From Candidatus Alcyoniella australis (lineage in GTDB: Bacteria > Lernaellota > Lernaellaia > JAVCCG01 > Alcyoniellaceae), in assembly GCA_030765605.1 (NCBI GenBank), contig JAVCCG010000098.1, forward strand, positions 1-64,000: DNA of 64,000 nucleotides, in the 5' to 3' direction. Shown here piece after piece: positions 1-64,000 of the stretch. The notes beneath the pieces are model-generated. The model did no database searches and had not been told where the DNA came from. It worked only from the letters and a program-made list of their open reading frames with translations. How positions within the stretch are numbered: position 1 is the first letter of the stretch; each line of letters begins with the position of its first letter. A program made the translations under genes and the position numbers.

Positions 1-2318
1 AAGACCTTCAGGCAGGCTGAGCGCTCGAACTCCTCCGGTCGGTTGACACGTTCTAACCAGTGAGCCTGGGGCGCCTTTCCCTGATCTAAACGCGATTGAG
101 CAACGCGGGAGACCACGCCTTTCTTGGGCTGGTTGTACGCCTGCTGGAAAGCGAGTTGAGGGAAATCCTTGCTGTACCGGTCGATTGTTCCAGCTTCGCT
201 CTCCACAAACTGCTTCCATTCTGTCCAATCCGGCCCGAGCAGGCCTGACGTAGGTACACGTTTTTCTGCATCGATGAAATCGCGCACCAAATCGTAGACC
301 ATGCCGTGATTGACCTTGGCCTCGATAAAGCCCAGATCGCAGAGCGTTTGTCCGAGACGCTTCCACTGGGCCTCCTGCCGGACTGCCATCAGGTGGTGCG
401 GCAGTTCGGAGACCGTACGTTTCGGTGCACCCTGCCAGGGGTTATCCTTGTCCGGGTTGCCCTTGTCAAAGAAATAGTTGGCCAGCTCCTTGTGCGCGGC
501 CTGCGCGTCGGTTTCGTCCGGCAGGTAGCGCGCTCGCACAGCCTTGAACAGGTTGCGGTGGTAGAAATCAACGTACGGCCCGCGCTTGAGCAGGTAGGGT
601 CGCAGGCGGCGCAGCATGGGGAACAGGTCTTCGTCTTTATCCAAACCGGCGACCAGCTCCTTCAGCTCCGCCTCGCTGAGTCCGTTGCGCGAGACGGCAA
701 CCAGCGACATTGCTTTGCGAACCACTTGCCTGTCAAACTCGCGTTCGACCTGATCCAGCACCTGATCGAACAGGTCGTCCAGCCCCTCAGACGGAAACGC
801 CTTGATTCGCTCATTGAGCCGCTCGAACGAGCCGAAGCCACGCAGCTCCTCTAGCGACACCGCGAGGTAAAGCGGGTTGTCCGTGGCCGGGTTGTCGAGC
901 AGCAACTTAACTTGGTCATTGTCGAGCCGTTTGGCCGCCAATGAGGGGATGAGCCGAACGATCTCCCTCCGGTCGTCGATAGTGAGCGGCTCGACTTGCT
1001 TGATCTCCCAATCCCGCCGCCTTGCCTCCTGCGTCGTGATCGAGGGCTCCGCCCCGTCGTCAATTGTGCTTAGCACCACGCGCACGCCCGGCGGAAGCTC
1101 CGCGGGCAGCCAGTGCAGGTTGTCGGCCTGCGACCAGGCGTCGAACTGGTTCACGGCGTCGATGAGGAACACCGCCTTTTTGCCGTCAGGGATCTTTTTC
1201 AGAAACTCCTGAAACGTCATAGGCAGCTTGTTGGGGTCGGAGGGAATCAAGTCCTCAATATTGAATGCCCTCTGAAGCTCCAGGCAGAAACGGCGTAGCG
1301 TGGTGTAGAGACTCGTCGAGCCCGGCGATGCGCCGACGAAATGCGGCACGTCGAGCGCGTAGCCCTTGCCTTTCACGGAGTCGAGATAGAGCTTGCCCAG
1401 AATCGCCGATTTGCCGCAGCCGGAAGGCCCTGTGAGCAGCAGCGGTTTAGGCGAGTCGCTTTTTAGATACGATGCGAGGTCCGCCAGCAACTTCTCCCGG
1501 CCAACGAAAACCCGCAGCCGCGACTCGATGAAACGCTCGTGAAAGTCGCGCTCGTCGTCCAGCCATTCCTCGCCTTGCGGCAACGGCTCATCAACCTTAG
1601 CGCCCGCCGCCTGGAACTCGCGCTCTTCCTCTTCGAGCCAGTCGAACTTCCGGCAGCATCCTTCCCACAGGTCCTTTTCGACCTGCTCGCCGAACTCCTT
1701 GAGCCCTTCGACTCGACCATGAGTTCCGTCAGGATTCTCGTGTGCTGGATTCCATTGACACGGGTAACGGTCGAAGAGCGGCAGGTGATGATCGGCGATC
1801 TCTCTCTTGAGCGCGTCGAGTTTTTTCCTCAGATCGGGCGCGGCGTCAACGAATACCTCTGAGCGCAGCGGCTCGGGCACTTTCTTCAGAAACGCCGGGT
1901 CCCGGAAGTAGAAGAAGGCCAGGCTCTCCATCTTGGGATCGCGCAGCACGCCGTGGACGATCTCCAGCGCCGTGACCGAGTGCTCGCACAGCTCGGCGTC
2001 TTTGATCCAGCCGTACTTGGCCAGCGCCTCCGCCGGATGCGATTTGGGCACCCATCCGTAGCGCTCGCCCAGCAGCCCGATAAAGAAGGGGCGGCTCTCG
2101 TCGATAAGCTGAAGGCATAGGCCGAGCACCTGGTCGTTGTCAGCGTCCTGCTTGGTCACGCCCCAGCGCAGGTCGATGTCAACGAAGTAGATGCGGTGCC
2201 GCTCTAGCTTTTCCCGTAGCCCCGGGAAGACCGACCGCACCAGGTAGTCCCGCTCCGCCTGCATGTCGCGGAAGGTCGATGAGATGAAAACCCGGACCGT
2301 TTGCCATTTGCGGCGCAT
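1..2318 (-). CDS. DUF4062-NACHT NLR-like ATPase (3' end outside window)
   Basis: An uninterrupted frame of 772 codons runs leftward from ATG 2318, preceded by AAGGGGG at 5 nt, and leaves the window without a stop, so the C terminus is unseen. Residues 1 to about 170 form a DUF4062 domain with the hallmark VFISSTFRDMQAERD and IDLRWGV motifs, as in animal NWD1/TEP1/NPHP3-type proteins. A STAND/NACHT NTPase follows: Walker A GPSGCGKS at 297-304 and a Walker B-like VFLIDAVNQF near 385, then a winged-helix-like region. The family pairs a Rossmann-like N-terminal module with a signalling ATPase; in bacteria such architecture suggests a conflict or defence role (inference). It is the last gene of the leftward AAA operon, 162 bp after the zinc-ribbon gene, and a distant paralogue of the 9665 gene. 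The missing C terminus probably carries sensor repeats. Confidence 0.85.
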   Translation of the reverse strand, partial: MRRKWQTVRVFISSTFRDMQAERDYLVRSVFPGLREKLERHRIYFVDIDLRWGVTKQDADNDQVLGLCLQLIDESRPFFIGLLGERYGWVPKSHPAEALAKYGWIKDAELCEHSVTALEIVHGVLRDPKMESLAFFYFRDPAFLKKVPEPLRSEVFVDAAPDLRKKLDALKREIADHHLPLFDRYPCQWNPAHENPDGTHGRVEGLKEFGEQVEKDLWEGCCRKFDWLEEEEREFQAAGAKVDEPLPQGEEWLDDERDFHERFIESRLRVFVGREKLLADLASYLKSDSPKPLLLTGPSGCGKSAILGKLYLDSVKGKGYALDVPHFVGASPGSTSLYTTLRRFCLELQRAFNIEDLIPSDPNKLPMTFQEFLKKIPDGKKAVFLIDAVNQFDAWSQADNLHWLPAELPPGVRVVLSTIDDGAEPSITTQEARRRDWEIKQVEPLTIDDRREIVRLIPSLAAKRLDNDQVKLLLDNPATDNPLYLAVSLEELRGFGSFERLNERIKAFPSEGLDDLFDQVLDQVEREFDRQVVRKAMSLVAVSRNGLSEAELKELVAGLDKDEDLFPMLRRLRPYLLKRGPYVDFYHRNLFKAVRARYLPDETDAQAAHKELANYFFDKGNPDKDNPWQGAPKRTVSELPHHLMAVRQEAQWKRLGQTLCDLGFIEAKVNHGMVYDLVRDFIDAEKRVPTSGLLGPDWTEWKQFVESEAGTIDRYSKDFPQLAFQQAYNQPKKGVVSRVAQSRLDQGKAPQAHWLERVNRPEEFERSACLKV

Positions 2319-2338
2319 GGCGCCCCCTTGATTCAACT

Positions 2339-2353
2339 GCAATAGTTATCCCA
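2339..2353 (-). promoter_or_regulatory. possible sigma-54 -24/-12 element
   Basis: On the minus strand TGGGAT, five bases, then TTGCA gives the GG-N10-GC spacing of sigma-54 promoters, with a perfect -12 half and a weak -24 half. It sits just upstream of the DUF4062-NACHT gene at 2318. The predicted start near 2328 would leave only about 10 nt of leader, which is short, so this is tentative. It is worth listing because the operon itself has a far better sigma-54 site at 9441-9456. Confidence 0.3.
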
Positions 2354-2480
2354 AACAGCATAAGAATGCAAAGATCCACCAGCAGGACCACAGGATCTCG
2401 AGGCGTTCTCTCAATCAATTGATGAGGGCAATATCGATATCCAAATGATCAATACGCCCGCTCTTGTCGCACTTTTCCGG

Positions 2481-2687
2481 CTATTCCGTCCATCCTTTGA
2501 ACTCCATCTCGCCACTGCATACCGGGCATGAGCGCCTTTGGACTTCCATCAGGATCTCCTTTTGTCCCGGAGACTGATCGAACGCGCGGTAATGAAAGTC
2601 GTCCTCATCAAACTTGTATATCTTGTCCCGGCTCCTGATTTCATGGCCGCACTTGCCGCATTGATAAACAATATACGCTCTCCACAT
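2481..2687 (-). CDS. 68-aa zinc-ribbon protein
   Basis: A small protein with two CxxC pairs, CGKC near the N terminus and CPVC near the C terminus, separated by an acidic and aromatic linker (FDEDDFHYRAFDQ). This four-cysteine layout is that of a zinc ribbon, suggesting structural metal binding and perhaps protein or nucleic-acid contact. The start is supported by AAAGGAGC 6 nt before ATG. It follows the 386-aa gene by 12 bp inside the leftward operon, so it is probably co-expressed with the AAA and vWA proteins. No enzymatic motif is present and I do not recognise the family. It could be an adaptor of the complex (inference). Confidence 0.75.
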   Translation of the reverse strand: MWRAYIVYQCGKCGHEIRSRDKIYKFDEDDFHYRAFDQSPGQKEILMEVQRRSCPVCSGEMEFKGWTE

Positions 2688-2699
2688 CGCTTGCTCCTT

Positions 2700-3860
2700 T
2701 CATTTATTATTTTTAGCAATATTCTCTTTGTCGTTTTCTATGTCCAAGATGACGTCAATTATCCTACGGGACTGGGTCTCAAGCTTCGTCGAGGCCTTGC
2801 GCACTTCCGGATTCTCACCAAGATTTCCGGCGACCAGGTGCATGCGATTCACGTTGGCGAAAACCAGCTTGTGCAGCGGGACCTTGGTTTGCCTAGATCC
2901 CCATACCACCTCGGTGCGCAAGAATGCGCTGAAGGCTTTTCCCAACTTCGAAAACTGTCTCAAGGCAACGCGCGGGATATCGTTCAGAGCGCTGCCGGGA
3001 ACCCTTTTCAGGCAGGCCATAAATGCGACAATTGCCGGCTGCCTGTAGACCTTCTCAAAGAACTCGAAAAGATCGCCGCTGGCAACAGCTCGCAGCTCGC
3101 ACAGTTCGCCGCTCAGACACAGGTAGAGCAGCTCGATAGCACGCTGAAAGCAGGGCATATTGAAATGCCGCGCCGCCAAAACTCCCAGCCGTTGGTCCTC
3201 GTGCCAGGCCGCCTGGAACACGTGCCTGCCCAAGAGGTACAGCAGCTCGTCCGTTTGGCGATCGATGCGCCACTGGTCACCCTTTATCGCCCTTATTGCG
3301 GGAAGATGTTTCATTCGCTCACGAAACTGCGCAAGGCGCAAATAATAGGTTTCGTGCCCGGTTGACATGAGTTTAACAAATCTATCGTCATGCATTGGAT
3401 AATCCGGGCTGATGTATAAATCCTCGACGATCAACCCGTATTCCGACCAGTAATCACGGTGAATCCGGCACAGATAATATACCGGCATGTGTGTGGCAAG
3501 TTGTCGAACCTGAATGCTAAGATCGAATCCGTTGATGCTTATCAGGGCGGTCTTGATGGTATTTAGCTTCGTCAATGAAACCACGTGCTTCCCGAAATTG
3601 TCCCCCAACTCGAAATTTGCGCTGAGCAACGCGGCGATCATGCCCAAATCAAATAAGCTCCCCCCCTCTTGCTGCAGAACAAGCCTTCTTTTGTCATATG
3701 CTTTAATTTTTTCAATCAACGGTTTGAGGATTTTTTTTAGATCGCCGGAAGCCCTGGGGTAAACGTAATTCGTATATTGCCACCCATCGTAATCGCCCTC
3801 GGCGAGACTCTCGGTCTTGCTCATCGGATACTTCCATGGATCATCGTTTTGATAACTCAT
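2700..3860 (-). CDS. conserved-context protein of unknown function, 386 aa
   Basis: I do not recognise this protein. It has no signal peptide, no clear membrane segment and no nucleotide-binding motif. It looks like a soluble, mostly alpha-helical protein with many aromatic and charged residues in the first half and a basic, helical C-terminal third. The ATG at 3860 has GGGAGA 4 nt upstream and overlaps the end of the vWA gene by 20 bp, which indicates translational coupling. The reading frame is AT-richer than the flanking genes. Position between the vWA protein and the zinc-ribbon gene makes it a candidate component or substrate of the MoxR-vWA machinery; that role is inferred from context only. 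Confidence 0.8.
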   Translation of the reverse strand: MSYQNDDPWKYPMSKTESLAEGDYDGWQYTNYVYPRASGDLKKILKPLIEKIKAYDKRRLVLQQEGGSLFDLGMIAALLSANFELGDNFGKHVVSLTKLNTIKTALISINGFDLSIQVRQLATHMPVYYLCRIHRDYWSEYGLIVEDLYISPDYPMHDDRFVKLMSTGHETYYLRLAQFRERMKHLPAIRAIKGDQWRIDRQTDELLYLLGRHVFQAAWHEDQRLGVLAARHFNMPCFQRAIELLYLCLSGELCELRAVASGDLFEFFEKVYRQPAIVAFMACLKRVPGSALNDIPRVALRQFSKLGKAFSAFLRTEVVWGSRQTKVPLHKLVFANVNRMHLVAGNLGENPEVRKASTKLETQSRRIIDVILDIENDKENIAKNNK

Positions 3861-6024
3861 CTTGTCTCCCAGTTACTATCCTTGCTCGCGTGTTTTTTTT
3901 TCTTTCCTTAATGCAAGAAGCCACGTACACGCTGATCTGTTCGGCAACGGCGACGTAGTCTTCAAGTTTGTCCTTGGATACTGTTATCACCTTGTCCAAC
4001 TGGTCTTCTAATTTTGTGCGTCCTTCGACTCCCAGGGCCACCAGCGTTGTGTGCAGCTTGCCCGCAAGGTTTTCATAGGCAGATTTAAAGCAAGAGATTA
4101 CTTCCTCTCGTCCGCTTTTATCCGTATCAAAGGATCTGTTCCAGCGGCAATCGGATATTAGAATCAGGTAGATCATTTTTCCCTTGGCGATTTTCGTCGC
4201 CTCCTCGAGCATGAATGCAATGGACAACGCGTCCGATTGCACTCCCGTTCCACTATCCGGCAGCGAGACCAAGGTCCGCACAGCATCTTTTCGACCGAAT
4301 GAAGGCGTCTTGTGCGGATGAAACATCCACTGCACAAGCGGCCCGGAGACGCCGTTTCTTATCTGTCCGCTGTGATACAGGCCCGCAAGAACCTGGATCT
4401 GACTTTTGATCGTGGAATCCAACCAGGCAGCAGCCAGTACTTTCAGCATTCCCATCTGTCTATCGTTTAGCGATCCGGAACCATCGCAGGCGATCAGTAG
4501 GACTGGCCGTCCTCGCATGTCAGCACGCTGGTGAATACGGTAGCGCTTGAACACGACCTGGGAGAACGTGGCCAGGGCCAGACGTGACGGGTCAAGCGAC
4601 CCGCTGGTGCAAAGCCTCTCCGTTTCCGGGATCTGCTTGATGTTTGGATAGAGAACCAGTTTCAGTGCATCGGCAACGGGCCGGGAGCGATCGAGAAGTC
4701 TTTCGTAGGCGGGAAGATCGTCAGAGAGTTCGACCGCTCTATCGAAAATCTCGCCTCCGGCCATATGTTCCGCGTTCAGCCGGACCTGCACCTCGTGTCC
4801 GTCGGTCGGACTTCCCTGAATCGGCCCCTGTCTGAAGGCCGACTGCCTCATCGTTTGTTCGATAAGATCCGATCGCATATCCTCCCACTCACTACTCTGC
4901 TTCCCGGCCCTATCAACGGCGTTGCTGAATTCCTTTAGTATTTTTTCAGTGTTGCGGGAAAGGCCGCTTTCGCCATTGTCCGGCCAATCAGGCGGTTGGA
5001 GGGTTCCAGGATTCTGTGCTTCCTTGCCTTGTTCGATCATTTCGGCAATCTGTGCAGGCAAACTCGGTCCGTCTGTCAACGATGGCGGCCGGGGATCATT
5101 CAGGGGCGGGAACTCATCGTTCTCCTGGCGTGCTTGCTTCTCGTTGGTGAACTTATATCCTTTTCTTTCGCCGATACGTCCGATGATGTGCTCGAATTCC
5201 TCTATCGAATCTATCTCCTCCGAAATTGGTTCATCCGGCTTGGGTTCCGGAAGATACCTGGCGATCGTTGCGCAAAGGCTTTTTACCCATTGAACGCATA
5301 TTTCCGGCAGCTTGGAATAGTCGTTCTGCGATAGAAGCGTAAAAAAGGGATCCGAGGTTTCCGTCATATCCTCAAGCATTTGACGGGTCATCGGATGAAG
5401 ATTCTGGTCCCTCCAATTGGGCAGAACGTCTCCGAAAAGAACTACCGCAGCTATCATTTCCCTCAGGGTATTAAAATCCATTTTCTGCTGTGAGGCCAAA
5501 AATAAACGGTAGATCTCGATGGTTGCCATGGCCGGTATGCGGGATAGATCTTCGATAAAAAGCCGCTCTTGAACGGTTTTGGTCACGGTCATGGCAACAG
5601 CATGGTAACTCGCAGGATCGACGTTCACCCCGACCCCTGGCTCGGGGCACTCCAGGGATTCTTTTAGCAGTTCGATTAAAAATCTTGCCTCGGCCCTTGA
5701 CTTGTATTCGAGGTAGCCGGTCATCCCAATCGCTGCAAATACGGCAAGATTGGAAGGGTATGTTGTATAGCAGGGACTCAGTTGCGGTTTCTCATGCGGT
5801 TGAAATACATCTTCCGAGGTTCCGGACGCGATGTTCGCTGAGAGCCTTTGAATCTTTTTAATCGTCCCGTAGAAAATGCGTTGGGCGGAGAGCCGGGTGT
5901 AATAATCGATGTTGCTTTTGAAGGCGTCTCCGATGTTGACGCCCGCCCAATCCGACTTGGCCCGACGTTTACGGTGAACATATGAATATCCATGACTCGG
6001 AGGGGTGGCGTGCGCCATGCTCAT
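3841..6024 (-). CDS. vWA domain protein, partner of MoxR ATPase
   Basis: A 727-aa protein whose C-terminal third is a von Willebrand A domain. The metal-ion-dependent adhesion site is visible as DGSGS at 514-518, after the hydrophobic strand VLLIAC, with later strand MIYLILISDC supplying another acidic residue. The first 450 residues are helical and not recognised, with an acidic or proline-rich linker around 285-350. vWA proteins encoded next to MoxR AAA+ ATPases typically act with them as a metal-dependent chaperone or effector pair. The start at 6024 has AGGGG 7 nt upstream and lies 11 bp after the MoxR stop. The 386-aa gene overlaps its end. In this island it is probably a core component of the conflict system (inference). 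G+C is visibly lower than in the window's core genes. Confidence 0.85.
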   Translation of the reverse strand: MSMAHATPPSHGYSYVHRKRRAKSDWAGVNIGDAFKSNIDYYTRLSAQRIFYGTIKKIQRLSANIASGTSEDVFQPHEKPQLSPCYTTYPSNLAVFAAIGMTGYLEYKSRAEARFLIELLKESLECPEPGVGVNVDPASYHAVAMTVTKTVQERLFIEDLSRIPAMATIEIYRLFLASQQKMDFNTLREMIAAVVLFGDVLPNWRDQNLHPMTRQMLEDMTETSDPFFTLLSQNDYSKLPEICVQWVKSLCATIARYLPEPKPDEPISEEIDSIEEFEHIIGRIGERKGYKFTNEKQARQENDEFPPLNDPRPPSLTDGPSLPAQIAEMIEQGKEAQNPGTLQPPDWPDNGESGLSRNTEKILKEFSNAVDRAGKQSSEWEDMRSDLIEQTMRQSAFRQGPIQGSPTDGHEVQVRLNAEHMAGGEIFDRAVELSDDLPAYERLLDRSRPVADALKLVLYPNIKQIPETERLCTSGSLDPSRLALATFSQVVFKRYRIHQRADMRGRPVLLIACDGSGSLNDRQMGMLKVLAAAWLDSTIKSQIQVLAGLYHSGQIRNGVSGPLVQWMFHPHKTPSFGRKDAVRTLVSLPDSGTGVQSDALSIAFMLEEATKIAKGKMIYLILISDCRWNRSFDTDKSGREEVISCFKSAYENLAGKLHTTLVALGVEGRTKLEDQLDKVITVSKDKLEDYVAVAEQISVYVASCIKERKKNTRARIVTGRQDELSKR

Positions 6025-6035
6025 CAGTTTTCCCC

Positions 6036-7067
6036 TTAGAACAGGTTTTCTCCCAGCGCGGGATCTTCGTCCGGATCATTTTGGCGCAGGCCGAATACTT
6101 CTTTCAGCACGCTGGCGACCACCTTCTGGTCTTCCATGGCCGCATTCCCGAGCATGGTCAATCCTGCGACCTGTTGCAGGCTTAGATGGGGCAGCGATTT
6201 TGCCATCCTGAGGAATGTCAAATAACCGTAGATCGTGGGAGGTGCCAGGGATTGAAGCTCTCCTTCGGCCCTGTGGCGTCGGATGATGTTGCCAAGCTTT
6301 ACGACGTTGATGATAATTTTCATCTCGTCCTCGTCATCGATACCCTCGCTTCCATTTCCATTGGCGAAAAGATGGCGAAGGATCTCCACCTCCTGCTCGG
6401 CTGAAAGATAATCGAGTGTCAGATTGACCGAGAAGCGGCGCTTCAGCGCGTCGTCCAATGTCACCAGGGTATGCGTCGAGTCGTTTTCCGCCTGGTAGTT
6501 GCTGTCCGCCACCCAGGCGACCCCTGATCCGTCGATATAGCGCCCGTTGGAGAGCCGCACATATCCTTTGGTCATCAGGTTCAGCAGCCCACCCTGGACG
6601 CTGGATGAGTGCACGCGTCCCATCTCCCGCACCCAGACCAACGGATATTGATGATCTTTCAATTTCTCGGCGTCCCCCAGCGCCCTGACCAGGCTGCTGT
6701 CCTCGTCAAATGTGGAGCCGTCCTTAAGCGCGCGCCTTTGGAAAAGCTCTCCGGGCGCCTCGTAGGTGGCCATCTCGATGTGGTAGATCTTCAGTTTCTT
6801 TGACGGCAAACCCAGCTCATCGCAGATCGTATTGAAGTTGTCAGGAACAGTGTGCATCGCCTCGAGCAACGAGCTTTTCGCGGTCCCGGTCGGACCGGAC
6901 AGGTGGATGAACTCGTGATGAACGATGGCATAGACCAATGTCTCGAGCTGCAGCTTCATGATGAACAGCGGGTGACTGCCCGGAGCGGGCAGAAGTTGGA
7001 TCAGATCCGTGGGACCCGCCTGGCGAAGTTCGTCCTTTTCCGATATTCTGAAGACTTGATTGGCCAT
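6036..7067 (-). CDS. MoxR-family AAA+ ATPase with altered Walker B
   Basis: A 343-aa single-domain AAA+ ATPase. Walker A is GPTGTAKS at 58-65, the sensor-1 region is VAWVADSN around 183-190, and DDALKRRF near 205-212 is the arginine-finger region typical of MoxR ('LDRF'-like) proteins. The Walker B segment reads LVWVREMGR: the usual Asp of the DE pair is Arg147 while Glu148 is kept. MoxR proteins remodel partner proteins, usually with a vWA protein, which is the next gene here. The start has AAGGAGA 7 nt upstream and follows the upstream ATPase stop by 16 bp. It is therefore the second gene of the operon. Family assignment is firm; substrate and function in this operon are not known. Confidence 0.9.
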   Translation of the reverse strand: MANQVFRISEKDELRQAGPTDLIQLLPAPGSHPLFIMKLQLETLVYAIVHHEFIHLSGPTGTAKSSLLEAMHTVPDNFNTICDELGLPSKKLKIYHIEMATYEAPGELFQRRALKDGSTFDEDSSLVRALGDAEKLKDHQYPLVWVREMGRVHSSSVQGGLLNLMTKGYVRLSNGRYIDGSGVAWVADSNYQAENDSTHTLVTLDDALKRRFSVNLTLDYLSAEQEVEILRHLFANGNGSEGIDDEDEMKIIINVVKLGNIIRRHRAEGELQSLAPPTIYGYLTFLRMAKSLPHLSLQQVAGLTMLGNAAMEDQKVVASVLKEVFGLRQNDPDEDPALGENLF

Positions 7068-7083
7068 GTTGCGTCTCCTTGTT

Positions 7084-9333
7084 TCAATAGGGGTCGATCA
7101 CGAGATTGCCGTCTTGTCCGGCCCGAACACGTATTTTTTTCCCTGCCAGATCGGTTTTTGGGTTTAACGCGCATAGCAGGGCGTCGGATGCCGCGACGCG
7201 TCCGAGTTCCAACAGGCCCCGGGCGCCGAAAGCTCCTGCACCTTTCCCCATGCACGCCACGAGGAACTCCCCGATTCCGGGTTCGAGTTCAACGGCTGCA
7301 ATTGGTATCTGAAGATGCTCTGTAGCCGAGCGGACTGCGGAGCGCACCGCGCGCTCGACAATGGTTGCCAGGGCCTCGCTCGTCAGGGGCTCGAAAAGGA
7401 TCGGCGTGCCGACGCGGCTGAGGAAGGCGCTCGAAAGAACTCTCTTGATCTCGGCTGACACGCGGAAGGCGATCTCCTGCTTGGAGCGTTCGCCAAAGCC
7501 GATCGACCTGTATAGCGCCTCGTCCATGCCCTCGGGCAGGTTCATGGTAAAGGAGAAGATAATGTTCGAGCATGAGAACATTGCGCCCGTCGCGCTTTGG
7601 GCCTCGCCCGTCTCGAGGACCTGGAGAAACAGGTCGGCCAGGGCGCTGCGAACCGAGGGGACGGCGTGGTCCAGGTCGCTGATCTCGAGCAATACGCCCT
7701 GGTGATGCTTGGCAGCCTGCTCCAACCGTCCGCTTTGATGTGAGCCCACTATTCCACGACCGGAGCCGAGCAACTGGGCCGCGGCCGTATGGTAATCGGG
7801 CATGCTCGCCGCATCGATGTTGACGTATGGAACATTCAACGAATCAGCGAGCATCACCGCGCTTGCGGATTTTCCGGTCGCAGGGGTGCCCTGTGCGCAA
7901 TAGCGAACCGGCTGATGCTCAGGGCGGGTCAGGATCTCCGCTCGTAATCGTTCGACCAGCATGCGTAGAGCCGCATCCTGTGCGAGCAGCTTCTCTTGCA
8001 AAAAACAGAGCAGGCCCGGGTCGGTCAGAACGCGGGTGAAGTGCTCCTGTACAGCGGGCGCGCGACTGACGCGGGGCTTGGCGCTCAACCCGGCCAGGGA
8101 TTCGGAAAGAGCGCTGACCGATGTTACGAACGAGGCGCTCGATTCAGTTAAGCAGCTTTTTCCTGACGACCATTGGCTTACAGCCCTTCCGACGACTGCG
8201 GGCAGAAAACGTTTTTGACCCGCGGGATCTTTTTCCCGCAGCACGCTTATAACCGTTTGGCACAGCCTGGCCTGCGCAGATTGCGGAATGCCGCCGGCAA
8301 AACGGGATTGGGACCAGATTGCAAAACCAGCGAGATCCTCGAGCGAAACCTCGGGAACCCGCATGACCACAGGGCAGAGCGGATCGCTTTGTCCGCCTTG
8401 CCCGCCGTGAAACACCCCCTGGAGCTGTTCATAGGTGCCTGTAAACAACACCGGCGTGTTGGCCGAAGACAGCGCAGCCAACATGGCCTGCATCTCGTTG
8501 CCCAGCTCATAGGGGCTTGTCCCGAGGCTGATGCGTGACGCTGGCACCACAGCGGTTCCCGGTGCCTCCCTGGCAATATCAACTATCGCCTTGGCGTTGA
8601 TCGCCGGCAGCAGACATCGGCCGAAAACGCGGCCGGACTGCTCCCCGGCCTTGGATAAGGCTGAGAGGGCGTACTCCAGGCATGTCTCAAACGGCGAGGC
8701 TACGGCGATGCACAGGGACCCGGACATGAAATCGCATAGCTGCTCGGCCCAGCGATTGACCTCTGAGCCTGAATCGATATTCCAGGAATAGACCGGCTGC
8801 AAGATCTGCGAGTGCTTTTCAAACAGCTTGTCCAGGTCGCTTTGGCTGCGCGGCGCAGGGACCTGCTTTTGAAGATCTTTGGCCAACTCGTCGATTCTCT
8901 TCAACTCGTTGAGCAGGGCGTTCGCCCGGACGGCTGAAAGGGGAACCGCCTTGGCCTGGAGCTCCAAGCAATATGAATAGTCGCTGGTTTTTTTCCAAAT
9001 TGAAGGGGCGAGCACGCGGCATTTATTGCCCAGGGAGGACAGGGATCTGCAAAACATCCCCATAGAGATTCGTATGTTCTCGGGCGCCCTGAGCACTTCA
9101 ACCTTCAACGAGATGATTGAATCGCCCATTGATTCGCCGATAATCGATAGGATTCCTCGCTTGCTCTTGTTGCTCTTCTCAAACGCTGTGAATACCCGTC
9201 CGCCTCGGGACACCTCCACTTGCAAGCCATTGATGTGTTTGCATAGGTCGGCAATTTGCTGCAGGGCCAGTTCAGCGGAGATCCCAGCGTCCTGGGAATC
9301 GTTTTTGGCATCAATGATGGGGTCTAGTTCCAT
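7084..9333 (-). CDS. ClpA/B-like AAA+ ATPase, first gene of leftward operon
   Basis: A 749-aa protein. The C-terminal half matches a ClpA/ClpB second ATPase domain: Walker A GTPATGKS at 482-489, the central segment GIVGSHQSGRL, a sensor region IIFSFTMN, the FLSRVGTPILFEPL motif that aligns with FLNRID of ClpB, and a small C-terminal domain with GAFGARGLLEL. Walker B is altered, EISDLDHA, with Ser552 where the metal-binding Asp should be. Residues about 190-400 look like a second, degenerate AAA domain lacking a P-loop (inference). No Clp N-domain and no ClpP-binding loop are evident. It is the first gene after the sigma-54 promoter at 9441-9456, with about 100 nt of leader. A protein-remodelling role within the MoxR-vWA system is likely. 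Confidence 0.82.
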   Translation of the reverse strand: MELDPIIDAKNDSQDAGISAELALQQIADLCKHINGLQVEVSRGGRVFTAFEKSNKSKRGILSIIGESMGDSIISLKVEVLRAPENIRISMGMFCRSLSSLGNKCRVLAPSIWKKTSDYSYCLELQAKAVPLSAVRANALLNELKRIDELAKDLQKQVPAPRSQSDLDKLFEKHSQILQPVYSWNIDSGSEVNRWAEQLCDFMSGSLCIAVASPFETCLEYALSALSKAGEQSGRVFGRCLLPAINAKAIVDIAREAPGTAVVPASRISLGTSPYELGNEMQAMLAALSSANTPVLFTGTYEQLQGVFHGGQGGQSDPLCPVVMRVPEVSLEDLAGFAIWSQSRFAGGIPQSAQARLCQTVISVLREKDPAGQKRFLPAVVGRAVSQWSSGKSCLTESSASFVTSVSALSESLAGLSAKPRVSRAPAVQEHFTRVLTDPGLLCFLQEKLLAQDAALRMLVERLRAEILTRPEHQPVRYCAQGTPATGKSASAVMLADSLNVPYVNIDAASMPDYHTAAAQLLGSGRGIVGSHQSGRLEQAAKHHQGVLLEISDLDHAVPSVRSALADLFLQVLETGEAQSATGAMFSCSNIIFSFTMNLPEGMDEALYRSIGFGERSKQEIAFRVSAEIKRVLSSAFLSRVGTPILFEPLTSEALATIVERAVRSAVRSATEHLQIPIAAVELEPGIGEFLVACMGKGAGAFGARGLLELGRVAASDALLCALNPKTDLAGKKIRVRAGQDGNLVIDPY

Positions 9334-9664
9334 GGACCTTGCCTGTGTTTGAATTCAACAGGAGCTTCTACCTCCAGGGCGGATCGCCCGGCTTTCTTTA
9401 CCTGGGTTTTCCGTTGACTTACTTTCCTATTAAACCGAATTGCATTAGATGTGCCAATGGCTGCCTAGACAGGGTTGTCCCTTAATTTCAATAGGTTATC
9501 AAACGCCCGGGTGCTTTATTGCGTTGAATTACCCGCCTTTGCCCGCAGGAAATGGCGATTTAATCCTGATGGTGATAGCATTACAAGACTTTATCCATCG
9601 ATCGGCGTGCACATGGATGTGGATCTATTCGATGTGACAAGTTTGGCGCAATGAGGGGGGCACG
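9334..9664. other. 331-bp divergent intergenic region
   Basis: This gap separates the leftward AAA operon from the rightward NLR-like operon. It holds the sigma-54 site described separately. On the plus strand a weaker GG-N10-GC pattern occurs at 9509-9522, but only its -12 half resembles the consensus. I see no open frame with a ribosome-binding site, no tRNA and no strong hairpin. The composition is AT-richer than the coding DNA around it, as expected for a regulatory region. Confidence 0.6.
9441..9456 (-). promoter_or_regulatory. sigma-54 (-24/-12) promoter for the AAA operon
   Basis: Read on the minus strand, TTGGCACA, four bases, then ATGCA matches the RpoN consensus YTGGCACG-N4-TTGCW at 11 of 13 positions, with the invariant GG and GC spaced by exactly 10 bp. 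Predicted transcription begins near 9430 and runs into the ClpB-like gene at 9333. An RpoN promoter implies that the operon is silent until an AAA+ activator remodels the polymerase. An NtrC-like gene lies in the divergent operon, but it lacks the usual sigma-54-contacting loop, so the activator may be elsewhere. Confidence 0.7.
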
Positions 9665-12600
9665 ATGAGTACGACGGTAACTGCCTGGAAAGCCCGTCCG
9701 ATGTTTGTGAGCTCGACGTTCCGCGACATGCAGGCGGAACGCGATCGTTTGCGCAATTTTGTCTTCCCGCTGCTGGAGGAGCGGCTGCGCGAGCGGCGGG
9801 TCCACCTGGAGCCGATCGACCTGCGCCAGGGCGTGGAAACCTCTGCTGTGCCAGACGAGGCCGGCCGCGAGATGCTTGTGCTCAAGGTGTGTCTCGACGA
9901 GATCAAGCGTAGCCGCCCGTTTCTGTTCGTGCTGCTCGGCGACCGCTATGGTTGGGTGCCACCGGAAGGCCGCATGGCCGCCGCTGCGCAGGAGGAGGGC
10001 TTCCAGGCCGACCTCGCGGGCAAGAGCGTGACTGCGCTGGAGGTCGAGTTCGGCATCCTGAAGAAAGACGCGGAGCAGAAACGCCGGAGCTTCTTCTTCT
10101 TCCGCGATCCGCTGCCGTGTCAGGACCCGGACTTCAACGACGAGTTCTCGCCCGATCCAGCCGTGCGCTCCGGACACGCGAAGCTGGAAGCACTGAAGAC
10201 GAAAATCGCCACCGACCCGGAACTCGGAGCACGCGTTCACCACTACCAAGCGGGGTGGGACGGACGCGTGATTCTTTCGGAGGAATGGGACAAGCAGGTT
10301 GTCGACCTGATTTGGCCTGACCTCGAAGAAGAGACGCGGGCCCTGGCCGCGCAGCCGCCGCCGACCTGGGAGGAGGCCGAGCGGCAGGCGCTGGCCGAGT
10401 TCGTCGAGCACCGTTCGTTGGGTTTCGTCGGGCGCGAGGAGATAACGCAGCAGTTGTCAGACGTGGCGCGAGGCGACGAGGCGCAATCCCGTCTGGGCGC
10501 GTGCATCACGGGCGGGCCGGGCTCGGGCAAGAGCGCGCTGTTCGCGCACCTGTATAGCAAGCTGACCAGGGCCCAGGACGCTCAGCTCGTTCTGGCCAAC
10601 GCGGCGGGGATCAGTGCGCGCAGCGGCTCCGTGGATGCGATGCTGCGGCGTTGGATTCAGGAACTGGCCGACTTCCTCAATATGGCCAACCCGTTGCCGG
10701 AGAAGGCGACGGAAGAGGACGTGGACAATACATTCTATTCGCTGCTGAGCCGGGCTTCCCAGCAACTGCGCGTTGTGGTGCTGATCGACGCGCTCAACCA
10801 GTTTGAGCAAAGCGTGCGTGCGCAGCACCTGACCTGGTTCCGACCCAAGTCCTGGCCTGCCAACGCGCGGATTATCGCCTCATCGCTGTCGTGTCAGCCG
10901 GCGGACATTCTCGCGCGGTCCGAAGGCGTCGCGCGCTTGGAACTTCAGCCCCTGGCTGAGCGGGATGCCGAGCAGATCGCACGTAACGTGTGGAAACGCT
11001 ATCACCGGCAGTTCAACAACGAGGTCTATCGGGCACTGTGTGAAAAGCGGACATCGGATGGCGCGGCGGCATTGGGCAATCCGCTCTGGCTCAACCTGGC
11101 GCTGGAACAGCTGAACTTGCTCGATGCGGACGACTTCAGCCGAGCGGAGCAGGAGTTCACGGGCTCGCCGGAGGAGCGGTTGCAAGCCATGCAGGTTGAC
11201 GTGGCGCGCCGCCTGCCGGCCGAGGTCGAGGGGCTGTTCGACTGGATGCTCGCACGCGCGGAGAAGGTCCACGGCGTGGGCTGGACTCGGGCGTTCACGG
11301 CGGCGATCGCCCTAAGCCGCTTCGGCTGGCGGGAGAGCGATTTGCTGACACTGGTGCCGAGCCTGGCGCCGGCGCTTTCTCCGGGCTGGGCAGAGACGGA
11401 CTACGACGCCCTGCGCCTGGCCTCGCTGCGCCGGGCGTTTCGCGGGCAGGTGGTCCGGCGTGGAACGTTGGAGCAGTGGGACTTCTTTCATGCTCAGATG
11501 CGGGCGTCGGTCTTACGGCGCTGTGTGGATAATGATTTGGCCGCGAAGAGACTCCACGGTTTGATCGCCGACCATCTGCTCAGCCTGCCTGATGACGACT
11601 CGCTGCGCGAGAGCGAGACCATGCACCACCTGGTGGAGGCTGACGATCAGCCTCGCGCGGCACATTTCTATGCAACAGTGGTCCATGCGAATCCGGCGAC
11701 CGAGACGCTTGCCCGGCAAATATTAGATGCCACGGAGTCCGATTCACGGGATGCAGTGGAGTGGATTATCGGCCTGCTCGTCCAGCCGGGCTTGGCGTCT
11801 GTGCGGGTTGCCGCGCTCTGCAATCGTTTTCAGTTCGACCTTGAGGATGCACTGGCTATTACGGGCAATCTAGTGCCCCGACTTCGCTTGCTGATATCTA
11901 CGCGGGACGCAGGCGAGCGTCTGGCAACGGCCGATCCCAGCAACACCGGCTGGCAGCGGGACCTGTCCGTCAGCCATAACAAGCTGGGCGACGTGCTGCG
12001 GGCGCAGGGCGACTTGGCCGGGGCGCTGCGGGAATACCGGGCGGCTTTGGAGATTAGCGAGCGTCTGGCAACGGCCGATCCCAGCAACGCCAAACGGCAG
12101 CGGGATCTGTCCATCAGCCATGAAAAACTGGGCAACGTGCTGCGGGCGCAGGGCGATCTGGCCGGGGCGCTGCGGGAATACCGGGCGGATTTGGAGATTA
12201 GCGAGCGTCTGGCAACGGCCGATTCCAGCAACGCCGGCTGGCAGCGGGACCTGTCCCTCAGCCATATCAACCTGGGCGACGTGCTGCGGGATCAGGGCGA
12301 CCTGGCCGGGGCGCTGAGGGAATACCGGGCGAGCTTGCAGATTAGCGAGCGTCTGACCACGACCGATCCCAGCAACACCGGCTGGCAGCGGAACCTGTCC
12401 GTCAGCCATAGCAAGCTGGGCGACGTGCTGCGGGATCAGGGCGACCTGGCCGGGGCGCTGAGGGAATACCGGGCGAGCTTGCAGATTAGCGAGCGTCTGA
12501 CCGCGGCCGATCCCAGCAACGCCGGCTGGCAGCGGGACCTGTACATCAGTTACTGGAGAATGGCTGGTATCAGCGAGAATACGGGACAGGGTGACGCGAT

Positions 12601-12715
12601 GAATTTGTATCGGAAGGCTTACGAGCAATTATCGGGTATGAAAAAGCGCGGCATCATGCAACCGGCGGACGAAAAGTTTCTGACGCGATTGCAAACGAAG
12701 GTCGGCGGCAGGTAA
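9665..12715 (+). CDS. DUF4062-NACHT protein with C-terminal tandem TPR-like repeats
   Basis: A 1016-aa protein. Residues 1-170 are a DUF4062 domain with MFVSSTFRDMQAERD and IDLRQGV motifs. A NACHT/STAND ATPase follows, with Walker A GGPGSGKS at 283-290 and a Walker B-like VVVLIDALNQFEQ around 370-380, then helical winged-helix regions. From residue 751 there are five 48-aa TPR-like repeats, the first four nearly identical in protein and DNA. This is the layout of an NLR-like sensor: N-terminal effector-like module, oligomerising ATPase and repeat sensor. A strong GAGGGGGG lies just before ATG. It heads the rightward operon and is divergent from the MoxR-vWA operon. A defence or self-recognition role is inferred. 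The DUF4062 and NACHT parts are distantly homologous to the 2318 gene. Confidence 0.9.
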   Translation: MSTTVTAWKARPMFVSSTFRDMQAERDRLRNFVFPLLEERLRERRVHLEPIDLRQGVETSAVPDEAGREMLVLKVCLDEIKRSRPFLFVLLGDRYGWVPPEGRMAAAAQEEGFQADLAGKSVTALEVEFGILKKDAEQKRRSFFFFRDPLPCQDPDFNDEFSPDPAVRSGHAKLEALKTKIATDPELGARVHHYQAGWDGRVILSEEWDKQVVDLIWPDLEEETRALAAQPPPTWEEAERQALAEFVEHRSLGFVGREEITQQLSDVARGDEAQSRLGACITGGPGSGKSALFAHLYSKLTRAQDAQLVLANAAGISARSGSVDAMLRRWIQELADFLNMANPLPEKATEEDVDNTFYSLLSRASQQLRVVVLIDALNQFEQSVRAQHLTWFRPKSWPANARIIASSLSCQPADILARSEGVARLELQPLAERDAEQIARNVWKRYHRQFNNEVYRALCEKRTSDGAAALGNPLWLNLALEQLNLLDADDFSRAEQEFTGSPEERLQAMQVDVARRLPAEVEGLFDWMLARAEKVHGVGWTRAFTAAIALSRFGWRESDLLTLVPSLAPALSPGWAETDYDALRLASLRRAFRGQVVRRGTLEQWDFFHAQMRASVLRRCVDNDLAAKRLHGLIADHLLSLPDDDSLRESETMHHLVEADDQPRAAHFYATVVHANPATETLARQILDATESDSRDAVEWIIGLLVQPGLASVRVAALCNRFQFDLEDALAITGNLVPRLRLLISTRDAGERLATADPSNTGWQRDLSVSHNKLGDVLRAQGDLAGALREYRAALEISERLATADPSNAKRQRDLSISHEKLGNVLRAQGDLAGALREYRADLEISERLATADSSNAGWQRDLSLSHINLGDVLRDQGDLAGALREYRASLQISERLTTTDPSNTGWQRNLSVSHSKLGDVLRDQGDLAGALREYRASLQISERLTAADPSNAGWQRDLYISYWRMAGISENTGQGDAMNLYRKAYEQLSGMKKRGIMQPADEKFLTRLQTKVGGR
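11915..12634 (+). repeat. five tandem 144-bp repeats encoding TPR-like units
   Basis: Units begin at 11915, 12059, 12203, 12347 and 12491, each starting with codons for ERL and exactly 144 bp apart. The first four differ from one another at few positions; the fifth diverges after about 55 bp. Each unit encodes one 48-aa helical hairpin ending in GDLAGALREYRA-type TPR sequence. The near identity suggests recent unit duplication or gene conversion, so copy number is likely to vary between strains. Confidence 0.9.
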
Positions 12716-12770
12716 GACCGAAGAATAAGGATATATCCACGGTCCGATTGCTGTGAATTGGGAGGCGCAA

Positions 12771-14489
12771 ATGAAGGTTCGGACATTGAAATTCGTCGCG
12801 GGATCCGACGACGGAGTTCCGGTCGTGTGCGAGGATTTTGGTCAGAACGAGGTGATGAGGATAATTGAGGAGAACAATTCGGACCCGCCCGCGCTCTATG
12901 TCGTGAATCCGGACGGCCTGGCAGAGCTTCGCAGATTGACCAGGCACGGCTACGTGGCAGACCTTGGAAAGCAAAGCCCGCCCATGCGCAGGGACCTGTT
13001 CAAATGCTTCCAGGGATGCGGGCAAATTCCGCTGATCGAGGGCAAATATAAAAGCTCGGGCAGGCTCGAGCAGGGTGTGACGAGCTTCTTAAATAGAGTC
13101 CACGAGATCAGGCCGGGAAAAGCCGGCAAGCGCCCGCCGATCTATATTCTCGGCACCACGGAAGCGATCTTCAACGAGCTGGTGATAAAGGGCAAGACCA
13201 AAGATGCGGCGGCCGCCAGGGGCGGCGAGGACGATCAGGCCACGTTAAACCGCATCCTGGAGCAGATGCTCGGAGAATGTGCCGGAGTCAACCCCGAGGA
13301 TCAAGAGCGGATCGATGAGCTGGCGCAGGTCTTCATCGGCAACTCCATTGAGGCACAGGCCGTGCGCTGGCTGGCGCTGCGCGCGGCCCAGGACGACGTG
13401 TCCGTGCTGATTCTCGGGGAGTCGGGAACCGGCAAGGAGATCGTGGCGAACATCATCCATGGCTATAGCCGCCGGGGGAAAAGGCAGGACATGCTTTTTC
13501 CCCTGAACTGCGCCGCAATCAGCCCTTATCTGTTTGAGGCGATTCTCTTCGGCCAAGAGAAGATTTGGCATGACTCGCCCGCACGGGACGGCATCTTGAC
13601 CAAGGCCAACGGCGGCACCGTGTTCCTCGACGAGATCGGCGACCTTTTGCTGGACCACCAGACAAAGCTGCTGCGTTTTTTATCCACCGGCAAATACCTG
13701 CCCATCGGCGCGACCAAAGAGCGTTCATCCGACGTGCGGATCATCGCAGCCACCAACCAGGATCTTTTCAGGATGGTGCTGGCCAAGGAGTTCCGCGAAG
13801 ACCTCTATTACCGCCTACTGCCGATGCTGATCCGCACGCCGGCCCTGCGAGACCATGCCCAGGATATCGCCCACCTAGCCCAGCATTGCTGGAGGAAAAT
13901 TTGTCAAGATCCCAGCGCTGTCTTGCCAAAAGATGTTCTATCTGAGCTTCAAATGCATAAATGGCCGGGAAATATCAGGGAGATGAAATTTATTCTGAAG
14001 AGCATGCACGTGATGTTCCCCGGACAAAAGCTGAGCCGCAAGCACTTTCGGATCGCATTGCAATACCATTACGGCCCGCAATTCGCGCCCAGCACCACGG
14101 AGGAGCTGCTCGACGCCGGTCTCCCCTGGCTTGAGACAATACGCCATTTACATCGCGTGGAGGAGCTTGTCCGAGCGTGCAAGGTATGCGTCGGCCCCCT
14201 ACTCTCAGCCTCCGAAATGAGCAAGCAGACCGTTCTGGCAGTCAAGGGCCAGTTGGGATATCACCTTTTCGAACTGGAGCGCCTGCTGGAATCTCGGGAC
14301 CTGTTAGATAATGACGCAATGTGGAACCTGGTCGTCCAGTTCAAGGAGAGAGTGGCGGAGTTGAGGGAATGCCTGCCGGAAAACGAGAGAAGGGCCGGGC
14401 GACTGTGGAACAAGGAAACAAAACGCGCCCACAAGAAAACCGCGTCGATGCTGGGCAAGACGATCGAGAGGCTGATTTCAGGAGCTTGA
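12771..14489 (+). CDS. NtrC-like AAA+ protein lacking GAFTGA and HTH
   Basis: A 572-aa protein starting at ATG 12771; a GGGAGG 5 nt upstream favours this start over the in-frame GTG at 12753. Residues 1 to about 180 are an unrecognised alpha/beta domain. The rest is a sigma-54-activator-type AAA+ domain: Walker A GESGTGKE at 216-223, Walker B GGTVFLDE at 281-288, sensor I RIIAATNQD, the FREDLYYRL arginine-finger region and WPGNIREMK sensor II. The loop between LFGQEK and the Walker B, where GAFTGA belongs, reads IWHDSPA and is shorter. No Fis-type DNA-binding helix-turn-helix follows; the C-terminal 130 residues are charged helices. It follows the NLR-like gene by 55 bp. It is probably a signalling or remodelling ATPase of the island rather than a classic activator. 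Confidence 0.85.
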   Translation: MKVRTLKFVAGSDDGVPVVCEDFGQNEVMRIIEENNSDPPALYVVNPDGLAELRRLTRHGYVADLGKQSPPMRRDLFKCFQGCGQIPLIEGKYKSSGRLEQGVTSFLNRVHEIRPGKAGKRPPIYILGTTEAIFNELVIKGKTKDAAAARGGEDDQATLNRILEQMLGECAGVNPEDQERIDELAQVFIGNSIEAQAVRWLALRAAQDDVSVLILGESGTGKEIVANIIHGYSRRGKRQDMLFPLNCAAISPYLFEAILFGQEKIWHDSPARDGILTKANGGTVFLDEIGDLLLDHQTKLLRFLSTGKYLPIGATKERSSDVRIIAATNQDLFRMVLAKEFREDLYYRLLPMLIRTPALRDHAQDIAHLAQHCWRKICQDPSAVLPKDVLSELQMHKWPGNIREMKFILKSMHVMFPGQKLSRKHFRIALQYHYGPQFAPSTTEELLDAGLPWLETIRHLHRVEELVRACKVCVGPLLSASEMSKQTVLAVKGQLGYHLFELERLLESRDLLDNDAMWNLVVQFKERVAELRECLPENERRAGRLWNKETKRAHKKTASMLGKTIERLISGA

Positions 14490-14745
14490 AAGACAGACAG
14501 GCTATTTCAGCGACCGGCGTGGGTACCGAAAACTCCATCCGGCCTTGAATTGGTGCAAAATTTGAAATTGTTCGAATCGAATTGGGTTTCGAAATAATGA
14601 TTCCAGTCCGAGAAGAGCAGATATTAACACTGAAGGTTTTTGATAAGTTCATTGAAAATGGAAAACAGCGTGTTTGTGATAGAGAAGCCCATCGGCTTTA
14701 TCGCCGGGTTGCCATCGGGATTGTCGAATAGGAAAGCCGGAAGCT

Positions 14746-15638
14746 TCAGGCGGCCAAACGATAGCTGTGATGCAGACCGTTCAGGATCGGTAGGGAAACC
14801 AGCGCGCCTTTGCCTTCAAGATTCCGGCTTTGGGTAATATCCTCGGCTGGCACGGAAATCCTTTTGACTCCCTGGTGGTATCTCTCGTGGTTGTAGAAGT
14901 CTCGGTATTCACTCAAAACACAAATCAGATGCCGCTCATTGAAAATCAGCATGTGATCCAGGCATTCCCGTCGTAGCGTACCGATCAATCGTTCGCAATA
15001 TGCGTTCGCGTTGGGTGCTTCAAATGGAGTCGAAATTCCCCGGATATTCATTGTATGGACCAACCAGTAGTCCAACGAAGAGCGGCAGGAAGCGGTTTTT
15101 CCATTGAATCTGACCCTAACAGGCTTCCCCAACTGACCAAAGATACCGTCGTTATCATGGATAAGAAATTTGGGAGATTCATCCCAGGTGGCTTGACGAA
15201 TTTGCTGCTTCAACCAATCCAGGGTCGGGTGTTGTGTCACTGTAATGTAAACGATCCGTCGGCTTTCCAGTTCCATGATGACGAGGATGTAAATCTGGGC
15301 GAAGAAAAAGGTGACTTGAACGCAGAAATCGAAGGACCAGATGGCGGATGCATGGTTTTTCAGAAAGGTGCTCCATCGCTGGATATCCCGGGGAGGCTTC
15401 GACTTATTGATCCGGTATCGGTCTACGGTGCTCGGGGCATGCACAACACCGAAAAGCTCTTTCAGCATTCCGGCGATTCGCCTGCCGCTGAAGTCCGGGT
15501 AATCGGCGGAAATGTGCTTGATAAATTCGATATGCTCCTTGGTAATGGTCGGTCTGCCCGCTTTCTTTTTCGGGTTCGACAGCTTTCGCCAATAGTCCTT
15601 GAAGCGCCTTTGGTTCCATCGTACGACAGTTTCCGGTT
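14746..15638 (-). pseudogene. rve-type transposase, 5' end lost
   Basis: The frame encodes a DDE integrase core: WSFDFC supplies the first Asp, LIHDNDGIFG the second and NANAYCERLIGTLRRE the catalytic Glu, followed by YHQGV and a C-terminal tail typical of IS481/IS3-like transposases. Upstream of the apparent ATG at 15468 the same frame stays open and reads like the helix-turn-helix part of the enzyme (KKKAGRPTITKEHI) until 15639, where another element's terminal repeat begins. No proper start codon or N terminus remains, so the gene was cut by that insertion and is probably inactive. Downstream, 14490-14745 holds nothing I can assign. Confidence 0.7.
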
Positions 15639-15663
15639 TGACCTTGCCCCGGTTTAGTGGACA
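15639..15663. repeat. IS3-type terminal repeat
   Basis: The 25-bp stretch beginning TGACCTTGCCCCGG and ending TAGTGGACA has the form of an IS3-family end and lies directly after the stop of the neighbouring orfB remnant. A related end, TGACCTTCCCCCGAAAGTGG, occurs at 17080. The junction at 15639 marks where this element interrupts the integrase-type transposase. Confidence 0.55.
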
Positions 15664-15672
15664 GGTATTTCG

Positions 15673-16098
15673 CTAAGCTGCCACGCTGGCAGCCTGTTGT
15701 GCAATGCGTTCATACTCGGCCGGGCTGAGATAGCCCAGGTACGAGTGACTACGCTTGCGGTTATAGAAAACCTCGATGTATTCGTGGATCGCAATGCGGG
15801 CCGCCTCGCGGGTCTGCCATGCACAGCGGTCCTCGAGCTCGGATTGCAGCGTGCTGAAGAAGCTCTCGACCACCGCATTGTCCCAGCAGTCGCCCTTGCG
15901 GCTCATGCTGCACACGATCCCCGCGGCGTCCAGCGCACACCGATAGGCTCGGCTCGCGTACTGGCTCCCCCGGTCCGAGTGGTGCAGCAGCCCCGACGAC
16001 GGACAACGCTGCATAAGCGCCATTTGCAGCGCGCTCAGGGCCAGGAGTGATTCCGATCTTTGATTGAAGCCTACCCGATCATTTTCTGTTTGAGTCAA
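15673..16098 (-). pseudogene. IS3-family orfB transposase, 3' fragment
   Basis: The last 120 or so codons of an IS3 orfB: the second catalytic Asp lies in LLHHSDRGSQYAS, the Glu in DNAVVESFFSTLQSEL, and the conserved YNRKRSHSYLGYLSPAEYE end is intact. The first catalytic Asp and the whole N-terminal half are missing; the frame upstream of about 16045 no longer resembles the family, so the break point is there. It is a decayed copy that cannot transpose by itself. The terminal repeat at 15639-15663 is its right end. Confidence 0.8.
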
Positions 16099-16149
16099 AT
16101 ATCCTCTGGTAGTCTTGTCCGGTTAAAGATGTATAAAGATCCTCTTCCT

Positions 16150-16722
16150 TCATAGTACCGTCTGAACACAGGAATCGAAATGTTTTGATAGCCTCGCAAA
16201 CACAAACCTGATTCCGGCCACATGCGATTCGACACTCTCAAAAAGACCCCAGAGCCCTTTTATTATTTGGTTTACCAGCATTTCCCGGTAATCGATGGTC
16301 TCAGGAGTGACCTTACCGGTAAAATAATCATGTCTGGAAGAATGATACTCCCACTCCATTGCGTTTCCCAATTCCTTCAAGTCTATCCCATCAATTGGCT
16401 CAAGTTCTTTTACTCGTTTTAGCGCCATTATCAACTGAAAGCGAAATTCCGAATCATGCTTACGTTGCCCTTCCAGACTATCCGCGACATCATGACATAT
16501 CTCATGTATGATAAGGTGTTGAACTTGGTAATCATGTTCTAATCCCGGTTTTACTCTGATTGCCATACACTTTCTGTCACAGCGCCCATAAGCATTATCG
16601 CCCACGAACGTCGGTGCTAACCTCCATTGATTGTCAGGGTCCCAATTTGGGAATAGGGTTTCTCTTATCCATTTGTAGATTTTCTGTTCCCGATCAGTCA
16701 GACCGCTTCGTTCCGCATACAT
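16150..16722 (-). CDS. putative HExxH zinc metallopeptidase-like protein
   Basis: A 190-aa soluble protein containing LIIHEICHDVADS, an HExxH motif preceded by hydrophobic residues, as in zincin metallopeptidases and SprT- or IrrE-like proteins. Three cysteines or so occur near RCDRKC, which might bind metal too. The third zinc ligand cannot be assigned. The gene sits between transposase remnants and has lower G+C than the core genes, so it looks like cargo or a passenger brought with mobile DNA. The start at 16722 is the only reasonable ATG but lacks a strong ribosome-binding site. Function beyond the motif is not supported. Confidence 0.55.
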   Translation of the reverse strand: MYAERSGLTDREQKIYKWIRETLFPNWDPDNQWRLAPTFVGDNAYGRCDRKCMAIRVKPGLEHDYQVQHLIIHEICHDVADSLEGQRKHDSEFRFQLIMALKRVKELEPIDGIDLKELGNAMEWEYHSSRHDYFTGKVTPETIDYREMLVNQIIKGLWGLFESVESHVAGIRFVFARLSKHFDSCVQTVL

Positions 16723-16867
16723 TCAGAGGTCACCCATTTCTCTTCTTATCAACAGCAGATTTTAATCTTCATCCTGAACCTCAGCACAGGTCAGATTGAT
16801 AAATACTATTAAACTTTGCGCCCCTATTCAAGCGCGGAGTCTAGCCTGATATTAATGATCCCCTTTA

Positions 16868-17079
16868 ACCTGGGAGGGAAGGCGGACACTGTCTGAACCC
16901 TTCTGGACCATCATCGAACCCTTCCTTATCGAGCGACCCGTCGCCAAGCCGAAGATCACAAAGTCCCTTGAACCCAGTCGGTTAGAACGCCTCCAGCGCG
17001 CCCAGGAGATGTTGAAGGTCTTGGAGCAGGATGGCTTGGGTTACCGCGAAATAGGGGCTCTTTTCGGCGTTTCCGGGCC
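16868..17079 (+). pseudogene. recombinase-like C-terminal remnant
   Basis: Between 16723 and 17080 no complete gene is visible, but the plus frame through 16868-17079 is open and protein-like: TWEGRRTLSEPFW, then a charged helix rich in RLERLQRAQEML and a helix-turn-helix-like DGLGYREIGALFGVS. This resembles the DNA-binding end of a recombinase or transposase. It has no start codon and is cut at its 3' side by the IS end at 17080. Assignment is tentative. Confidence 0.35.
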
Positions 17080-17105
17080 TGACCTTCCCCCGAAAGTGGT
17101 ACCAC
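17080..17105. repeat. second IS3-type terminal repeat
   Basis: TGACCTTCCCCCGAAAGTGG followed by TACCAC resembles the end at 15639-15663 and lies at the 3' side of another orfB fragment. It marks the boundary between the recombinase-like remnant and this insertion sequence. Confidence 0.5.
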
Positions 17106-17492
17106 TCATTGCGGTAGTCCCAGGGTAGCCGCTTGGATGCGAGACCCCCCAAAGGTCTCGTCGCCGACAAGCGGCGGCAGGATCGATTCCGGTGCCGGTG
17201 GGCGGTAGCCCAATGCGCTGTGGGGGCGCACCGTATTGTATTCCCGCCGCCACCTTTCGATCAGCACCTGCGCCTCTTTGAGCGTATCAAACAGTTCACG
17301 ATTGAGCAATTCGTCTCTCAGTTTTCCGTTGAAGCTCTCCACGTATCCATTCTCCCAGGGGCTGCCCGGCTCGATAAAAAGCGGTTTTACATCCAGGGTC
17401 TTCAGCCAATCCCGCGCCGCCTGCCTCTTGCCTGGAACGCGGGCGTTTTTCTGTGATAGGAATGCGCCATGATAAGTAAAAATTTCGAGCAA
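17106..17492 (-). pseudogene. IS3-family orfB transposase, 3' fragment (second type)
   Basis: The frame contains ARDWLKTLDVKPLFIEPG, SPWENGYVESFNGKLRDEL with the catalytic Glu, and WRREYNTVRPHSALGYRPP, the standard C-terminal part of an IS3 orfB. The catalytic aspartates and N terminus are missing upstream of about 17430. The remaining 5' codons overlap the start of the acetyltransferase gene on the other strand and are not transposase-like. This is a different IS3 subtype from the fragment at 15673. Confidence 0.75.
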
Positions 17493-18413
17493 CGTCTGGA
17501 AAAATGCCTGTCCCTGCCCCGCGAGCGCCTGGCAGGCGAGCTCGAGCTGCGTTGCGGCTACTACAACCAGCCGCGCGGCCGCGCCTGTCTCAACGCCTTT
17601 GCGGCCCGCGCCTTCCCGGGGTTTGATTTCAGCCCGTGGAACGCCCTGGGTTATGAATTCGACGAGTACCGGCCCTATTCATACTTTCTCGACGATCAGA
17701 TCGTGGCCAACGTCTCGGCCTCGACCATGAACCTGGTTGTGGACGGTGCGGCTGTCGAGGCGCTGCAGATCGGCACAGTGGCGACCATCGAGCCGCTGCG
17801 CAGGCGCGGACTGATCCGCTCGCTGTTCAGCGAGGTCTTTGCCGATCACCCGGCGCCGCAGGGCCTGATGATGCTGTTCGCCAACCAGACAAGTGCCGGA
17901 TTCTACCAGCAATTCGGCTTTCGCCGGGTGACCGAGCACGCGTTTCAGGCCCCGGCCCCGAAGTTCTCGCCGCCAATGCAAAGCGCGCGAACGCTGGACC
18001 TGAAAAGCGTTGCGGACCGCGACCTGCTGCGTGACCTGGCCCAGCAACGCGCTCCGGTCTCCCGCGTGCTGGGCGTGCAATGCCAAAGCTGGCTGCTGAT
18101 GTTCCACGCGCCTGTTGTTTACCCCACGTGCCTGCATTACATTGAGCCGCTCAAAGTTGTCGCGATCAGCACGATCCAGGGCCGCACCCTGCGCTTGATC
18201 GACGTCATCGGCACGGAAGTTCCGTCGCTGGATGCGATCTACCCGTTTATCGGGGGGCCGCAGGTCGAGACGGTCGATTTCGAGTTCACGCCGGATCTGA
18301 TGGGCGTCGAGAATCTACAGGTGACGCCCCTGGACGATTCCCTGGCCCTGGTGCGCGGCCCGTTCCCCATTGAGCACGAGCCCTTCGGCTTCCCCGCCAC
18401 CAGCGAGGCCTAG
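17469..18413 (+). CDS. GNAT-family N-acetyltransferase
   Basis: A 314-aa protein with an N-terminal GNAT fold. The acetyl-CoA-binding segment is seen as VATIEPLRRRGLIRSLF around residues 110-126, followed by LMMLFANQTSAGFYQQFGF, the typical beta5-alpha4 segment with Tyr. The C-terminal 130 residues may form a second, sterol-carrier or degenerate GNAT-like domain. Substrate cannot be predicted. AGGA lies 8 nt before the ATG. The first few codons abut the decayed IS fragment, so the promoter may derive from or have been altered by the insertion. G+C returns to the high core value from here on, marking the end of the island. Confidence 0.75.
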   Translation: MISKNFEQRLEKCLSLPRERLAGELELRCGYYNQPRGRACLNAFAARAFPGFDFSPWNALGYEFDEYRPYSYFLDDQIVANVSASTMNLVVDGAAVEALQIGTVATIEPLRRRGLIRSLFSEVFADHPAPQGLMMLFANQTSAGFYQQFGFRRVTEHAFQAPAPKFSPPMQSARTLDLKSVADRDLLRDLAQQRAPVSRVLGVQCQSWLLMFHAPVVYPTCLHYIEPLKVVAISTIQGRTLRLIDVIGTEVPSLDAIYPFIGGPQVETVDFEFTPDLMGVENLQVTPLDDSLALVRGPFPIEHEPFGFPATSEA

Positions 18414-18458
18414 CCTGGACATGATACATTGGATTAAATCATGCTCCGGAGGACAGAG

Positions 18459-19391
18459 ATGAAGCGCGCCCTGCTGTGCATCGCCGCGGCCCTGGCTTTG
18501 GCCTCGTTGTTCGGCTGCGGGTTCAAGCCCTCCCTCGACCTTGAGCAGGGCAGCGAGTACCTGGTCGAGCAAACCTCGGAGCAGCACGTCAATCAGGCGA
18601 TGGGCGGCCGACCGCAAAATGTGGACTCGACCATCAGCCTAAGCTACCTGTTTTCGGTCGAGCAGATCCGACCGGACAAGGACGCCGTTGTTAAGGTGCT
18701 CTACCAACGCGTACAGGTCCAACAGGTCGGAGCGGCTGGCAGCCTGACCTATGACTCCGATAATTCCAACGGCCTGGTCGACCCGCAGATGGCGGCCTAC
18801 GCGACATTGGCCGGCCACAGTTTCAGCATGGTCCTGCAGCCCGGCGGCGAGGTCGCCGAGGTCTTCGGCATGGAGCAGCTGATTGCGGATATGGCCCGGA
18901 AAATGAGCCTGCCTCCCGAGGTCGACCGGCTGAGGGTAGAGCAGGCCCTGGCCCGACAATACGGCGGCCAGGCCATGCGCGAAAGCCTCAACCCGCTGAT
19001 GCAGATCTACCCCCAGGGCGCGATCGAGCCCGGCGATTCGTGGAGCAGGACGTTCGACGTCGGCGGCAACACGCCGATGAAGATCCACAACACCTGGACC
19101 CTGGTCCAGCGCAGCAATGGGGTCTCGCAGATCGAGCTGAGTTCGCAGATCACGCCCGATACCAGCGAGGTCGAGCTGCCGATGTCCGGCGCGCGGCTGA
19201 GCTACGAGCTCGAGGGGACCCAGGGCGGCTCGTTGCAGATGCAGGAATCCAGCGGCCTGGTGATATACTCGCAGCTCAGCCAACAAATCAGCGGAACGGT
19301 CACCCTGCGCGGCAGGCCCGGTGAACCCGATTCGCTGCAATGGCCGATCGAGATCAACGGAACCCAGAGCCTGCGCATGAGCAAACGGTAA
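18459..19391 (+). CDS. exported lipoprotein, DUF6263-like
   Basis: The start is placed at ATG 18459, because GGAGG lies 7 nt upstream and the resulting N terminus, MKRALLCIAAALALASLFGC, is a textbook lipoprotein signal with lipobox LFGC; the in-frame ATG at 18441 precedes the ribosome site. The mature 290 residues are beta-rich and include the phrase IEPGDSWSRTF, which recurs as VKPGDSW in the protein at 42466 and as VSPGRSW in that at 41446. This resembles DUF6263-type envelope proteins of unknown function. The HEAT-repeat lipoprotein follows 7 bp later, suggesting an operon. Confidence 0.7.
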   Translation: MKRALLCIAAALALASLFGCGFKPSLDLEQGSEYLVEQTSEQHVNQAMGGRPQNVDSTISLSYLFSVEQIRPDKDAVVKVLYQRVQVQQVGAAGSLTYDSDNSNGLVDPQMAAYATLAGHSFSMVLQPGGEVAEVFGMEQLIADMARKMSLPPEVDRLRVEQALARQYGGQAMRESLNPLMQIYPQGAIEPGDSWSRTFDVGGNTPMKIHNTWTLVQRSNGVSQIELSSQITPDTSEVELPMSGARLSYELEGTQGGSLQMQESSGLVIYSQLSQQISGTVTLRGRPGEPDSLQWPIEINGTQSLRMSKR

Positions 19392-19398
19392 TCCAGCG

Positions 19399-20076
19399 AT
19401 GATCCCTGAGGCGAGATGGATTGGCCGCGCCGCGATCAGGGCGTCGCTATTCGTAGCGATCCTGGCGCTGCTGCTATGCGGCTGCTCGACCCCGGCGGAC
19501 AAGCTGATCGCCCGCGCCAACGACCCCGACCCGGTGGTGCGGCTGCGCGCCGTGTGGAGCCTCGGAGGGCTGGACCCGCGGCAAGAGAACGTGCTGCAAG
19601 CGTTGATCAACGCGCTCGCCGACGAGGACAAACATGTAAAGATCGCCGCCTGCCGCCAACTGGGCGCCATCGGCCCCCAAGCCGCAACAGCCGTACCGCA
19701 CCTGCTGCTGTGCCTACGTAACGAAGATCCGCTGATCAGACGCTACACAGCCTGGGCCCTGGGCAACATGGGGCATGCAGCTCGACCGGCAGTGCCCGAG
19801 CTGGCCGGGCTGCTCGTTGACCGCGAGGGCAAGGTGCGCGGCGAGGCGGCCCAGGCGCTGGGTCGTCTGGGACCGTACTCCCTGCCGGCCCTACGACCGC
19901 TGATCGAGCTGGCAATCTGCGACGAAGATCCCGCGCGATTGGTCGCGATCAACGCCTTGGGCTCGATCGGACCCGAGGCTCGCGCGGCCGCCCCCGCCCT
20001 CAAGACCTTGCGCCGCCACTGGGACCCCGAGGTGCGCGACGCGGCCTTCAAGGCGTTGAGCCAAATCATTCCCTAG
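19399..20076 (+). CDS. HEAT-repeat lipoprotein
   Basis: A 225-aa protein with signal sequence ending in LLLCGC, a lipobox, so it should be anchored in the envelope. The mature part consists of about five HEAT/PBS-lyase-type repeats of some 31 residues, with recurring units such as VRLRAVWSLGGL, VKIAACRQLGAIG, IRRYTAWALGNMG and VRGEAAQALGRLG. Such repeats form a curved protein-binding scaffold. No catalytic residues are evident. It follows the DUF6263-like lipoprotein by 7 bp and is probably co-transcribed with it. A scaffold or adaptor role is inferred from the fold only. Confidence 0.8.
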   Translation: MIPEARWIGRAAIRASLFVAILALLLCGCSTPADKLIARANDPDPVVRLRAVWSLGGLDPRQENVLQALINALADEDKHVKIAACRQLGAIGPQAATAVPHLLLCLRNEDPLIRRYTAWALGNMGHAARPAVPELAGLLVDREGKVRGEAAQALGRLGPYSLPALRPLIELAICDEDPARLVAINALGSIGPEARAAAPALKTLRRHWDPEVRDAAFKALSQIIP

Positions 20077-20170
20077 GCCGAATCGACCCCCGCGACAGGT
20101 CCGAGAAAATAACTGATAGTATTTGACCATGAAGCGTCCTTAGGCTAGAACCATGTCATTGGAGGCATAA

Positions 20171-20506
20171 TTGGAAGTCAAGACCAAAGTATGGATCGAG
20201 GACGACAAGGGACACGTGGTCTTCGGCGGCGGCAGGATGAAAATCCTGCAGGCCGTGCAAGATCTGGGATCCTTGAACAAGGCCTCCAAGGCACTGAAAA
20301 TGAGCTACCGCGCGGCCTGGGGCAAAATCAAAACGACCGAGGAGCGACTGGGACTCAAGCTGATCAACTCGCAGATCGGCGGGGGATCCAGAGGCGGCTC
20401 GCAGCTCACCGCAGAGGGTCTGGCCCTGCTGGACAAGTACAATACCCTGCAAAGCGAGCTACGCGACATTTCCAATAAATACTTCGACGACCTGTTCAAT
20501 CACTGA
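20171..20506 (+). CDS. ModE-type winged-helix regulator (HTH only, TTG start)
   Basis: A 111-aa protein equal to the N-terminal DNA-binding domain of ModE: KILQAVQDLGSLNKASKALKMSYRAAWGKI followed by the LINSQIGGGSRGGSQLT wing. The molybdate-binding MOP domains of full ModE are absent. The initiation codon is TTG at 20171, fixed by GGAGG 5 nt upstream; there is no in-frame ATG that retains the domain start. Stand-alone versions occur next to molybdate and tungstate genes, and here the storage-protein genes and tupABC follow. It probably regulates them; how it senses metal without MOP domains is open. It converges with the storage-protein genes across 45 bp. Confidence 0.85.
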   Translation: MEVKTKVWIEDDKGHVVFGGGRMKILQAVQDLGSLNKASKALKMSYRAAWGKIKTTEERLGLKLINSQIGGGSRGGSQLTAEGLALLDKYNTLQSELRDISNKYFDDLFNH

Positions 20507-20551
20507 AGCCGATCACCGATGGAGGGGCGAGCGTTGCATTGCGGACGCGGG

Positions 20552-21322
20552 TTAGGCGTAGATCCGCACGCCCGTCTGTTCTCCGGCCAGCGCGCGAGCC
20601 AGCAGCTCGGGCCGCAGGCCGTTGACGATCCGTACTTCGCGCAGCAAATGCGCGCCTTGCAGCAGATCGAGCAGACAACGTTCGACGATCAAGTCGGGCA
20701 GGTCCATTTGCCGCAGCTGGTCCACGCTCAAATCGCCGAACAACTCGGCGCTCGGATCCTTCTTGGGGTCCGTGGCGTACATTCCGTCCTCATCCTTGAC
20801 GTAGATCATCGCCCGCGCGCCGATCGCCTCGGCGGTCAGAAAGCTGCCCGCGTCGGTCCGATATTCGGGAATGCGACCCGCGGCCGGCGGCGTGGTCCAA
20901 TAGCCGTAGGGCGGCATGCCGGCCAGCACCGGAAGCTGGCCCGAGCGAACAAAGGCCGGGAGCTGTTCGAACAGCTCGTCGGGAACGTAAACTCCGCCTC
21001 GGTCGGCCAGCAGCATCTGCACCATGCGCGCGTTCTGCTTGGCCACGGCCGCGCCCAACCTCGCCAGCACTCCGGTGGGCAGACCCAGTTCCACGCCCAG
21101 ATGGTAGGCGTGCCTGGCGCGGGTTCCTCCGCCAGTGCAGATCACTAGCGGCTCGCGCACGTTGCGCAACACCTGGATCAGCGGCAACACAGCCGCGGCT
21201 CCGCGGTCGATGATGCTCTGTCCGCCGAGCTTGATCACCGTCACGTCGGGCAGCAGCCGTAGCGGCGCATCGGATCGTTGCGCCGCGAGCACGCGGTCGC
21301 TAAACGCGACCCGCTTAAGCAT
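20552..21322 (-). CDS. mosB: molybdenum storage protein subunit (beta-like)
   Basis: An amino-acid-kinase-fold protein, 256 aa from ATG 21322. It closely resembles one subunit of the Azotobacter Mo/W storage protein: VTVIKLGGQSIIDRG, CTGGGTRARHAYHLG, GMPPYGYW, YRTDAGSFLTAEA and IYVKDEDGMYATDPKK. The complex stores molybdate or tungstate as polyoxometalate clusters and uses ATP. GGAG lies 7 nt before ATG 21322; a longer GTG start at 21364 is possible. The start overlaps the stop of the other subunit by 8 bp, implying coupled translation and equal stoichiometry. Which subunit is called alpha or beta rests on recalled sequence similarity. Confidence 0.85.
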   Translation of the reverse strand: MLKRVAFSDRVLAAQRSDAPLRLLPDVTVIKLGGQSIIDRGAAAVLPLIQVLRNVREPLVICTGGGTRARHAYHLGVELGLPTGVLARLGAAVAKQNARMVQMLLADRGGVYVPDELFEQLPAFVRSGQLPVLAGMPPYGYWTTPPAAGRIPEYRTDAGSFLTAEAIGARAMIYVKDEDGMYATDPKKDPSAELFGDLSVDQLRQMDLPDLIVERCLLDLLQGAHLLREVRIVNGLRPELLARALAGEQTGVRIYA

Positions 21323-22127
21323 CTCCGGGCTCCAGCGCTGTGCCCTCGGGCTCGCCGCGCACACAGCGCTCCAGGGGCCCGGGCTCCAGGCCGCTGATCA
21401 GCCGCACCTGGCGCACCCGGCGGCAGCGCTTCAAGATCCGCGCGAACAGCGGCTCGAGCGGTCCGTCGCCTTGATCGAGCGCTGCGAGCCCGGCCGCGTT
21501 CAGCCGCTCGATGGGCTGAGCTTGGGGATTGCGTCGCGGATCAGCGTCGTAGATCGCCGGAACGTCCTTGAGCAGCAGCAGGCTGCATCCCAGGGTCTCG
21601 GCCAGCAGCAGCGCGCCGCAGTCGCAGCCGTGCATCGGCACGTTGCCGCGCTCGGGCGGAAACTCCCAGTATTCGTAGGGCGGATACGAGGTCAGGATCG
21701 GCAGCTTGCCCAGGGCCAGGAAGGTCGGCAGCAACTCGATCTCGTCCTTGGGCAGGCGCACGCCGCCGCGTTGTGCCAGCAGCGCCCAGAGCATCAGAGC
21801 GTTTTGTTCCGCGGCGCCGCCGGCCACTGCGGCCAGTCCGCCCGCGGGCAAGCCCAGCTCGAGGCCGATGCTCAGCACGTGGCGCTCGCGCACGCCGCCG
21901 CCGCAGCTCAGCGCAAGCTGGTGCTCGTTTATCAGCTCCGCCGCCTTATCAGCCAACGCCTTAAGCGGCGCGGCCCCGGCGTCGAACACCGAGCCGCCCA
22001 CCGCCGCCAGCCAAAGCTTTGGCAGCAGCGGCAGCTCCTCGCCGCCGGTGCCGGCGATCACCCGGCGATCGACCAGGCTCTGGGCGGCCAGGCTCGACTC
22101 GATGTGTTTACGTTCGTCCTTGGGCAT
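21315..22127 (-). CDS. mosA: molybdenum storage protein subunit (alpha-like)
   Basis: A 270-aa amino-acid-kinase-fold protein, the partner of the 20552 gene. Visible motifs include LALSCGGGVRERHVLSIG, LTSYPPYEYWEFPP, MHGCDCGALLLAE and KDVPAIYDADPRRNPQ. In the known storage protein, alpha and beta subunits form an (alpha-beta)3 cage filled with metal-oxide clusters. The start is placed at ATG 22127, which gives the usual family length; an upstream GTG at 22178 would add 17 residues. The gene is divergent from tupA, with 85 bp between them that must hold both promoters. Together they form a Mo/W uptake and storage unit. Confidence 0.83.
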   Translation of the reverse strand: MPKDERKHIESSLAAQSLVDRRVIAGTGGEELPLLPKLWLAAVGGSVFDAGAAPLKALADKAAELINEHQLALSCGGGVRERHVLSIGLELGLPAGGLAAVAGGAAEQNALMLWALLAQRGGVRLPKDEIELLPTFLALGKLPILTSYPPYEYWEFPPERGNVPMHGCDCGALLLAETLGCSLLLLKDVPAIYDADPRRNPQAQPIERLNAAGLAALDQGDGPLEPLFARILKRCRRVRQVRLISGLEPGPLERCVRGEPEGTALEPGDA

Positions 22128-22212
22128 CGGCCCTGGGTAGCACAGATCGAAACAGCCAACAAGACAGCCGAGAGACACGTCCGATAGAAATGAAAAAAAC
22201 CAAGGAGAAAAT

Positions 22213-23040
22213 ATGAACCGGAAACTTGTTTACTCGTTGACCATCGCCGTACTGGCGATTGTCCTGGCGCTGGGTGTGTGCGTGGCGAGCGCCGAGGAGA
22301 TGCGGATCAAGTTGGCCACGACCACCAGCACCGACAACTCGGGGCTGTTGGCCTACCTGCTGCCCGAGTTCGAGAAGGCCAGCGGCTACAAGGTCGACGT
22401 GATCGCCGTGGGCACGGGCAAGGCGATCCGCCACGGTGAGAACGGCGACGTGGACGTGATCCTGGTCCATGCCCCGGCGGCCGAACAAGCATTCGTCGAT
22501 TCGGGATTCGGAGTGCAGCGCGTGGGCGTGATGGAGAACGACTTCATCATCCTCGGGCCTGCCGACGATCCGGCGGGAATCAAGGGCCTGTCCGTGACCG
22601 AGGCGTTCGCCAAGCTCGCCGCGAGCGGCCAGCCGTTCATCAGCCGCGGCGACGACTCGGGCACCCATAAAAAAGAGCTGCTGATCTGGGCCAAGGCCGA
22701 AATCGAGCCCAAGGGCGATTGGTACATGGAGGCCGGCCAGGGCATGGGCGCCTGCCTGACGATCGCCGACGAGAAGAAGTGCTACGTTCTCGCCGACCGC
22801 GGCACCTACCTGGCGCGCAAGAAAGGGCTCGATATCGTCGTACTGAACGAGGGCGACCCGCTGCTGGCCAATCCCTACGCGATCATCGCGGTCAATCCGG
22901 CCAAGCATCCGCACGTCAACACCAAGGGCGCGCAGTCGCTGATCGACTGGATCACCAGCCCCGCGGCGCAGCAGCTGATCGGCGATTTCCGCGTGGACGA
23001 CGAGGTGCTGTTCAAGCCCACGGCCGCAGCGCAGAAGTAA
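22213..23040 (+). CDS. tupA: tungstate ABC transporter substrate-binding protein
   Basis: A 275-aa periplasmic protein with a cleavable signal peptide ending around VASAEE. The mature start KLATTTSTDNSGLL contains the TTTS motif that defines TupA and binds the oxyanion. Further family marks are VGTGKAIRHGENGDVDV, LVHAPAAE, MENDFIILGP and SRGDDSGTHKKE. TupA is highly selective for tungstate over molybdate, which suggests that the cell needs tungsten enzymes. AAGGAG lies 6 nt before the ATG. tupB starts 7 bp after the stop. Confidence 0.93.
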   Translation: MNRKLVYSLTIAVLAIVLALGVCVASAEEMRIKLATTTSTDNSGLLAYLLPEFEKASGYKVDVIAVGTGKAIRHGENGDVDVILVHAPAAEQAFVDSGFGVQRVGVMENDFIILGPADDPAGIKGLSVTEAFAKLAASGQPFISRGDDSGTHKKELLIWAKAEIEPKGDWYMEAGQGMGACLTIADEKKCYVLADRGTYLARKKGLDIVVLNEGDPLLANPYAIIAVNPAKHPHVNTKGAQSLIDWITSPAAQQLIGDFRVDDEVLFKPTAAAQK

Positions 23041-23047
23041 GGCAACG

Positions 23048-23740
23048 ATGAACGATTGGAGTACGGGGGTCATTCAGGCCCTGCATCTGCTGTTCTCCGG
23101 CGACCCGCAGCTGTGGACCATTGTCTGGACCAGCCTCTGGATCTCGCTGTGCAGCACGCTGCTGGCCTCGTGCGCCGGCGTGCCCGCCGGAGTGCTGCTG
23201 GCCCTGCGCGACTTTCGCGGTCGCGAGACGTTGATCTCCGTGCTCCACACTATGCTCGCACTGCCCACGGTGGTGATCGGGCTGTTCTGCTACGTGTTCA
23301 TCAGCCGCCAGGGACCGCTGGGCGAACACAACCTGCTGTTCTCGCCCGCCGGGATCATCATCGGCCAGACGTTGCTGATTTTTCCGATCGTCGTCACCTT
23401 CTCGCACAGCGCGTTGGCCGCGGTGAGCCGCGACGTGCGGGCCACGGCCCTGACGTTGGGCGCGGGCGCGGCGCGCGCATCGCTCAGCGTGGTCAACGAG
23501 GCGCGCTTCGGCATTATGGCCGCGCTGACCGCGGCCTTTGGCCGGGCCATCGGCGAGGTCGGAATTTCGATGATGCTCGGCGGCAACATTAAGGGCTTCA
23601 CCCGCACGATCACCACCGCCATCGCCCTGGAGACCAGCAAGGGCGAGTTCGCCCTGGGCCTGGGCCTGGGCGTGGTGCTGATCGCCTTCGCCCTGACGAT
23701 CAACCTCACCACGCGCCGCCTGGGAAAGCAGGGCAGCTGA
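23048..23740 (+). CDS. tupB: tungstate ABC transporter permease
   Basis: A 230-aa integral membrane protein with about five hydrophobic segments. The permease signature for ATPase contact is visible as AAFGRAIGEVGISMMLGGN, as in CysW/ModB-type permeases. The N terminus carries the segment ALHLLFSGDPQLWTIVWTSL. It transfers tungstate released by TupA across the inner membrane. Its TGA overlaps the ATG of tupC by one base, so the two are translationally coupled. Confidence 0.92.
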   Translation: MNDWSTGVIQALHLLFSGDPQLWTIVWTSLWISLCSTLLASCAGVPAGVLLALRDFRGRETLISVLHTMLALPTVVIGLFCYVFISRQGPLGEHNLLFSPAGIIIGQTLLIFPIVVTFSHSALAAVSRDVRATALTLGAGAARASLSVVNEARFGIMAALTAAFGRAIGEVGISMMLGGNIKGFTRTITTAIALETSKGEFALGLGLGVVLIAFALTINLTTRRLGKQGS

Positions 23741-24420
23741 TGAATACCGTGCACGAAGCGGCGATCAGCGTCCGCAAGATCGAGCATCTGTACGGCAAGC
23801 AACCGGCGCTGCGCATCGATGAACTCGACGTGCCCCAGGGCAAGGTGACCGCGCTGGTGGGTCCCAACGGCTCGGGCAAGTCCACGCTGATGCTAATCGC
23901 GGCGCTGCTGATGCGCCCGACGCATGGAGAGCTGCGCATCTTGGGGCGGCCCACGGATCTCGGGTCCGATCGTTTCGAGCTGCGGCGCAGTATGACGATG
24001 GTCTTTCAACGGCCGCTGTTGTTCCGCTCCAGCGTGGCCGACAACGTGGCCTACGGCCTGCGCTGCCGCAGCCTGCGCACTCAGGAACGCGAAGAGCGCG
24101 TGCGCCAAGCACTGGAGCTGGTGGGTATGCAAAAACTCGCCACGCGCGCGGCCCGCGGGCTGTCCGGCGGAGAGGCTCAGCGTGTGGCCCTGGCCCGCGC
24201 CCTGGTGCTTGAAACCCCGCTGCTGCTGCTCGACGAGCCAACCGTGGCCCTGGACCGCGACTTCCGCCGCGAGCTGGAGCAGCTGCTGGTCCAGCGCTGC
24301 CGCGACTTGGGCACGACCGTGGTGATCGCCACCCACGAGCGCGGGTTCGTGCGTCGCGTGGCGCAAAACGTGGTCTACCTCGACCAGGGAATGATCGTCG
24401 ACGCGCCCGAGATGTACTGA
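23740..24420 (+). CDS. tupC: tungstate ABC transporter ATP-binding protein
   Basis: A 226-aa ABC ATPase with all core motifs: Walker A GPNGSGKST near residues 42-50, Q-loop MVFQRPLLF, signature LSGGEAQRVALARAL, Walker B LLLLDEPTVALD and the H-loop in VIATHE. Length is short, consistent with TupC proteins that lack a regulatory C-terminal domain. It powers uptake with TupB. It ends the tup operon; no convincing terminator is visible in the 100 bp that follow. Confidence 0.92.
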   Translation: MNTVHEAAISVRKIEHLYGKQPALRIDELDVPQGKVTALVGPNGSGKSTLMLIAALLMRPTHGELRILGRPTDLGSDRFELRRSMTMVFQRPLLFRSSVADNVAYGLRCRSLRTQEREERVRQALELVGMQKLATRAARGLSGGEAQRVALARALVLETPLLLLDEPTVALDRDFRRELEQLLVQRCRDLGTTVVIATHERGFVRRVAQNVVYLDQGMIVDAPEMY

Positions 24421-24527
24421 TCCAAACCCAGCGAGCCGCCAGGACATGCAATTAAAATCATTATTAATATTTATGCTATACTGGGTTGGTCCACTCCACG
24501 ACCCGGAATACCACTGGGAAACAAACC

Positions 24528-26693
24528 GTGACTCTGCGGCAGACTTGTTTGGGTATCACAACCTCAACGTTGACATTGGTCGTTGTTGTGCTGTGTCTGC
24601 TGATGGTGACAAACGGTTGCGATGCCGGTCAACTCCCCGCCCCGAACCTTCTTGACGGATCGCCCGACAAATCGACGATTACCAACAGGGACGACGATCC
24701 CTATTTCCTCAGGGAGCGCATCGTGGGATACCATCCGGGAGCGGGTGGAATCTCCTCGGTAATCGGCCTCGACGGCACGCTTTACACTGCGGCGGCCCAC
24801 GACACCGTGCTGTTCCTTTACAGCCAGAGAGACGGCGAGGTGGCCAAGGAGCGCGTGGCCTTTGACGCGCGCTGGCCCGCACTGGCCCTCGACAGCGAAG
24901 GCTGCCTGCACATCGCCTTCCGCGACCTACGGCACCAGGCGCTGGGCTATGCCCTGCGTTGCGAAGACCGTTGGTCAACCCAGGTCGTGGACGATTCGGG
25001 CAATGTGGGCAGCACGCCTTCGATCGCCCTGGACTCGGGGGGCGGGGTGCATATCAGCTACAACGATCTGGCGAACGGCGAGCTGAAGTATGCCCACGGC
25101 GCAATGGGCGACTGGACGGTGGAGATTTTGGATGGGCACGAGGTCTACGCCGGCCTAAGCTCGTCGATCGCGATCGAATCGGCCGGGACCGTGCATATCG
25201 GCTATTTCGTGGTCGACGTACGCGACACCCTGCGTTACGCCACCAACGAAGGCGGCCAGTGGTCGATCAGCATCGTCGACTCGGGAATCGTCGAGGGTGC
25301 CTTTGCCTCGCTGGCCCTGGACTCGTCCGGCACGGTGCACATCGCCTACTCCGACCTGCTGGGCACACGCCTACGCCATGCCTGGGGCGACCTCGAAGGA
25401 TGGGAAACCGAGACGGTCGATCCCGAAATGTTCAGCGGCGCGTTCTGTGATCTGGAAATCGATGATGAGGACAACCTGCACATCGCCTATCACTGGCACC
25501 TGGGGCCACGTTACGCAGTCAAGGTCGACGGCGAGTGGCGGATCACCCAGCTTGGCGATGTGCTGCTCTTCGGCCTGAACGTCACCCTGGCCCTGGGCCC
25601 CGAGGGCAAGATCAACGTTGTGTTCGCCGATGTACCGCACCAGAGGATGATCAAGCTCGGCAATGAGGAGGGCGGGCATTGGGGGATCAACCCGCTGCTC
25701 TACCCACAGATGATCGAGCCCCCCAACGGCTACGTCCGTGACGACCCGCCGCCGATGCTGGCCCTGAACTCGAACAACGTCGCGCATGTCTGCTTGTGCC
25801 GCACCGGTCTGCTGACGCAGCCGGGCATGGCCTATGCCACCAACGAATCCGGCCTGTGGCGCATTGAGGTACCCGATCCGGACACGACATACGAATGCGA
25901 GTTCTCAATCGGCCTGGACAACGTCGACGTGCCGCACATTTTCTATACCGTCTCCGGACGTAGCGCGTTGCAGCACGCGGCGCGAACTGCCCAAGGCTGG
26001 CTGATCGAGCAGATCCCCGAGGCGGGCGATGTGTCCGGCATGCACTCCTGGCTGTTCGATGAGAACGATCACTTCTTCGGCACATACCCCTCCAACGAGA
26101 AGGGTGTACTGTACGGTTTATTCCTGCTCACTGATGCCTCGGGACAATGGGAAAGAGAACTGATTAGCCGCAACTACGCCCGCGACTCCAAGCTGGCGAT
26201 CGATTCCCAGGGCGTGGTGCACGTCGCCTTCAGGAGTAATGACAAGCTGCTGTACGCCGAGAACTCGAACGGCGAATGGCTCTGCCAGACCCTTGAGGAA
26301 GACGACCGAGTCAACGAGCTGTCAATGCAAATCGACCACGACGACGTGCTGCACCTGGTCTATGCTTCAGCCCAGAACGACGCAGCGAAAGAGGCGGTCC
26401 GTCGTCTGATCTACATGGTCAAGGCTGATGGCCAGTGGCAATCCCAGACGCTCGTAGAAAATGAGAGTTGTTTCGTCATCCGCGCCGTCGGACTACAGCT
26501 CGATTCCGCCTCGGAGCCGCATCTCTTCTACAAGGATGCCGGGATTACTTATCATCTCCGTAGAGTCGGCGGCCAGTGGTCCAGCGTATTGATCGATGTA
26601 AATCCCGAGTCAGTGCGCATCGACTCCGAAGATCGGCTGCACGACTGCCATTACGATGGTAATTACTGCGCGGTCTACGGCGTGTTCGAGTAA
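24528..26693 (+). CDS. exported beta-propeller-like repeat protein
   Basis: A large secreted or lipid-anchored protein of about 721 aa. The N terminus has a hydrophobic stretch TLTLVVVVLCLLMVTNGC, with a weak lipobox ending in Cys. The remainder contains some ten or more repeats in which a hydrophobic strand and a phrase like IALDSGGGVHISYND or LALDSSGTVHIAYSD is followed by LKYA or LRYAT and then W-x-I/V-E. This is typical of BNR/Kelch-like propeller repeats. The start is uncertain: GTG 24528 has GGGA 8 nt upstream, while TTG 24486 has no ribosome site. No catalytic motif is seen. Its stop lies 6 bp from the end of the convergent broken gene. Confidence 0.7.
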   Translation: MTLRQTCLGITTSTLTLVVVVLCLLMVTNGCDAGQLPAPNLLDGSPDKSTITNRDDDPYFLRERIVGYHPGAGGISSVIGLDGTLYTAAAHDTVLFLYSQRDGEVAKERVAFDARWPALALDSEGCLHIAFRDLRHQALGYALRCEDRWSTQVVDDSGNVGSTPSIALDSGGGVHISYNDLANGELKYAHGAMGDWTVEILDGHEVYAGLSSSIAIESAGTVHIGYFVVDVRDTLRYATNEGGQWSISIVDSGIVEGAFASLALDSSGTVHIAYSDLLGTRLRHAWGDLEGWETETVDPEMFSGAFCDLEIDDEDNLHIAYHWHLGPRYAVKVDGEWRITQLGDVLLFGLNVTLALGPEGKINVVFADVPHQRMIKLGNEEGGHWGINPLLYPQMIEPPNGYVRDDPPPMLALNSNNVAHVCLCRTGLLTQPGMAYATNESGLWRIEVPDPDTTYECEFSIGLDNVDVPHIFYTVSGRSALQHAARTAQGWLIEQIPEAGDVSGMHSWLFDENDHFFGTYPSNEKGVLYGLFLLTDASGQWERELISRNYARDSKLAIDSQGVVHVAFRSNDKLLYAENSNGEWLCQTLEEDDRVNELSMQIDHDDVLHLVYASAQNDAAKEAVRRLIYMVKADGQWQSQTLVENESCFVIRAVGLQLDSASEPHLFYKDAGITYHLRRVGGQWSSVLIDVNPESVRIDSEDRLHDCHYDGNYCAVYGVFE

Positions 26694-26699
26694 CTCCGG

Positions 26700-27889
26700 C
26701 TAATCCCCGGGCAACTCTTGATCCACCAGCTGGAACAGCCGCGCCAAATTTTCCGCCGACACAGCCGACTCGAAGATCCCCGCGCTGAAACACAGCGTGT
26801 CGCGAAAGCCCGAGAGACCGCAGGCGAACGCCGGCGGAACCGCCGGCGGACACAGTAAGTGCGCAGCAATCACAATCGGCCCGTCGAGCCCGAGCAGCTC
26901 ATGGTCCACGCGTCCCATGTTGGTCATGGTCGGAGGCATGTTCCCCGAGCTGATCATTCGGCCGAACATCCGGCGCACCATCGACCGCCGCCAGGCAAAC
27001 GGCAGAGCCCCCATTAAAAGGTACGCCACGAGCATGAACGGCAGGCCGATCATATCGGCCTTGATCGGGTCGATCTGCGCCTTGACCGCGTCCAGCGTGT
27101 CCGCGAAGTCCTCGCCCAGCTCGTAGCCCAGGTTGGGCTGAAACATGAACGAGCTTAGGTTGCAAAGGGCCGCGCCGCGTCCGCCGGGCAGGTAGCGCCG
27201 CAGGTCCACGGTGCCGGCCAGGCGCAGGGCCGAGTCGCCCTGCCAGTCGCTGAAACGCGCCAGTCCGCGCAGCATGCCGGCCACGGCCAGGTCGTTGAGC
27301 GTGGCGTTGCGCTTTGCCGCAAAGGCGCGCAACGCCTGCACGCGCTGCGGTCCCAGACGATGGATCACAAAGCGCGGCGCTCCGCTGTGTTGCTCGCCGA
27401 CTTTAAACGTCATGCTGCGGTACGGCCGTAGCGCCAGCAGCTGGTCCGAAGCGTGTCTGCGCAACAGATGAAACAGGCTGCGCGGCAAGAAGCCGTCGTA
27501 AATCTGGCGTAGCGAGCGCGAGCCGCGGTTGGGCTGCGGCCGGTGGTGCGCATCGTCGCCCAGCGCACGATAGATCTCGGTCAGCCGATAGAGGTACTTC
27601 TTGACTCCGCCTCGTCCTCGGCCTTGCCCTGGGCCAGAAATTGCACCGCGTCGAGCTGCTCATCGGACAGCCGCTGCCAGTAGGGCACGGCCCAATGCTC
27701 GACAAAGCGGCAGCCGAGCACCGGCTCGGCGTCGCACAGCAAACGCATTGCCTGCGCCAGCCGGTCGCGGTCGATCCGCCCCTCGAGATCGAGCACCGCG
27801 TGAATCTGGCCGACGAACAGCGAATCCATCGCCAGCACCGCCTGGTCCAGGTAGCTGGCGCGGATTTTCTGCGGGGTCGAACCCTGCAT
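26700..27889 (-). pseudogene. condensation/acyltransferase-type gene with frameshift and likely internal deletion
   Basis: Two adjacent frames form one degraded gene. The first, from ATG 27889 with AAGGGGTG upstream, encodes QKIRASYLDQAVLAMDSLF and LDLEGRIDRDRLAQAMRLL, the N terminus of a condensation/wax-ester-synthase-like acyltransferase. At about 27600 the frame changes, and the second continues with KKYLYRLTEIYRALGDDA and a C-terminal condensation-like half ending at 26700. In the family the stretch just before YRLAEIYRAL carries the catalytic HHxxxDG; here it is absent, so a deletion probably removed the active site when the frame shifted. The sequence LSSFMFQPNLGYE and the MTNMGRVD motif fit the C-terminal half. 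I treat it as a pseudogene. Confidence 0.65.
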
Positions 27890-27938
27890 CACACCCCTTC
27901 CCTTGATTGCTTGGAATCCAGTCGCCTTGGCACGAGTG

Positions 27939-29594
27939 TCAATAGTCCAGGCCCAGGCCGAACAGCGCCTGGACGGCCCGGCTGCCAGCGGAGGCGAGCA
28001 TGAAAAACGGGTCGTGGGTGCGCGCCCAATGTCCGGGCGTACCCGGACCGAGTCGGTCGAAATCAAGGCGAAACACACCGCAATGCGTGGAGGTGAAGTA
28101 GACGCTGCGTCCCTGGTCGTCCACGTCGAACCAACGGACCCAAGGCGGCGCGTAGATCCGGTCGATCAGCGACAGGTCGTCCAGCGAGCGCAGCTCGAGG
28201 TATGGCCCGAACCCGCCCAGCAGCAGCCGACGCCCCGGGACGTCAACGTGCAGCGCGCGCACTCCGGGCAGCGAATCGATCAGCGCCGTGGTCTCGTAGG
28301 TCGCGGCGTCCACCACCAGCACCTGGCCTTGCAACGGCAGGGCGACCAGCACGCGATCGGTCTGCGGGTCAAAGCCGATACGGTCGGCAAAGGGCGGAAT
28401 CGCGATTCTGCGTCGCTGGGTGAGAGTGCGCGCGTCCAGAGCCACCAGCGCGCCCGGATCGAACAGAGACAGGTGCAGCTCGTCGCGCGCCGGGTCCAGG
28501 GCGTAATAAGCGATGCTCGCATTGTAGGTCGCCTCGATCCGGTCGGCCTGCGGGTTGAGCAGCACCAGCCAGCGCATGCAGTAGCTGATCAGCGAGCCGT
28601 CGTCCGGACGAACGGCGGTGCGCCATAGATGGCCGCCCGGCGGCCGATCGACCAGATCCAGGGGGTTGTCGATGCGCACATCGCGTACTGTTCGCAGGTC
28701 CGCGGCCCGCACCAACAGCGTGCGTCCTACGTTCAGATTGCACAGCACCACCAGGCCCCGACGCTCGTTATAGCCCACGCCCTGCATGTTGGGCATAAAA
28801 TCGAAGTTGGAGGCCAGCCGCTCGCCGCTACGTTGATCGATTTTAAACAGCCCGTCATTGTTGGTCGAGAGGATCAGCCCGCCGTTCTGACGGTCGATGA
28901 TCACCTGGTAGTACTCGCGCGGATCCAGACGCGTCAGCGCCGGACCGAACGCGGTCTGCGGATCGAACGGCCCGGGCGCGATGATCCAGGGCAAAAACGG
29001 CACAACCAGCAGCAGCAACGCGGGCAGCACGCGCAACGGAATCAGCCGCGGCCCGACCCGACGGCGATAGGCTGCCCAGACCAGCGTGGGCGCGAACAGG
29101 TCGGCGATCAGCACGCCGCGCACCAGCGCCCGGCGCAGCTTTTCGCCGAGGCGTCCGCCGATGTAAAAATAGAGCGCCGCCCAGAGGTTGAATCCGACGT
29201 AGACCGCGCAGACCAAGGTCCAAACCCGGAACGCGCCCGGACGCCGTAGCTCGACCGCCGAGACGATCAGCCCGGCGGCCACCACTGCGGCCAAGCATGT
29301 GAGCGCGAGGATCGGCCAAGACCAGCCGCAGTCGTCGCGGCGGGAGCCGGGGACCAGCAGTGCCACAACGGCCGCGGGCAGCAGGGCGTAAAACAACTCA
29401 CGGTAAAGGTCGAGCTGCTCGACTAAAAAAAACAGCTCGTTGGAGATCTGGCCATCGGGGAAGAACCCGGACAGTCGCAGTTTGAGCGCCATCGCCAGGA
29501 CCAGCAGCGGCCAGCTGCCACGGATCAGGTAGATCCACCAACCGAACCTCATACTGCGATCCGGTGCTGGATTATTTGCAATCGCACTTGTCAT
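27939..29594 (-). CDS. membrane protein with C-terminal beta-propeller
   Basis: A 551-aa protein. The first 210 residues have about six hydrophobic segments (for example SWPLLVLAMALKL, ALLPAAVVALLV, LALTCLAAVVAAGLIV and LLLLVVPFLPWIIA) with no export signal, so it is an inner-membrane protein. The remaining 340 residues form strand-rich repeats with YVTN/NHL-propeller character: GLILSTNNDGLFKID, VLVALPLQGQVLVVD, RRLLLGGFGPYLELR and SVYFTSTHCGVFRLDF. The propeller probably faces the periplasm and could bind ligands or proteins. No enzyme motif is recognised. It lies upstream of the broken acyltransferase gene, 49 bp apart, on the same strand. Confidence 0.65.
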   Translation of the reverse strand: MTSAIANNPAPDRSMRFGWWIYLIRGSWPLLVLAMALKLRLSGFFPDGQISNELFFLVEQLDLYRELFYALLPAAVVALLVPGSRRDDCGWSWPILALTCLAAVVAAGLIVSAVELRRPGAFRVWTLVCAVYVGFNLWAALYFYIGGRLGEKLRRALVRGVLIADLFAPTLVWAAYRRRVGPRLIPLRVLPALLLLVVPFLPWIIAPGPFDPQTAFGPALTRLDPREYYQVIIDRQNGGLILSTNNDGLFKIDQRSGERLASNFDFMPNMQGVGYNERRGLVVLCNLNVGRTLLVRAADLRTVRDVRIDNPLDLVDRPPGGHLWRTAVRPDDGSLISYCMRWLVLLNPQADRIEATYNASIAYYALDPARDELHLSLFDPGALVALDARTLTQRRRIAIPPFADRIGFDPQTDRVLVALPLQGQVLVVDAATYETTALIDSLPGVRALHVDVPGRRLLLGGFGPYLELRSLDDLSLIDRIYAPPWVRWFDVDDQGRSVYFTSTHCGVFRLDFDRLGPGTPGHWARTHDPFFMLASAGSRAVQALFGLGLDY

Positions 29595-29699
29595 CTTGCG
29601 ACTAACCTGGAGTATTGAAAGAGGTTCGTCAATGCAACCAAGGTTCGGGCCGGATCGCTGGATCGATTACCGTAAGGTATGTAGGATAGATGTAATCAT

Positions 29700-30395
29700 A
29701 TGTACGCCAAGGCTCCATTTATCCGCCTTATCGCTGCATTGTCCGGCTTTTTCAGGCGACCGTCGGCATGGCTGATCGGCTTATGCCTGGTTGTGGTCTG
29801 CAACCTCTTGCTTGCCGGCAACATCCTCACCGATCAGCTCGAACTAGAGCGGGCGATGCTCGCCAAGGGACCGGCGCTACCCGCGCTCAACGACGGGGTG
29901 GACGATATCGACTTGTACCAACTGAACGATCCGTTGGTCGAATCGTTGTTGCGCATCGCCGAAAACAGCAACAACTACAGTCTGCACCGCTATCTGGGCG
30001 AGGTCTTCCTCGAGCGCCCGGACTACCAGCAGCTGGCCGAGCAGGAGTTTCTCGCGGCCCTGGATGCGGCGCAATACCTGCCCGACGGGCTGACCCCCTA
30101 TCAGAAGCCTCCGCGCTGTCCGCACATGGGACTGGGCGCGATTTACATGAACCGCGGCGACCTACGTGCCGCAGCCGAGCACTTCGAGACCTACATCGCC
30201 AACTCCGACGATAACGCGGCAATCAATCCCACCCGCTGGCAAGCGGCCCTGCTGCGCTCCAAGCTCGGTGATTACCAAGCTGCACGCTATCAACTTGATG
30301 GGATCGTCCGCACCTCTGACAAAGATGCGCAACGCCTGCTCGCCCGGCTACACTGCGGCGCACTGAAAATCCGCCAACGCCTGGCCTCGGCCTGA
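29700..30395 (+). CDS. membrane-anchored TPR-type protein
   Basis: A 231-aa protein with one N-terminal hydrophobic anchor (WLIGLCLVVVCNLLLAGNIL), then a helical periplasmic region. The segments YSLHRYLGEVFLERPDYQQLAEQEFLAAL and GAIYMNRGDLRAAAEHFETYI have the A/G-spaced pattern of tetratricopeptide repeats. Such proteins usually hold or assemble partners. Specific function is unknown. The gene is separated from the divergent membrane-propeller gene by 105 bp and stands alone before the thiolase. Confidence 0.65.
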   Translation: MYAKAPFIRLIAALSGFFRRPSAWLIGLCLVVVCNLLLAGNILTDQLELERAMLAKGPALPALNDGVDDIDLYQLNDPLVESLLRIAENSNNYSLHRYLGEVFLERPDYQQLAEQEFLAALDAAQYLPDGLTPYQKPPRCPHMGLGAIYMNRGDLRAAAEHFETYIANSDDNAAINPTRWQAALLRSKLGDYQAARYQLDGIVRTSDKDAQRLLARLHCGALKIRQRLASA

Positions 30396-30469
30396 TCTAA
30401 TCCAGATCGAATTTTAGGGGACTGGTTAGCCGCGCGCTGATCTGGTAAATTCCCTCGACCCGCAACTTG

Positions 30470-30490
30470 GCCCGCATTATTTATGCGGGC
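30470..30490 (+). other. perfect hairpin upstream of thiolase
   Basis: GCCCGCAT, loop TATTT, ATGCGGGC is a perfect 8-bp inverted repeat centred about 37 bp before the thiolase ATG. It is not followed by a T-run, so it is not a terminator of the upstream gene. It could be an operator or a 5' leader structure. No further evidence separates these options. Confidence 0.5.
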
Positions 30491-30516
30491 TGGATACCAC
30501 TATAGGAGACGCCAAA

Positions 30517-31692
30517 ATGAAGGAAGTGTGGATTGTCAGCGCCGCACGTACGCCCATCGGAAGCTTCGGCGGCGTACTAAAGGATAAGAGCGCCATTGAG
30601 CTGGGTGTAGTCGCGGCCAAAGAGGCGATCAAGCGCGCAGGAGTGGAACCCGACGTATTTCAAGACGTAATCGCCGGCCAGTGTATGGCCCGTTCCGATG
30701 AGCTGAACATGGGCCGCTGTATCGGCCTCGAGGCCGGTCTGCCCTTCACCGTCCCCGGTTGTACGATCCAGCGCCAGTGTTCGAGCTCAATGCAGGCGAT
30801 GGTCTTCGGCGGCCAGCAGATCATGCTCGAAGAGAACGACTGCGTACTGATCGCCGGTGTCGAGGCCATGAGCCGTACGCCCTACGTGCTCTACGATATG
30901 CGTTGGGGCGCGCGGATGTGGGACAAGAAGGTCACCGACGCCCTGATGGAAGGTCTGGCCGACCCGCTGGGCCATTTCATGATGGGCATCACCGCCGAGA
31001 ACCTGGCCACCAAGCACAACATCAGCCGCGAAGAGCAGGACGAGCTGGCCTACACCAGCCAGACCCGCGCCATCGCTGCGATCGACGCCGGCCGCTTCAA
31101 AGACGAGATCGTGCCGGTCGAGGTGGTTACGCGCAAAGGGACCACGATCGTCGACACTGACGAGCACCCACGCCGCGGCGTGACCCTCGAGAAACTGGCC
31201 TCGCTCAAGCCCGCGTTCAAGAAGGACGGCACGGTCACCGCAGGCAACTCCTCGGGAATCAACGACGGCGCCGCGGCACTGGTCTTGATGAGCCCGGAAC
31301 GCGCCAAGGAGCTGGGTTGCAAACCGATCGCCAAGCTGATCGGCAATGCCGTGGCCGCGGTCGAGCCCGAATTGATGGGTTACGGACCGGTGCCCGCAGT
31401 GCAAAAGGTGCTCAAGAAGACCGGAATGGATCTCAAGGACATGGAGCTGATCGAGCTCAACGAGGCGTTCGCCGCGCAGTACCTGGCCTGCGAGAAGCTG
31501 CTGGGCCTGGACCGCGACATCACCAACGTCAACGGCTCGGGCGTCGCCCTGGGCCACCCGGTGGGCTGCACCGGCATCCGCATCGTCATCTCGCTGCTCT
31601 ACGAGATGGCAAGACGCGACATGAGCGTCGGCCTGGCGTCGCTGTGCGTCGGCGGCGGCATGGGCAAAGCCGTGATCGTGGAGCGCATCTGA
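30517..31692 (+). CDS. acetyl-CoA acetyltransferase (thiolase)
   Basis: A 391-aa degradative/biosynthetic thiolase of standard length. The nucleophilic Cys88 lies in CTIQRQCSSSMQAM, the NEAFAAQY motif binds CoA, the His of GSGVALGHPVGCTG is the general base and the second Cys is in SLCVGGGMGKAV at the C terminus. It interconverts two acetyl-CoA and acetoacetyl-CoA, or cleaves longer 3-ketoacyl-CoA. ATAGGAG lies 8 nt before ATG. It appears monocistronic, with a hairpin upstream and a strong terminator downstream. Substrate length cannot be decided from sequence alone. Confidence 0.93.
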   Translation: MKEVWIVSAARTPIGSFGGVLKDKSAIELGVVAAKEAIKRAGVEPDVFQDVIAGQCMARSDELNMGRCIGLEAGLPFTVPGCTIQRQCSSSMQAMVFGGQQIMLEENDCVLIAGVEAMSRTPYVLYDMRWGARMWDKKVTDALMEGLADPLGHFMMGITAENLATKHNISREEQDELAYTSQTRAIAAIDAGRFKDEIVPVEVVTRKGTTIVDTDEHPRRGVTLEKLASLKPAFKKDGTVTAGNSSGINDGAAALVLMSPERAKELGCKPIAKLIGNAVAAVEPELMGYGPVPAVQKVLKKTGMDLKDMELIELNEAFAAQYLACEKLLGLDRDITNVNGSGVALGHPVGCTGIRIVISLLYEMARRDMSVGLASLCVGGGMGKAVIVERI

Positions 31693-31719
31693 GCAGCAAG
31701 GCTGCTAATCGGATTTTTA

Positions 31720-31754
31720 CAGGCGGGCCGTTTGAGCCCGCCTGTTTATTTTTT
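31720..31754 (+). terminator. rho-independent terminator after thiolase
   Basis: CAGGCGGGC and GCCCGCCTG form a perfect 9-bp G+C-rich stem around a 7-nt loop, followed by TTTATTTTTT. It lies 28 bp after the thiolase stop and 40 bp before the MMPL gene, so it insulates the two transcription units. Confidence 0.93.
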
Positions 31755-31795
31755 ATCGAACCTTTAACCGGGGCAATCATTCAAAGCATCTGATT

Positions 31796-34093
31796 ATGGA
31801 ACGTTGTTTCAGCTACGTGCTGCGCCACCGCTGGGTCGCGCTGATAGTGCTGCTGCTGATCAGCCTGGCCGCCGTGGCATCGCTGCGGCGCGCGGTATTT
31901 GCCTCGTCCATAGGCCAGATGTTTCTCGGCGAGCACCCGGGCTACGCGCGCTACCTGGAGCGTATAAGCGAGTTCGGCAGCGACGAGGTGGTGCTGGTCG
32001 CCATTGAAGAAGACGACGCGCTGAGCAGCCCGGGCCGCCAGCGGCTGGGGCGAGCGGTCGGCGCGGTCCGCGAGCTGCCCGGCGTGGTGCGGGTACGCAG
32101 CCTGCTCGACGCCCAGCGGGTCCAGGGCGATGCCCAGAGCATCTGGGTGCGCGACTACGCCGCGCTGGCCGAGCAAGATCCCGGACAGATCCCGCAGCTT
32201 ATCGAACAACTGACCCAGGATCCGTTCTACGGCGGCCTGCTGGTCTCGGACGACGGCGCGCACCACGCGGTGATCGTCCAGCTACAAACCGAGGACGACC
32301 GGCCGGTGGAACAAACGCCGGAGCTGATCCAACGCATCCTCTCCGCGTTTACCGACGCGGGCTACGCGCGCGAGTCGCTGCATCCGCTGGGCGCGCCGGT
32401 GAGCTTCAGCTCGGTGGTGTCCGAGAGCATCGCCAATATCAGCACGCGGCTGCCGCTGGTTGCCGTGCTGCTGCTGCTCACCGTGTGGCTGATGTTCCGG
32501 CGCATGTGGCCGGTGCTGGTGACCTCGCTGGTCGCCGCTCTGGCCTCGCTGTGGACCATGGGTTTCGCCGTGTTGCTCGATCCGCGAGTAAATATCCTGG
32601 CCAGCATGGTGCCGATGGTGATCATGATCATCGCCTTCTCCGACGTGGTCCACCTGTGCAGCGCCTACCTGCTTGAGCTCGGCGCGGGAAAAAGCAAATC
32701 CGAGGCGATCTTGCACAGCGGCTCCGACGTGGGACGCGCCTGCCTGATGACTTCGGCCACGACCTTCGTTGGTTTCGTCTCAATGTCGATCGTGCCCGCG
32801 CCGATCTTCCGCCACCTGGGGCTGGTGCTGGGCTTCGGCGTGGCCGTGGCGCTGTTGATCGCAGTGACCTTGGTGCCGATCCTGTTCTCGCTGATTCCGC
32901 AGCCCAAGCCCTGGCGCAGGGGCGCGGCCGGTCGCGTACAGGACCTGCTCGATCGCTTCCTGCACGGCGCGGCGCAGCTCGCCGCCGCCCGTCCGCGCAC
33001 CTTGATCGCGCTGTTCGCCCTGCTGGGGCTAGTCGCGGTCTACGGCATGACCCGAATGCACGTCGAGACCGACTTCGCCAAGCGGCTGACCTACGACCAT
33101 CCGTTGCGCGTCGATGCCCGCTATTTCAACGCACACTTCGGCGGGGCCAACTCGGTCGATATCTACGTTGACTCCGGCGAGATCGACGGATTGCTCGACC
33201 CCGAGCTGATCGGGCTGGTCGCCGCTTATCAACGCGATTTGGCGCGCCTGCCCGGGGTGACGCGCGTCTCCTCAATCGTCGACCTGATCGCGCCGCTGCA
33301 TGCGGCGATCCACTACGGCCAGAGCGCTCCGGGCGACTTGCCGCGCACGCGCTCGGCCCTGGCCGACGACTTTCAACTGCTCGAGATCAAGGGCTACAAC
33401 GATCTGGAACAGCTGATCGACTTCGACCGTCGCCGAATGCGCCTGACCCTACAGCTTCCCGAGGAGGGAGTGCGCGCAACCCAAGAGATCGGCGAGCAGG
33501 CCGCGCGTCTGGGACGCCAGATGCTTGGCGAACAAGCGGACGTGGAGGCCACGGGTATGCTGTTTCTGCTCGGCCAATGGCTGGGCGAGATCGTCGCCGG
33601 ACAGCGCCGCGGCCTGGCCTTCGCCGTGTTCACCATCGCACTGATGATGATCATCGGCCTGCGCTCGTGGCGCGTGGGGCTGTGGTCGATGATCCCCAAC
33701 CTATTGCCGCTGGCCGTACTCGGCGGTTACCTCGGTCTGGCCTGGGAGCAGATCGACTCCGACGTGCTGGCGCTGATGATGATCGCCCTGGGCATCGGCG
33801 TGGACGACACGATCCATTTCCTGATGCGGCTGCGCATCGAGTGGAAACGCCACGACGACGTGGAGGGTGCGCTACGCAGCACATTCAATTTCTCCGGCCG
33901 CGGGATCGTGATCACGACAGTGATCCTGGTCGTGGGATTCGCACCCTTTGCCTTGTCGGACTACCTAAGCGTGAACATGCTCGGCACCCTGTTGCCATTG
34001 ACGTTGATCGTGGCGCTGCTCGCGGACTTGCTGCTTCTGCCCGCCCTGGTTAAGGTCGGATTGCTAAGTTTTGATGAAAGATCACAACAATGA
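31796..34093 (+). CDS. RND/MMPL-family exporter
   Basis: A 765-aa inner-membrane protein of the RND superfamily, with the expected 12 transmembrane segments: one at the N terminus (WVALIVLLLISLAAVASL), a large periplasmic loop, five more segments from about residue 215, and a second copy of this layout from about 400. Motifs include MVPMVIMIIAFSDVVHLC in the first half and MMIALGIGVDDTIHFLMRL in the second, carrying acidic residues used for proton coupling. Such proteins move lipids or hydrophobic compounds. It begins an operon with the Cys-rich mini-protein, whose ATG overlaps its TGA. Confidence 0.88.
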   Translation: MERCFSYVLRHRWVALIVLLLISLAAVASLRRAVFASSIGQMFLGEHPGYARYLERISEFGSDEVVLVAIEEDDALSSPGRQRLGRAVGAVRELPGVVRVRSLLDAQRVQGDAQSIWVRDYAALAEQDPGQIPQLIEQLTQDPFYGGLLVSDDGAHHAVIVQLQTEDDRPVEQTPELIQRILSAFTDAGYARESLHPLGAPVSFSSVVSESIANISTRLPLVAVLLLLTVWLMFRRMWPVLVTSLVAALASLWTMGFAVLLDPRVNILASMVPMVIMIIAFSDVVHLCSAYLLELGAGKSKSEAILHSGSDVGRACLMTSATTFVGFVSMSIVPAPIFRHLGLVLGFGVAVALLIAVTLVPILFSLIPQPKPWRRGAAGRVQDLLDRFLHGAAQLAAARPRTLIALFALLGLVAVYGMTRMHVETDFAKRLTYDHPLRVDARYFNAHFGGANSVDIYVDSGEIDGLLDPELIGLVAAYQRDLARLPGVTRVSSIVDLIAPLHAAIHYGQSAPGDLPRTRSALADDFQLLEIKGYNDLEQLIDFDRRRMRLTLQLPEEGVRATQEIGEQAARLGRQMLGEQADVEATGMLFLLGQWLGEIVAGQRRGLAFAVFTIALMMIIGLRSWRVGLWSMIPNLLPLAVLGGYLGLAWEQIDSDVLALMMIALGIGVDDTIHFLMRLRIEWKRHDDVEGALRSTFNFSGRGIVITTVILVVGFAPFALSDYLSVNMLGTLLPLTLIVALLADLLLLPALVKVGLLSFDERSQQ

Positions 34094-34317
34094 AAATCGA
34101 CGACGAGAGCATCGCGCGCATCCGCGAACGACTGCGGATACTGGCAACCCAGGGGATCGAGCCGGACCTCTACTGTTCTTTCAGGTGCAGCTTCTCCGAC
34201 TCGGGACAGGCGCAGCACGCGGCCTGCCTGGCGGTCAACGGCGTGCATTGCCGATTAATCGAGGGTGTGGTGGAAAAGGGCGCTCCATGCCGGGTGCGCT
34301 CACTGATCGAGACCTGA
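34090..34317 (+). CDS. 75-aa cysteine-rich protein
   Basis: A small cytoplasmic protein with five Cys at YCSFRCSF, ACL, HCRL and PCRV. The spacing does not match a zinc ribbon or ferredoxin I know, but could bind metal. The ATG overlaps the exporter stop as ATGA, a sign of translational coupling, and codon use fits the neighbours, so I consider it real. Function is unknown; an accessory of the exporter is possible by context. Confidence 0.6.
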   Translation: MKIDDESIARIRERLRILATQGIEPDLYCSFRCSFSDSGQAQHAACLAVNGVHCRLIEGVVEKGAPCRVRSLIET

Positions 34318-34363
34318 GCACGGCCCGGCCGTTCACAGCCAATTTCAACGTCGAGAACCAATC

Positions 34364-36259
34364 ATGCGTAGAACACGAAACTTGAACCTTGGATTGCCGG
34401 CGATCCTGCTGCTGATCGCGGCCCTGGTCTGCACAGCTTGGGCCTGCGCGGGATCGCGCCCGGCCAAGGCCCGGCTGGATCGCAATTGGTACCTTGACGA
34501 TGCGCAGCAGCGGGAAGCGACCGAGGCCGGCCGCGTCGTGCGCAGCTCGCTGTACCTGACCATGCGCGACGGCGTGCGTATCGCCGTTGACGTCTACCTG
34601 CCCGCGAACCTCGAGCCCGGCGAGAAGCTGCCCACGCTGCTTAACCAGACGCGCTATTTGCGCCACCTCGAGCTCTACCCGCCCTACAACGAACTGCTGA
34701 TGCCGCCCGAGGAGATCCTGCAAATTGTCGGACTCGGATACGCCGTGGTGCGCGTGGACGCCCGGGGCAGCGGAGCCTCGTTCGGCACACGCCCCTGCCC
34801 GTGGTCGGCCGACGAGGTGACGGACGGCGCCCAGGTCGTGGACTGGATCATTGAGCAGCCGTGGTCCAACGGCTTGGTCGGCGCGGTGGGTGGATCCTAC
34901 GAGGGAACCGCCGCCGAGATGCTGCTGGTCAACCGCCACCCGGCGGTTAAGGCCGCAGCCCCGATGTACGCGCTGTACGACGCTTACGCCGACATCGCGT
35001 TTCCCGGCGGAATTCACCTCTGGTGGTTCACCCAGATCTGGCAGCGCGGCAACCTGGCGATGGACGCCAACGACCTGTCGCAGGCCGCATGGTTCGCGCC
35101 GCTGTTCACCAGCGGCGTCTCGCCGGTGGACGACGATCATGACCGCGTGTTGCTCGAACAGGCCGTTGCCGAACACGCGACCAACTACCATGTACACGAA
35201 GAGGCCGCGCAGATTTTCTATCGCGACGACGTGAGCAACGGCGGTTTGCACATCGACAGCTTCAGCCCGCATCATTATCTTGGGCAGATCGCCGAATCGG
35301 AAGCCGCGATCTACAACTACAGCGGATGGTTCGACGGCGGATATGCGCACTCGGCCATCAAGCGCTACCTGACCATGGGCCAACGACCCCAGGATCGGCT
35401 GATCCTCGGGCCCTGGGATCACGGCGGCGACGATCACGTGCGGCAATTCCAGCGGCCCTATCGCTCGAACTTCGATCACATGGCCGAGCTGGCCCGCTTC
35501 TTCGACTATCACCTCAAGGGGATCGACACCGGAATCTACGACGAGCAGCCGGTGCACTACTACACCATGGGCGAGGACACTTGGCACGCGGCCGATACCT
35601 GGCCGCCGCCCGAGGCGCAGCCCGTTGCGCTGTATCTGCGCGCCGACGGGACCCTCGATTTTGCGCCCCCCGACCAGGTGCAAAGCGTGGAGTACGCGGT
35701 GGACCCCAAGGCCGGTACCGGAGGCTACGCCCGCTGGAACAGCCTGGCCTTGGGCATGGCCGTGCGCTACCCCGACCGCCGCAAGGCCGATCGGCGTCTG
35801 CTGGTGTTTCAAAGCGCGCCGCTCGATCAAACGCTGGAGGTAACCGGCCATCCACTGGTCCACCTCTACATCAGCAGCTCCAAGACCGACGCCGACGTGT
35901 TCATCTACCTTGAAGACGTGGACCCCGCGGGGCGCGTGGGCTACGTCAGCGAGGGCATGCTGCGCGCCTCGCACCGCAAGCTGTGCGACGAGCCGCTCTA
36001 CACCACGCCCGCGCCGTGCCACAGCTTTCTGCGCGCCGACGCCATACCGCTGGAGCCTGGCGAGCCGACCGAGCTGATCTTCGACCTGCAGCCGACCTCC
36101 TACCTGTTCAAACGCGGCCACAGCCTGCGCATCGCCGTGGCCGGGGCTGACGCCGACCACTTTCGGCCGCTGCCCGGAGATCCGTCGCTGCTTACGGTGC
36201 ATACCGCCCCAAAGCTTGCCTCACGGATCGTGCTGCCGCTGATCGTGCGAGATGAGTGA
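34364..36259 (+). CDS. CocE/NonD-type alpha/beta hydrolase (X-Pro dipeptidyl-peptidase family)
   Basis: A 631-aa protein with an N-terminal hydrophobic signal that ends in a lipobox-like AWAC, so it is probably an exported lipoprotein. The hydrolase core shows GAVGGSYEGTAAEML with the nucleophilic Ser in GGSYEG, an Asp-containing segment, and the His of LILGPWDHGG. The C-terminal jelly-roll of X-Pro dipeptidyl-peptidase-like proteins follows, with VTGHPLVHLYISSSKTDAD and RGHSLRIAVAGAD. Family members cleave esters or acyl-peptides such as cocaine or glutaryl-7-ACA. The actual substrate is unknown. The GHMP kinase gene overlaps its stop by one base. Confidence 0.85.
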   Translation: MRRTRNLNLGLPAILLLIAALVCTAWACAGSRPAKARLDRNWYLDDAQQREATEAGRVVRSSLYLTMRDGVRIAVDVYLPANLEPGEKLPTLLNQTRYLRHLELYPPYNELLMPPEEILQIVGLGYAVVRVDARGSGASFGTRPCPWSADEVTDGAQVVDWIIEQPWSNGLVGAVGGSYEGTAAEMLLVNRHPAVKAAAPMYALYDAYADIAFPGGIHLWWFTQIWQRGNLAMDANDLSQAAWFAPLFTSGVSPVDDDHDRVLLEQAVAEHATNYHVHEEAAQIFYRDDVSNGGLHIDSFSPHHYLGQIAESEAAIYNYSGWFDGGYAHSAIKRYLTMGQRPQDRLILGPWDHGGDDHVRQFQRPYRSNFDHMAELARFFDYHLKGIDTGIYDEQPVHYYTMGEDTWHAADTWPPPEAQPVALYLRADGTLDFAPPDQVQSVEYAVDPKAGTGGYARWNSLALGMAVRYPDRRKADRRLLVFQSAPLDQTLEVTGHPLVHLYISSSKTDADVFIYLEDVDPAGRVGYVSEGMLRASHRKLCDEPLYTTPAPCHSFLRADAIPLEPGEPTELIFDLQPTSYLFKRGHSLRIAVAGADADHFRPLPGDPSLLTVHTAPKLASRIVLPLIVRDE

Positions 36260-37269
36260 TGAAAATCGTGACCCAAGCCTTTTCCCGCGCCGGGCTGATG
36301 GGCAACCCCGGCGACGGCTATTGCGGCAAGGCGCTCGCGTTGAGCGTGCGCAATTTCAGCGCGCAGGCGACCATCGAGCCCAGCGCGCGGCTGTGCATCG
36401 CGCCCCAGCGTCAAGACCTGCTCGAGTTCGACAACGTGCAGCAGCTAGTGCGCGGCGTGCGCGAACACGGTTATTACGGCGGCGTGCGACTGCTCAAGGC
36501 GACGATCAAGCTCTTTGCCGAGCACTGCATTGCCCGGGGGATAGAGCTGCGCCCGGATTGCTTCACCATCAGCTATTGCACCACGATCCCGGTGCAGGTC
36601 GGACTGGCCGGATCCAGCGCAATCATCACCGCCGCGATGCGCGCACTGATGCGCTTCTACAACGTCGAGATCGAGCGCGAGCTGCTGCCCTCGCTGATCC
36701 TGAGCGTCGAGCGCGAGGAGCTGGGCATCGGCGCGGGGCTGATGGACCGCGTGATCCAGGTCTACGAGGGACTGGTGTTCATGGACCTCGGCCGCGAGCT
36801 GGTTGAAGGTCGGGGCTTGGGCGACTACGTGCCGCTGGACCCCGCGGCCCTGCCGCCGCTTTACCTGGCCTACAACGAGGGCTTGGCCAAGGGCAGCGAG
36901 TTCACGCACAACCCGTTGCGCGCGCGCTTTGAACGCGGAGAGCCGGAAATGCTCGCGAAAGTCGCTCAACTGGCTGAGTTGGCCGTACGCGCACGAGAGC
37001 TGCTCGAACACGGGCGCGGCGACGAGCTCGGGTCGCTGATGGATGAGAACTTCGATTTGCGCGCCGCGCTGTGCAATATCGGCCCGGGCGATATGCAGTT
37101 GATCAACATTGGCCGCGAGCTGGGCGCGCATCCCAAGTTCGCCGGATCGGGCGGCGCGGTGATCGGCGCGTTCGATGGCGACCCACAGCGCCTGGAACGT
37201 CTGCGCCGCGCCTACGCCAAGATCGACGCCACGCTGATCGTGCCGCAGATCGCGGCCGAGGAGGACTGA
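36259..37269 (+). CDS. GHMP-family sugar kinase
   Basis: A GHMP kinase of 336 aa with the ATP-binding glycine-serine loop PVQVGLAGSSAIITAA, an N-terminal SRAGLMGNPGDGYCGKA segment like that of glucuronokinases, and the C-terminal motif KFAGSGGAVIGAF. Members phosphorylate the anomeric or other hydroxyl of sugars and isoprenoid precursors. The similarity of the first motif to GNPxD suggests a sugar-1-kinase, but this is inference. ATG 36259 is used rather than the GTG three bases upstream, because it overlaps the hydrolase TGA. The gene after it overlaps by one base. Confidence 0.8.
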   Translation: MKIVTQAFSRAGLMGNPGDGYCGKALALSVRNFSAQATIEPSARLCIAPQRQDLLEFDNVQQLVRGVREHGYYGGVRLLKATIKLFAEHCIARGIELRPDCFTISYCTTIPVQVGLAGSSAIITAAMRALMRFYNVEIERELLPSLILSVEREELGIGAGLMDRVIQVYEGLVFMDLGRELVEGRGLGDYVPLDPAALPPLYLAYNEGLAKGSEFTHNPLRARFERGEPEMLAKVAQLAELAVRARELLEHGRGDELGSLMDENFDLRAALCNIGPGDMQLINIGRELGAHPKFAGSGGAVIGAFDGDPQRLERLRRAYAKIDATLIVPQIAAEED

Positions 37270-38387
37270 TGCGCTTCAGCCTCGGCGTTGCGGCCCTGGC
37301 GCTGGCATTGTCGCTGCTGCCGGTCGGGTGCGCGTCGCCGCCGGACGGGGGAGAGATGGACCGTACATTGACCGTGATCGACTACAACCTCTGGCACGGG
37401 CTCAATCCCGTAGGGCTGCTTAAGTTCGACGAGTTCGAGACTCCGGCCGAGCGTGAGCTGCGGCTCGAGGGATTCCTGGCCCAGGCGCGGGCCCTACAGC
37501 CGGACCTGATCTTTCTGCAGGAGGTCAACCCGGTGCCGGGCCTCTCGGCGCGGATCGCCGACGAGCTGGGCATGCAGCGCGTGTTCCAGGTGGGCAACTC
37601 CGGAATCAAGATCGGTTCTCTGGGGCCGCCGATCAACCTGCGCTCGGGCCTGGCGATCTTGGCCGCCCCACAGTTGCATCTTGAGAAGCTCGACGGCTGC
37701 AAACTCTCGGGATCGACCGGGCGTTGCGGCCCGTGGCTCTCGATCCAGACCGGGGAGTTCCGCTACGCGCTGGTCGCCCGCGTCGAGATCAACGGCCGCG
37801 AACTGATGCTGATCAACACCCATCTGCACCACGGGATGGAGATCGACCAGCAGGTGCGGCAGGGGTTGGATGAGCTGGTCGATAAAGGAACGATCACGCG
37901 CGAGCAGGCCGACGCTGCGCTGGCCGAGGTGGCCCTGGCCTCGCAGCGCAGGCGTAGCGAGATCGAGCGCGCCTTGGACTGCGCCGCGGACGCCGGTCTC
38001 GACCAGTCCACGCCCGTACTGTTTGCCGGCGACTTCAACGCCTCGCCCGATGCCCCCGAGCTCACGTGGCTGAAAAGCCATCTGGGCTTCGCCTCGGTCA
38101 CTGACGATAGCGACCCGCAGAACCTGCTTTACACCTGGGACCCCCAGCGCAATTCCAACACGCTGTTCGTCAGCGATTTCAAGCCGCCCAGCGACGGCGA
38201 GGGGCTGATCTTCGCGCACCTGGGGCAGACGCTGGTTCATCAGCGACGGCGGCTGGACTACATCTTCACGCGCTCCACCGGCTCGCTGCTCGAGCCGCGC
38301 GAGTCCGGCCTGTTCGCCGACCAGCCGCGCAACGGCACGATGAGCTCGGACCACTTCGGCGTGTTCGCCAAATTCGAGATCAAATAA
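37269..38387 (+). CDS. endonuclease/exonuclease/phosphatase-family lipoprotein
   Basis: A 372-aa protein starting at ATG 37269, whose first bases overlap the kinase TGA. The N terminus MRFSLGVAALALALSLLPVGC is a lipoprotein signal. The mature part is an EEP-fold hydrolase: DYNLWHG, FLQEVNPV with the metal-binding Glu, INTHLHHG with a catalytic His, FAGDFNASPDAP and the terminal SSDHFGVFAKFE. Such secreted proteins act as sphingomyelinases, phosphodiesterases or nucleases. Being lipid-anchored, a membrane-lipid or extracellular nucleic-acid substrate is plausible. It ends the operon that began with the exporter. Confidence 0.85.
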   Translation: MRFSLGVAALALALSLLPVGCASPPDGGEMDRTLTVIDYNLWHGLNPVGLLKFDEFETPAERELRLEGFLAQARALQPDLIFLQEVNPVPGLSARIADELGMQRVFQVGNSGIKIGSLGPPINLRSGLAILAAPQLHLEKLDGCKLSGSTGRCGPWLSIQTGEFRYALVARVEINGRELMLINTHLHHGMEIDQQVRQGLDELVDKGTITREQADAALAEVALASQRRRSEIERALDCAADAGLDQSTPVLFAGDFNASPDAPELTWLKSHLGFASVTDDSDPQNLLYTWDPQRNSNTLFVSDFKPPSDGEGLIFAHLGQTLVHQRRRLDYIFTRSTGSLLEPRESGLFADQPRNGTMSSDHFGVFAKFEIK

Positions 38388-38388
38388 A

Positions 38389-38695
38389 GCAGCTATGAGC
38401 TGCACCAAAACTCGCAAGCGAACCTTGCGCGTTGCTCTACGATATTTTCCGCGTCGCGGAGTGGATCGTAGGTAACCGACAAACGTAATACACGAGATTT
38501 GTGCCGACTCAGAGCCGCTCGCGTTGGATGGGGCGGCAAGGTGAATTGTTTTAATTAATCTCGAGCCAATACCCCGCGAGCCTTCACCTAATAATGTTAT
38601 TCAACATTATTATCCCTCCCCGATGCTTAGTCGCGGGGTGGATCGTTGCATCAAGACCGGCGTACTGCGCGAGCCTTGCCGCGGCTCCAAGCCGC
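38389..38695. repeat. MITE-like element with 27-bp imperfect terminal inverted repeats (copy 1)
   Basis: The left end at 38389-38415 and the reverse complement of the right end at 38669-38695 share the form GC-purine-GCT, 3 nt, AGCYGC then CAA and CTCGC; about 19 of 27 positions agree. Each end can itself fold (GCAGCT/AGCTGC and GCGGCT/AGCCGC). Inside lie further palindromes, including TAATAATGTT/AACATTATTA at 38589-38612 and CTACGAT/ATCGTAG. There is no coding frame. A shorter relative occurs at 41268-41398. The whole 38388-38781 gap is otherwise empty apart from the tatA terminator. Confidence 0.5.
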
Positions 38696-38707
38696 CTCCA
38701 AGGTGCC

Positions 38708-38754
38708 CAAACAAAAACCGCACCTGCTGGGATGTCGGTCCCGGCCGGTGCGGT
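38708..38754 (-). terminator. terminator of tatA
   Basis: On the minus strand ACCGCACC pairs with GGTGCGGT across a loop that contains a secondary GGGA/TCCC stem, followed by TTTTTGTTT. It lies 28 bp downstream of the tatA stop and fits a rho-independent terminator. Confidence 0.75.
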
Positions 38755-38781
38755 CTTGGTCGCAGGTGCGTCAGGCGGCGG

Positions 38782-38976
38782 CTACTCTGCCTTGTCTTCG
38801 TCTTTGAGCTGTTTATCTTTAGGCGTCACGTCGATCTCGTCATGGTTGGCCTTGCGAAACTCGCGGATGCCCTTGCCCAGGCCGGCGCCGATCTCAGGCA
38901 GCTTGCCCACGCCAAAGATGATCAGCACGATGGCCATAATAATTACCAGCTCGCCCATGCCCAAATTGCCGATCAT
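38782..38976 (-). CDS. tatA: Sec-independent translocase subunit TatA/E
   Basis: A 64-aa protein with one N-terminal membrane helix ([21 protein letters not shown]), the FGxxxLPE hinge, an amphipathic helix [14 protein letters not shown] and a charged tail, all diagnostic of TatA. It forms the pore of the twin-arginine system. No tatB or tatC is nearby, so those must lie elsewhere. AAGGAGAAAG precedes the ATG. A 45-aa membrane protein gene lies 31 bp upstream on the same strand. Confidence 0.93.
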
Positions 38977-39007
38977 GGTCTTTCTCCTTGTTTAGTCGGC
39001 CGACACT

Positions 39008-39145
39008 CTAACGGAAAAACCCGGCCAGCAGCCCCCAGCCGAGGATATCGTCGGCCGTGGCGAAACATAACAATAGCGTATAGACGATCATCGCCGCAAG
39101 AGCGAGTTTGCCGGTCCGGCCGCCCTCTTGATCGCGCTGTTCCAT
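39008..39145 (-). CDS. 45-aa single-span membrane protein
   Basis: A short frame starting at ATG 39145, chosen because AAGGAGG lies 8 nt upstream; the longer frame begins inside poly-Asp antisense codons of the neighbour and is not credible. The product has a charged N terminus (MEQRDQEGGRTGK) followed by one membrane helix, LALAAMIVYTLLLCFAT, and a short tail. It sits between the M14 peptidase gene and tatA, all on one strand. Function is unknown; the context suggests an envelope protein. Confidence 0.6.
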   Translation of the reverse strand: MEQRDQEGGRTGKLALAAMIVYTLLLCFATADDILGWGLLAGFFR

Positions 39146-39176
39146 CCGCCTTTCCTCCTTAATCGAACGGCGCTGC

Positions 39177-41252
39177 TCAGCCGCAGCACGCGTCGTCATC
39201 GTCGTCGTCGCCCGCACTATCGTCATCGTCGTCGTCGTCATCGCCGCCGGTGATCACGATGTAGTCGGCTTTGGTTTCGACGTTCTCACCGGCCACGCCC
39301 AGGCCGGTGAGTGAAACCGTGTAGATGCCCGGCGTATTGAAGATGTAGGTCGGCGAGTTCTCGGTGGACGAGCCGCCGTCGCCGAACTCCCAGTACTGCC
39401 CCAGCAGGCAGCCGGGCAGCACATCGATCGCTGAGCTGAAGTTTACGCTCAGCGGCGCGGCTCCCTGGGTCACGTCGGCGCTGAAGTCGACGACCGGCGC
39501 CTCGCAGGGGACCGTAACCACTACCGCGTCGAGATCGAAGCCCGGGGTCGCTCCGCTGCCGCCGCTGCCGTCGTCCTCGATCTTGATGTAGCGCGCCTCG
39601 GACAGGCCCGAGGGCGAGATGTCGAGGTCGGTAGTGCCGTCGGCCACGCCGATCACCTGCCAGGGCCCCAGCCAATGCTCGGCAACGAAGATCGCAGCTC
39701 CCTCCGGGTCGGAGCCGGACTCGACGATCTGCACGTCGGCCCCGGCCGAATCGACGATCGGCGTACCAAGGCCCATGTCGAGCACCACGTAGCCGTCGTT
39801 GCCGATGGAGTAGGCATAGCCATCGGGCGCACCCAGGGCGGTCAGGGGCATCGAGGGATTGGCGTGGGTCCAGCCATCGGCGCGGTCGTTGGCGATCACG
39901 CGCATGGCGTAATATTCGGGAGTCGCCGCCGGCACCAGCTCAAAGCTGAGTTCCTCTTTGGATCCGTCGAACACCTGCGCGGAGGATGTGGCCGGGGCGT
40001 AGCCGTTGGCCCAGGCGACCACGGTCCAATCACCGGCGCGGATGTAGCGGTGGAAGTCGCCAAGATCCGAATCGCTGTAGAACGCCCAACCCTCCTGGGC
40101 GATGCGCAACATGGCGAACAGCGGCGCGCCCGAGGCCGCGTCGACCACCGTGCCGCTCAGCCCCTGGTCGAGCACATCGAGCAGCGCCAGTTGGCCGCTG
40201 AGATTGCGCGCATTGTAGCTCGGAATCTGCGAGTACGACGGCGTCTTGGTGCTGCTGACCTCGACGATGAACGCCATGGCGCCGCCGGCCAGATAGTAGG
40301 TCTCCTCGCTGATGCCCTGCACCTCGTACCAATCGTAGCCGTTGGTGATCGGATAGCTCGCGGCGCTGCCGTAGACAGATGCAAGCCCGCTCAGCGTGGT
40401 GTCGTCCGGCGCGAGTTGGGGTTGGGAATCCATCGGGTAGTTGATCGTCTCTGCACCCGAATGATAGTTCGCGCCGAAGGTCAGGGCGTGCTCGAGGAAG
40501 AACTCGGTCACCGCCTGCAATTCGGGTTCGCTGCCGCCGACTCCCGAGCCCTCGTAGAAGATCGGGAACGAACGGTTCAGATCTTTGCCGTGGGAGTTGT
40601 AGCGTGTGCTCGCGGTGCAGCCGTCGGGGTTGAGCATCGGCATGATGTAGATCTCGAACCCGTCGACCAGCTGCTGTACGCTCGCGTCGCTGTCGTACGT
40701 GCTGAGCAGATGGTTGGCGAGGTTGATCACCGCCTCAAAGCTGCTCCATTCGTCGCCGTGGATTCCGCCATCGAACCAGACCTCGGGCTCGGGCTCGTTG
40801 GTATCGGCGTTGTCGCTGATTTTAATCACCCACAACTCGCGGCCATCCACGCTCTGGCCGATGCTGAAAAGCTGCGTCAGCGCGGGGTAGCCGTCGGCCA
40901 GGTTGCCAAGCAGCGCGGCCATCGAGCTGTAGTCGTAATACCCGTCGGGCTTGGGCGAGGAGAGCTGCTGCGGTGTTTGCAGCACCTCGATCTCGTAGCC
41001 CAGGGCCTCGAGCTCGTCGATCTCCTGCGGATTGAGAAACGCCTTGAGCCCGAACTCGTCGGCCCCGTCGACGATCAGTCCCATGTGCGTTAAGGCGTCG
41101 CGCTCCGCGCGGTCCTGGGTCAGGATCAGACAGTACGACTCGTTGGCGTAATCGCGAATCTCGTCCTGGGCCGCAACCACCGTACAAGCCAGCAGCACCG
41201 CCAGGGCGCTTGATATCGCGAGAGTCAAAGCTGAGGCTCGTTTACGTCTCAT
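39177..41252 (-). CDS. secreted M14 zinc carboxypeptidase with PKD domain and poly-Asp tail
   Basis: A 691-aa exported peptidase. After a signal peptide (cleavage near VVAAQD), the M14 domain shows zinc ligands His165 and Glu168 in GGIHGDEWSS and His264 in NYHSGAE, substrate-binding Arg227 in DLNRSFP and catalytic Glu331 in FIVEVSS. A carboxypeptidase-regulatory-like domain, a beta-rich region and a PKD domain (YWEFGDGGSSTENSP) follow. The protein ends in eight Asp, SAG, six Asp and ACCG. Such an acidic tail with terminal Cys resembles sorting or anchoring signals, but I know of no exact match. GAGGAAC lies before the ATG. The product removes C-terminal residues from extracellular peptides. 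Confidence 0.9.
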   Translation of the reverse strand: MRRKRASALTLAISSALAVLLACTVVAAQDEIRDYANESYCLILTQDRAERDALTHMGLIVDGADEFGLKAFLNPQEIDELEALGYEIEVLQTPQQLSSPKPDGYYDYSSMAALLGNLADGYPALTQLFSIGQSVDGRELWVIKISDNADTNEPEPEVWFDGGIHGDEWSSFEAVINLANHLLSTYDSDASVQQLVDGFEIYIMPMLNPDGCTASTRYNSHGKDLNRSFPIFYEGSGVGGSEPELQAVTEFFLEHALTFGANYHSGAETINYPMDSQPQLAPDDTTLSGLASVYGSAASYPITNGYDWYEVQGISEETYYLAGGAMAFIVEVSSTKTPSYSQIPSYNARNLSGQLALLDVLDQGLSGTVVDAASGAPLFAMLRIAQEGWAFYSDSDLGDFHRYIRAGDWTVVAWANGYAPATSSAQVFDGSKEELSFELVPAATPEYYAMRVIANDRADGWTHANPSMPLTALGAPDGYAYSIGNDGYVVLDMGLGTPIVDSAGADVQIVESGSDPEGAAIFVAEHWLGPWQVIGVADGTTDLDISPSGLSEARYIKIEDDGSGGSGATPGFDLDAVVVTVPCEAPVVDFSADVTQGAAPLSVNFSSAIDVLPGCLLGQYWEFGDGGSSTENSPTYIFNTPGIYTVSLTGLGVAGENVETKADYIVITGGDDDDDDDDSAGDDDDDDACCG

Positions 41253-41267
41253 GGTTGGTTCCTCTAT

Positions 41268-41398
41268 GCGGCTTTGAGCCGTTGCAAAACTCGCGTATCT
41301 CTATGGTCGTTTACTAAAAATCCACTCCGCGTCGCGCAGAGCATCATTGAACAATGACTACTGTCCGCTCGCGTGCTTTGCCGCAGCGCCAAGCTGCC
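41268..41398. repeat. MITE-like element with 27-bp imperfect terminal inverted repeats (copy 2)
   Basis: The left end, 41268-41294, begins GCGGCTTTGAGCCG and ends CAAAACTCGC; the reverse complement of the right end, 41372-41398, has the same form with CAAAGCACGC. The left end matches the left end of the element at 38389 over the same 27 bp, with a compensatory A-T to G-C change in the stem. A shared internal CCGCGTCGCG is also present. The element lies between the peptidase gene and the 41446 gene and may contain the peptidase promoter. Confidence 0.5.
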
Positions 41399-41445
41399 TG
41401 ATTGATAAATCATCATGAATAATCCGGACTGGGGTTTCAAGCGAG

Positions 41446-42402
41446 CTAATGCACCGTCTCGGTGCTCAGACTGCGCTCGAAGGCCAGGCCCACGCGGCGC
41501 GGTTCGCCCTCGTGCTCAAAGGTCAGCCGGACCTGGGTGGTCGATTCGATCGAGACCACAACTCCCTCGTGGCGGTCCAGGACCATCGTCCCGGCCAGGG
41601 AGCCGACTTCGACCTCGTACTTAACTCCGTGCAGGTCGTTGGCCGGAAACTCGAGTTCATCGATCAAGGGCGCGATATCGGCGGAGAAGCTGATGATCGC
41701 CAGCGAGTCGTGTCGGCCCTCGAGCCGCTCGAGGGTATAGCGCGTGCGCAGCTCCAGATCGCCCAGCAGCGGATCGCTCCACGTGCGGTTCGCGTGCCAG
41801 CTGCGGCCGGGCGAGACCCGGCCCGCGGGAAGCGGCGGAAAGCGCAGATGCAGCAGCCGCAGCAGGAAGTCCGAGCGCAGCACATCGGCCAACCGCTTTG
41901 CCAGCTCGTCGGCCTGGGGCCCCTCGCCCAATGCCTGGGCAATGCTGCGGGCCGCCCCGTCGATCCCGTCGACCAGCTCGATTGAGCCGTCGTCGTTTAG
42001 GGCGATGGTGACCGGCCGCTGGAGCAGCATGGTCATCGGCGCGTAGGCCTCGCGCGCCAGGAGATCTTCGTCTTGACTGTCGAAGCTGCGCCGCGGTCTG
42101 CTGGGCAGATCGTTTTCGCTGATGAACCGGCTACAGGTCAGACGCATCAGCCGCGGGCCGCGTTGCTCGGATTTGAGGTGCTCCAGCCGGTAGTAAAGCG
42201 TGTGGCTCTCGACGAACTGGTGGGGCACGCCCTGGATCGAGCCGACCCCGCTGATCCGCTCCTGGGCGCGGTATTCCAGCGGCCGTCCCGGGTCGGGATC
42301 ATAGGTCAGCCGCACGCCCTGGGCGCAGCCGGGAATCAGCCAAGCCGCCCACAGCGCGGCGAGGACAATCGATCCCCATCTGAAGCACGGTTTGCGTTTC
42401 AT
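41446..42402 (-). CDS. lipoprotein, DUF6263-like
   Basis: A 318-aa protein with a signal sequence ending in LIPGC, a lipobox. The mature part is beta-rich with VSPGRSWHANRTW near the middle, equivalent to the PGDSW phrase of the 42466 and 18459 proteins, and a long strand region LHGVKYEVEVGSLAGTMVLDR. The shared pattern suggests a common family of envelope proteins of unknown function. The start at 42402 has only a weak ribosome site. It follows the 42466 gene by 63 bp on the same strand, so the two paralogues may be co-expressed. Confidence 0.65.
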   Translation of the reverse strand: MKRKPCFRWGSIVLAALWAAWLIPGCAQGVRLTYDPDPGRPLEYRAQERISGVGSIQGVPHQFVESHTLYYRLEHLKSEQRGPRLMRLTCSRFISENDLPSRPRRSFDSQDEDLLAREAYAPMTMLLQRPVTIALNDDGSIELVDGIDGAARSIAQALGEGPQADELAKRLADVLRSDFLLRLLHLRFPPLPAGRVSPGRSWHANRTWSDPLLGDLELRTRYTLERLEGRHDSLAIISFSADIAPLIDELEFPANDLHGVKYEVEVGSLAGTMVLDRHEGVVVSIESTTQVRLTFEHEGEPRRVGLAFERSLSTETVH

Positions 42403-42465
42403 CTTAGCCCGTATTATTCACGAAGCTTCGACTACAGCACGGGCGGTGCAATCGACGGCAGGCAG

Positions 42466-43392
42466 CTATTTGACCTGCAGTATGATCGTGGCCGTAATCG
42501 CCATCGACATCGTTGCCTGACCCTCTTCGCCCATGGACATCGCCATATCGATCAGGTCCTCGGAGCGCACCACGGTGCCGCTATTGGTGTTGAAGTCGAT
42601 GTTGCCCTCGACCTTGAGCCGGTCGACCTTGGTCGGCGGATCTCCGGGATTGGCCGGCTGCTCCAGGGTCTTGCGCAGATCGTCGGTCTTGACCGCGTAC
42701 TCGAGCTTGGCCAGGTCGCCCTCGCGCGATTTAAGCGTGATTTGGGCCGGCATTGTATCGGCGTCGACCACCTCTCCGCCCCAGATCTTCTCCCAGGAGT
42801 CACCGGGTTTGACCTTCTTTTGCGGGTCCAGGTCGCGGATGTTGACTAGCGCGCCGATATCGGTGGTATCGGAGAACAGGCTGTCGAACTCACCGGCCAC
42901 GGCCTGCTTATCTTCGGGCGTCGAGATCTTGGACTGAACCGACTCGACCAACGCTTCGCGTCCGTCGACCTGCACCACGTTGTTCTTGTTGTCCAGCACA
43001 ACGACCACCGGCTTATTGACCAGCGCGGCATAGAGCTGTTGCTCCGGAGCGCCGGGCTCATCGCCGGAAATGGTGCTGTAGGTCTTGGCCGGCTCGCCCT
43101 GGCTTGTCTCCTCGAGCTGCACCGAGCGCACTGTGATCTGAATCCGACGTCGTTTCTGATCGTTGGGCTTGAGCACCTCGCGGTCGAACTCGATGGTGCG
43201 CTTGGTCTGCGCGTCGCCAAGCGAAGAGCCGAACATCGTCAGGCTCATCTGTAGGTTCATCGTCTGTACGTAGCCAAGCTTGTCGCCCGGCTTGAACTTG
43301 GACTCCAGCTCGCCCGCGACAGCGGCCGTGGCGACCATCGCCAGGCACAGGGCGATCGACAGGGTCCAGGCAGTGCGTCTCGAAATAATCAT
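42466..43392 (-). CDS. exported protein, DUF6263-like
   Basis: The start is placed at ATG 43392, where GGAGG lies 8 nt upstream and a signal peptide (RRTAWTLSIALCLAMVA, cleaved after VAG) begins; the longer frame is upstream of the ribosome site. The 308-aa product is secreted, not lipidated. It contains FKPGDKLGY and VKPGDSWEKIW, repeating the same kind of motif, and a C-terminal GNIDFNTNSGTVVRSED strand region. It is a paralogue of the 41446 and 18459 proteins. Function is unknown. It diverges from the MscS gene. Confidence 0.72.
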   Translation of the reverse strand: MIISRRTAWTLSIALCLAMVATAAVAGELESKFKPGDKLGYVQTMNLQMSLTMFGSSLGDAQTKRTIEFDREVLKPNDQKRRRIQITVRSVQLEETSQGEPAKTYSTISGDEPGAPEQQLYAALVNKPVVVVLDNKNNVVQVDGREALVESVQSKISTPEDKQAVAGEFDSLFSDTTDIGALVNIRDLDPQKKVKPGDSWEKIWGGEVVDADTMPAQITLKSREGDLAKLEYAVKTDDLRKTLEQPANPGDPPTKVDRLKVEGNIDFNTNSGTVVRSEDLIDMAMSMGEEGQATMSMAITATIILQVK

Positions 43393-43521
43393 CGAACAAT
43401 CCTCCACGCGGATGTGAAGCCTCCGTTTATCATGGGGCGAATTCCAGAGCAAGCGGGATTGACATCGCCGGGTCGATCTGGAAGTTTCAGCCCTGTGCCT
43501 GGATAACCGTAGAGGAGCTAG

Positions 43522-44673
43522 ATGGAAACCAACGCGGCCAACGGACTAATGGCGATGATCCTGGAATACGTCAAATACGAATTCATGGGGATCGCGGCCT
43601 GGCAATATTTGGCGGCCTTCGGGCTGATCTTGCTGGGCTACGTGCTCAAGCGGGTCGTGGTCGCGGTGCTGGGCAAGGCGCGCTGGGTGGCCGACAAAAC
43701 CACGGTGCGCATCGACGACATCGTGATCACCGCACTCGAGCGCCCGTTGGGAACGGCCTGCGTGCTCGGCGGCCTGGCCCTGGCGGTGGTGATCTTGCCG
43801 CTGCCCACCGAGCCGTTGAACATCGAGCGCTTTGCCTACGCCGTGCTGCGCGCCGCCTCGACCCTGCTGGTGATCTGGTTCCTGGTGCGCCTCTCCGACG
43901 GGCTGATGAGCTACTGGGAGGAGCGCGCCGAAAAGACCGAGAGCAAGTTCGACAACCAGTTCGTGCCGATCCTGCGTAAAAGCCTCAAGGCGTTCCTGGT
44001 CGTGATCGGACTGGTGATGATCCTGCAACACCTGGGCTACTCCGTGACCTCGCTGCTCGCGGGACTTGGCATCGGCACCGCGGCCATCGCCCTGGCCTCC
44101 AAAGACACTTTGGCCAACCTCTTTGGCTCGATCGTGATCTTCGTGGATCGGCCCTTCGCCGTGGGCGACTGGGTCGAGATCGGCTCGGTGGAGGGGACTG
44201 TCGAGGAGGTCGGCCTGCGCGTGACCCGCATTCGCACCTTTGCCAACAGCCTGATTACGATTCCCAACTCCCAGCTGACCACCACCGCCATCAACAACTG
44301 GTCGCGGATGAAAAAACGCCGAATTAAGATGCGCGTGGGCCTGACCTACGACACCACGCCCGAGCAGATGGAGGCCGCGGTGCTCAAGATCCGCGAGGCC
44401 ATCGAGTCCGACCCCAACCTGCACCACGACTTCTATTTGGTGAACTTCGAGGAGCTGGCCTCAAGCTCGCTGAACATCTTTATCTACTGCTTTACCGTGA
44501 CCACCAACTGGGCCGAGCATATGCAGGCCAAACAGGAGTTCCTACTGCGGCTGATGCGCGTGACCCACGAACTCGGCCTGGAGTTCGCCTTCCCGACCCA
44601 AACCTTGCACGTGCCCGAGCTGACCCTGGAATCAGGCGCACCCGAGGCCATGCTATCGGACGTACCTCGATAG
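43522..44673 (+). CDS. MscS-type mechanosensitive channel
   Basis: A 383-aa inner-membrane protein with hydrophobic segments near 25-45, 75-95 and 110-130, then the pore helix SLLAGLGIGTAAIALASKDTL that is diagnostic of MscS, then the beta domain FVDRPFAVGDWVEIG and VEEVGLRVTRIRTFANSLITIPNSQL. It releases solutes on osmotic down-shock. The C-terminal domain is also of standard form. GAGGAG lies shortly before the ATG. It converges with the pentapeptide-repeat gene across 11 bp, with a small inverted repeat (CTATCG/CGATAG) around the stop. Confidence 0.93.
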   Translation: METNAANGLMAMILEYVKYEFMGIAAWQYLAAFGLILLGYVLKRVVVAVLGKARWVADKTTVRIDDIVITALERPLGTACVLGGLALAVVILPLPTEPLNIERFAYAVLRAASTLLVIWFLVRLSDGLMSYWEERAEKTESKFDNQFVPILRKSLKAFLVVIGLVMILQHLGYSVTSLLAGLGIGTAAIALASKDTLANLFGSIVIFVDRPFAVGDWVEIGSVEGTVEEVGLRVTRIRTFANSLITIPNSQLTTTAINNWSRMKKRRIKMRVGLTYDTTPEQMEAAVLKIREAIESDPNLHHDFYLVNFEELASSSLNIFIYCFTVTTNWAEHMQAKQEFLLRLMRVTHELGLEFAFPTQTLHVPELTLESGAPEAMLSDVPR

Positions 44674-44684
44674 GTAGAATCGAA

Positions 44685-45611
44685 TTAGCTTCTGCGAGCC
44701 AACTTGCTGACGAAGGCCGGGATCAGGATAACGAGCATCACGTAGCCCAGTAACATTTCTATATTCACTGCTGTGGCCGCGACGTTTGTGTGGGGAACTA
44801 GGTTGCTGGAACCAATGGGTACGAAAGTGAAAAAGCTGTAGTGCATGACGCTGAATCGGGTCCAAGGCAAAGGCTCAGCATCAAATGAGCCAGGCGGCAG
44901 AAAGTCATAGAATAAGAATCCGAAGCCAATAGGTAGGACAATACATAAGCCAAGCAAGAGCCAGAGAAACCTCCCGCAGTCAGCGAATATCAGCCAGGGA
45001 TAGTAGAGGACTTTTTCCCTCTTCGTCTCCTGTAGCTCTTCAAGATAATCCTGGTCCTGGGCAAAGCGCTTGAAACGCTGACTGCCGTAGCAACCCTCGA
45101 CACGAATGCCTCTGCACCTCGTTTTTCGATTAAAAGTAACCCCAGCAACATTGGCTTTTTCCAGGTTCGCGAAGCCGAGGTAAGCGCCCTTGAGGTGTGA
45201 CCCAATGAGGTCAGCTCCATCGAGGTGTGCCCCATTTAGGAAAGCGCCCTTGAGATGCGCCCCAGAGAGGGCAGCGCCCTGGAGCTGCGCCCCCAAGAGT
45301 TTAGCTCCCTCGAGATGCGCCCCTACAAGGTTGGTTTTCTCGAGATGCGCCCCAATGAGGTAAGCGCCATTGAGGTGTGCCCTGCTGAAGTTAGCACCCT
45401 CGAGGTGTGCCTCAAAGAGGTTAGCGCCCTCGAGGTGTGCCTCGCTGAGGTCAGCGCCCTTGAGGTGTGCATCATTGAGGATAGCGCCCTTGAGGTGCGG
45501 AAACCATCTAGGGTTTTCCTTGCGAAGTTCGTTCCATTCCTTGACCCGGCTTTCCTGAAGCATGGCGATTGCTTCTTCTTTGGAAATCGGGGGCTGATAT
45601 TTGTCGGTCAT
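44685..45611 (-). CDS. pentapeptide-repeat protein with two-helix channel-like C terminus
   Basis: A 308-aa protein. After 40 N-terminal residues there are about 22 pentapeptide repeats of the A(D/N/H)LxG type (AHLKG, ADLSE, AHLEG, ANLFE and so on), which fold as a right-handed quadrilateral helix. The C-terminal part has a hydrophobic helix LWLLLGLCIVLPIGFGFLF, a loop with FFTFVPIGSSNLVP, and a final helix MLLGYVMLVILIPAF. This is the layout of a two-helix potassium channel, with the filter sequence altered from TxGxG to PIGSS. Whether it conducts is doubtful. The repeats are alanine-rich and fairly regular at the DNA level. Confidence 0.75.
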   Translation of the reverse strand: MTDKYQPPISKEEAIAMLQESRVKEWNELRKENPRWFPHLKGAILNDAHLKGADLSEAHLEGANLFEAHLEGANFSRAHLNGAYLIGAHLEKTNLVGAHLEGAKLLGAQLQGAALSGAHLKGAFLNGAHLDGADLIGSHLKGAYLGFANLEKANVAGVTFNRKTRCRGIRVEGCYGSQRFKRFAQDQDYLEELQETKREKVLYYPWLIFADCGRFLWLLLGLCIVLPIGFGFLFYDFLPPGSFDAEPLPWTRFSVMHYSFFTFVPIGSSNLVPHTNVAATAVNIEMLLGYVMLVILIPAFVSKLARRS

Positions 45612-45788
45612 GGTCCAACCCTTAATAGACTTAGTTGCTAAGTGTACAAGTCATGCAAGCCCTGCGTCGATTAGTTAGACATTCCACAAGAGCCTTTGCA
45701 ACCTGCAACAACCGGCCCGCAATACGAGCTACGTCATAAGCTGCCTTGCGATGCTCTGCGAAGATCCTATCCAAGATTGGAGGGCACT

Positions 45789-47372
45789 ATGCAGAGCAAT
45801 CCCAAGGATGCGGACCCTAAAAATATAATCCTCTCACGCAGCCCGTCCACTGGCGAGATTTTAGGCGAGGTGCCGATCACATCGCGCGAGCAGGCGGCCC
45901 AGGCTATCGAGTCGGCGCGCGTGGCGGCCCGGCAGTGGGGCGAGACCGACTTTCGCGAGCGCGAAAAGGTGCTCAAGGCTGCCAACGACTACATCTACAA
46001 GCACTTCGACCGCATTGCCAAGCTGATCTCGGATGAGAACGGCAAGTCGCGGGTCGAGGCGGTGAGCGCGGAAATCACCCCCGCGATGTACACGATCAAA
46101 CATCTGGCGGACAACGCCCGGCGCATTCTCTCGGACGAGCCGATCTCGATGTTCCTCTGGGGACTGGCGGGCAAGACCAGCACGATCCACTATTTGCCCT
46201 GGGGAGTGATCGGCATCATCTCGCCCTGGAACTACCCTTTCGGCATCCCCATGACCCAGCTCAGCGCGGCGCTGGTGGCGGGCAACGCGGTGGTGCTCAA
46301 GCCCAGCTCGTCCACGCCGCTGATCGGCGAGATGATCAACGAGATCTGGGCCGCGGCCGGATTGCCCGCGGACGTGCTGAGCGTAATCCAGGGGCCCGGA
46401 CCTTTGGGCGAGGTGCTCATCGAGCAACGCGTGGATCGGCTGGTGTTCACCGGCTCGGTGGAGATCGGCCGCCACGTGGCGCGGCTGGCCGCGGACAAGC
46501 TGATCCCGCTGACCCTCGAGCTGGGTGGCAAGGACCCGGCGATCGTGCTTGAGGACGCGGACCTCGAGGCGGCCACCAGCGGCATTCTCTGGGGCGCCAT
46601 GGCCAACGCGGGCCAAACCTGCGCGAGCATCGAGCGCGTGTACGTACACGACTCGATCTTCGAGCCGTTCGTCGAGCTGATCACGAAAAAGGCGCGCAGC
46701 CTGCGGGTGGGGCCGGACCGCGATTTCGACACGGACGTGGGCGCGATCACCAGCAGCGGCCAATTGCGAATCATCGAGCAGCAGGTCGAGCAGGCGCGGG
46801 CCGCCGGAGCCACGGTGCTCTGCGGCGGGGACTCGCCACAGATCGAGGGCGGGCGCTTTTTTCCGCCGACGATTATCATCGACGTGGATCACACAATGCC
46901 GGTCATGGCCGAGGAGACCTTCGGCCCGCTGCTGCCGATCATGCGTTTTACCGATGTGGAGCAGGCAATCGAGCTGGCCAACGACTCGCCCTTCGGCCTC
47001 TCGGCCAGTGTCTGGACCGCGGATATCGCGCGCGGCAAAGGCATCGCCCGCAAGCTGCGGGCCGGGACCGTGACCCTCAACGACAGCCTCTACACCTACG
47101 GCTTGGCTGAGACGCCCTGGGGCGGAATCAAGGACTCGGGCTACGGCCGGACCCACGGTCGCGACGGACTGCTGGAGATGGCGCGGCCGCTGCACGTGGC
47201 GTCGGATCGCTTCTTTAAAATGAAGAAGCCCTGGTGGTACCCCTACAACCGCGAGCTGTACGACTCGCTCAAGCGCGGCCTGGCGTTCCTCACCGGCGTC
47301 AATATTGGCAAGCAGCGCAGTGCGGGATTATTCAAGCTGATTAAAAGCTTCTCGCCCAAGAGCAGGCTCTGA
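45789..47372 (+). CDS. NAD(P)-dependent aldehyde dehydrogenase
   Basis: A 527-aa ALDH. ATG 45789 is used because GGAGGG lies 6 nt upstream; an earlier in-frame start extends into non-homologous sequence. The nucleophilic Cys is in NAGQTCASIERV, the general base Glu in LTLELGGKDPAIV, and cofactor-binding appears in GVIGIISPWNYPF and VVLKPSSSTPL. The C-terminal tail is somewhat longer than usual. It oxidises aldehydes to acids or, in the succinate-semialdehyde-like subgroup, organic semialdehydes. Substrate is not clear. It is convergent with the 47379 lipoprotein gene. Confidence 0.92.
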   Translation: MQSNPKDADPKNIILSRSPSTGEILGEVPITSREQAAQAIESARVAARQWGETDFREREKVLKAANDYIYKHFDRIAKLISDENGKSRVEAVSAEITPAMYTIKHLADNARRILSDEPISMFLWGLAGKTSTIHYLPWGVIGIISPWNYPFGIPMTQLSAALVAGNAVVLKPSSSTPLIGEMINEIWAAAGLPADVLSVIQGPGPLGEVLIEQRVDRLVFTGSVEIGRHVARLAADKLIPLTLELGGKDPAIVLEDADLEAATSGILWGAMANAGQTCASIERVYVHDSIFEPFVELITKKARSLRVGPDRDFDTDVGAITSSGQLRIIEQQVEQARAAGATVLCGGDSPQIEGGRFFPPTIIIDVDHTMPVMAEETFGPLLPIMRFTDVEQAIELANDSPFGLSASVWTADIARGKGIARKLRAGTVTLNDSLYTYGLAETPWGGIKDSGYGRTHGRDGLLEMARPLHVASDRFFKMKKPWWYPYNRELYDSLKRGLAFLTGVNIGKQRSAGLFKLIKSFSPKSRL

Positions 47373-47378
47373 TCGGAA

Positions 47379-47819
47379 TCAGGGGTTGTAGCGGTCGACC
47401 CAGACGCGGACCACGCTTGCGGCGCGGTTGCCCCGCGCATCTTCGGCCATGGCGTAGATGTCCAGGTAGCGAAAGTTGGGGTTGAACGGGACGTTGAGCG
47501 TTCCCGCGATCCGCGCGTCGCGCAGCGGCACGGCCAGCCGTTCCAGCCCGTACTGGAGCTGCATCGGATGCACGTTGAGCAGCGCCACGCAGTGCCACTG
47601 GATCATCACCACGTCGTAGGGGCCTGTGGCGCGCACGCTGATCGCCAGCTCGTCGCCGATGGTCGCTCGGACGCCGTTGGCCGGAGTCTCGATCGATACG
47701 CTCAGGGCCTGCTCGCCTTGATCCGGGCAGTCCAACTCGTCGCGCTCCTCCTCGCAGGCGCACAGCGCCAGGCAGGCGATCAACGCGGTTATCATTAACA
47801 ATTCGGTAAATCGCCTCAT
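47379..47819 (-). CDS. small lipoprotein
   Basis: A 146-aa protein from ATG 47819, which overlaps the stop of the upstream gene by 4 bp. The N terminus MRRFTELLMITALIACLALC ends in a lipobox followed by Cys-Glu-Glu. The mature part is beta-rich (SVSIETPANGVRATIGDELAISV) and resembles an immunoglobulin- or fibronectin-like domain. It is encoded with the beta-helix protein, so both could act together at the envelope. Function is unknown. Confidence 0.65.
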   Translation of the reverse strand: MRRFTELLMITALIACLALCACEEERDELDCPDQGEQALSVSIETPANGVRATIGDELAISVRATGPYDVVMIQWHCVALLNVHPMQLQYGLERLAVPLRDARIAGTLNVPFNPNFRYLDIYAMAEDARGNRAASVVRVWVDRYNP

Positions 47820-48475
47820 CTGCCGACCTCCAAACATCCCGCACCGACCTCCACCAGGTTCTCATTGCCGGCGTTGCCCAGATATTCGACCAACGCCCCG
47901 TCCTCGCACTGGACCACGGCGCCGTTGCCCACGGCCACGTTGGAGTACATCCCGATCCAGCTATCGGCGTCGGCAATCAGCGAATAGTCCGAGAACTCGA
48001 GGATCGAGTCGGCCACCACAACTTCGGAGTTCTGGGCCAGTACGCCGATCTCGAGGTAGGGCAGTTTGCAGCTGAGCACGGTCACTCGGTCGCTGTCGAT
48101 CACGTGCAGCGCCGTGCCAAATGTCTGGGGCAGGTCCGGATCGCCCAGCAGCACCAGGCCGCTGATCGTCACGTCCGAGGTGCCCGCGATCGTGCTGGCC
48201 TGCTGGCCCTGAAACAGGCGCGCCGCGTCGATCCCGCCGGCGCAGAGGTACAGCGGCTTGTCGATGTACAGGCTCTCGTAGTAGTTGCCGCGCAGCACAT
48301 AGACCGTGCCGCCTGCCGCGCAGGCGTCGATCCCCTGCTGGATCGAGACGAACGGAAGCTCGGCGCTGCCGTCGCCGTCGGGCTCGGCGTCGATGGAGAC
48401 GTAGACTTGATAGGGGTCCAGGGCGCAGGCCGGACCCGCCGCGAGCAGCACGGCCGCCAGGATCAAAGTCAGCAA
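47816..48475 (-). CDS. secreted beta-helix protein
   Basis: A protein of about 219 aa with a signal peptide ending in GPACA. The segment ELPFVSIQQGIDACAAGGTVYVLRGNYYESL is the start of a right-handed parallel beta-helix, as in pectate-lyase-like proteins, followed by strand repeats such as VTISGLVLLGD and VTVLSCKLPYLEIGV. No catalytic residues are evident. The start is uncertain: TTG 48475 is used, since no ATG or ribosome site fits. It is 16 bp from the phosphofructokinase stop, in the same direction. Confidence 0.6.
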   Translation of the reverse strand: MLTLILAAVLLAAGPACALDPYQVYVSIDAEPDGDGSAELPFVSIQQGIDACAAGGTVYVLRGNYYESLYIDKPLYLCAGGIDAARLFQGQQASTIAGTSDVTISGLVLLGDPDLPQTFGTALHVIDSDRVTVLSCKLPYLEIGVLAQNSEVVVADSILEFSDYSLIADADSWIGMYSNVAVGNGAVVQCEDGALVEYLGNAGNENLVEVGAGCLEVGR

Positions 48476-48491
48476 TCTTTGGTTCGTGAGT

Positions 48492-49712
48492 CTAGTCTCC
48501 GAAGCTGATACCCATCAGTTTACTGTTCTGCACCAAGTCCGACTCGGGGTCAACCTTGCGCAGGTGGCCCACGGCGTCGGCGATCGGGACGCTGCGGATC
48601 TTGGTGCCGCGGATTACCACCATCCGGCCCCACTTGCGTTCGGCCACCGCATGCGCCGCGGCCATGCCCAGCCTGGTGCACAACACCCGGTCGTGGGGTG
48701 TGGGCGTACCGCCGCGCTGCAAGTGTCCCAGAACAGTATAACGGGTTTCCAGCCCGGTGAGCTCGTGAATCCTGGTCGCGACCTCGGAGCCGATCCCGCC
48801 AAGGCGGACCGGATCGCAGCTGTCGTTGACCATCTCGCGCACCACCATCTCGCCGTTCTTGGCGCGTGCGCCCTCGGCCACGCAGATAATCGAGAAACGA
48901 CGACCGCGGCGGTTGCGCTCGAAGATCTTGCGGCAGATCTCGTTGTAGTCGAAGGGGATCTCGGGGAGCAGGATGATGTCTGCGCCGCTTGCCACCCCGG
49001 AGTGCAGCGCGATGTGACCCGTATAGCGCCCCATGGTCTCCAGCACCATCACCCGGTGATGGCTCTCGGCCGTGGTCTGCAACTTGTCGATGGCCTCGGC
49101 GGCCGTATTCATCGCCGTGTCAAAGCCGAAGGTCACGTCCGTGGCCGGCAGGTCGTTGTCGATGGTCTTGGGAACGCCCACCAGGCGCACGCCGATCTTG
49201 TCGAATTCATTGGCAATGTGCATTGTGCCATCGCCGCCGATCACCACCAGCGCGTCGATGTCCTGACGCCGCAGAGTACCGATCACCTTCTTTGAGTAAT
49301 CGACGGTCACAACCTTACCATCCTCCTCCTCTTTCCAGGCGAAGGGGTTGCCGCGGTTGGTCGTGCCCAGGATGGTTCCGCCACGACGCTCGAGACCGGA
49401 AACATTGTCATAAGTCAGTTCGACGATCCGCGGACGCCGCACCAGTCCCTCGAAACCGTCGCGCACGCCGATCACCCGCCATTTGTAGCGATACTGCGCG
49501 GTCTTAACCACCGCGCGGATCACTGCATTGATCCCCGGGCAATCCCCACCGGCGCTGACGACCCCGATTTTTTTAATGCGAAATCGTCTTTTAGTCCGAG
49601 GTCCGTCAGGCGAAAAATCCGACGAAGCGTCCTGTTCGCCTTGGGCTTCGTTGGAATATTCCTCGTTGTCTTGGTCTTGCCTTTCGTCGATCTCTTCCTC
49701 GAACGGATTCAT
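48492..49712 (-). CDS. pfkA: 6-phosphofructokinase
   Basis: A 406-aa PFK with a 45-aa charged N-terminal extension (acidic, Asp/Glu/Gln-rich). Family motifs are VVSAGGDCPGINAVIR, GGDGTMHIA, VPKTIDND, MGRYTGH and HLQRGG. The Gly in GGDGT corresponds to Gly104 of the E. coli enzyme, which favours ATP, whereas the Lys in VPKTIDND corresponds to position 124, where Lys is common in PPi enzymes; the Gly/Lys mix is known from ATP-using group III enzymes. So ATP is likely, but not certain. The intergenic stretch upstream contains no other gene. It runs glycolysis at the fructose-6-phosphate step. Confidence 0.92.
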   Translation of the reverse strand: MNPFEEEIDERQDQDNEEYSNEAQGEQDASSDFSPDGPRTKRRFRIKKIGVVSAGGDCPGINAVIRAVVKTAQYRYKWRVIGVRDGFEGLVRRPRIVELTYDNVSGLERRGGTILGTTNRGNPFAWKEEEDGKVVTVDYSKKVIGTLRRQDIDALVVIGGDGTMHIANEFDKIGVRLVGVPKTIDNDLPATDVTFGFDTAMNTAAEAIDKLQTTAESHHRVMVLETMGRYTGHIALHSGVASGADIILLPEIPFDYNEICRKIFERNRRGRRFSIICVAEGARAKNGEMVVREMVNDSCDPVRLGGIGSEVATRIHELTGLETRYTVLGHLQRGGTPTPHDRVLCTRLGMAAAHAVAERKWGRMVVIRGTKIRSVPIADAVGHLRKVDPESDLVQNSKLMGISFGD

Positions 49713-49994
49713 GAGTATTCCTCATAGTACGATGAATTAACGATCAAATACTGGGGGTGCCTCCACCTGAGATAAGCTCATAGCACAACCCAAAGGCTAT
49801 TTCCAGAAATTTTTGCTTAGCTTTTCACTTCAAGAGAGCAGGAGGATACAATTTCTTGTATTCAAGCCCAGCCATTGCAAATGATCAACCGCATTTAGAC
49901 TTGGCGGAAAGGGCGAAATTGTCGGAACTGCAACCACGATCCGCGTTGATAAAAATTGTTAAACCATCGAGGTACGGGTAATCTCTTTACACTG

Positions 49995-52010
49995 ATGACA
50001 AGCTCGATGATCAGACTGTCAATGTTGGGCGATCTGGGTGCGCCGGCGATTTTGCGCGGGTTCGCCCTGGTGGCGCTGGTGCTGCTGGGCAGCGCCGGGA
50101 TCGGACGTTTTCTGCGCAAGCGCATGATTGCAAAGGCGATCCCCGCGCAGAACAGTATCGACATCGCCCTTGGCCTGGGCCTGTGGGGCCTAATCTGCCA
50201 GTTCTATGGACTATTTGTGGGCGTGGGCCGCAGCTCGGCGCTGGTGCTGCTGATCGTGCTCGCCGCGTTGGGTGCACCGAGCCTGGGACGTGCTTTGCGT
50301 TGGGTGGTGCGCGCCAATAAATCGCGCGGCCCGCTGCTCGGCGCGTTGGCAAGCGGCCCGCTTTTCGATCGGCTGTTGGGTCTGAGTATTTTGATCGTCA
50401 GCAGCTGGACCGTGCTCGCGGCGCTGACCCCGGAGATCGAGCCCGACGCACTGGCCTACCACCTGCAACTTCCACGGCTGTGGCACGAGCAGGGGCGGAT
50501 TTTCCTGCCCTACGATTTATACATGGCGGGCTATCCGCTGTTGGCCGAGACGCTGTTCTGGCCGTTGTGGTCGTTGGGCGCGCCGCTGGCCGCCAAGTGG
50601 CTGCATCTGGCCGCGGGCCTGGTCGTGGTCATGGGCGTGATCGATTTCAGCGCGGCGTTGCACGGCCGTCGCGCCGGGCTGCTCGCCGGGCTACTGCTGG
50701 TCTCGGTCCCGGGCTGGATCTGGTCGAGCACCACGGCCAACGTCGATCTGATGCTATGCCTGTTCGTCTGGGCCGCGGTGGTGCTGGTGCTGCTGCGCGA
50801 GCTGGAGTGCGGTCGCGGCGTGCTGCTGCTCGCCGGGATCTGCGCCGGACTGGCGCTGAACGTCAAGGTCACGGCCGTGATCTTTGTCGCCCCGCTGTTC
50901 GTACTGGCCGCCGGGCTGTCCCTGCGGCGCTCCCGGCTGAATTACGGCAAGCGCAAGATTTTGATCGCGCTGTTCGACCTGGCGCTGGCGGCGCTGCCGG
51001 CCGTTGCACTGTTCATGCTTTGGCCGCTGAAGAATTGGTTGCTGGGCGTGCCCGCGCTCTATCCCGCGGCGATCGACCCCTGGCGCGCGGGCTGCACGGT
51101 GCTTCGCATTGCCCAGCATCCCTGGTGCGCAGCCGGGCCCAATTGCGAGCTGTGGTGCGAGGACGCGGCCCTGGTGACCTTCATCAAGGTCCAGCTGCTC
51201 AACCTGTTTGGCATGGGCAAGGACGCCGCCGGGTTCGCCTTGCTGCCCTGGAACCTGACGTTGCACCCGGAGAAGTTCGGCGGCGTGCCCCTGGGATTGG
51301 CCTGGCTGCCGCTGTGGGCCCTGGTGCTGGGCCTGCGCAAGCCCGACGTGGGCAGCGTTAGTTTGTTGTTTGCAAGCGCCCTGGGCTTTGTTGCCTGGTC
51401 GCTGGGCAGCCAGCAGTCGCGCCTGCTGCTGCCGTTGCTGCCGCTGTGCGCCACGCCCCTGGTGCTGCCCCTGGCGCAGCCTGCACTCCTGCGCATGGGC
51501 AAAGGCAGCGCAAAGCTGATCAGCACAATTTTCAGCGCGCTGCTGGTGGCCGCGGCCGTGGCCGGGCTGCCCGCGATCTATCCGCTGTTGTATGGTGATC
51601 CGCTGTTCAAGACCCAATCGGCATTGACCGTGTTCGAGCGCCGCGCACCGCTGGAGCTGCTCGTTTCGCATGCGCATAACGACGCGCTGAGCCTGCTGCT
51701 ATCCGCCGAGCAGGTCGTGGCCGCGGACGAGGCCGTGCTCACCAGCGGGGTCGAGGAGTACCTCTACACTGACCTGGAGCTGATCTCGCCGTCCCACTCC
51801 CCGCGCGCATTTGGGGTGGAGTACGAGCTGCGCAACGGGTCGTGCGATCGCGCCCAAGAGCTGTTGCAACTCCACCGGCTGCGCTACGCGATAAGCAGAA
51901 ACGATGAGGCGGCCGAGCGCTTTGGCCGCTGCGCCGTCGAATTTAAGCCGCTACTGCAAACCCGCCACAGCGGCTATTCGCTGTTTGAATTAAACCCAGG
52001 CGGGCAATGA
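49995..52010 (+). CDS. membrane glycosyltransferase-like protein
   Basis: A protein of about 671 aa with around a dozen hydrophobic segments in its first 490 residues and a hydrophilic C-terminal 130 residues. The first extracytoplasmic loop has TPEIEPDALAYHLQLPRLW, the acidic motif typical of GT39/ArnT-type and related lipid-linked sugar transferases. The start is uncertain: ATG 49995 or 50007 suits the signal-anchor; the longer frame begins at TTG 49956. It transfers sugars from polyprenyl donors or is a related integral enzyme of envelope glycan assembly. Its end is 5 bp from the convergent coaE. Confidence 0.72.
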   Translation: MTSSMIRLSMLGDLGAPAILRGFALVALVLLGSAGIGRFLRKRMIAKAIPAQNSIDIALGLGLWGLICQFYGLFVGVGRSSALVLLIVLAALGAPSLGRALRWVVRANKSRGPLLGALASGPLFDRLLGLSILIVSSWTVLAALTPEIEPDALAYHLQLPRLWHEQGRIFLPYDLYMAGYPLLAETLFWPLWSLGAPLAAKWLHLAAGLVVVMGVIDFSAALHGRRAGLLAGLLLVSVPGWIWSSTTANVDLMLCLFVWAAVVLVLLRELECGRGVLLLAGICAGLALNVKVTAVIFVAPLFVLAAGLSLRRSRLNYGKRKILIALFDLALAALPAVALFMLWPLKNWLLGVPALYPAAIDPWRAGCTVLRIAQHPWCAAGPNCELWCEDAALVTFIKVQLLNLFGMGKDAAGFALLPWNLTLHPEKFGGVPLGLAWLPLWALVLGLRKPDVGSVSLLFASALGFVAWSLGSQQSRLLLPLLPLCATPLVLPLAQPALLRMGKGSAKLISTIFSALLVAAAVAGLPAIYPLLYGDPLFKTQSALTVFERRAPLELLVSHAHNDALSLLLSAEQVVAADEAVLTSGVEEYLYTDLELISPSHSPRAFGVEYELRNGSCDRAQELLQLHRLRYAISRNDEAAERFGRCAVEFKPLLQTRHSGYSLFELNPGGQ

Positions 52011-52015
52011 CGCCG

Positions 52016-52615
52016 TCAATGCTGTGATTTGAGGGTCTGCCAGAGCCGCTCGACCTGGCGCTGCAACGCTTCGAGGCTGCCGTTGTTGCGAATCGCGAAG
52101 TCGGCGTAGTCCAGCTTCTCCTTCATCGGCATCTGCGAATCCAGGGCTGCTTGAGCTTGCTGCTCGTCCACACCGTCGCGCTGGATCAGTCGCTGGATCT
52201 GTTTGCGCTGCGTGCAATAGACCACGATCAAGCCGCTAAGCGGAAACGGATGCTCGGTCTCGATCAGCAGCGCCGCCTCGACAATCACCGGCTCGGTGCT
52301 GTGCTCGAAATGGTCGCGCACGCGGCCGACGATGCTGCCGATAATCAGCGGATGGGAGATCTCGTCGAGCTTGGCCTTGGAGTCGGGGTCGGTGAAGATC
52401 TGCTCGCGCAGCCGCCGGCGGTCGATCTCGCCGTCCGGGCCGACAATTCCGCTGCCGAACTCGGCCACGACCCGATCAAAGGCCGACTGCCCCTTGGCCA
52501 TCACGTCGCGCGCCACCTGGTCGGCATCGATCACCGTGGCGCCGAGCTTGGCAAAGACCTTGGCCGCAGTGCTTTTTCCCGAGGCGATGCCTCCGGTCAA
52601 TCCGTAGATTTTCAT
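52016..52615 (-). CDS. coaE: dephospho-CoA kinase
   Basis: A 199-aa P-loop kinase that carries out the last step of coenzyme A synthesis. ATG 52615 gives the family-standard N terminus MKIYGLTGGIASGKSTAA, with Walker A GGIASGKS; the longer frame is antisense-like sequence upstream. Further marks are GATVIDADQVAR and HPLIIGSIV, with VEAALLIE. The ATG overlaps the stop of the PHP gene by 4 bp, so the two are translationally coupled. Confidence 0.93.
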   Translation of the reverse strand: MKIYGLTGGIASGKSTAAKVFAKLGATVIDADQVARDVMAKGQSAFDRVVAEFGSGIVGPDGEIDRRRLREQIFTDPDSKAKLDEISHPLIIGSIVGRVRDHFEHSTEPVIVEAALLIETEHPFPLSGLIVVYCTQRKQIQRLIQRDGVDEQQAQAALDSQMPMKEKLDYADFAIRNNGSLEALQRQVERLWQTLKSQH

Positions 52616-53316
52616 CCGTTGCCAAGCATCCGTTGGGCCTCGGGCAACAATTGGATCTGCAGCCCGCCGAAGCGTTCGCGGTCGTAATGCGGAACAACCT
52701 TGCCCTGCTTCAGCGCATCGATCATCCGGCGCGGAGTGTCGGCTGATTCGGGGAAAGTGGTCCAACACTTGAAAAAGCTTTCCTTTTCGTGGGCGTCGGA
52801 ACCGGCAGTGCAGGTCAGTTTCTGCGATGTGGCGATCTGCTGCAGACGGTCGAAGTAGACCTGCCGTACCGAGCCCATGGTCGCCAGGAACAGCATTGTG
52901 CCGTTGTACAGCTCAAGGCCGTCGATGTGGCGCGCCACCTCGAGAATCTCCTTGGAGATCGGGTCGGGTCCGGTCCAGCCCGAGGATTGCGGCACGCGCG
53001 GATGGGCCCAGATCACTGCGTTGTGCTCGTCGCGGCGCAGATCGCACACCGAGCGGTGGAACACGGTGAGAGAGGACAGGTAGTCGGTGTCCTCTGAGAA
53101 AATCAGGAAATCGCCCTCCTCGGCCGTGACCTCGACCCCCCAGAGCACGCACAACTCGGGGAAGTCGCGGCTGAGCCGCGCACAGGCCTTGACGCTGCCG
53201 TGGTCGGTGATCGTGATCGCCAGGGGCATTTGCTTCTCGACGTACTCGCAGACCGTTTCGTAACTCAGGCTCGAGCAGTCGGAGAAGGTCGTGTGTAGGT
53301 GGAGGTCGATATCCAT
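52612..53316 (-). CDS. PHP-domain phosphoesterase
   Basis: A 234-aa PHP-family protein. Metal-binding motifs are the N-terminal DLHLHTTFSD, ITITDHGSV, GVEVTAEEG, WAHPRVP and AGSDAHEKES. These give the usual trinuclear metal site of histidinol-phosphatase or polymerase-type phosphoesterases. Stand-alone members often degrade phosphorylated nucleosides or RNA; the precise substrate is unknown. It is translated just before coaE. Confidence 0.85.
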   Translation of the reverse strand: MDIDLHLHTTFSDCSSLSYETVCEYVEKQMPLAITITDHGSVKACARLSRDFPELCVLWGVEVTAEEGDFLIFSEDTDYLSSLTVFHRSVCDLRRDEHNAVIWAHPRVPQSSGWTGPDPISKEILEVARHIDGLELYNGTMLFLATMGSVRQVYFDRLQQIATSQKLTCTAGSDAHEKESFFKCWTTFPESADTPRRMIDALKQGKVVPHYDRERFGGLQIQLLPEAQRMLGNG

Positions 53317-53457
53317 TCGGTGGTGTTCCCAGGCCTTTATATCACCCTAGCGAGCGGCCGGTCGGTTCCTCGGAATACGGACGAGGCCGACAAGCTGCAA
53401 TCCTATGGCCGGTCGGCCAAGCTGTCAATTATCGATCTGGGCGTAAAAACTGTTGTC

Positions 53458-53486
53458 TTGCATTACCACTACCGCACAACTAGGAT
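53458..53486 (+). promoter_or_regulatory. possible sigma-70 promoter for acyl-CoA ligase
   Basis: TTGCAT, 17 bp, TAGGAT is a moderate -35/-10 pair with ideal spacing, ending 34 bp before the ATG of the ligase. It matches four of six bases in each box. The 203-bp gap around it holds no gene that I can support. Confidence 0.3.
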
Positions 53487-53519
53487 TGATTTTTCACCAT
53501 AAGATGGGGATTTATTAAA

Positions 53520-55313
53520 ATGGAACAGCTTACCATTCCCCGTATGGTGTTCGGCCGCGTGGCACGGCAGGGCGATCGTTTGGCCGTGCGCCATCGCCGC
53601 GGCGGGGTGTTCCACGATCTATCCTGGAACCAATACGGCGAGGCGATCGCCGACGTCGCACGGGGGCTCGAGGCGCTGGGTCTCGAGGAGGGCCAGCGCA
53701 CTGCGATACTCTCCAACACGCGCATCGAGTGGCATTTCGCGGACCTGGGCACCCAGAGCCTGGCCGGCATCGCCGTGGGGATCTACCCCACGCTGCTGGC
53801 CGAAGAGGTGGGATTCATCCTGCGCGACTGCGGCGCCAAAGTCGTATTTTGCGAGGACTGGACCCAGTACGAAAAGGTCGTGCAGGTACGTGCCCAATGT
53901 CCGGAGCTGCTCCAAATTGTACTGTTGGATCCCGAGGGCGTGCAGCTCGGAGCCGACGTGCTGTCGCTCGATCAGCTACGCGCCAAGGGAGCGCAACTGC
54001 GCGAGGCCGATCCGGGCGGATTTGGCGACCTGCTCAAGCGCGGCAAGCCCGACGACCTGTTCACGATCATCTACACCTCGGGCACTACCGGCCGTCCCAA
54101 GGGGGCGATGATCTCCCACAACAACGCCCTGTCGGTCTGCCGCGCCATCGAGGAGCTAAACATCATCTCCGAGCGCGACGTATCGATCGAGTACCTGCCG
54201 CTGGCGCACGCCTACGAGCGGATCGGCGGGATGCTCCTCGGGCTCTACGCCGGCGGCGTCACCGCGATCGCCGAGAGCTTCGAGACCTTGCGCGACGACA
54301 TCATCACCGTGCAGCCGACCGTGATGGTTGGAGTGCCGCGGGTGTTTGAGAAGATCTACGACTCGATCCGCAACTCGGTCGAGCAAAGCGGGACGGCTCG
54401 CCGCAAACTTTTCGAGTGGGCACTTAGCGTGGGGCGCGAGGCGCTGCCCTATCGCCTCAAACGGCTGCCGTTGCCCTACCAGCTCAAGCTGCGCTACGCC
54501 CTGGCCGACAAGTTGGTATTCACCCGGCTGGCCCAGAAGCTGGGCGGCAGGCTGCGCTTTGCGCTCTCCGCGGCCGCTCCGTTGTCCCAGGAGATCATCG
54601 AATTCTATTTCAGCCTCGGCGTGACCCTGTTGCAGGGCTTTGGCATGACCGAGTGCTCGGCTCCGGCGGCGATCACCACTCCCGAGGACCCGGCGATCGG
54701 CACGGTGGGCAAGCCGCTGAGCTGCAACGAGATCAAGCTGGCCGACGACAGCGAGGTGCTGATCCGCGGCGCCAACGTGTTCAAAGGCTACTGGAACAAT
54801 CCCAAGGACACGGCCGAGGCGCTCGACGATAAAGGCTGGCTGCACACCGGAGACATCGGCGTCATCGACGCCGACGGCAACCTGATCATCACCGACCGTA
54901 AAAAGCACTTGATCATCACCGCCGGCGGCAAGAACATAGCCCCCGTGGCAATCGAGAACGCGTTGAAGTCCGAGCCGTACATCACCGAGGCGCTGGCCTA
55001 CGGCGACAGGCGGCCCTACCTGGTGGCGCTGCTCACCGTGGACGAGGAACGCATCCAAAGCTTCGCCCACGAGCAGCAAATCCAGGCCGACGACTTCGCT
55101 ACGCTGCTCAATAACCCGTCGATCAAAGTCTTGATCGACCACTGCGTCGAGAAGGCCAACTTGACCCTGCCGCGCTTCGAGCAAATCAAGCGCTTCCATA
55201 TACTGCCCGGTCAATTCTCGATCGAAGACGGGACCCTGACGCCGACACTGAAACTCAAACGCCGTAAGATAATCGAAAGGTACTCTGAACTCATCGACGA
55301 GATGTACAACTAG
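53520..55313 (+). CDS. long-chain-type acyl-CoA synthetase (AMP-forming)
   Basis: A 597-aa ANL-family ligase. The AMP-binding signature is IIYTSGTTGRPKGAM, with LPLAHAYERIGGM, LQGFGMTECSAP, GWLHTGDIG and DRKKHLIITAGGKNIAP later. The last motif and the length of about 600 aa are typical of FadD15-like long-chain acyl-CoA synthetases. It activates a carboxylic acid with CoA and ATP. The next genes encode 2-hydroxyacyl-CoA dehydratase-type subunits, so the ligase may supply their CoA ester (inference). A 55-bp gap separates it from the next gene. Confidence 0.9.
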   Translation: MEQLTIPRMVFGRVARQGDRLAVRHRRGGVFHDLSWNQYGEAIADVARGLEALGLEEGQRTAILSNTRIEWHFADLGTQSLAGIAVGIYPTLLAEEVGFILRDCGAKVVFCEDWTQYEKVVQVRAQCPELLQIVLLDPEGVQLGADVLSLDQLRAKGAQLREADPGGFGDLLKRGKPDDLFTIIYTSGTTGRPKGAMISHNNALSVCRAIEELNIISERDVSIEYLPLAHAYERIGGMLLGLYAGGVTAIAESFETLRDDIITVQPTVMVGVPRVFEKIYDSIRNSVEQSGTARRKLFEWALSVGREALPYRLKRLPLPYQLKLRYALADKLVFTRLAQKLGGRLRFALSAAAPLSQEIIEFYFSLGVTLLQGFGMTECSAPAAITTPEDPAIGTVGKPLSCNEIKLADDSEVLIRGANVFKGYWNNPKDTAEALDDKGWLHTGDIGVIDADGNLIITDRKKHLIITAGGKNIAPVAIENALKSEPYITEALAYGDRRPYLVALLTVDEERIQSFAHEQQIQADDFATLLNNPSIKVLIDHCVEKANLTLPRFEQIKRFHILPGQFSIEDGTLTPTLKLKRRKIIERYSELIDEMYN

Positions 55314-55368
55314 GACCCGGATCTTTGATGATGGTTATCAGGCAATCATCCGGGCGAGTGAGGAGCTT

Positions 55369-56478
55369 ATGAGCGAACAGATCCAGAGAATGGTCGAACT
55401 GGCCGCCGATCCCGCGGCCACGCTGGCCGACTACAGAAAAAGCAGCGGTCGGCCGGCGATGCTCATCGTGCCGCTGTACTTCCCACGCGAGGTGCTCGAC
55501 GCCGCGGGCTTCATCCCAGCCGAGATCTGGGGCGCTGCCCTGCCGTTGGACGAGTCCGGCGCGTTTTTACAGCCGACGATCTGCTCGTTGATGGTCGGGC
55601 TGTTCGAGCTGGGACTGTCCGGCGGCCTGGAAGGGGTCAGCGGGGCTGTGTTCCCCTCGACCTGCGACACGGTGCAAAACTCCGAGAGTATCTGGGCCTC
55701 GCGTTTCCCCAAGATGTTTGTCGGCCACGTGGTGATGCCCAAGATCACCAGCGCCACGGGCGCGGGCGAGTTCATCGCGGCCCAAATCCGCGAGTTCATC
55801 GCCGCGCTGCATAAGGCCACGGGCGCCACTCTCGACGACGAGTCGTTGGCGCGCTCGATCGCCTTGGGCAACACGGCGCGCGCCGCGGCCAGAGGGCTGC
55901 TCGATCTGGCGGGGCGCGGGCTGCTCAGCGCAACCGAGCGCAACGCGGTCTACGTGCTGTACAACCTGCTGCCCTTCGACGCCTTTATCGAGCTGGCCGC
56001 AGCCGCGGCCGCCCAGGCCGAGCAGCGCAGCCCGGCCCTCGATGCCAAGCCGGTGCTGGTCTCGGGCATGGTGCTCGGGCCGCGGCCGGTGATCGCGCTC
56101 TACGACGAGCTGGGCGCGCGGATTGTAGACGACGATCTGGGCATCGGCCGCCGCAGCATCGACCCGGACGTCGACCAGAACGGCGACCCGATCGTGGCGC
56201 TGGCCGCACGGCAGCTGGGACGCCGTGCGTGCTGCACGATTCACGACTCGCAGCGCGATCGCGCGGCGGAGTTGGTCGAGCAAACCAAAGCCTGCGCAGC
56301 CGAGGGCGTGATCTTCTCGCGCCTCAAATTCTGCGACCCCGAGGCTTTCGACTACCCCTGGCTCTCCGGCGCGCTCAAAGAGGCCGGAGTACCCAGCACG
56401 TTGCTCGAGATCGACCTGGGCAGCGACGCAATCGAGGCCACAACAACCCGCATGCAAGCATTTCTGGAGAGCCTCTGA
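55369..56478 (+). CDS. 2-hydroxyacyl-CoA dehydratase/benzoyl-CoA reductase-type subunit (HgdB/BcrB-like)
   Basis: A 369-aa subunit of the 2-hydroxyacyl-CoA dehydratase D-component family. Typical features are the N-terminal segment with LYFPREVLDAAGFIPAEIWG, the Cys of VFPSTCDTVQNS as an iron-sulfur ligand, VSGMVLGPRPVIALYDELGARIVDDD, and the C-terminal VIFSRLKFCDPEAFDYPWL with another Cys, followed by STLLEID. Members carry an [4Fe-4S] cluster and use radical chemistry after one-electron reduction. It forms a pair with the next gene, which begins 2 bp after its stop. No activator ATPase gene is within the window. Confidence 0.85.
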   Translation: MSEQIQRMVELAADPAATLADYRKSSGRPAMLIVPLYFPREVLDAAGFIPAEIWGAALPLDESGAFLQPTICSLMVGLFELGLSGGLEGVSGAVFPSTCDTVQNSESIWASRFPKMFVGHVVMPKITSATGAGEFIAAQIREFIAALHKATGATLDDESLARSIALGNTARAAARGLLDLAGRGLLSATERNAVYVLYNLLPFDAFIELAAAAAAQAEQRSPALDAKPVLVSGMVLGPRPVIALYDELGARIVDDDLGIGRRSIDPDVDQNGDPIVALAARQLGRRACCTIHDSQRDRAAELVEQTKACAAEGVIFSRLKFCDPEAFDYPWLSGALKEAGVPSTLLEIDLGSDAIEATTTRMQAFLESL

Positions 56479-56480
56479 TG

Positions 56481-57689
56481 AACGACAAAGCAGCAATCCC
56501 GCGGATCGAGGCGACGCGCAAGCTCAAAGAGCTGATGGGCATCTACTATCTCGAGGCCAAGAACGCCGAGTACAACAACCAGAAGGTGGCCTGGGTCACC
56601 TCCGGCTCGCCGGTCGAGACCTTGATCGCCATGGACGTGATCCCGATCTACCCCGAGAACCACGGCGCGATGATCGGCGTGACCCGCATGGGCGTCGAAC
56701 TCAGCGAGGTGGCCGAGGGCATGGGCTACTCGCCGGACCTCTGCTCGTACTTCCGCGCCGACGTGGGCCAGGCCGCAACCGGCAACAGCCCCATCGCCGG
56801 ACTGCCCAAGCCGGACTTCCTCTACTGCTGCGACAACATCTGCTCCACAGTGGTCAAGTGGTACGAGGTCCAGGGGCGCAAGTACGACGCGCCGGTGTTC
56901 TGGATCAACACGCCCTTCGTGCCCGACGAGATCACCCCGGCGCACCGCAGCTACGTGGCCGGCCAGCTCGAACAGCAGGCCTACGCCATTGCCAAGCTTC
57001 TCGGGCGCGAGTTCGACATGGAGCACTTCATCGACGTGCTGCGGCTCTCCGAACAGGCGACCCGCGTGTGGCAGGAGTGCCTCAACCTCTGCCAACACAA
57101 GCCCGCGCCCATGAGCTCCATCGACAGCTTCTTTCACATGGCGCCGATCGTCACTCTGCGCGGCACGCAGAAGTGTCTGGACTACTACACCATGCTGCGC
57201 GACGAGCTGCAGGACCGCATCGACAAGGGGATCGGCACGGTCCCCCAAGAAAAGCACCGGCTGCTGTGGGACAACCTGCCGATCTGGTTCTGGACCAAGG
57301 GGCTGGCCGAGCTGACCAACAGCCTGAGCGCGGTGTTCGTGGTCTGCACCTACACCTCGAGCTGGGATATCGGCGCGGACACCATGCTCGTGGACGACCC
57401 CTGGCAACCGATGGCCGACACCTACCTCTTCCCGTACATCAACCGCGGGATGGAGGTGCGCATCAGAATGCTCGAGAACTGGATCAAACAGTTCGACGTG
57501 GACGGCCTGGTGTTCCACTCCAACCGCTCGTGCAAAGCCTACACCCTGGGCCAATACGAGCTGGCCAAGCTGGTCAGCGAGCGCACGGGCAAGCCCAGTC
57601 TGGTGATCGAGGGCGACATGTGCGACATGCGGCTGTTCAGCGAAGCCCAGACCGTCACCCGGCTCGAGGCGTTCATCGAAAGCCTCTAA
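56481..57689 (+). CDS. 2-hydroxyacyl-CoA dehydratase/benzoyl-CoA reductase-type subunit (HgdA/BcrC-like)
   Basis: A 402-aa companion subunit. ATG 56481 follows the previous stop by 2 bp. Cys-containing motifs are YCCDNICSTVVKW near residue 115, HSNRSCKAYTLGQYE near 345 and IEGDMCDMRLF near 375, as in HgdA/BcrC/FldB proteins. The pair should form the catalytic component that removes water from (R)-2-hydroxyacyl-CoA or reduces an aromatic CoA ester; choice between these needs phylogeny. The stop overlaps the ATG of larE by one base. Confidence 0.87.
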   Translation, partial: NDKAAIPRIEATRKLKELMGIYYLEAKNAEYNNQKVAWVTSGSPVETLIAMDVIPIYPENHGAMIGVTRMGVELSEVAEGMGYSPDLCSYFRADVGQAATGNSPIAGLPKPDFLYCCDNICSTVVKWYEVQGRKYDAPVFWINTPFVPDEITPAHRSYVAGQLEQQAYAIAKLLGREFDMEHFIDVLRLSEQATRVWQECLNLCQHKPAPMSSIDSFFHMAPIVTLRGTQKCLDYYTMLRDELQDRIDKGIGTVPQEKHRLLWDNLPIWFWTKGLAELTNSLSAVFVVCTYTSSWDIGADTMLVDDPWQPMADTYLFPYINRGMEVRIRMLENWIKQFDVDGLVFHSNRSCKAYTLGQYELAKLVSERTGKPSLVIEGDMCDMRLFSEAQTVTRLEAFIESL

Positions 57690-58507
57690 TGCGTAACCCC
57701 GCGGGCCGGATCGTTGCCCTGCGTGAGCAGATCCGCGGACTGGGCTCGGCCCTGATTGCGCTCTCCGGCGGCGCGGACTCAGCGCTGCTCGCTGCCCTGG
57801 CCGCGGATGAGCTTGGAGAGAGTGCTGCAGCGGCAACCGCCGTGGGACCATTGTTTGCGCAGCACGAGGTCGAGCGCGCCCAAGGTTTGTGCCGCCGCCT
57901 TGGCCTGCGCCACGAGCTAATCGAGTTCGATCCGCTGCACCACGAGGCGTTCGTGCGCAACCCGCCGGATCGCTGCTTTTTTTGCAAACACGAGATGCTG
58001 CGCCTCTGCCGCGAGATGGCCGACCGGCTGGAACTGGAGCACGTGTGCGAGGGGACCAACGCCCAGGAGCTCTCCGAGCACCGTCCGGGCCTGGCCGCAA
58101 TCCGCGAGCTTTGCATACAAACGCCACTGCTCGACGCGGGCCTGGACAAGTCCGATGTACGGCGCGCCTTAGCCAAGTTGGGGCTAAACGACTGGGTCCG
58201 GCCTTCATCAACCTGCCTGGCCACGCGCTTTGCCCACGGCATGCCGATCACCCGCGAGGGTCTGCGTCGGGTGGAGGCCTGCGAGCAGGACCTGGCCCGG
58301 ATGGGGTTTACAGAGTTCCGCGTGCGACACCACGGCGATAGCGCGCGCATCGAGCTTTGCGAAGATCAACTCAGCCGGGCCCTGGATCCCAAGCTGCGGC
58401 GCGCCATCGTGACTGCCCTGCGCGGCCATGGCTTTTCCTTTGTCAGCCTCGACCTCGAGGGCTTCTCAAGCGGCAAGATGGAGCGTAACGCTGACAAAGG
58501 GGTGTAA
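57689..58507 (+). CDS. larE: ATP-dependent sacrificial sulfur transferase LarE-like
   Basis: A 272-aa PP-loop protein. The pyrophosphatase motif SGGADSALLAAL lies near the N terminus. DRCFFCKHEM and PSSTCLATRF place cysteines where LarE proteins have them; the Cys of the latter corresponds to the sacrificial or cluster-binding residue. LarE makes the thiol groups of the nickel-pincer cofactor with LarB and LarC. Neither is present here, so they must be elsewhere or LarE has a different partner. It is coupled to the dehydratase gene by a one-base overlap, an unusual neighbour. Confidence 0.83.
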   Translation: MRNPAGRIVALREQIRGLGSALIALSGGADSALLAALAADELGESAAAATAVGPLFAQHEVERAQGLCRRLGLRHELIEFDPLHHEAFVRNPPDRCFFCKHEMLRLCREMADRLELEHVCEGTNAQELSEHRPGLAAIRELCIQTPLLDAGLDKSDVRRALAKLGLNDWVRPSSTCLATRFAHGMPITREGLRRVEACEQDLARMGFTEFRVRHHGDSARIELCEDQLSRALDPKLRRAIVTALRGHGFSFVSLDLEGFSSGKMERNADKGV

Positions 58508-58538
58508 CCAACGCCGCGGCGCTGTAATATCTGAGCCC

Positions 58539-61500
58539 ATGGAGTTCACCGGAGAACGGCTGGTCCCAGGCAAGACGCCGGACCGCGACCTGGAGCGCGA
58601 GCATCTGGCGCGCTACATCTTTGCCGCGGGCCTGGCCAAGGGCCGCCGCGTGCTCGACCTGGGCTGCGGCGCAGGGTACGGCGCGCAGCTATTGCTCCAA
58701 TCCGGCGCACAGAGCGTTCTGGGCCTGGACGTCGCATCCGAGGCCGTGGAGTACGCGCGCCAAAATTACAGCGCCGATAACCTGCGCTTTGAAATCGGCG
58801 ACGCCGCGAACCCCGAGATCGAACCACAGAGCTTCGACCTGGTGGTCTGCTTCGAGGTCATCGAACACCTGCTGCAGCAACGCGAGCTGGTCCAGGCAGC
58901 GGCGCGCACCCTGGTGCCCGGCGGACTGTTCGTAGTCTCCACGCCCAACGTCGCGGCCCCCAGCTACGAGGAACACGACAATCCGTTCCACGTCAAAGAG
59001 CTCAACCGCAAGCAGTTCGACAAGTTGCTGCACGGCGCGTTTCAACACGTCGAACTGCTGGGACAGTCGCGCTTCGCAGGCCACGCGGTGCTGCCGATTA
59101 AGGGCGATGCACAGCCGCGCATCGAGCGCCTCGACCTTAAGCAAAGCGATCTGGAGCCGCTGTACTTCGTGGCGGTCTGCTCCTCGCGCAAGCTGCCCAA
59201 AATCAAGCCGCTGCTGGCGCGCGCGCCGTATTTTGGCAACCTCGACGAACTGCTAAGCCACCTCAAGACGCGCGATGCGCAGATCGAGCAGCGCGACGAG
59301 CGGATCGTCGAGCTACAGGACGAGGTCGGCCGCTCCAACCAATGGGCCCAAGGCCTGGATCAAGACCTCAAGCGCAATGAGCGCGAGCTGTCGCGGGCCA
59401 AGCTGCGCATCGCGCACCAGAGCGCCGAGATCGAGCGCGTGCGCCAAACCCTGGGCTACCGACTGCACCAAAAGCTCGCCCCCTGGGCACGCGGCACGCT
59501 GACCGTGCTCAAGTTCGCAACGCGGCTGACCGCAGTTGCTTTAGGCCTGGTTCTGGCCGTGCCGCTTGGCGCGCTGGCGCTGGTGCTGCTCGTACCGCGG
59601 CTGCTGCTGGCAATCGGGCTGACGCCGCTGGCGCTATACGTCTGGCTGCGCCTACGCCTGGCCGGAAGTGCTCAGCCCAAGCCCACGGGGCCCATCGCGC
59701 CCGCGCAGCCCATCGAGCCGCAGCGCGACGGGATCAGCGTGATCGTCCCCACCTGGAACGGCCTGGACCTGGTGCGCGAATATCTACCGGGCGTGGCGCA
59801 GGACATCGCGGGCTATGCGTTCGAGGTCGAGCTGATTTTGGTGGACAACGGCAGCGACGACGGCACGGCCCAGTGGGTTGAGCAGCACTTGCCGCAGGTG
59901 CGCGTGCTGCGTTTGGATCGCAACCTGGGGTTCGGCGGCGGTTGCAACGCCGGGGTCGAGGCCGCGCGCTTCGGCATCGTCTACATGCTGAACAACGACA
60001 TGCGGGTCGAGCCCGGATTCCTCGAGCCGACCTGGCAAGCGTTCGAGGATCGCGAGCTGTTCGCCGCCACCAGCCGCATCAGCTTTGAGCAGCGCGACGG
60101 CGCAGCGCGACGCAGCGAGGAGTCGGGCCTGACTGTTGCGCATTGGCATCGCGGCCTGCTGCAACTGCGGCACCTGTTCGACAACCAAAGCGACGTTGCG
60201 CCCGCGCTCTACGCCGGCGGCGGTTCCAGCGGCTATTGCAAGGCCAAGTTCCAGGCGCTGGGCGGGTTCGACGCGCTCTACGAGCCGTTCTACGTCGAGG
60301 ATCTCGACCTGTCGTATCGCGCGTGGAAACGCGGATTCCGCGTGCTCTACCTGCCCCAAAGCGCGGTGGTGCACAAACATCGCGGCACCATCGGCAAACA
60401 CTACAGCCGTGCGCGTCTGTTCGACGTGTTCAGCCTCAACTATTTGCGTTTCACCTGGCGCGACATCACCGGCCGTGGCGAGCTGCTGCGCCACTGCCTG
60501 TGGCTGCCGTGGTCCGCGGCCCGCACGCTTTACGGCCGCAGCTCTCCGGGACAGGGCGTGAGCCTGCGTGCGCTGATCGGCGCGCTTAAAGACTTGCCGC
60601 AGATCTGCGCCGGTCGAACCCTCGAGTGCAAGGCGGCGGTTGTAAGCGACGATACGGTGCTGCAAATCAGCTCGAACCCCCTGGCGTTCCGCGAGCGTTG
60701 CGCACGTTTGGCAAAGTCGCCCCATCGCAGCGATAAAAGCGGCGCGCCGATCTTGTTCATCTCGCCCTACTGCCCCTTTCCGCCAACCCACGGCGGCGCA
60801 GTGCGGATGTACAACGTGATGCGCCAGGTGGCCAAGCACCATCCCATCGGGCTGGTCTCGATGATCGAGCACGAGCATGAGCGCGACTCGCGCGACAAGC
60901 TGCTCGAGATCTGCGACGAGGTGCACTTCATGCTGCGCGGTCAACCCGACCGCATCAGCTGGAGCGATCCGGCCAGCGTACAAGAGTTCTACAGTGACGA
61001 GTTCGCGCGGTTGATCCAGCGTGTGCTGGCCCGCGGCGACTACCGCATTGTGCAGATGGAGTACACGATCCTGGCGCACTTCATGCCGCAAGATCCGCGG
61101 GTCAAGACCGTGTTGACCGAGATCGATCTGTACTTCGTCAGCTATCTGCGCGCAGCACGCGCGCAACGCGCATTGGGCAAACGGCTGCTGGGCTTTTACG
61201 AGTGGCTGCGGATGTTCCGCTACGAGCTGCGCTGGTGCCGACGCTACGATTTGCTGCTGGCGATGAGCGAACACGACCGCGACGTGCTGGCGCAGTACGT
61301 GAAGGAAACGCCGATCGAGGTCGCGCCCAACGGCGTGGACGTCGAGGACTTCAAGCTTTTGCCGCGCGAGCCCGACGGCCCGGAGCTGCTGTTCGTGGGC
61401 AACTTCCGTCACGCGCCGAACCTGGACGCCGCGTTGTGGATGGCGCGCGAGATCTTCCCCGAAGTGCGCAAGCGCGTACCCGATGCACGGCTGGCGATCT

Positions 61501-61916
61501 GCGGACCCAATCCGCCGGAGTCGATCGCGCGCTGCTCAGCCGACGAGGGGATCGAGGTCGCGGGATTCGTGCCCGACCTGGCGCCGCGCTACCAACGCGC
61601 CGCGTGCTTTGTCGCGCCGATCACCCGCGGCTCGGGCACCAGACTGAAAATTCTCGAGGCGCAAAGTTCGGGCCTACCGGTGGTCAGCACAACCCTCGGG
61701 GCCGAGGGGCTGGCAATCGAGCACGGCGAAAATTTACTTATCGCCGACAACACCGCAGACTTCGCCCAGGCCTGCGTGCGGCTGCTGACCGACGAAGCGC
61801 TGGCCCTGCGACTGCGTCGCAACGGCCGCGAGCTGGTCGAACGGGTCTACGCCTGGGAGCGAGTCGGCGATAAGCTCGAGGCGGCCTACGCGCGGCTGCT
61901 GGAGGAGGACCGATGA
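58539..61916 (+). CDS. methyltransferase-GT2-GT4 fusion for surface polysaccharide
   Basis: A 1125-aa multidomain protein from ATG 58539 (MEFTGERLVPG). Residues 1-230 are a SAM-dependent methyltransferase with VLDLGCGAGYGA at 38-49 and a metal-independent class I fold. A coiled coil around 250-310 and hydrophobic helices around 325-385 follow. A GT2 glycosyltransferase starts near 405 with ISVIVPTWNGL and has LDRNLGFGGGCNAGV and LNNDM motifs. A GT4-type glycosyltransferase fills the last 380 residues, with ILFISPYCPFPPTHGGAVRMYN, VAPNGVDVEDF, ELLFVGNFRHAPN and SGTRLKILEAQSSGLPVV. It likely builds and modifies an O-antigen or capsule. The next gene overlaps its TGA. Confidence 0.88.
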   Translation: MEFTGERLVPGKTPDRDLEREHLARYIFAAGLAKGRRVLDLGCGAGYGAQLLLQSGAQSVLGLDVASEAVEYARQNYSADNLRFEIGDAANPEIEPQSFDLVVCFEVIEHLLQQRELVQAAARTLVPGGLFVVSTPNVAAPSYEEHDNPFHVKELNRKQFDKLLHGAFQHVELLGQSRFAGHAVLPIKGDAQPRIERLDLKQSDLEPLYFVAVCSSRKLPKIKPLLARAPYFGNLDELLSHLKTRDAQIEQRDERIVELQDEVGRSNQWAQGLDQDLKRNERELSRAKLRIAHQSAEIERVRQTLGYRLHQKLAPWARGTLTVLKFATRLTAVALGLVLAVPLGALALVLLVPRLLLAIGLTPLALYVWLRLRLAGSAQPKPTGPIAPAQPIEPQRDGISVIVPTWNGLDLVREYLPGVAQDIAGYAFEVELILVDNGSDDGTAQWVEQHLPQVRVLRLDRNLGFGGGCNAGVEAARFGIVYMLNNDMRVEPGFLEPTWQAFEDRELFAATSRISFEQRDGAARRSEESGLTVAHWHRGLLQLRHLFDNQSDVAPALYAGGGSSGYCKAKFQALGGFDALYEPFYVEDLDLSYRAWKRGFRVLYLPQSAVVHKHRGTIGKHYSRARLFDVFSLNYLRFTWRDITGRGELLRHCLWLPWSAARTLYGRSSPGQGVSLRALIGALKDLPQICAGRTLECKAAVVSDDTVLQISSNPLAFRERCARLAKSPHRSDKSGAPILFISPYCPFPPTHGGAVRMYNVMRQVAKHHPIGLVSMIEHEHERDSRDKLLEICDEVHFMLRGQPDRISWSDPASVQEFYSDEFARLIQRVLARGDYRIVQMEYTILAHFMPQDPRVKTVLTEIDLYFVSYLRAARAQRALGKRLLGFYEWLRMFRYELRWCRRYDLLLAMSEHDRDVLAQYVKETPIEVAPNGVDVEDFKLLPREPDGPELLFVGNFRHAPNLDAALWMAREIFPEVRKRVPDARLAICGPNPPESIARCSADEGIEVAGFVPDLAPRYQRAACFVAPITRGSGTRLKILEAQSSGLPVVSTTLGAEGLAIEHGENLLIADNTADFAQACVRLLTDEALALRLRRNGRELVERVYAWERVGDKLEAAYARLLEEDR

Positions 61917-62431
61917 GGTTCCTGCTCTCGCGCGGCGCACAGACCGACGACCCGGGGCGGGTGCTGATCGTGCAGACCTGCAACCCCAACCTGCTCGAGT
62001 ACGTGATCGTTGACGCGCGCAAACGCTGGCCCGGGGCCGATCTGAGCGTGCTGCTACAGCGCGGGATGCGCGAGCACGTGCGCCTGCCCCAGGGCGTGCG
62101 CGGACTGGACAATCCCGCGGGCGGACATGGGCAGTTCGCGCGCGAGCTGCGCTCCGAGCGCTTTGATCTGATAGCGTTCAGCGGCGTGCGCGACCCGGGC
62201 TATTGGAAACTGCGGCTGCTGCCGTTCTATCTCAACCCGCCGCGGATCGCGCTTTACGATCGCCACGCGCGTCCCGCTGACCTCGGACTTGCCGGATTGC
62301 TCGCAACGTTGCTGGGATCCGTGGGTCCGACCGGCGGCCCCAAGCGCCTGCTGCGCCGGCTGCTCGCGCCGCTGATTGCGGGCGGGCTGTTGCTCTACCT
62401 GTGGTACGAAAGGGCGAGGAGGGCCCGATGA
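61913..62431 (+). CDS. unknown protein of polysaccharide operon, C-terminal membrane helix
   Basis: A 172-aa protein whose ATG overlaps the fusion-gene TGA by 4 bp. The first 130 residues look Rossmann-like (RVLIVQTCNPNLLEYVIVDA and RFDLIAFSGV-type strands). The tail LLAPLIAGGLLLYLWYE is a membrane helix. It resembles a truncated glycosyltransferase or nucleotide-sugar-binding module, but no active-site motif is apparent. The stop overlaps the ATG of the UDP-sugar dehydrogenase, so it is translationally coupled on both sides. Confidence 0.7.
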   Translation: MRFLLSRGAQTDDPGRVLIVQTCNPNLLEYVIVDARKRWPGADLSVLLQRGMREHVRLPQGVRGLDNPAGGHGQFARELRSERFDLIAFSGVRDPGYWKLRLLPFYLNPPRIALYDRHARPADLGLAGLLATLLGSVGPTGGPKRLLRRLLAPLIAGGLLLYLWYERARRAR

Positions 62432-63729
62432 ACCTGCTGAAAAAAATTGAGAACCGCCAGGCCCGCGTGGGCGTGATTGGAGCCGGATACGTCGGCCTGC
62501 CGCTGGCCGTGGAGTTTGCCAAGGCCGGGTTCGACACCACCTGCTTCGACGTGGACCCCGACCGCATCGAGTCGATCAACCGCGGACGCTCGCAGATCCA
62601 GGACGTGCCCAGCGCCGATGTGCTGCGGCTCAAACGCGACGGCCTGCTGCGCGCCACCGGCGACTTTGAAGAGCTGGCCCAGATCGACGCGATCAGCATC
62701 TGCGTGCCGACCCCGCTGCGCAAAACCAAGGACCCGGACGTGAGCTACGTGGTGGCCGCGGTGGAGGAGATCGCCCTGCGCTTCAGCCCGGGCAAGCTGG
62801 TGGTGCTCGAGTCCACGACCTACCCGGGCACCACCGACGAGATCCTGCAGCCGGTGCTCGAAAGCTCGGGCCTGGTCTGCGGCAAGGACTTCCATCTGGC
62901 GTTCTCGCCCGAGCGCGTGGACCCAGGCAACCAACAATACAACACCAGCAACACGCCCAAGATCATCGGCGGCGTGACCCCGCGCTGCACCCAGGTCGCA
63001 TGCGCGCTGTACGGCGCGGCGGTCGAGAAGGTTATCCCGGTCAGCTCGACGCGCGCGGCCGAGATGGTCAAGCTTTTGGAAAACACATTCCGCGCTGTGA
63101 ACATCGGCCTGGCCAACGAGACCGCGCTGATGTGCGACCGGCTGGGGATCGACGTCTGGGAAGTAATCGACGCCGCGGCGACCAAGCCCTTCGGCTTCAT
63201 GCCCTTCTACCCCGGACCGGGCCTGGGCGGCCACTGCATTCCCATCGACCCGCACTATCTGAGCTGGAAACTGCGCTCGCTGAACTACACCGCGCGCTTT
63301 ATCGAGCTGGCGGGCGAGGTCAACTCCTCGATGCCGCGCTACGTGGTCGAGCGCTTGGCCGACCTGCTCAACGCGCGGCGTAAGCCGCTGAACGGCAGCC
63401 GGGTGCTGGTGCTGGGCACGAGCTACAAACGCGACGTGTCCGACACCCGCGAATCCCCGGCCCTGGACATTATCAAGCTGTTGGCCCAACGCGGCACGCT
63501 GGTCGCGTATCACGATCCTTTCGTCAAAAGCCTCGATTTGGGCGAGGTCGAGCTGGAGTCGGTGCGGCTAACGCCGCAGGAGCTGTCTTCAGCCGACCTG
63601 ACGTTGATCGTAGCCGACCACTCGCGCTTTAACTACAACTCGATCGTGCGCAACTCGCAGCTGGTGCTGGACACGCGCAACGCCACGCGCAACGTGCGCC
63701 GCGGCCGCGACAAGATCGTTTTACTTTAG
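62428..63729 (+). CDS. UDP-N-acetylglucosamine 6-dehydrogenase-like (WbpA/WecC family)
   Basis: A 433-aa nucleotide-sugar dehydrogenase. ATG 62428 overlaps the previous TGA; the earlier in-frame codons are the end of that gene. The NAD-binding motif is GVIGAGYVGLPLA, STTYPGTT follows, and the catalytic Cys is in GGHCIPIDPHYLSW. The C-terminal domain has LGTSYKRDVSDTRESPAL. The enzyme oxidises UDP-GlcNAc, or a relative, to the uronic acid for O-antigen or capsule synthesis. Its stop overlaps by 4 bp with the convergent gene at the window edge. Confidence 0.92.
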   Translation: MNLLKKIENRQARVGVIGAGYVGLPLAVEFAKAGFDTTCFDVDPDRIESINRGRSQIQDVPSADVLRLKRDGLLRATGDFEELAQIDAISICVPTPLRKTKDPDVSYVVAAVEEIALRFSPGKLVVLESTTYPGTTDEILQPVLESSGLVCGKDFHLAFSPERVDPGNQQYNTSNTPKIIGGVTPRCTQVACALYGAAVEKVIPVSSTRAAEMVKLLENTFRAVNIGLANETALMCDRLGIDVWEVIDAAATKPFGFMPFYPGPGLGGHCIPIDPHYLSWKLRSLNYTARFIELAGEVNSSMPRYVVERLADLLNARRKPLNGSRVLVLGTSYKRDVSDTRESPALDIIKLLAQRGTLVAYHDPFVKSLDLGEVELESVRLTPQELSSADLTLIVADHSRFNYNSIVRNSQLVLDTRNATRNVRRGRDKIVLL

Positions 63730-64000
63730 GCTGAATACTTGCGCAGCATCTTCAGCGCCAGGGCGAAGTCGGCTGCCTGTGGCGCCTCGAACGCTTGCGG
63801 CAGATCGCTTGCGGGCAACTTAATCTCGAGTCGCGCGCAGTGTAGCGCCTGACGGCTGATCAGCGGCCGCTCGGGCCGTTCGGACTTACTGCGGTAGCCG
63901 CGCTTGATCGAGCTGAGCAGCAGTTCGCGTTCGCCGCTGTTGGCCGCGTCGCCCAGCAAAGTGAAACCCGCTGCCGCCAAATGCTCCCGCACCTGGGTCT
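63726..64000 (-). CDS. pseudouridine synthase, RluA/RluD family (5' part outside window)
   Basis: The frame is open to the right edge, so the start and catalytic domain lie outside. The visible 91 codons include TQVREHLAAAGFTLLGD and RQALHCARLEIKLP, the conserved C-terminal motifs of RluA/RluC/RluD-type enzymes that modify uridines in rRNA or tRNA. An apparent GTG start at 63992 is inside the domain and is not the true start. The gene ends 4 bp into the dehydrogenase gene on the other strand. Confidence 0.8.
   Translation of the reverse strand, partial: TQVREHLAAAGFTLLGDAANSGERELLLSSIKRGYRSKSERPERPLISRQALHCARLEIKLPASDLPQAFEAPQAADFALALKMLRKYSA

What the first reader, a model, noticed from the sequence alone, without database searches (positions are those of the whole stretch)
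1..14489. Candidate new conflict system: MoxR-vWA and ClpB-like AAA operon bracketed by two DUF4062-NACHT proteins
Seen: a leftward operon (ClpB-like AAA, MoxR, vWA, unknown 386 aa, zinc ribbon, DUF4062-NACHT) and a divergent pair (DUF4062-NACHT-repeat, NtrC-like AAA). Known: MoxR-vWA systems and NACHT/STAND proteins both occur in bacterial conflict and defence. Inference: two NLR-like sensors plus four AAA-type ATPases encoded together suggest a regulated, energy-demanding defence or self-recognition response. I do not recognise this combination as a named system.
Basis: partly seen in the sequence, partly recalled or inferred. Interest (0 to 1): 0.88.

Follow-up and report, generated by a model that had tools for sequence, protein, structure and literature searches.

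The report
Sigma-54-linked MoxR-vWA-Clp operon with NADase NLRs
The window holds a rare, conserved four-gene bacterial machine for remodelling proteins, preceded by a sigma-54-type promoter and, in this genome only, flanked by two immune-type proteins predicted to destroy NAD+; the machine looks real and undescribed, but a defence role is unproven.

Summary
The genes are there as described, but the unit of eight is not. What recurs is a four-gene operon in fixed order: ClpA/B-type AAA+, MoxR, vWA and a family without known relatives. It is complete or nearly so in three genomes of two phylum-level groups and partial in a fourth. A sigma-54 type (-24/-12) promoter motif lies upstream of the first gene in all four loci (combined p about 1e-6). 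An NtrC-family AAA+ gene is divergent in three.

The DUF4062-NACHT proteins are accessory. A sister locus keeps the core in a genome with no detectable DUF4062, and similar proteins occur elsewhere without the core. DUF4062 was reported in 2026 to be a TIR-like NADase; both copies here keep the likely catalytic Glu, so they are predicted abortive-infection effectors. The NtrC-like protein here lacks the GAFTGA loop and a recognisable HTH, so it is not a standard sigma-54 activator; the G582 counterpart, fused to a metallo-beta-lactamase fold, is.

Best reading: an inducible MoxR-vWA-Clp remodelling module, a new variant of the MoxR-vWA systems, armed in this lineage with NADase NLRs. Neighbouring genes show no known defence system. 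Antiphage function is plausible, not shown.

The parts
7084..9333 (-). ClpA/B-type AAA+ protein (749 aa): N-terminal 440 aa without P-loop, then one ClpA/B-like AAA+ domain (Walker A GTPATGKS, Arg finger, sensor-2 GAR; Walker B region EISDLDHA lacks the usual DE). First gene of the core operon.
6036..7067 (-). MoxR AAA+ (343 aa), variant P-loop GPTGTAKS, Walker B region REM
3841..6024 (-). vWA protein (727 aa): N-terminal region without family match, linker, C-terminal vWA with intact MIDAS
2700..3860 (-). 386-aa protein, no known family; conserved DYW, WHEDQRLGV and LLYLCL..ELCELR motifs; fold not resolved
2481..2687 (-). 68-aa zinc-ribbon-like protein (two CxxC pairs), accessory
3..2342 (-). 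DUF4062 (TIR-like)-NACHT protein, truncated by contig end; likely start ATG 2318; likely catalytic Glu codon 1962-1964
9441..9456 (-). sigma-54 type -24/-12 motif TGGCACATCTAATGCA, 107 nt upstream of the ClpB-like start codon; best match in the whole window
9665..12715 (+). DUF4062 (TIR-like)-NACHT-TPR protein; likely catalytic Glu codon 10040-10042
12753..14489 (+). NtrC-family AAA+ (578 aa; ATG also at 12771) with unknown N-terminal domain, no GAFTGA loop, C-terminus without recognisable HTH
14746..17492 (.). transposase (rve) remnants and a SprT-like gene bordering the locus

Best explanation
The core is an inducible protein-remodelling module. Shown: four genes (ClpA/B-type AAA+, MoxR, vWA, 386-aa protein) in constant order, a sigma-54 type promoter motif in front of the first, and usually a divergent NtrC-family ATPase with a varying N-terminal domain. 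Inferred: a signal activates a sigma-54 activator (the neighbouring protein in G582; another one in trans in the window genome, whose neighbour lacks the sigma-54 contact loop). The MoxR-vWA pair, with the Clp-type ATPase and the 386-aa protein, then forms a complex that remodels a specific client. In the window lineage the module has gained two DUF4062-NACHT proteins, predicted NLR-like NADases. One sits last in the same-strand gene series and may be induced with it; the other is beside the NtrC-like gene. Their NADase activity would kill or arrest the cell when triggered.
For: Same gene order in G000 (window), G006 (L009 plus L004, sharing a 23-nt overlap at the contig ends) and G582 (L097), at 45-69% identity per protein; partial in G270. 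A -24/-12 motif lies upstream of the ClpB-like gene in all four: window p 0.0007, G270 0.0017, G582 0.0067, G006 0.075, Fisher 1e-6. G582 has a divergent 876-aa MBL-fold plus sigma-54 activator protein with a GAYTGA loop. The first gene's AAA+ domain matches Clp/Hsp104 family chains. MoxR and vWA partners. DUF4062 as NADase: PMC13174449; P0001 matches the human TEP1 TIR-like domain at 7e-40 with the likely catalytic Glu aligned.
Against: No experiment. The window's NtrC-like protein lacks GAFTGA (24 of 24 other activators with a readable loop have a GAFTGA-like one), so its link to the promoter is unclear. G270 has no detectable MoxR (contig ends inside the ClpB-like gene) and no adjacent NtrC gene. 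The G006 promoter match alone is weak. Only four loci were found. The client, the signal and the role of the 386-aa protein are unknown.
Confidence: 0.55

Rival explanations
1. Housekeeping or stress maturation system, not defence: like NorQ/NorD or CbbQ/CbbO, the MoxR-vWA pair plus a Clp-type helper activates or repairs a cellular enzyme under sigma-54 control, and the NLR-like genes are chance neighbours in a variable region.
For: The core recurs without DUF4062 proteins (none in G006); core flanks are ordinary genes in G006 and from 17.5 kb on in the window, with no PADLOC hits. Known MoxR-vWA pairs insert cofactors (NorQ/NorD, PMC9976466, abstract).
Against: No client enzyme is encoded in the operon; very patchy distribution; NACHT proteins lie beside the core in both members of the class, the window and G006 (P0012); transposase remnants border it.
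Confidence: 0.3
2. The eight genes form one integrated conflict system, with two NLR sensors driving the AAA+ machinery.
For: Compact divergent arrangement with short gaps; NADase-NLR at the end of the operon and at the head of the divergent unit; DUF4062 in antiphage defence (PMC13174449).
Against: DUF4062-NACHT and zinc ribbon are not in the sister loci (the G582 contig ends 0.2 kb past the core); DUF4062-NACHT proteins stand without the core in G000:C41, G002:C38 and G104:C101.
Confidence: 0.15

Closest known systems
MoxR-vWA ternary systems of Kaur et al. 2020, FtsH-ternary and beta-propeller subsystems (PMC7159879)
   Same: MoxR with GXXXTAKS-type P-loop, a vWA protein with a long N-terminal region, and (FtsH type) a further AAA+ component with one active ATPase domain after a longer N-terminal part
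   Different: The extra AAA+ is ClpA/B-type, not FtsH-type; no beta-propeller, VMAP, iSTAND or EAD domain; a fourth conserved 386-aa protein; sigma-54 type promoter and divergent NtrC-family gene
NorQ/NorD, RavA/ViaA and CbbQ/CbbO MoxR-vWA pairs
   Same: MoxR AAA+ with a vWA partner encoded next to it
   Different: No client enzyme in the operon; additional Clp-type ATPase and unknown protein
RtcR-rtcBA (sigma-54 controlled RNA repair operon)
   Same: NtrC-family protein with a special sensor domain, divergent from a sigma-54 dependent operon (as in G582)
   Different: Operon encodes AAA+ and vWA proteins, not RNA ligase and cyclase; the window's NtrC-like protein lacks the sigma-54 contact loop
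DUF4062 TIR-like NADases: Swarozyc and human TEP1 (PMC13174449)
   Same: DUF4062 domain with the likely catalytic Glu; DUF4062-NACHT order as in TEP1
   Different: NACHT and TPR parts instead of the Swarozyc auxiliary domain; no vault context; activity untested

Membership tests
FtsH ternary MoxR-vWA system | third component with two FtsH-type AAA+ domains, the first inactive | tested here: not met
   The only recognisable ATPase domain is ClpA/B-type (TIGR02639 E 5e-19; PDB hits of the Clp/Hsp104 family). The N-terminal part has no P-loop; whether it is a dead AAA domain is not resolved.
FtsH ternary MoxR-vWA system | MoxR with GXXXTAKS P-loop | tested here: met
   GPTGTAKS in all three orthologues
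FtsH ternary MoxR-vWA system | vWA fused to large N-terminal all-alpha domain | tested here: inconclusive
   N-terminal region of about 400 aa matches no family; its fold was not modelled
beta-propeller MoxR-vWA system | bpMoxR family | tested here: not met
   14.6 bits against a cut-off of 27, although the profiles align over full length (hhalign E 4e-5)
[quoted passage not shown]
   The vWA region runs close to the C-terminus and Pfam finds no propeller
VMAP and iSTAND ternary systems | VMAP or iSTAND third component | tested here: not met
   No Pfam match in the operon's core proteins to any such domain
Sigma-54 activator (bEBP) | GAFTGA loop contacting sigma-54 | tested here: not met
   Window P0007 has IWHDSPA in its place; the G582 counterpart has GAYTGA; the G006 stretch is missing from its assembly
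Sigma-54 activator (bEBP) | C-terminal DNA-binding HTH | tested here: not met
   No HTH family match in P0007; its C-terminus is conserved in G006
DUF4062 TIR-like NADase | DUF4062 domain over curated cut-off | tested here: met
   50.1 and 41.2 bits against 24.7
DUF4062 TIR-like NADase | catalytic Glu | tested here: met
   E127 of P0001 aligns with the second Glu of SVTEMEV in TEP1 11gz_A, which I assign to E1008 from the construct's end at residue 1113 (inference); the matching residue in P0006 is E126
DUF4062 TIR-like NADase | NAD+ hydrolysis | not testable with these tools
   needs purified protein
Antiphage defence system | location among known defence genes | tested here: not met
   No PADLOC hits in nine neighbouring window ORFs; the left side is a contig end

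The most novel reading that the evidence does not exclude
A sigma-54 inducible immune operon in which a MoxR-vWA-Clp complex senses or remodels an invader-related client and licenses TEP1-like DUF4062-NACHT NADases made from the same induced gene series, coupling transcriptional induction, AAA+ remodelling and NAD+ depletion in one locus.
Probability: 0.2. Interest if true: 0.85.

Novelty: new variant of a known kind. Interest (0 to 1): 0.6.

Why it matters
It adds an apparently undescribed type to the MoxR-vWA systems, with a Clp-type partner, a new conserved protein family and a promoter motif that makes its induction directly testable. It also places TEP1-like NADase NLRs next to that machinery, which would make a link between AAA+ remodelling and NAD+-depleting immunity testable.

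Tried and rejected
Collection scans: genome contigs with the MoxR alignment returned only the sister contig; three viral-contig scans found nothing; plasmid tblastn of the vWA, MoxR and 386-aa proteins found nothing. Considered and dropped: P0007 as RtcR-type CARF regulator, because the PADLOC RtcR/PspF model scores about 400 bits on ordinary activators and 238 on P0007, and its N-terminus matches no solved structure. Considered and dropped: P0007 as the operon's sigma-54 activator, because of the missing GAFTGA loop. The structure of the 386-aa protein failed (pLDDT 47, no fold match). The repeated GCAATTCAATTGC elements in the G006 intergenic region were not found as a clear family in the window, so they are not used.

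Full report
Observation. The eight genes are present at the stated places. The window begins at the first base of its contig, so the left DUF4062-NACHT gene is cut. Pfam confirms DUF4062, NACHT, TPR, Sigma54_activat and AAA_2 domains, and finds nothing in the vWA and 386-aa proteins. The vWA assignment rests on the MIDAS motif and on a low-confidence model of the C-terminal 298 residues, whose best PDB matches are dominated by vWA domains.

What recurs. A MoxR profile matched only the window genome and G006 among 386 genomes spread over the domain, so the system is rare. G006 is a second genome of the same class; its contig C375 has the same length as PMZC01000214.1, 'Deltaproteobacteria bacterium isolate fen_1099'. 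In G006 the MoxR, vWA and 386-aa genes are syntenic. Another contig carries the NtrC-like N-terminus divergent from the ClpB-like gene, and the two contigs share a 23-nt end. A profile of the ClpB-like N-terminus then found G270 and, in the same phylum, G582. G582 has the complete operon in the same order, at 48, 58, 49 and 46% identity, with a divergent gene for a metallo-beta-lactamase-fold sigma-54 activator. In G270 the contig ends inside the ClpB-like gene and no MoxR is found.

Promoter. The consensus TGGCACN5TTGCW has one match with a single mismatch in the 64 kb window, at 9441-9456 on the operon strand, 107 nt before the ClpB-like gene. The best site in the upstream region of each of the four loci was compared with dinucleotide shuffles: window p 0.0007, G006 0.075, G270 0.0017, G582 0.0067; Fisher 1e-6. 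The position weights were mine and were set after the window match had been seen, so the window p-value is the least independent; G270 and G582 were found and scored later with the same weights. The opposite strand gives no signal in three of the four loci.

Regulator. P0007 keeps the Walker and lid features of the NtrC family but has IWHDSPA where 24 of 24 other activators with a readable loop have a GAFTGA-like one, and it has no HTH match. Its unusual C-terminus is conserved in G006. It is therefore not a standard sigma-54 activator. The promoter may be served by another activator, of which the genome has many, or P0007 may act differently. The G582 counterpart has the loop.

AAA+ proteins. 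The first gene's AAA+ domain belongs with ClpA/B/C and Hsp104. Its Walker B region reads EISDLDHA (EVSDLDHA in G582) and that of MoxR reads REM, in place of the usual DE-containing motif, conserved in all three orthologues. Reduced or unusual hydrolysis is possible; this is inference.

NLR-like proteins. DUF4062 was reported in 2026 as a TIR-like NADase family in antiphage defence (Swarozyc) and in human TEP1 (PMC13174449, a preprint). P0001 matches the TEP1 domain structure 11gz_A at 7e-40, with the likely catalytic Glu aligned. P0006 keeps it too. These proteins are not part of the conserved core: G006 has no DUF4062 match (genome 84% complete), and DUF4062-NACHT proteins elsewhere in this genome and in others lack MoxR-vWA neighbours in the stretches examined. 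G006 has instead a convergent NACHT gene (P0012).

Surroundings. Right of the locus are transposase remnants and a SprT-like gene, then ordinary genes without PADLOC hits. GC falls to 52-53% at 2-6 kb and 14-18 kb against about 63% beyond, which fits acquisition of parts of the locus.

Verdict. A real, rare and apparently undescribed MoxR-vWA-Clp operon with a conserved sigma-54 type promoter motif, plus accessory NADase NLRs in this lineage. It is a new variant of the MoxR-vWA systems. Defence is plausible from the NLRs, not demonstrated for the core.

Noticed in passing
L077:2341-5658 (G000:C41): A third DUF4062-NACHT-TPR protein (1105 aa) in the same genome, without MoxR or vWA homologues in the 14 kb fetched.
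   Followed up: partly
L078:6154-11735 (G002:C38): DUF4062-NACHT protein fused to an FGE-sulfatase domain, next to a NACHT-FGE-sulfatase protein.
   Followed up: no
L004:2-2506: Convergent NACHT protein after the core in G006; its N-terminus holds an RNALTH stretch that resembles a HEPN RNxxxH motif (by eye); weak PADLOC matches to Avs1b and STAND_TPR.
   Followed up: partly
L009:651-905: Repeated GCAATTCAATTGC-type elements between the NtrC-like and ClpB-like genes of G006, possible activator binding sites.
   Followed up: partly
L009:3048-3620: In G006 the ClpB-like frame runs into a phage integrase domain at the 23-nt overlap; likely assembly chimera, or an integration.
   Followed up: partly
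L097:1135-3762: Metallo-beta-lactamase fold fused to a sigma-54 activator, divergent from the core in G582: a possible sensor type.
   Followed up: partly
window 7084-9333 and 6036-7067: Both AAA+ proteins of the core have altered Walker B motifs that are conserved across phyla.
   Followed up: partly

Follow-up and report, generated by a model that had tools for sequence, protein, structure and literature searches.

Promoters of the sigma-54 (-24/-12) class that are controlled by enhancer-binding AAA+ ATPases (bEBPs) combine TGGCAC/TTGC-type elements with a GG-N10-GC spacing, lie in intergenic regions of genomes that carry rpoN and may have an AAA+ regulator-like gene nearby. The GAFTGA (L1) loop is the part of these activators that contacts sigma-54. 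The RtcR and RtcR-PspF regulators of RNA repair and restriction loci are composed of CARF, AAA and HTH domains, and RtcR-type regulators have led to the prediction that defence-like operons can be under sigma-54 control (PMC4012209). In the MoxR-vWA ternary conflict systems a MoxR-like ATPase adjoins a MIDAS-bearing protein, together with further components such as VMAP, iSTAND, FtsH or beta-propeller proteins and with STAND NTPases in the vicinity (Kaur et al. 2020, PMC7159879). A MoxR ATPase with a vWA-like partner is also found in the NorQ/NorD and CbbQ/CbbO chaperones, whose clients are metalloenzymes or Rubisco.

In this work we analyzed 64,000 nucleotides of Candidatus Alcyoniella australis (contig JAVCCG010000098.1, positions 1 to 64,000), hereafter the window, which contain a four-gene operon preceded by a putative sigma-54 promoter (Table 1). 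The site shares the properties listed above with known bEBP-controlled promoters, but an enhancer site was not found, and the adjacent AAA+ protein, encoded from position 12771 (the 12771 protein), lacks the GAFTGA loop and the HTH. This protein resembles RtcR and RtcR-PspF in being an NtrC-type AAA+ protein with an unknown N-terminal domain in a defence-like locus, and differs from them in the lack of a CARF match, an HTH and GAFTGA. The operon has in common with the ternary systems the adjoining MoxR-like ATPase and MIDAS-bearing protein, the further components and the nearby STAND NTPases; its partners, however, are a ClpA/B-type AAA+ protein and an unknown fourth protein, and its families were unrecognised by the Pfam or PADLOC models tried. 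It shares the MoxR ATPase and vWA-like partner with NorQ/NorD and CbbQ/CbbO, but is a different operon with an extra ClpA/B-like ATPase and no metalloenzyme or Rubisco client in sight. Among the kinds described, the ternary systems of Kaur et al. (PMC7159879) come closest and differ in their partners; the operon looks like an undescribed MoxR-vWA variant with a ClpA/B-type partner.

Table 1. Genes of the locus and best sigma-54-like sites upstream of the lead gene and its relatives
Feature	Location	Strand	Score	Shuffle p	Remarks
Second DUF4062-NACHT gene	3..2318	-			Downstream of the operon, runs off the contig start
Conserved protein without any known family, 386 aa	2700..3860	-			Operon gene 4
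vWA-like protein, 727 aa	3841..6024	-			Operon gene 3; MIDAS motif DGSGS...T...D
MoxR-like AAA+ ATPase, 343 aa	6036..7067	-			Operon gene 2
ClpA/B-type AAA+ protein, 749 aa, uncharacterised N-terminal half	7084..9333	-			Operon gene 1 (lead gene); relatives in G004, G007 and G008
Putative sigma-54 (-24/-12) promoter TGGCACATCTAATGCA, best site of the window	9441..9456	-	14.9	0.0012	From sequence, weight matrix and recurrence; predicted +1 near 9430
DUF4062-NACHT-TPR (STAND) gene	9665..12715	+			Divergent from the operon, co-directional with the 12771 gene
NtrC-type AAA+ protein, 572 aa	12771..14489	+			Alternative ORF start at 12753 (GTG) possible
Best site in G004, CGGCATGACTTGTGCT	L031 844-859		10.8	0.043	
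Best site in G007, TGGCATATTCATGGCA	L043 3912-3927		10.7	0.0032	
Best site in G008, TGGCATTAGTATTGCT	L056 1538-1523		14.3	0.0010	

The four genes are tightly packed, with gaps of at most 16 nt or overlapping ends. In the lead protein, the ClpA/ClpB-type AAA+ domain match corresponds to the C-terminal half. The product of the third gene is called vWA-like by motif only; its MIDAS-like residues (D514, S516, S518, T593 and D625) are invariant in three relatives, Pfam and PDB profile searches with it gave no match, and its fold prediction (mean pLDDT 34) was too poor for a fold search. The MoxR-like protein matched bpMoxR below the cut-off. No VMAP, iSTAND, FtsH or beta-propeller domain was matched in the operon by Pfam, the ClpA/B-like protein being present instead. 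None of the defence models matched the MoxR-like, vWA-like or fourth protein, the PADLOC matches of the ClpA/B-like protein were weak, and no convincing match of the operon to a known defence family was obtained. The operon may encode a protein-remodelling machine acting in stress or defence.

A scan of the window located the 16-mer TGGCACATCTAATGCA on the minus strand at 9456-9441, with a single mismatch to TGGCAC-N5-TTGCA and an exact GG-N10-GC spacing (GG at 9455-9454, GC at 9443-9442). The near-consensus sigma-54 site that a first-pass annotation had reported ahead of the ClpB-like gene, with this same exact spacing, is therefore present; that annotation left the strand unstated, and its predicted start at 9430 implies the minus strand. 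The -12 C lies 109 nt from the ATG of the ClpA/B-like gene (9333), and the transcript is predicted to start near 9430, with a leader of about 96 nt.

The bare sigma-54 pattern is common. With up to two mismatches allowed, it occurs 68 times in the window against 76.5 expected from shuffles, and the whole genome contains 395+384 matches, below the 466+520 of a reversed control pattern. The motif alone is therefore no evidence, and it is the place and conservation of the site that make the case; genome-wide motif counting, having given no excess over the reversed control, was discarded as uninformative support for the promoter. Sites were scored using a fixed, untrained matrix whose approximate weights follow the published consensus; the consensus tGGcacg/tTGCt given in PMC4641369 agrees with it. 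With the wider consensus TGGCACG-N4-TTGCW the window site was better than chance (score 14.9), this score being reached by dinucleotide shuffles of the 331-nt upstream region with p = 0.0012 and by none of 153 upstream regions from a 400-kb sample of the window genome. A search for a sigma-70-type site at 9300-9700 found none.

The coding strand of the region upstream of the lead gene was scored in the window and in three genomes with relatives of the lead protein, namely G004 (54% identity, PMZC01000364.1), G007 (48% identity, JAFGSM010000073.1) and G008 (a copy cut short near a contig end, with just the N-terminal half present). The first-pass annotation had proposed conservation in homologous loci as a check, and the outcome supports it: a sigma-54-like site was found upstream of all three relatives (Fisher p = 2e-5 with the window left out), and GG and GC are kept at their 10-nt spacing in each of them. 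A score of 10.7 was reached by one of the 153 sampled upstream regions of the window genome, and 14.3 by none. Of these sites, that of G004 (CGGCAT...GTGC, p = 0.043) is weak. The -12 C stands 48, 97 and 131 nt from the ATG in G004, G007 and G008, respectively, compared with 109 nt in the window. Pairwise, the four upstream regions have only short words in common and cannot be aligned, so that the site has not been kept merely by recent or shared descent. All four genomes encode RpoN. Since three independent homologous loci have the site in the corresponding position, and rpoN is present in the four genomes, the ClpA/B-like operon very probably has a true sigma-54 promoter here, and its expression would then depend on RpoN.

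Enhancer-like inverted repeats were sought in all four upstream regions; none was significant beyond chance, and they were dropped as candidate enhancer sites. In L056, a 27-bp palindrome, AAAATCGTCTATTAATTAGACGTTTTT, precedes the sigma-54 site by about 113 nt and is a possible activator site, not significant upon shuffling. In the G004 region (L031 651-905) the opposite strand carries a second, equally good sigma-54-like site, GGGCAATTGAATTGCT (score 11.1), which faces the gene of a 12771-like regulator, as would be expected if sigma-54 drove transcription both ways in this genome. The absence of an enhancer site from the regions searched and the lack of genome-wide enrichment of the pattern would agree with a chance near-consensus match in the window, the operon using another promoter. 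We regard this as highly improbable, given the recurrence upstream of three relatives (combined p = 2e-5), the 153 comparable regions, none of which scores as high, and the failure to find a sigma-70-type site in the region.

The gene order of the window (ClpA/B-like, MoxR, vWA, fourth gene) is found on a single contig in G007 and is kept across two contigs in G004, C74 with the lead gene and C375 with the remaining three; no vWA gene was detected in G008. In L031, at about 3080-3620 on the plus strand, the ClpA/B-like frame runs into an apparent tyrosine recombinase domain at its C-terminus, by integration or misassembly. Within the window's phylum, beyond G000 and G004, the other five genomes gave weak generic AAA+ matches only, and seven of the nine genomes of the G007 group gave none. 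A single-sequence scan of genome contigs found no relatives and an alignment-based scan found two; none was found in the viral contigs scanned. Plasmids gave no match to the vWA-like protein and only generic AAA+ matches to the ClpA/B-like protein. The distribution of the operon is sparse and patchy.

The divergent STAND gene ends in several near-identical TPR units (approximately 11900-12560), and a NACHT/STAND gene also abuts the operon in G004. The GC content of the operon is 0.51-0.59, versus 0.636 for positions 17469-64000. Just to the right of the locus, at 14746-17492 on the minus strand, are three rve-type transposase fragments and a SprT-like gene. The neighbours, the low GC content and the transposase remnants fit an acquired defence-like island, and these, together with the patchy distribution, make the designation as a conflict-type operon plausible. 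The promoter could also be real and the operon a housekeeping or metabolic chaperone system of the NorQ/NorD or CbbQ/CbbO kind. Enzyme maturation is a common role of MoxR-vWA pairs (PMC7159879, PMC9976466), sigma-54 regulons are often metabolic, and three of the four proteins (MoxR-like, vWA-like and fourth) match no defence model. This reading appears somewhat doubtful in view of the STAND/NACHT genes on both sides of the operon in the window and immediately next to it in G004, its patchy distribution, its GC content compared with the rest of the window, and the lack of an obvious client metalloenzyme adjoining it.

The 12771 protein matches the Sigma54_activat domain (E = 1e-47), with intact Walker A, Walker B, sensor I, arginine fingers and sensor II. 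Where GAFTGA is expected it has IWHDSP with a two-residue deletion, LFGQEKIWHDSPARDG standing in place of the loop; the alignment reads LFGQEK-IWHDSPARDG, versus LFGHEK-GAFTGA...RKG in ordinary activators. Among the remaining bEBPs encoded in the window genome, at least 13 keep a GAFTGA-like loop, as far as the script could read. No HTH was matched in the 12771 protein, while two control bEBPs of the same genome clearly match HTH_8, and its fold prediction (mean pLDDT 39) was too poor for a fold search or a decision on the HTH. As the GAFTGA motif is lost and no HTH is recognisable, the protein should not be a canonical sigma-54 activator. We also rejected its identification as RtcR: its matches to the RtcR models of PADLOC and NCBIfam are confined to the AAA part, with no CARF, and the PADLOC match is generic, because the two control bEBPs obtain better scores.

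In G004, a relative of the 12771 protein, cut by contig ends, is directly divergent from the ClpA/B-like gene. The two share the N-terminal domain (33% identity), and a helical C-terminal domain is common to the 12771 protein and another G004 contig, presumably the end of the same gene; the L1 loop of the relative falls in the contig gap. In G007, a different NtrC-type regulator is divergent from the lead gene, with GAYTGA, an MBL-fold N-terminus and a winged-helix candidate, the Penicillinase_R match of which (0.031) falls short of the cut-off. Its identity to the 12771 protein is about 30% in the ATPase and it is closer to ordinary bEBPs, and it was rejected as an orthologue. In this regulator (L043 1132-3738, minus strand) the RNase Z/MBL-fold N-terminus is joined to the NtrC-type AAA+ domain, and an MBL domain looks unusual as the sensor of a sigma-54 activator. 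Also in L043 (128-1012, minus strand) is a gene whose product appears to have a winged helix at its N-terminus, resembles a nucleotidyltransferase in the remainder and matches the PADLOC candidate PDC-M05A (1.6e-9). An NtrC-type ATPase gene near the operon thus recurs in three genomes, and only that of G007 looks like a canonical activator.

The 12771 protein might itself activate the promoter, by means of an unusual L1 loop and with DNA contact through its C-terminal domain or from solution. Its intact ATPase motifs, the strong Sigma54_activat match and the linkage conserved in G004 agree with this possibility, and one D. vulgaris EBP, whose motif has diverged strongly to GVATGV, has been predicted to be still functional (PMC4641369). 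However, IWHDSP with its two-residue deletion is unlike the tolerated variants listed in that study, most GAFTGA mutants cannot activate (PMC7175178), and the HTH seen in the two control bEBPs was not found, so that we consider such a role unlikely. The first-pass annotation had linked the promoter to the RpoN-activator-like gene at 12771. The divergent arrangement in G004 favours the linkage, and the replaced GAFTGA motif and the undetected HTH argue against the activator role.

Taken together, we think it likely that a functional sigma-54 promoter silences the four-gene operon, itself probably a horizontal acquisition, until the promoter is opened by an enhancer-binding ATPase. Sigma-54 RNA polymerase would form a closed complex at 9441-9456, which a bEBP hexamer would then open to give a transcript from about 9430. 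In G007 the divergent GAYTGA regulator would be the obvious activator candidate, and for the window genome we consider a bEBP with the GAFTGA loop, encoded elsewhere, the most likely activator. The 12771 protein would be a linked partner without canonical sigma-54 contact and DNA binding, and its role may be that of a sensor of the trigger or of a modulator of the activator. Only tentatively do we propose the full picture, in which an undescribed sigma-54-silenced operon of two AAA+ ATPases, a vWA-like protein and a fourth protein has recruited a derived NtrC-type ATPase that now serves as a sensor or modulator and not as the activator.

A full-text literature search for sigma-54 and anti-phage defence returned no paper, and in a search for MoxR, vWA, ClpB and sigma-54 together, no paper dealt with such an operon as far as titles and abstracts show. 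The recurrence of the promoter ahead of the same lead gene in four unalignable regions makes the idea of sigma-54 control of defence-like operons testable at one defined site. The adjacent activator-like protein raises the question of what role an ATPase without the sigma-54 contact loop may have beside a sigma-54 promoter.
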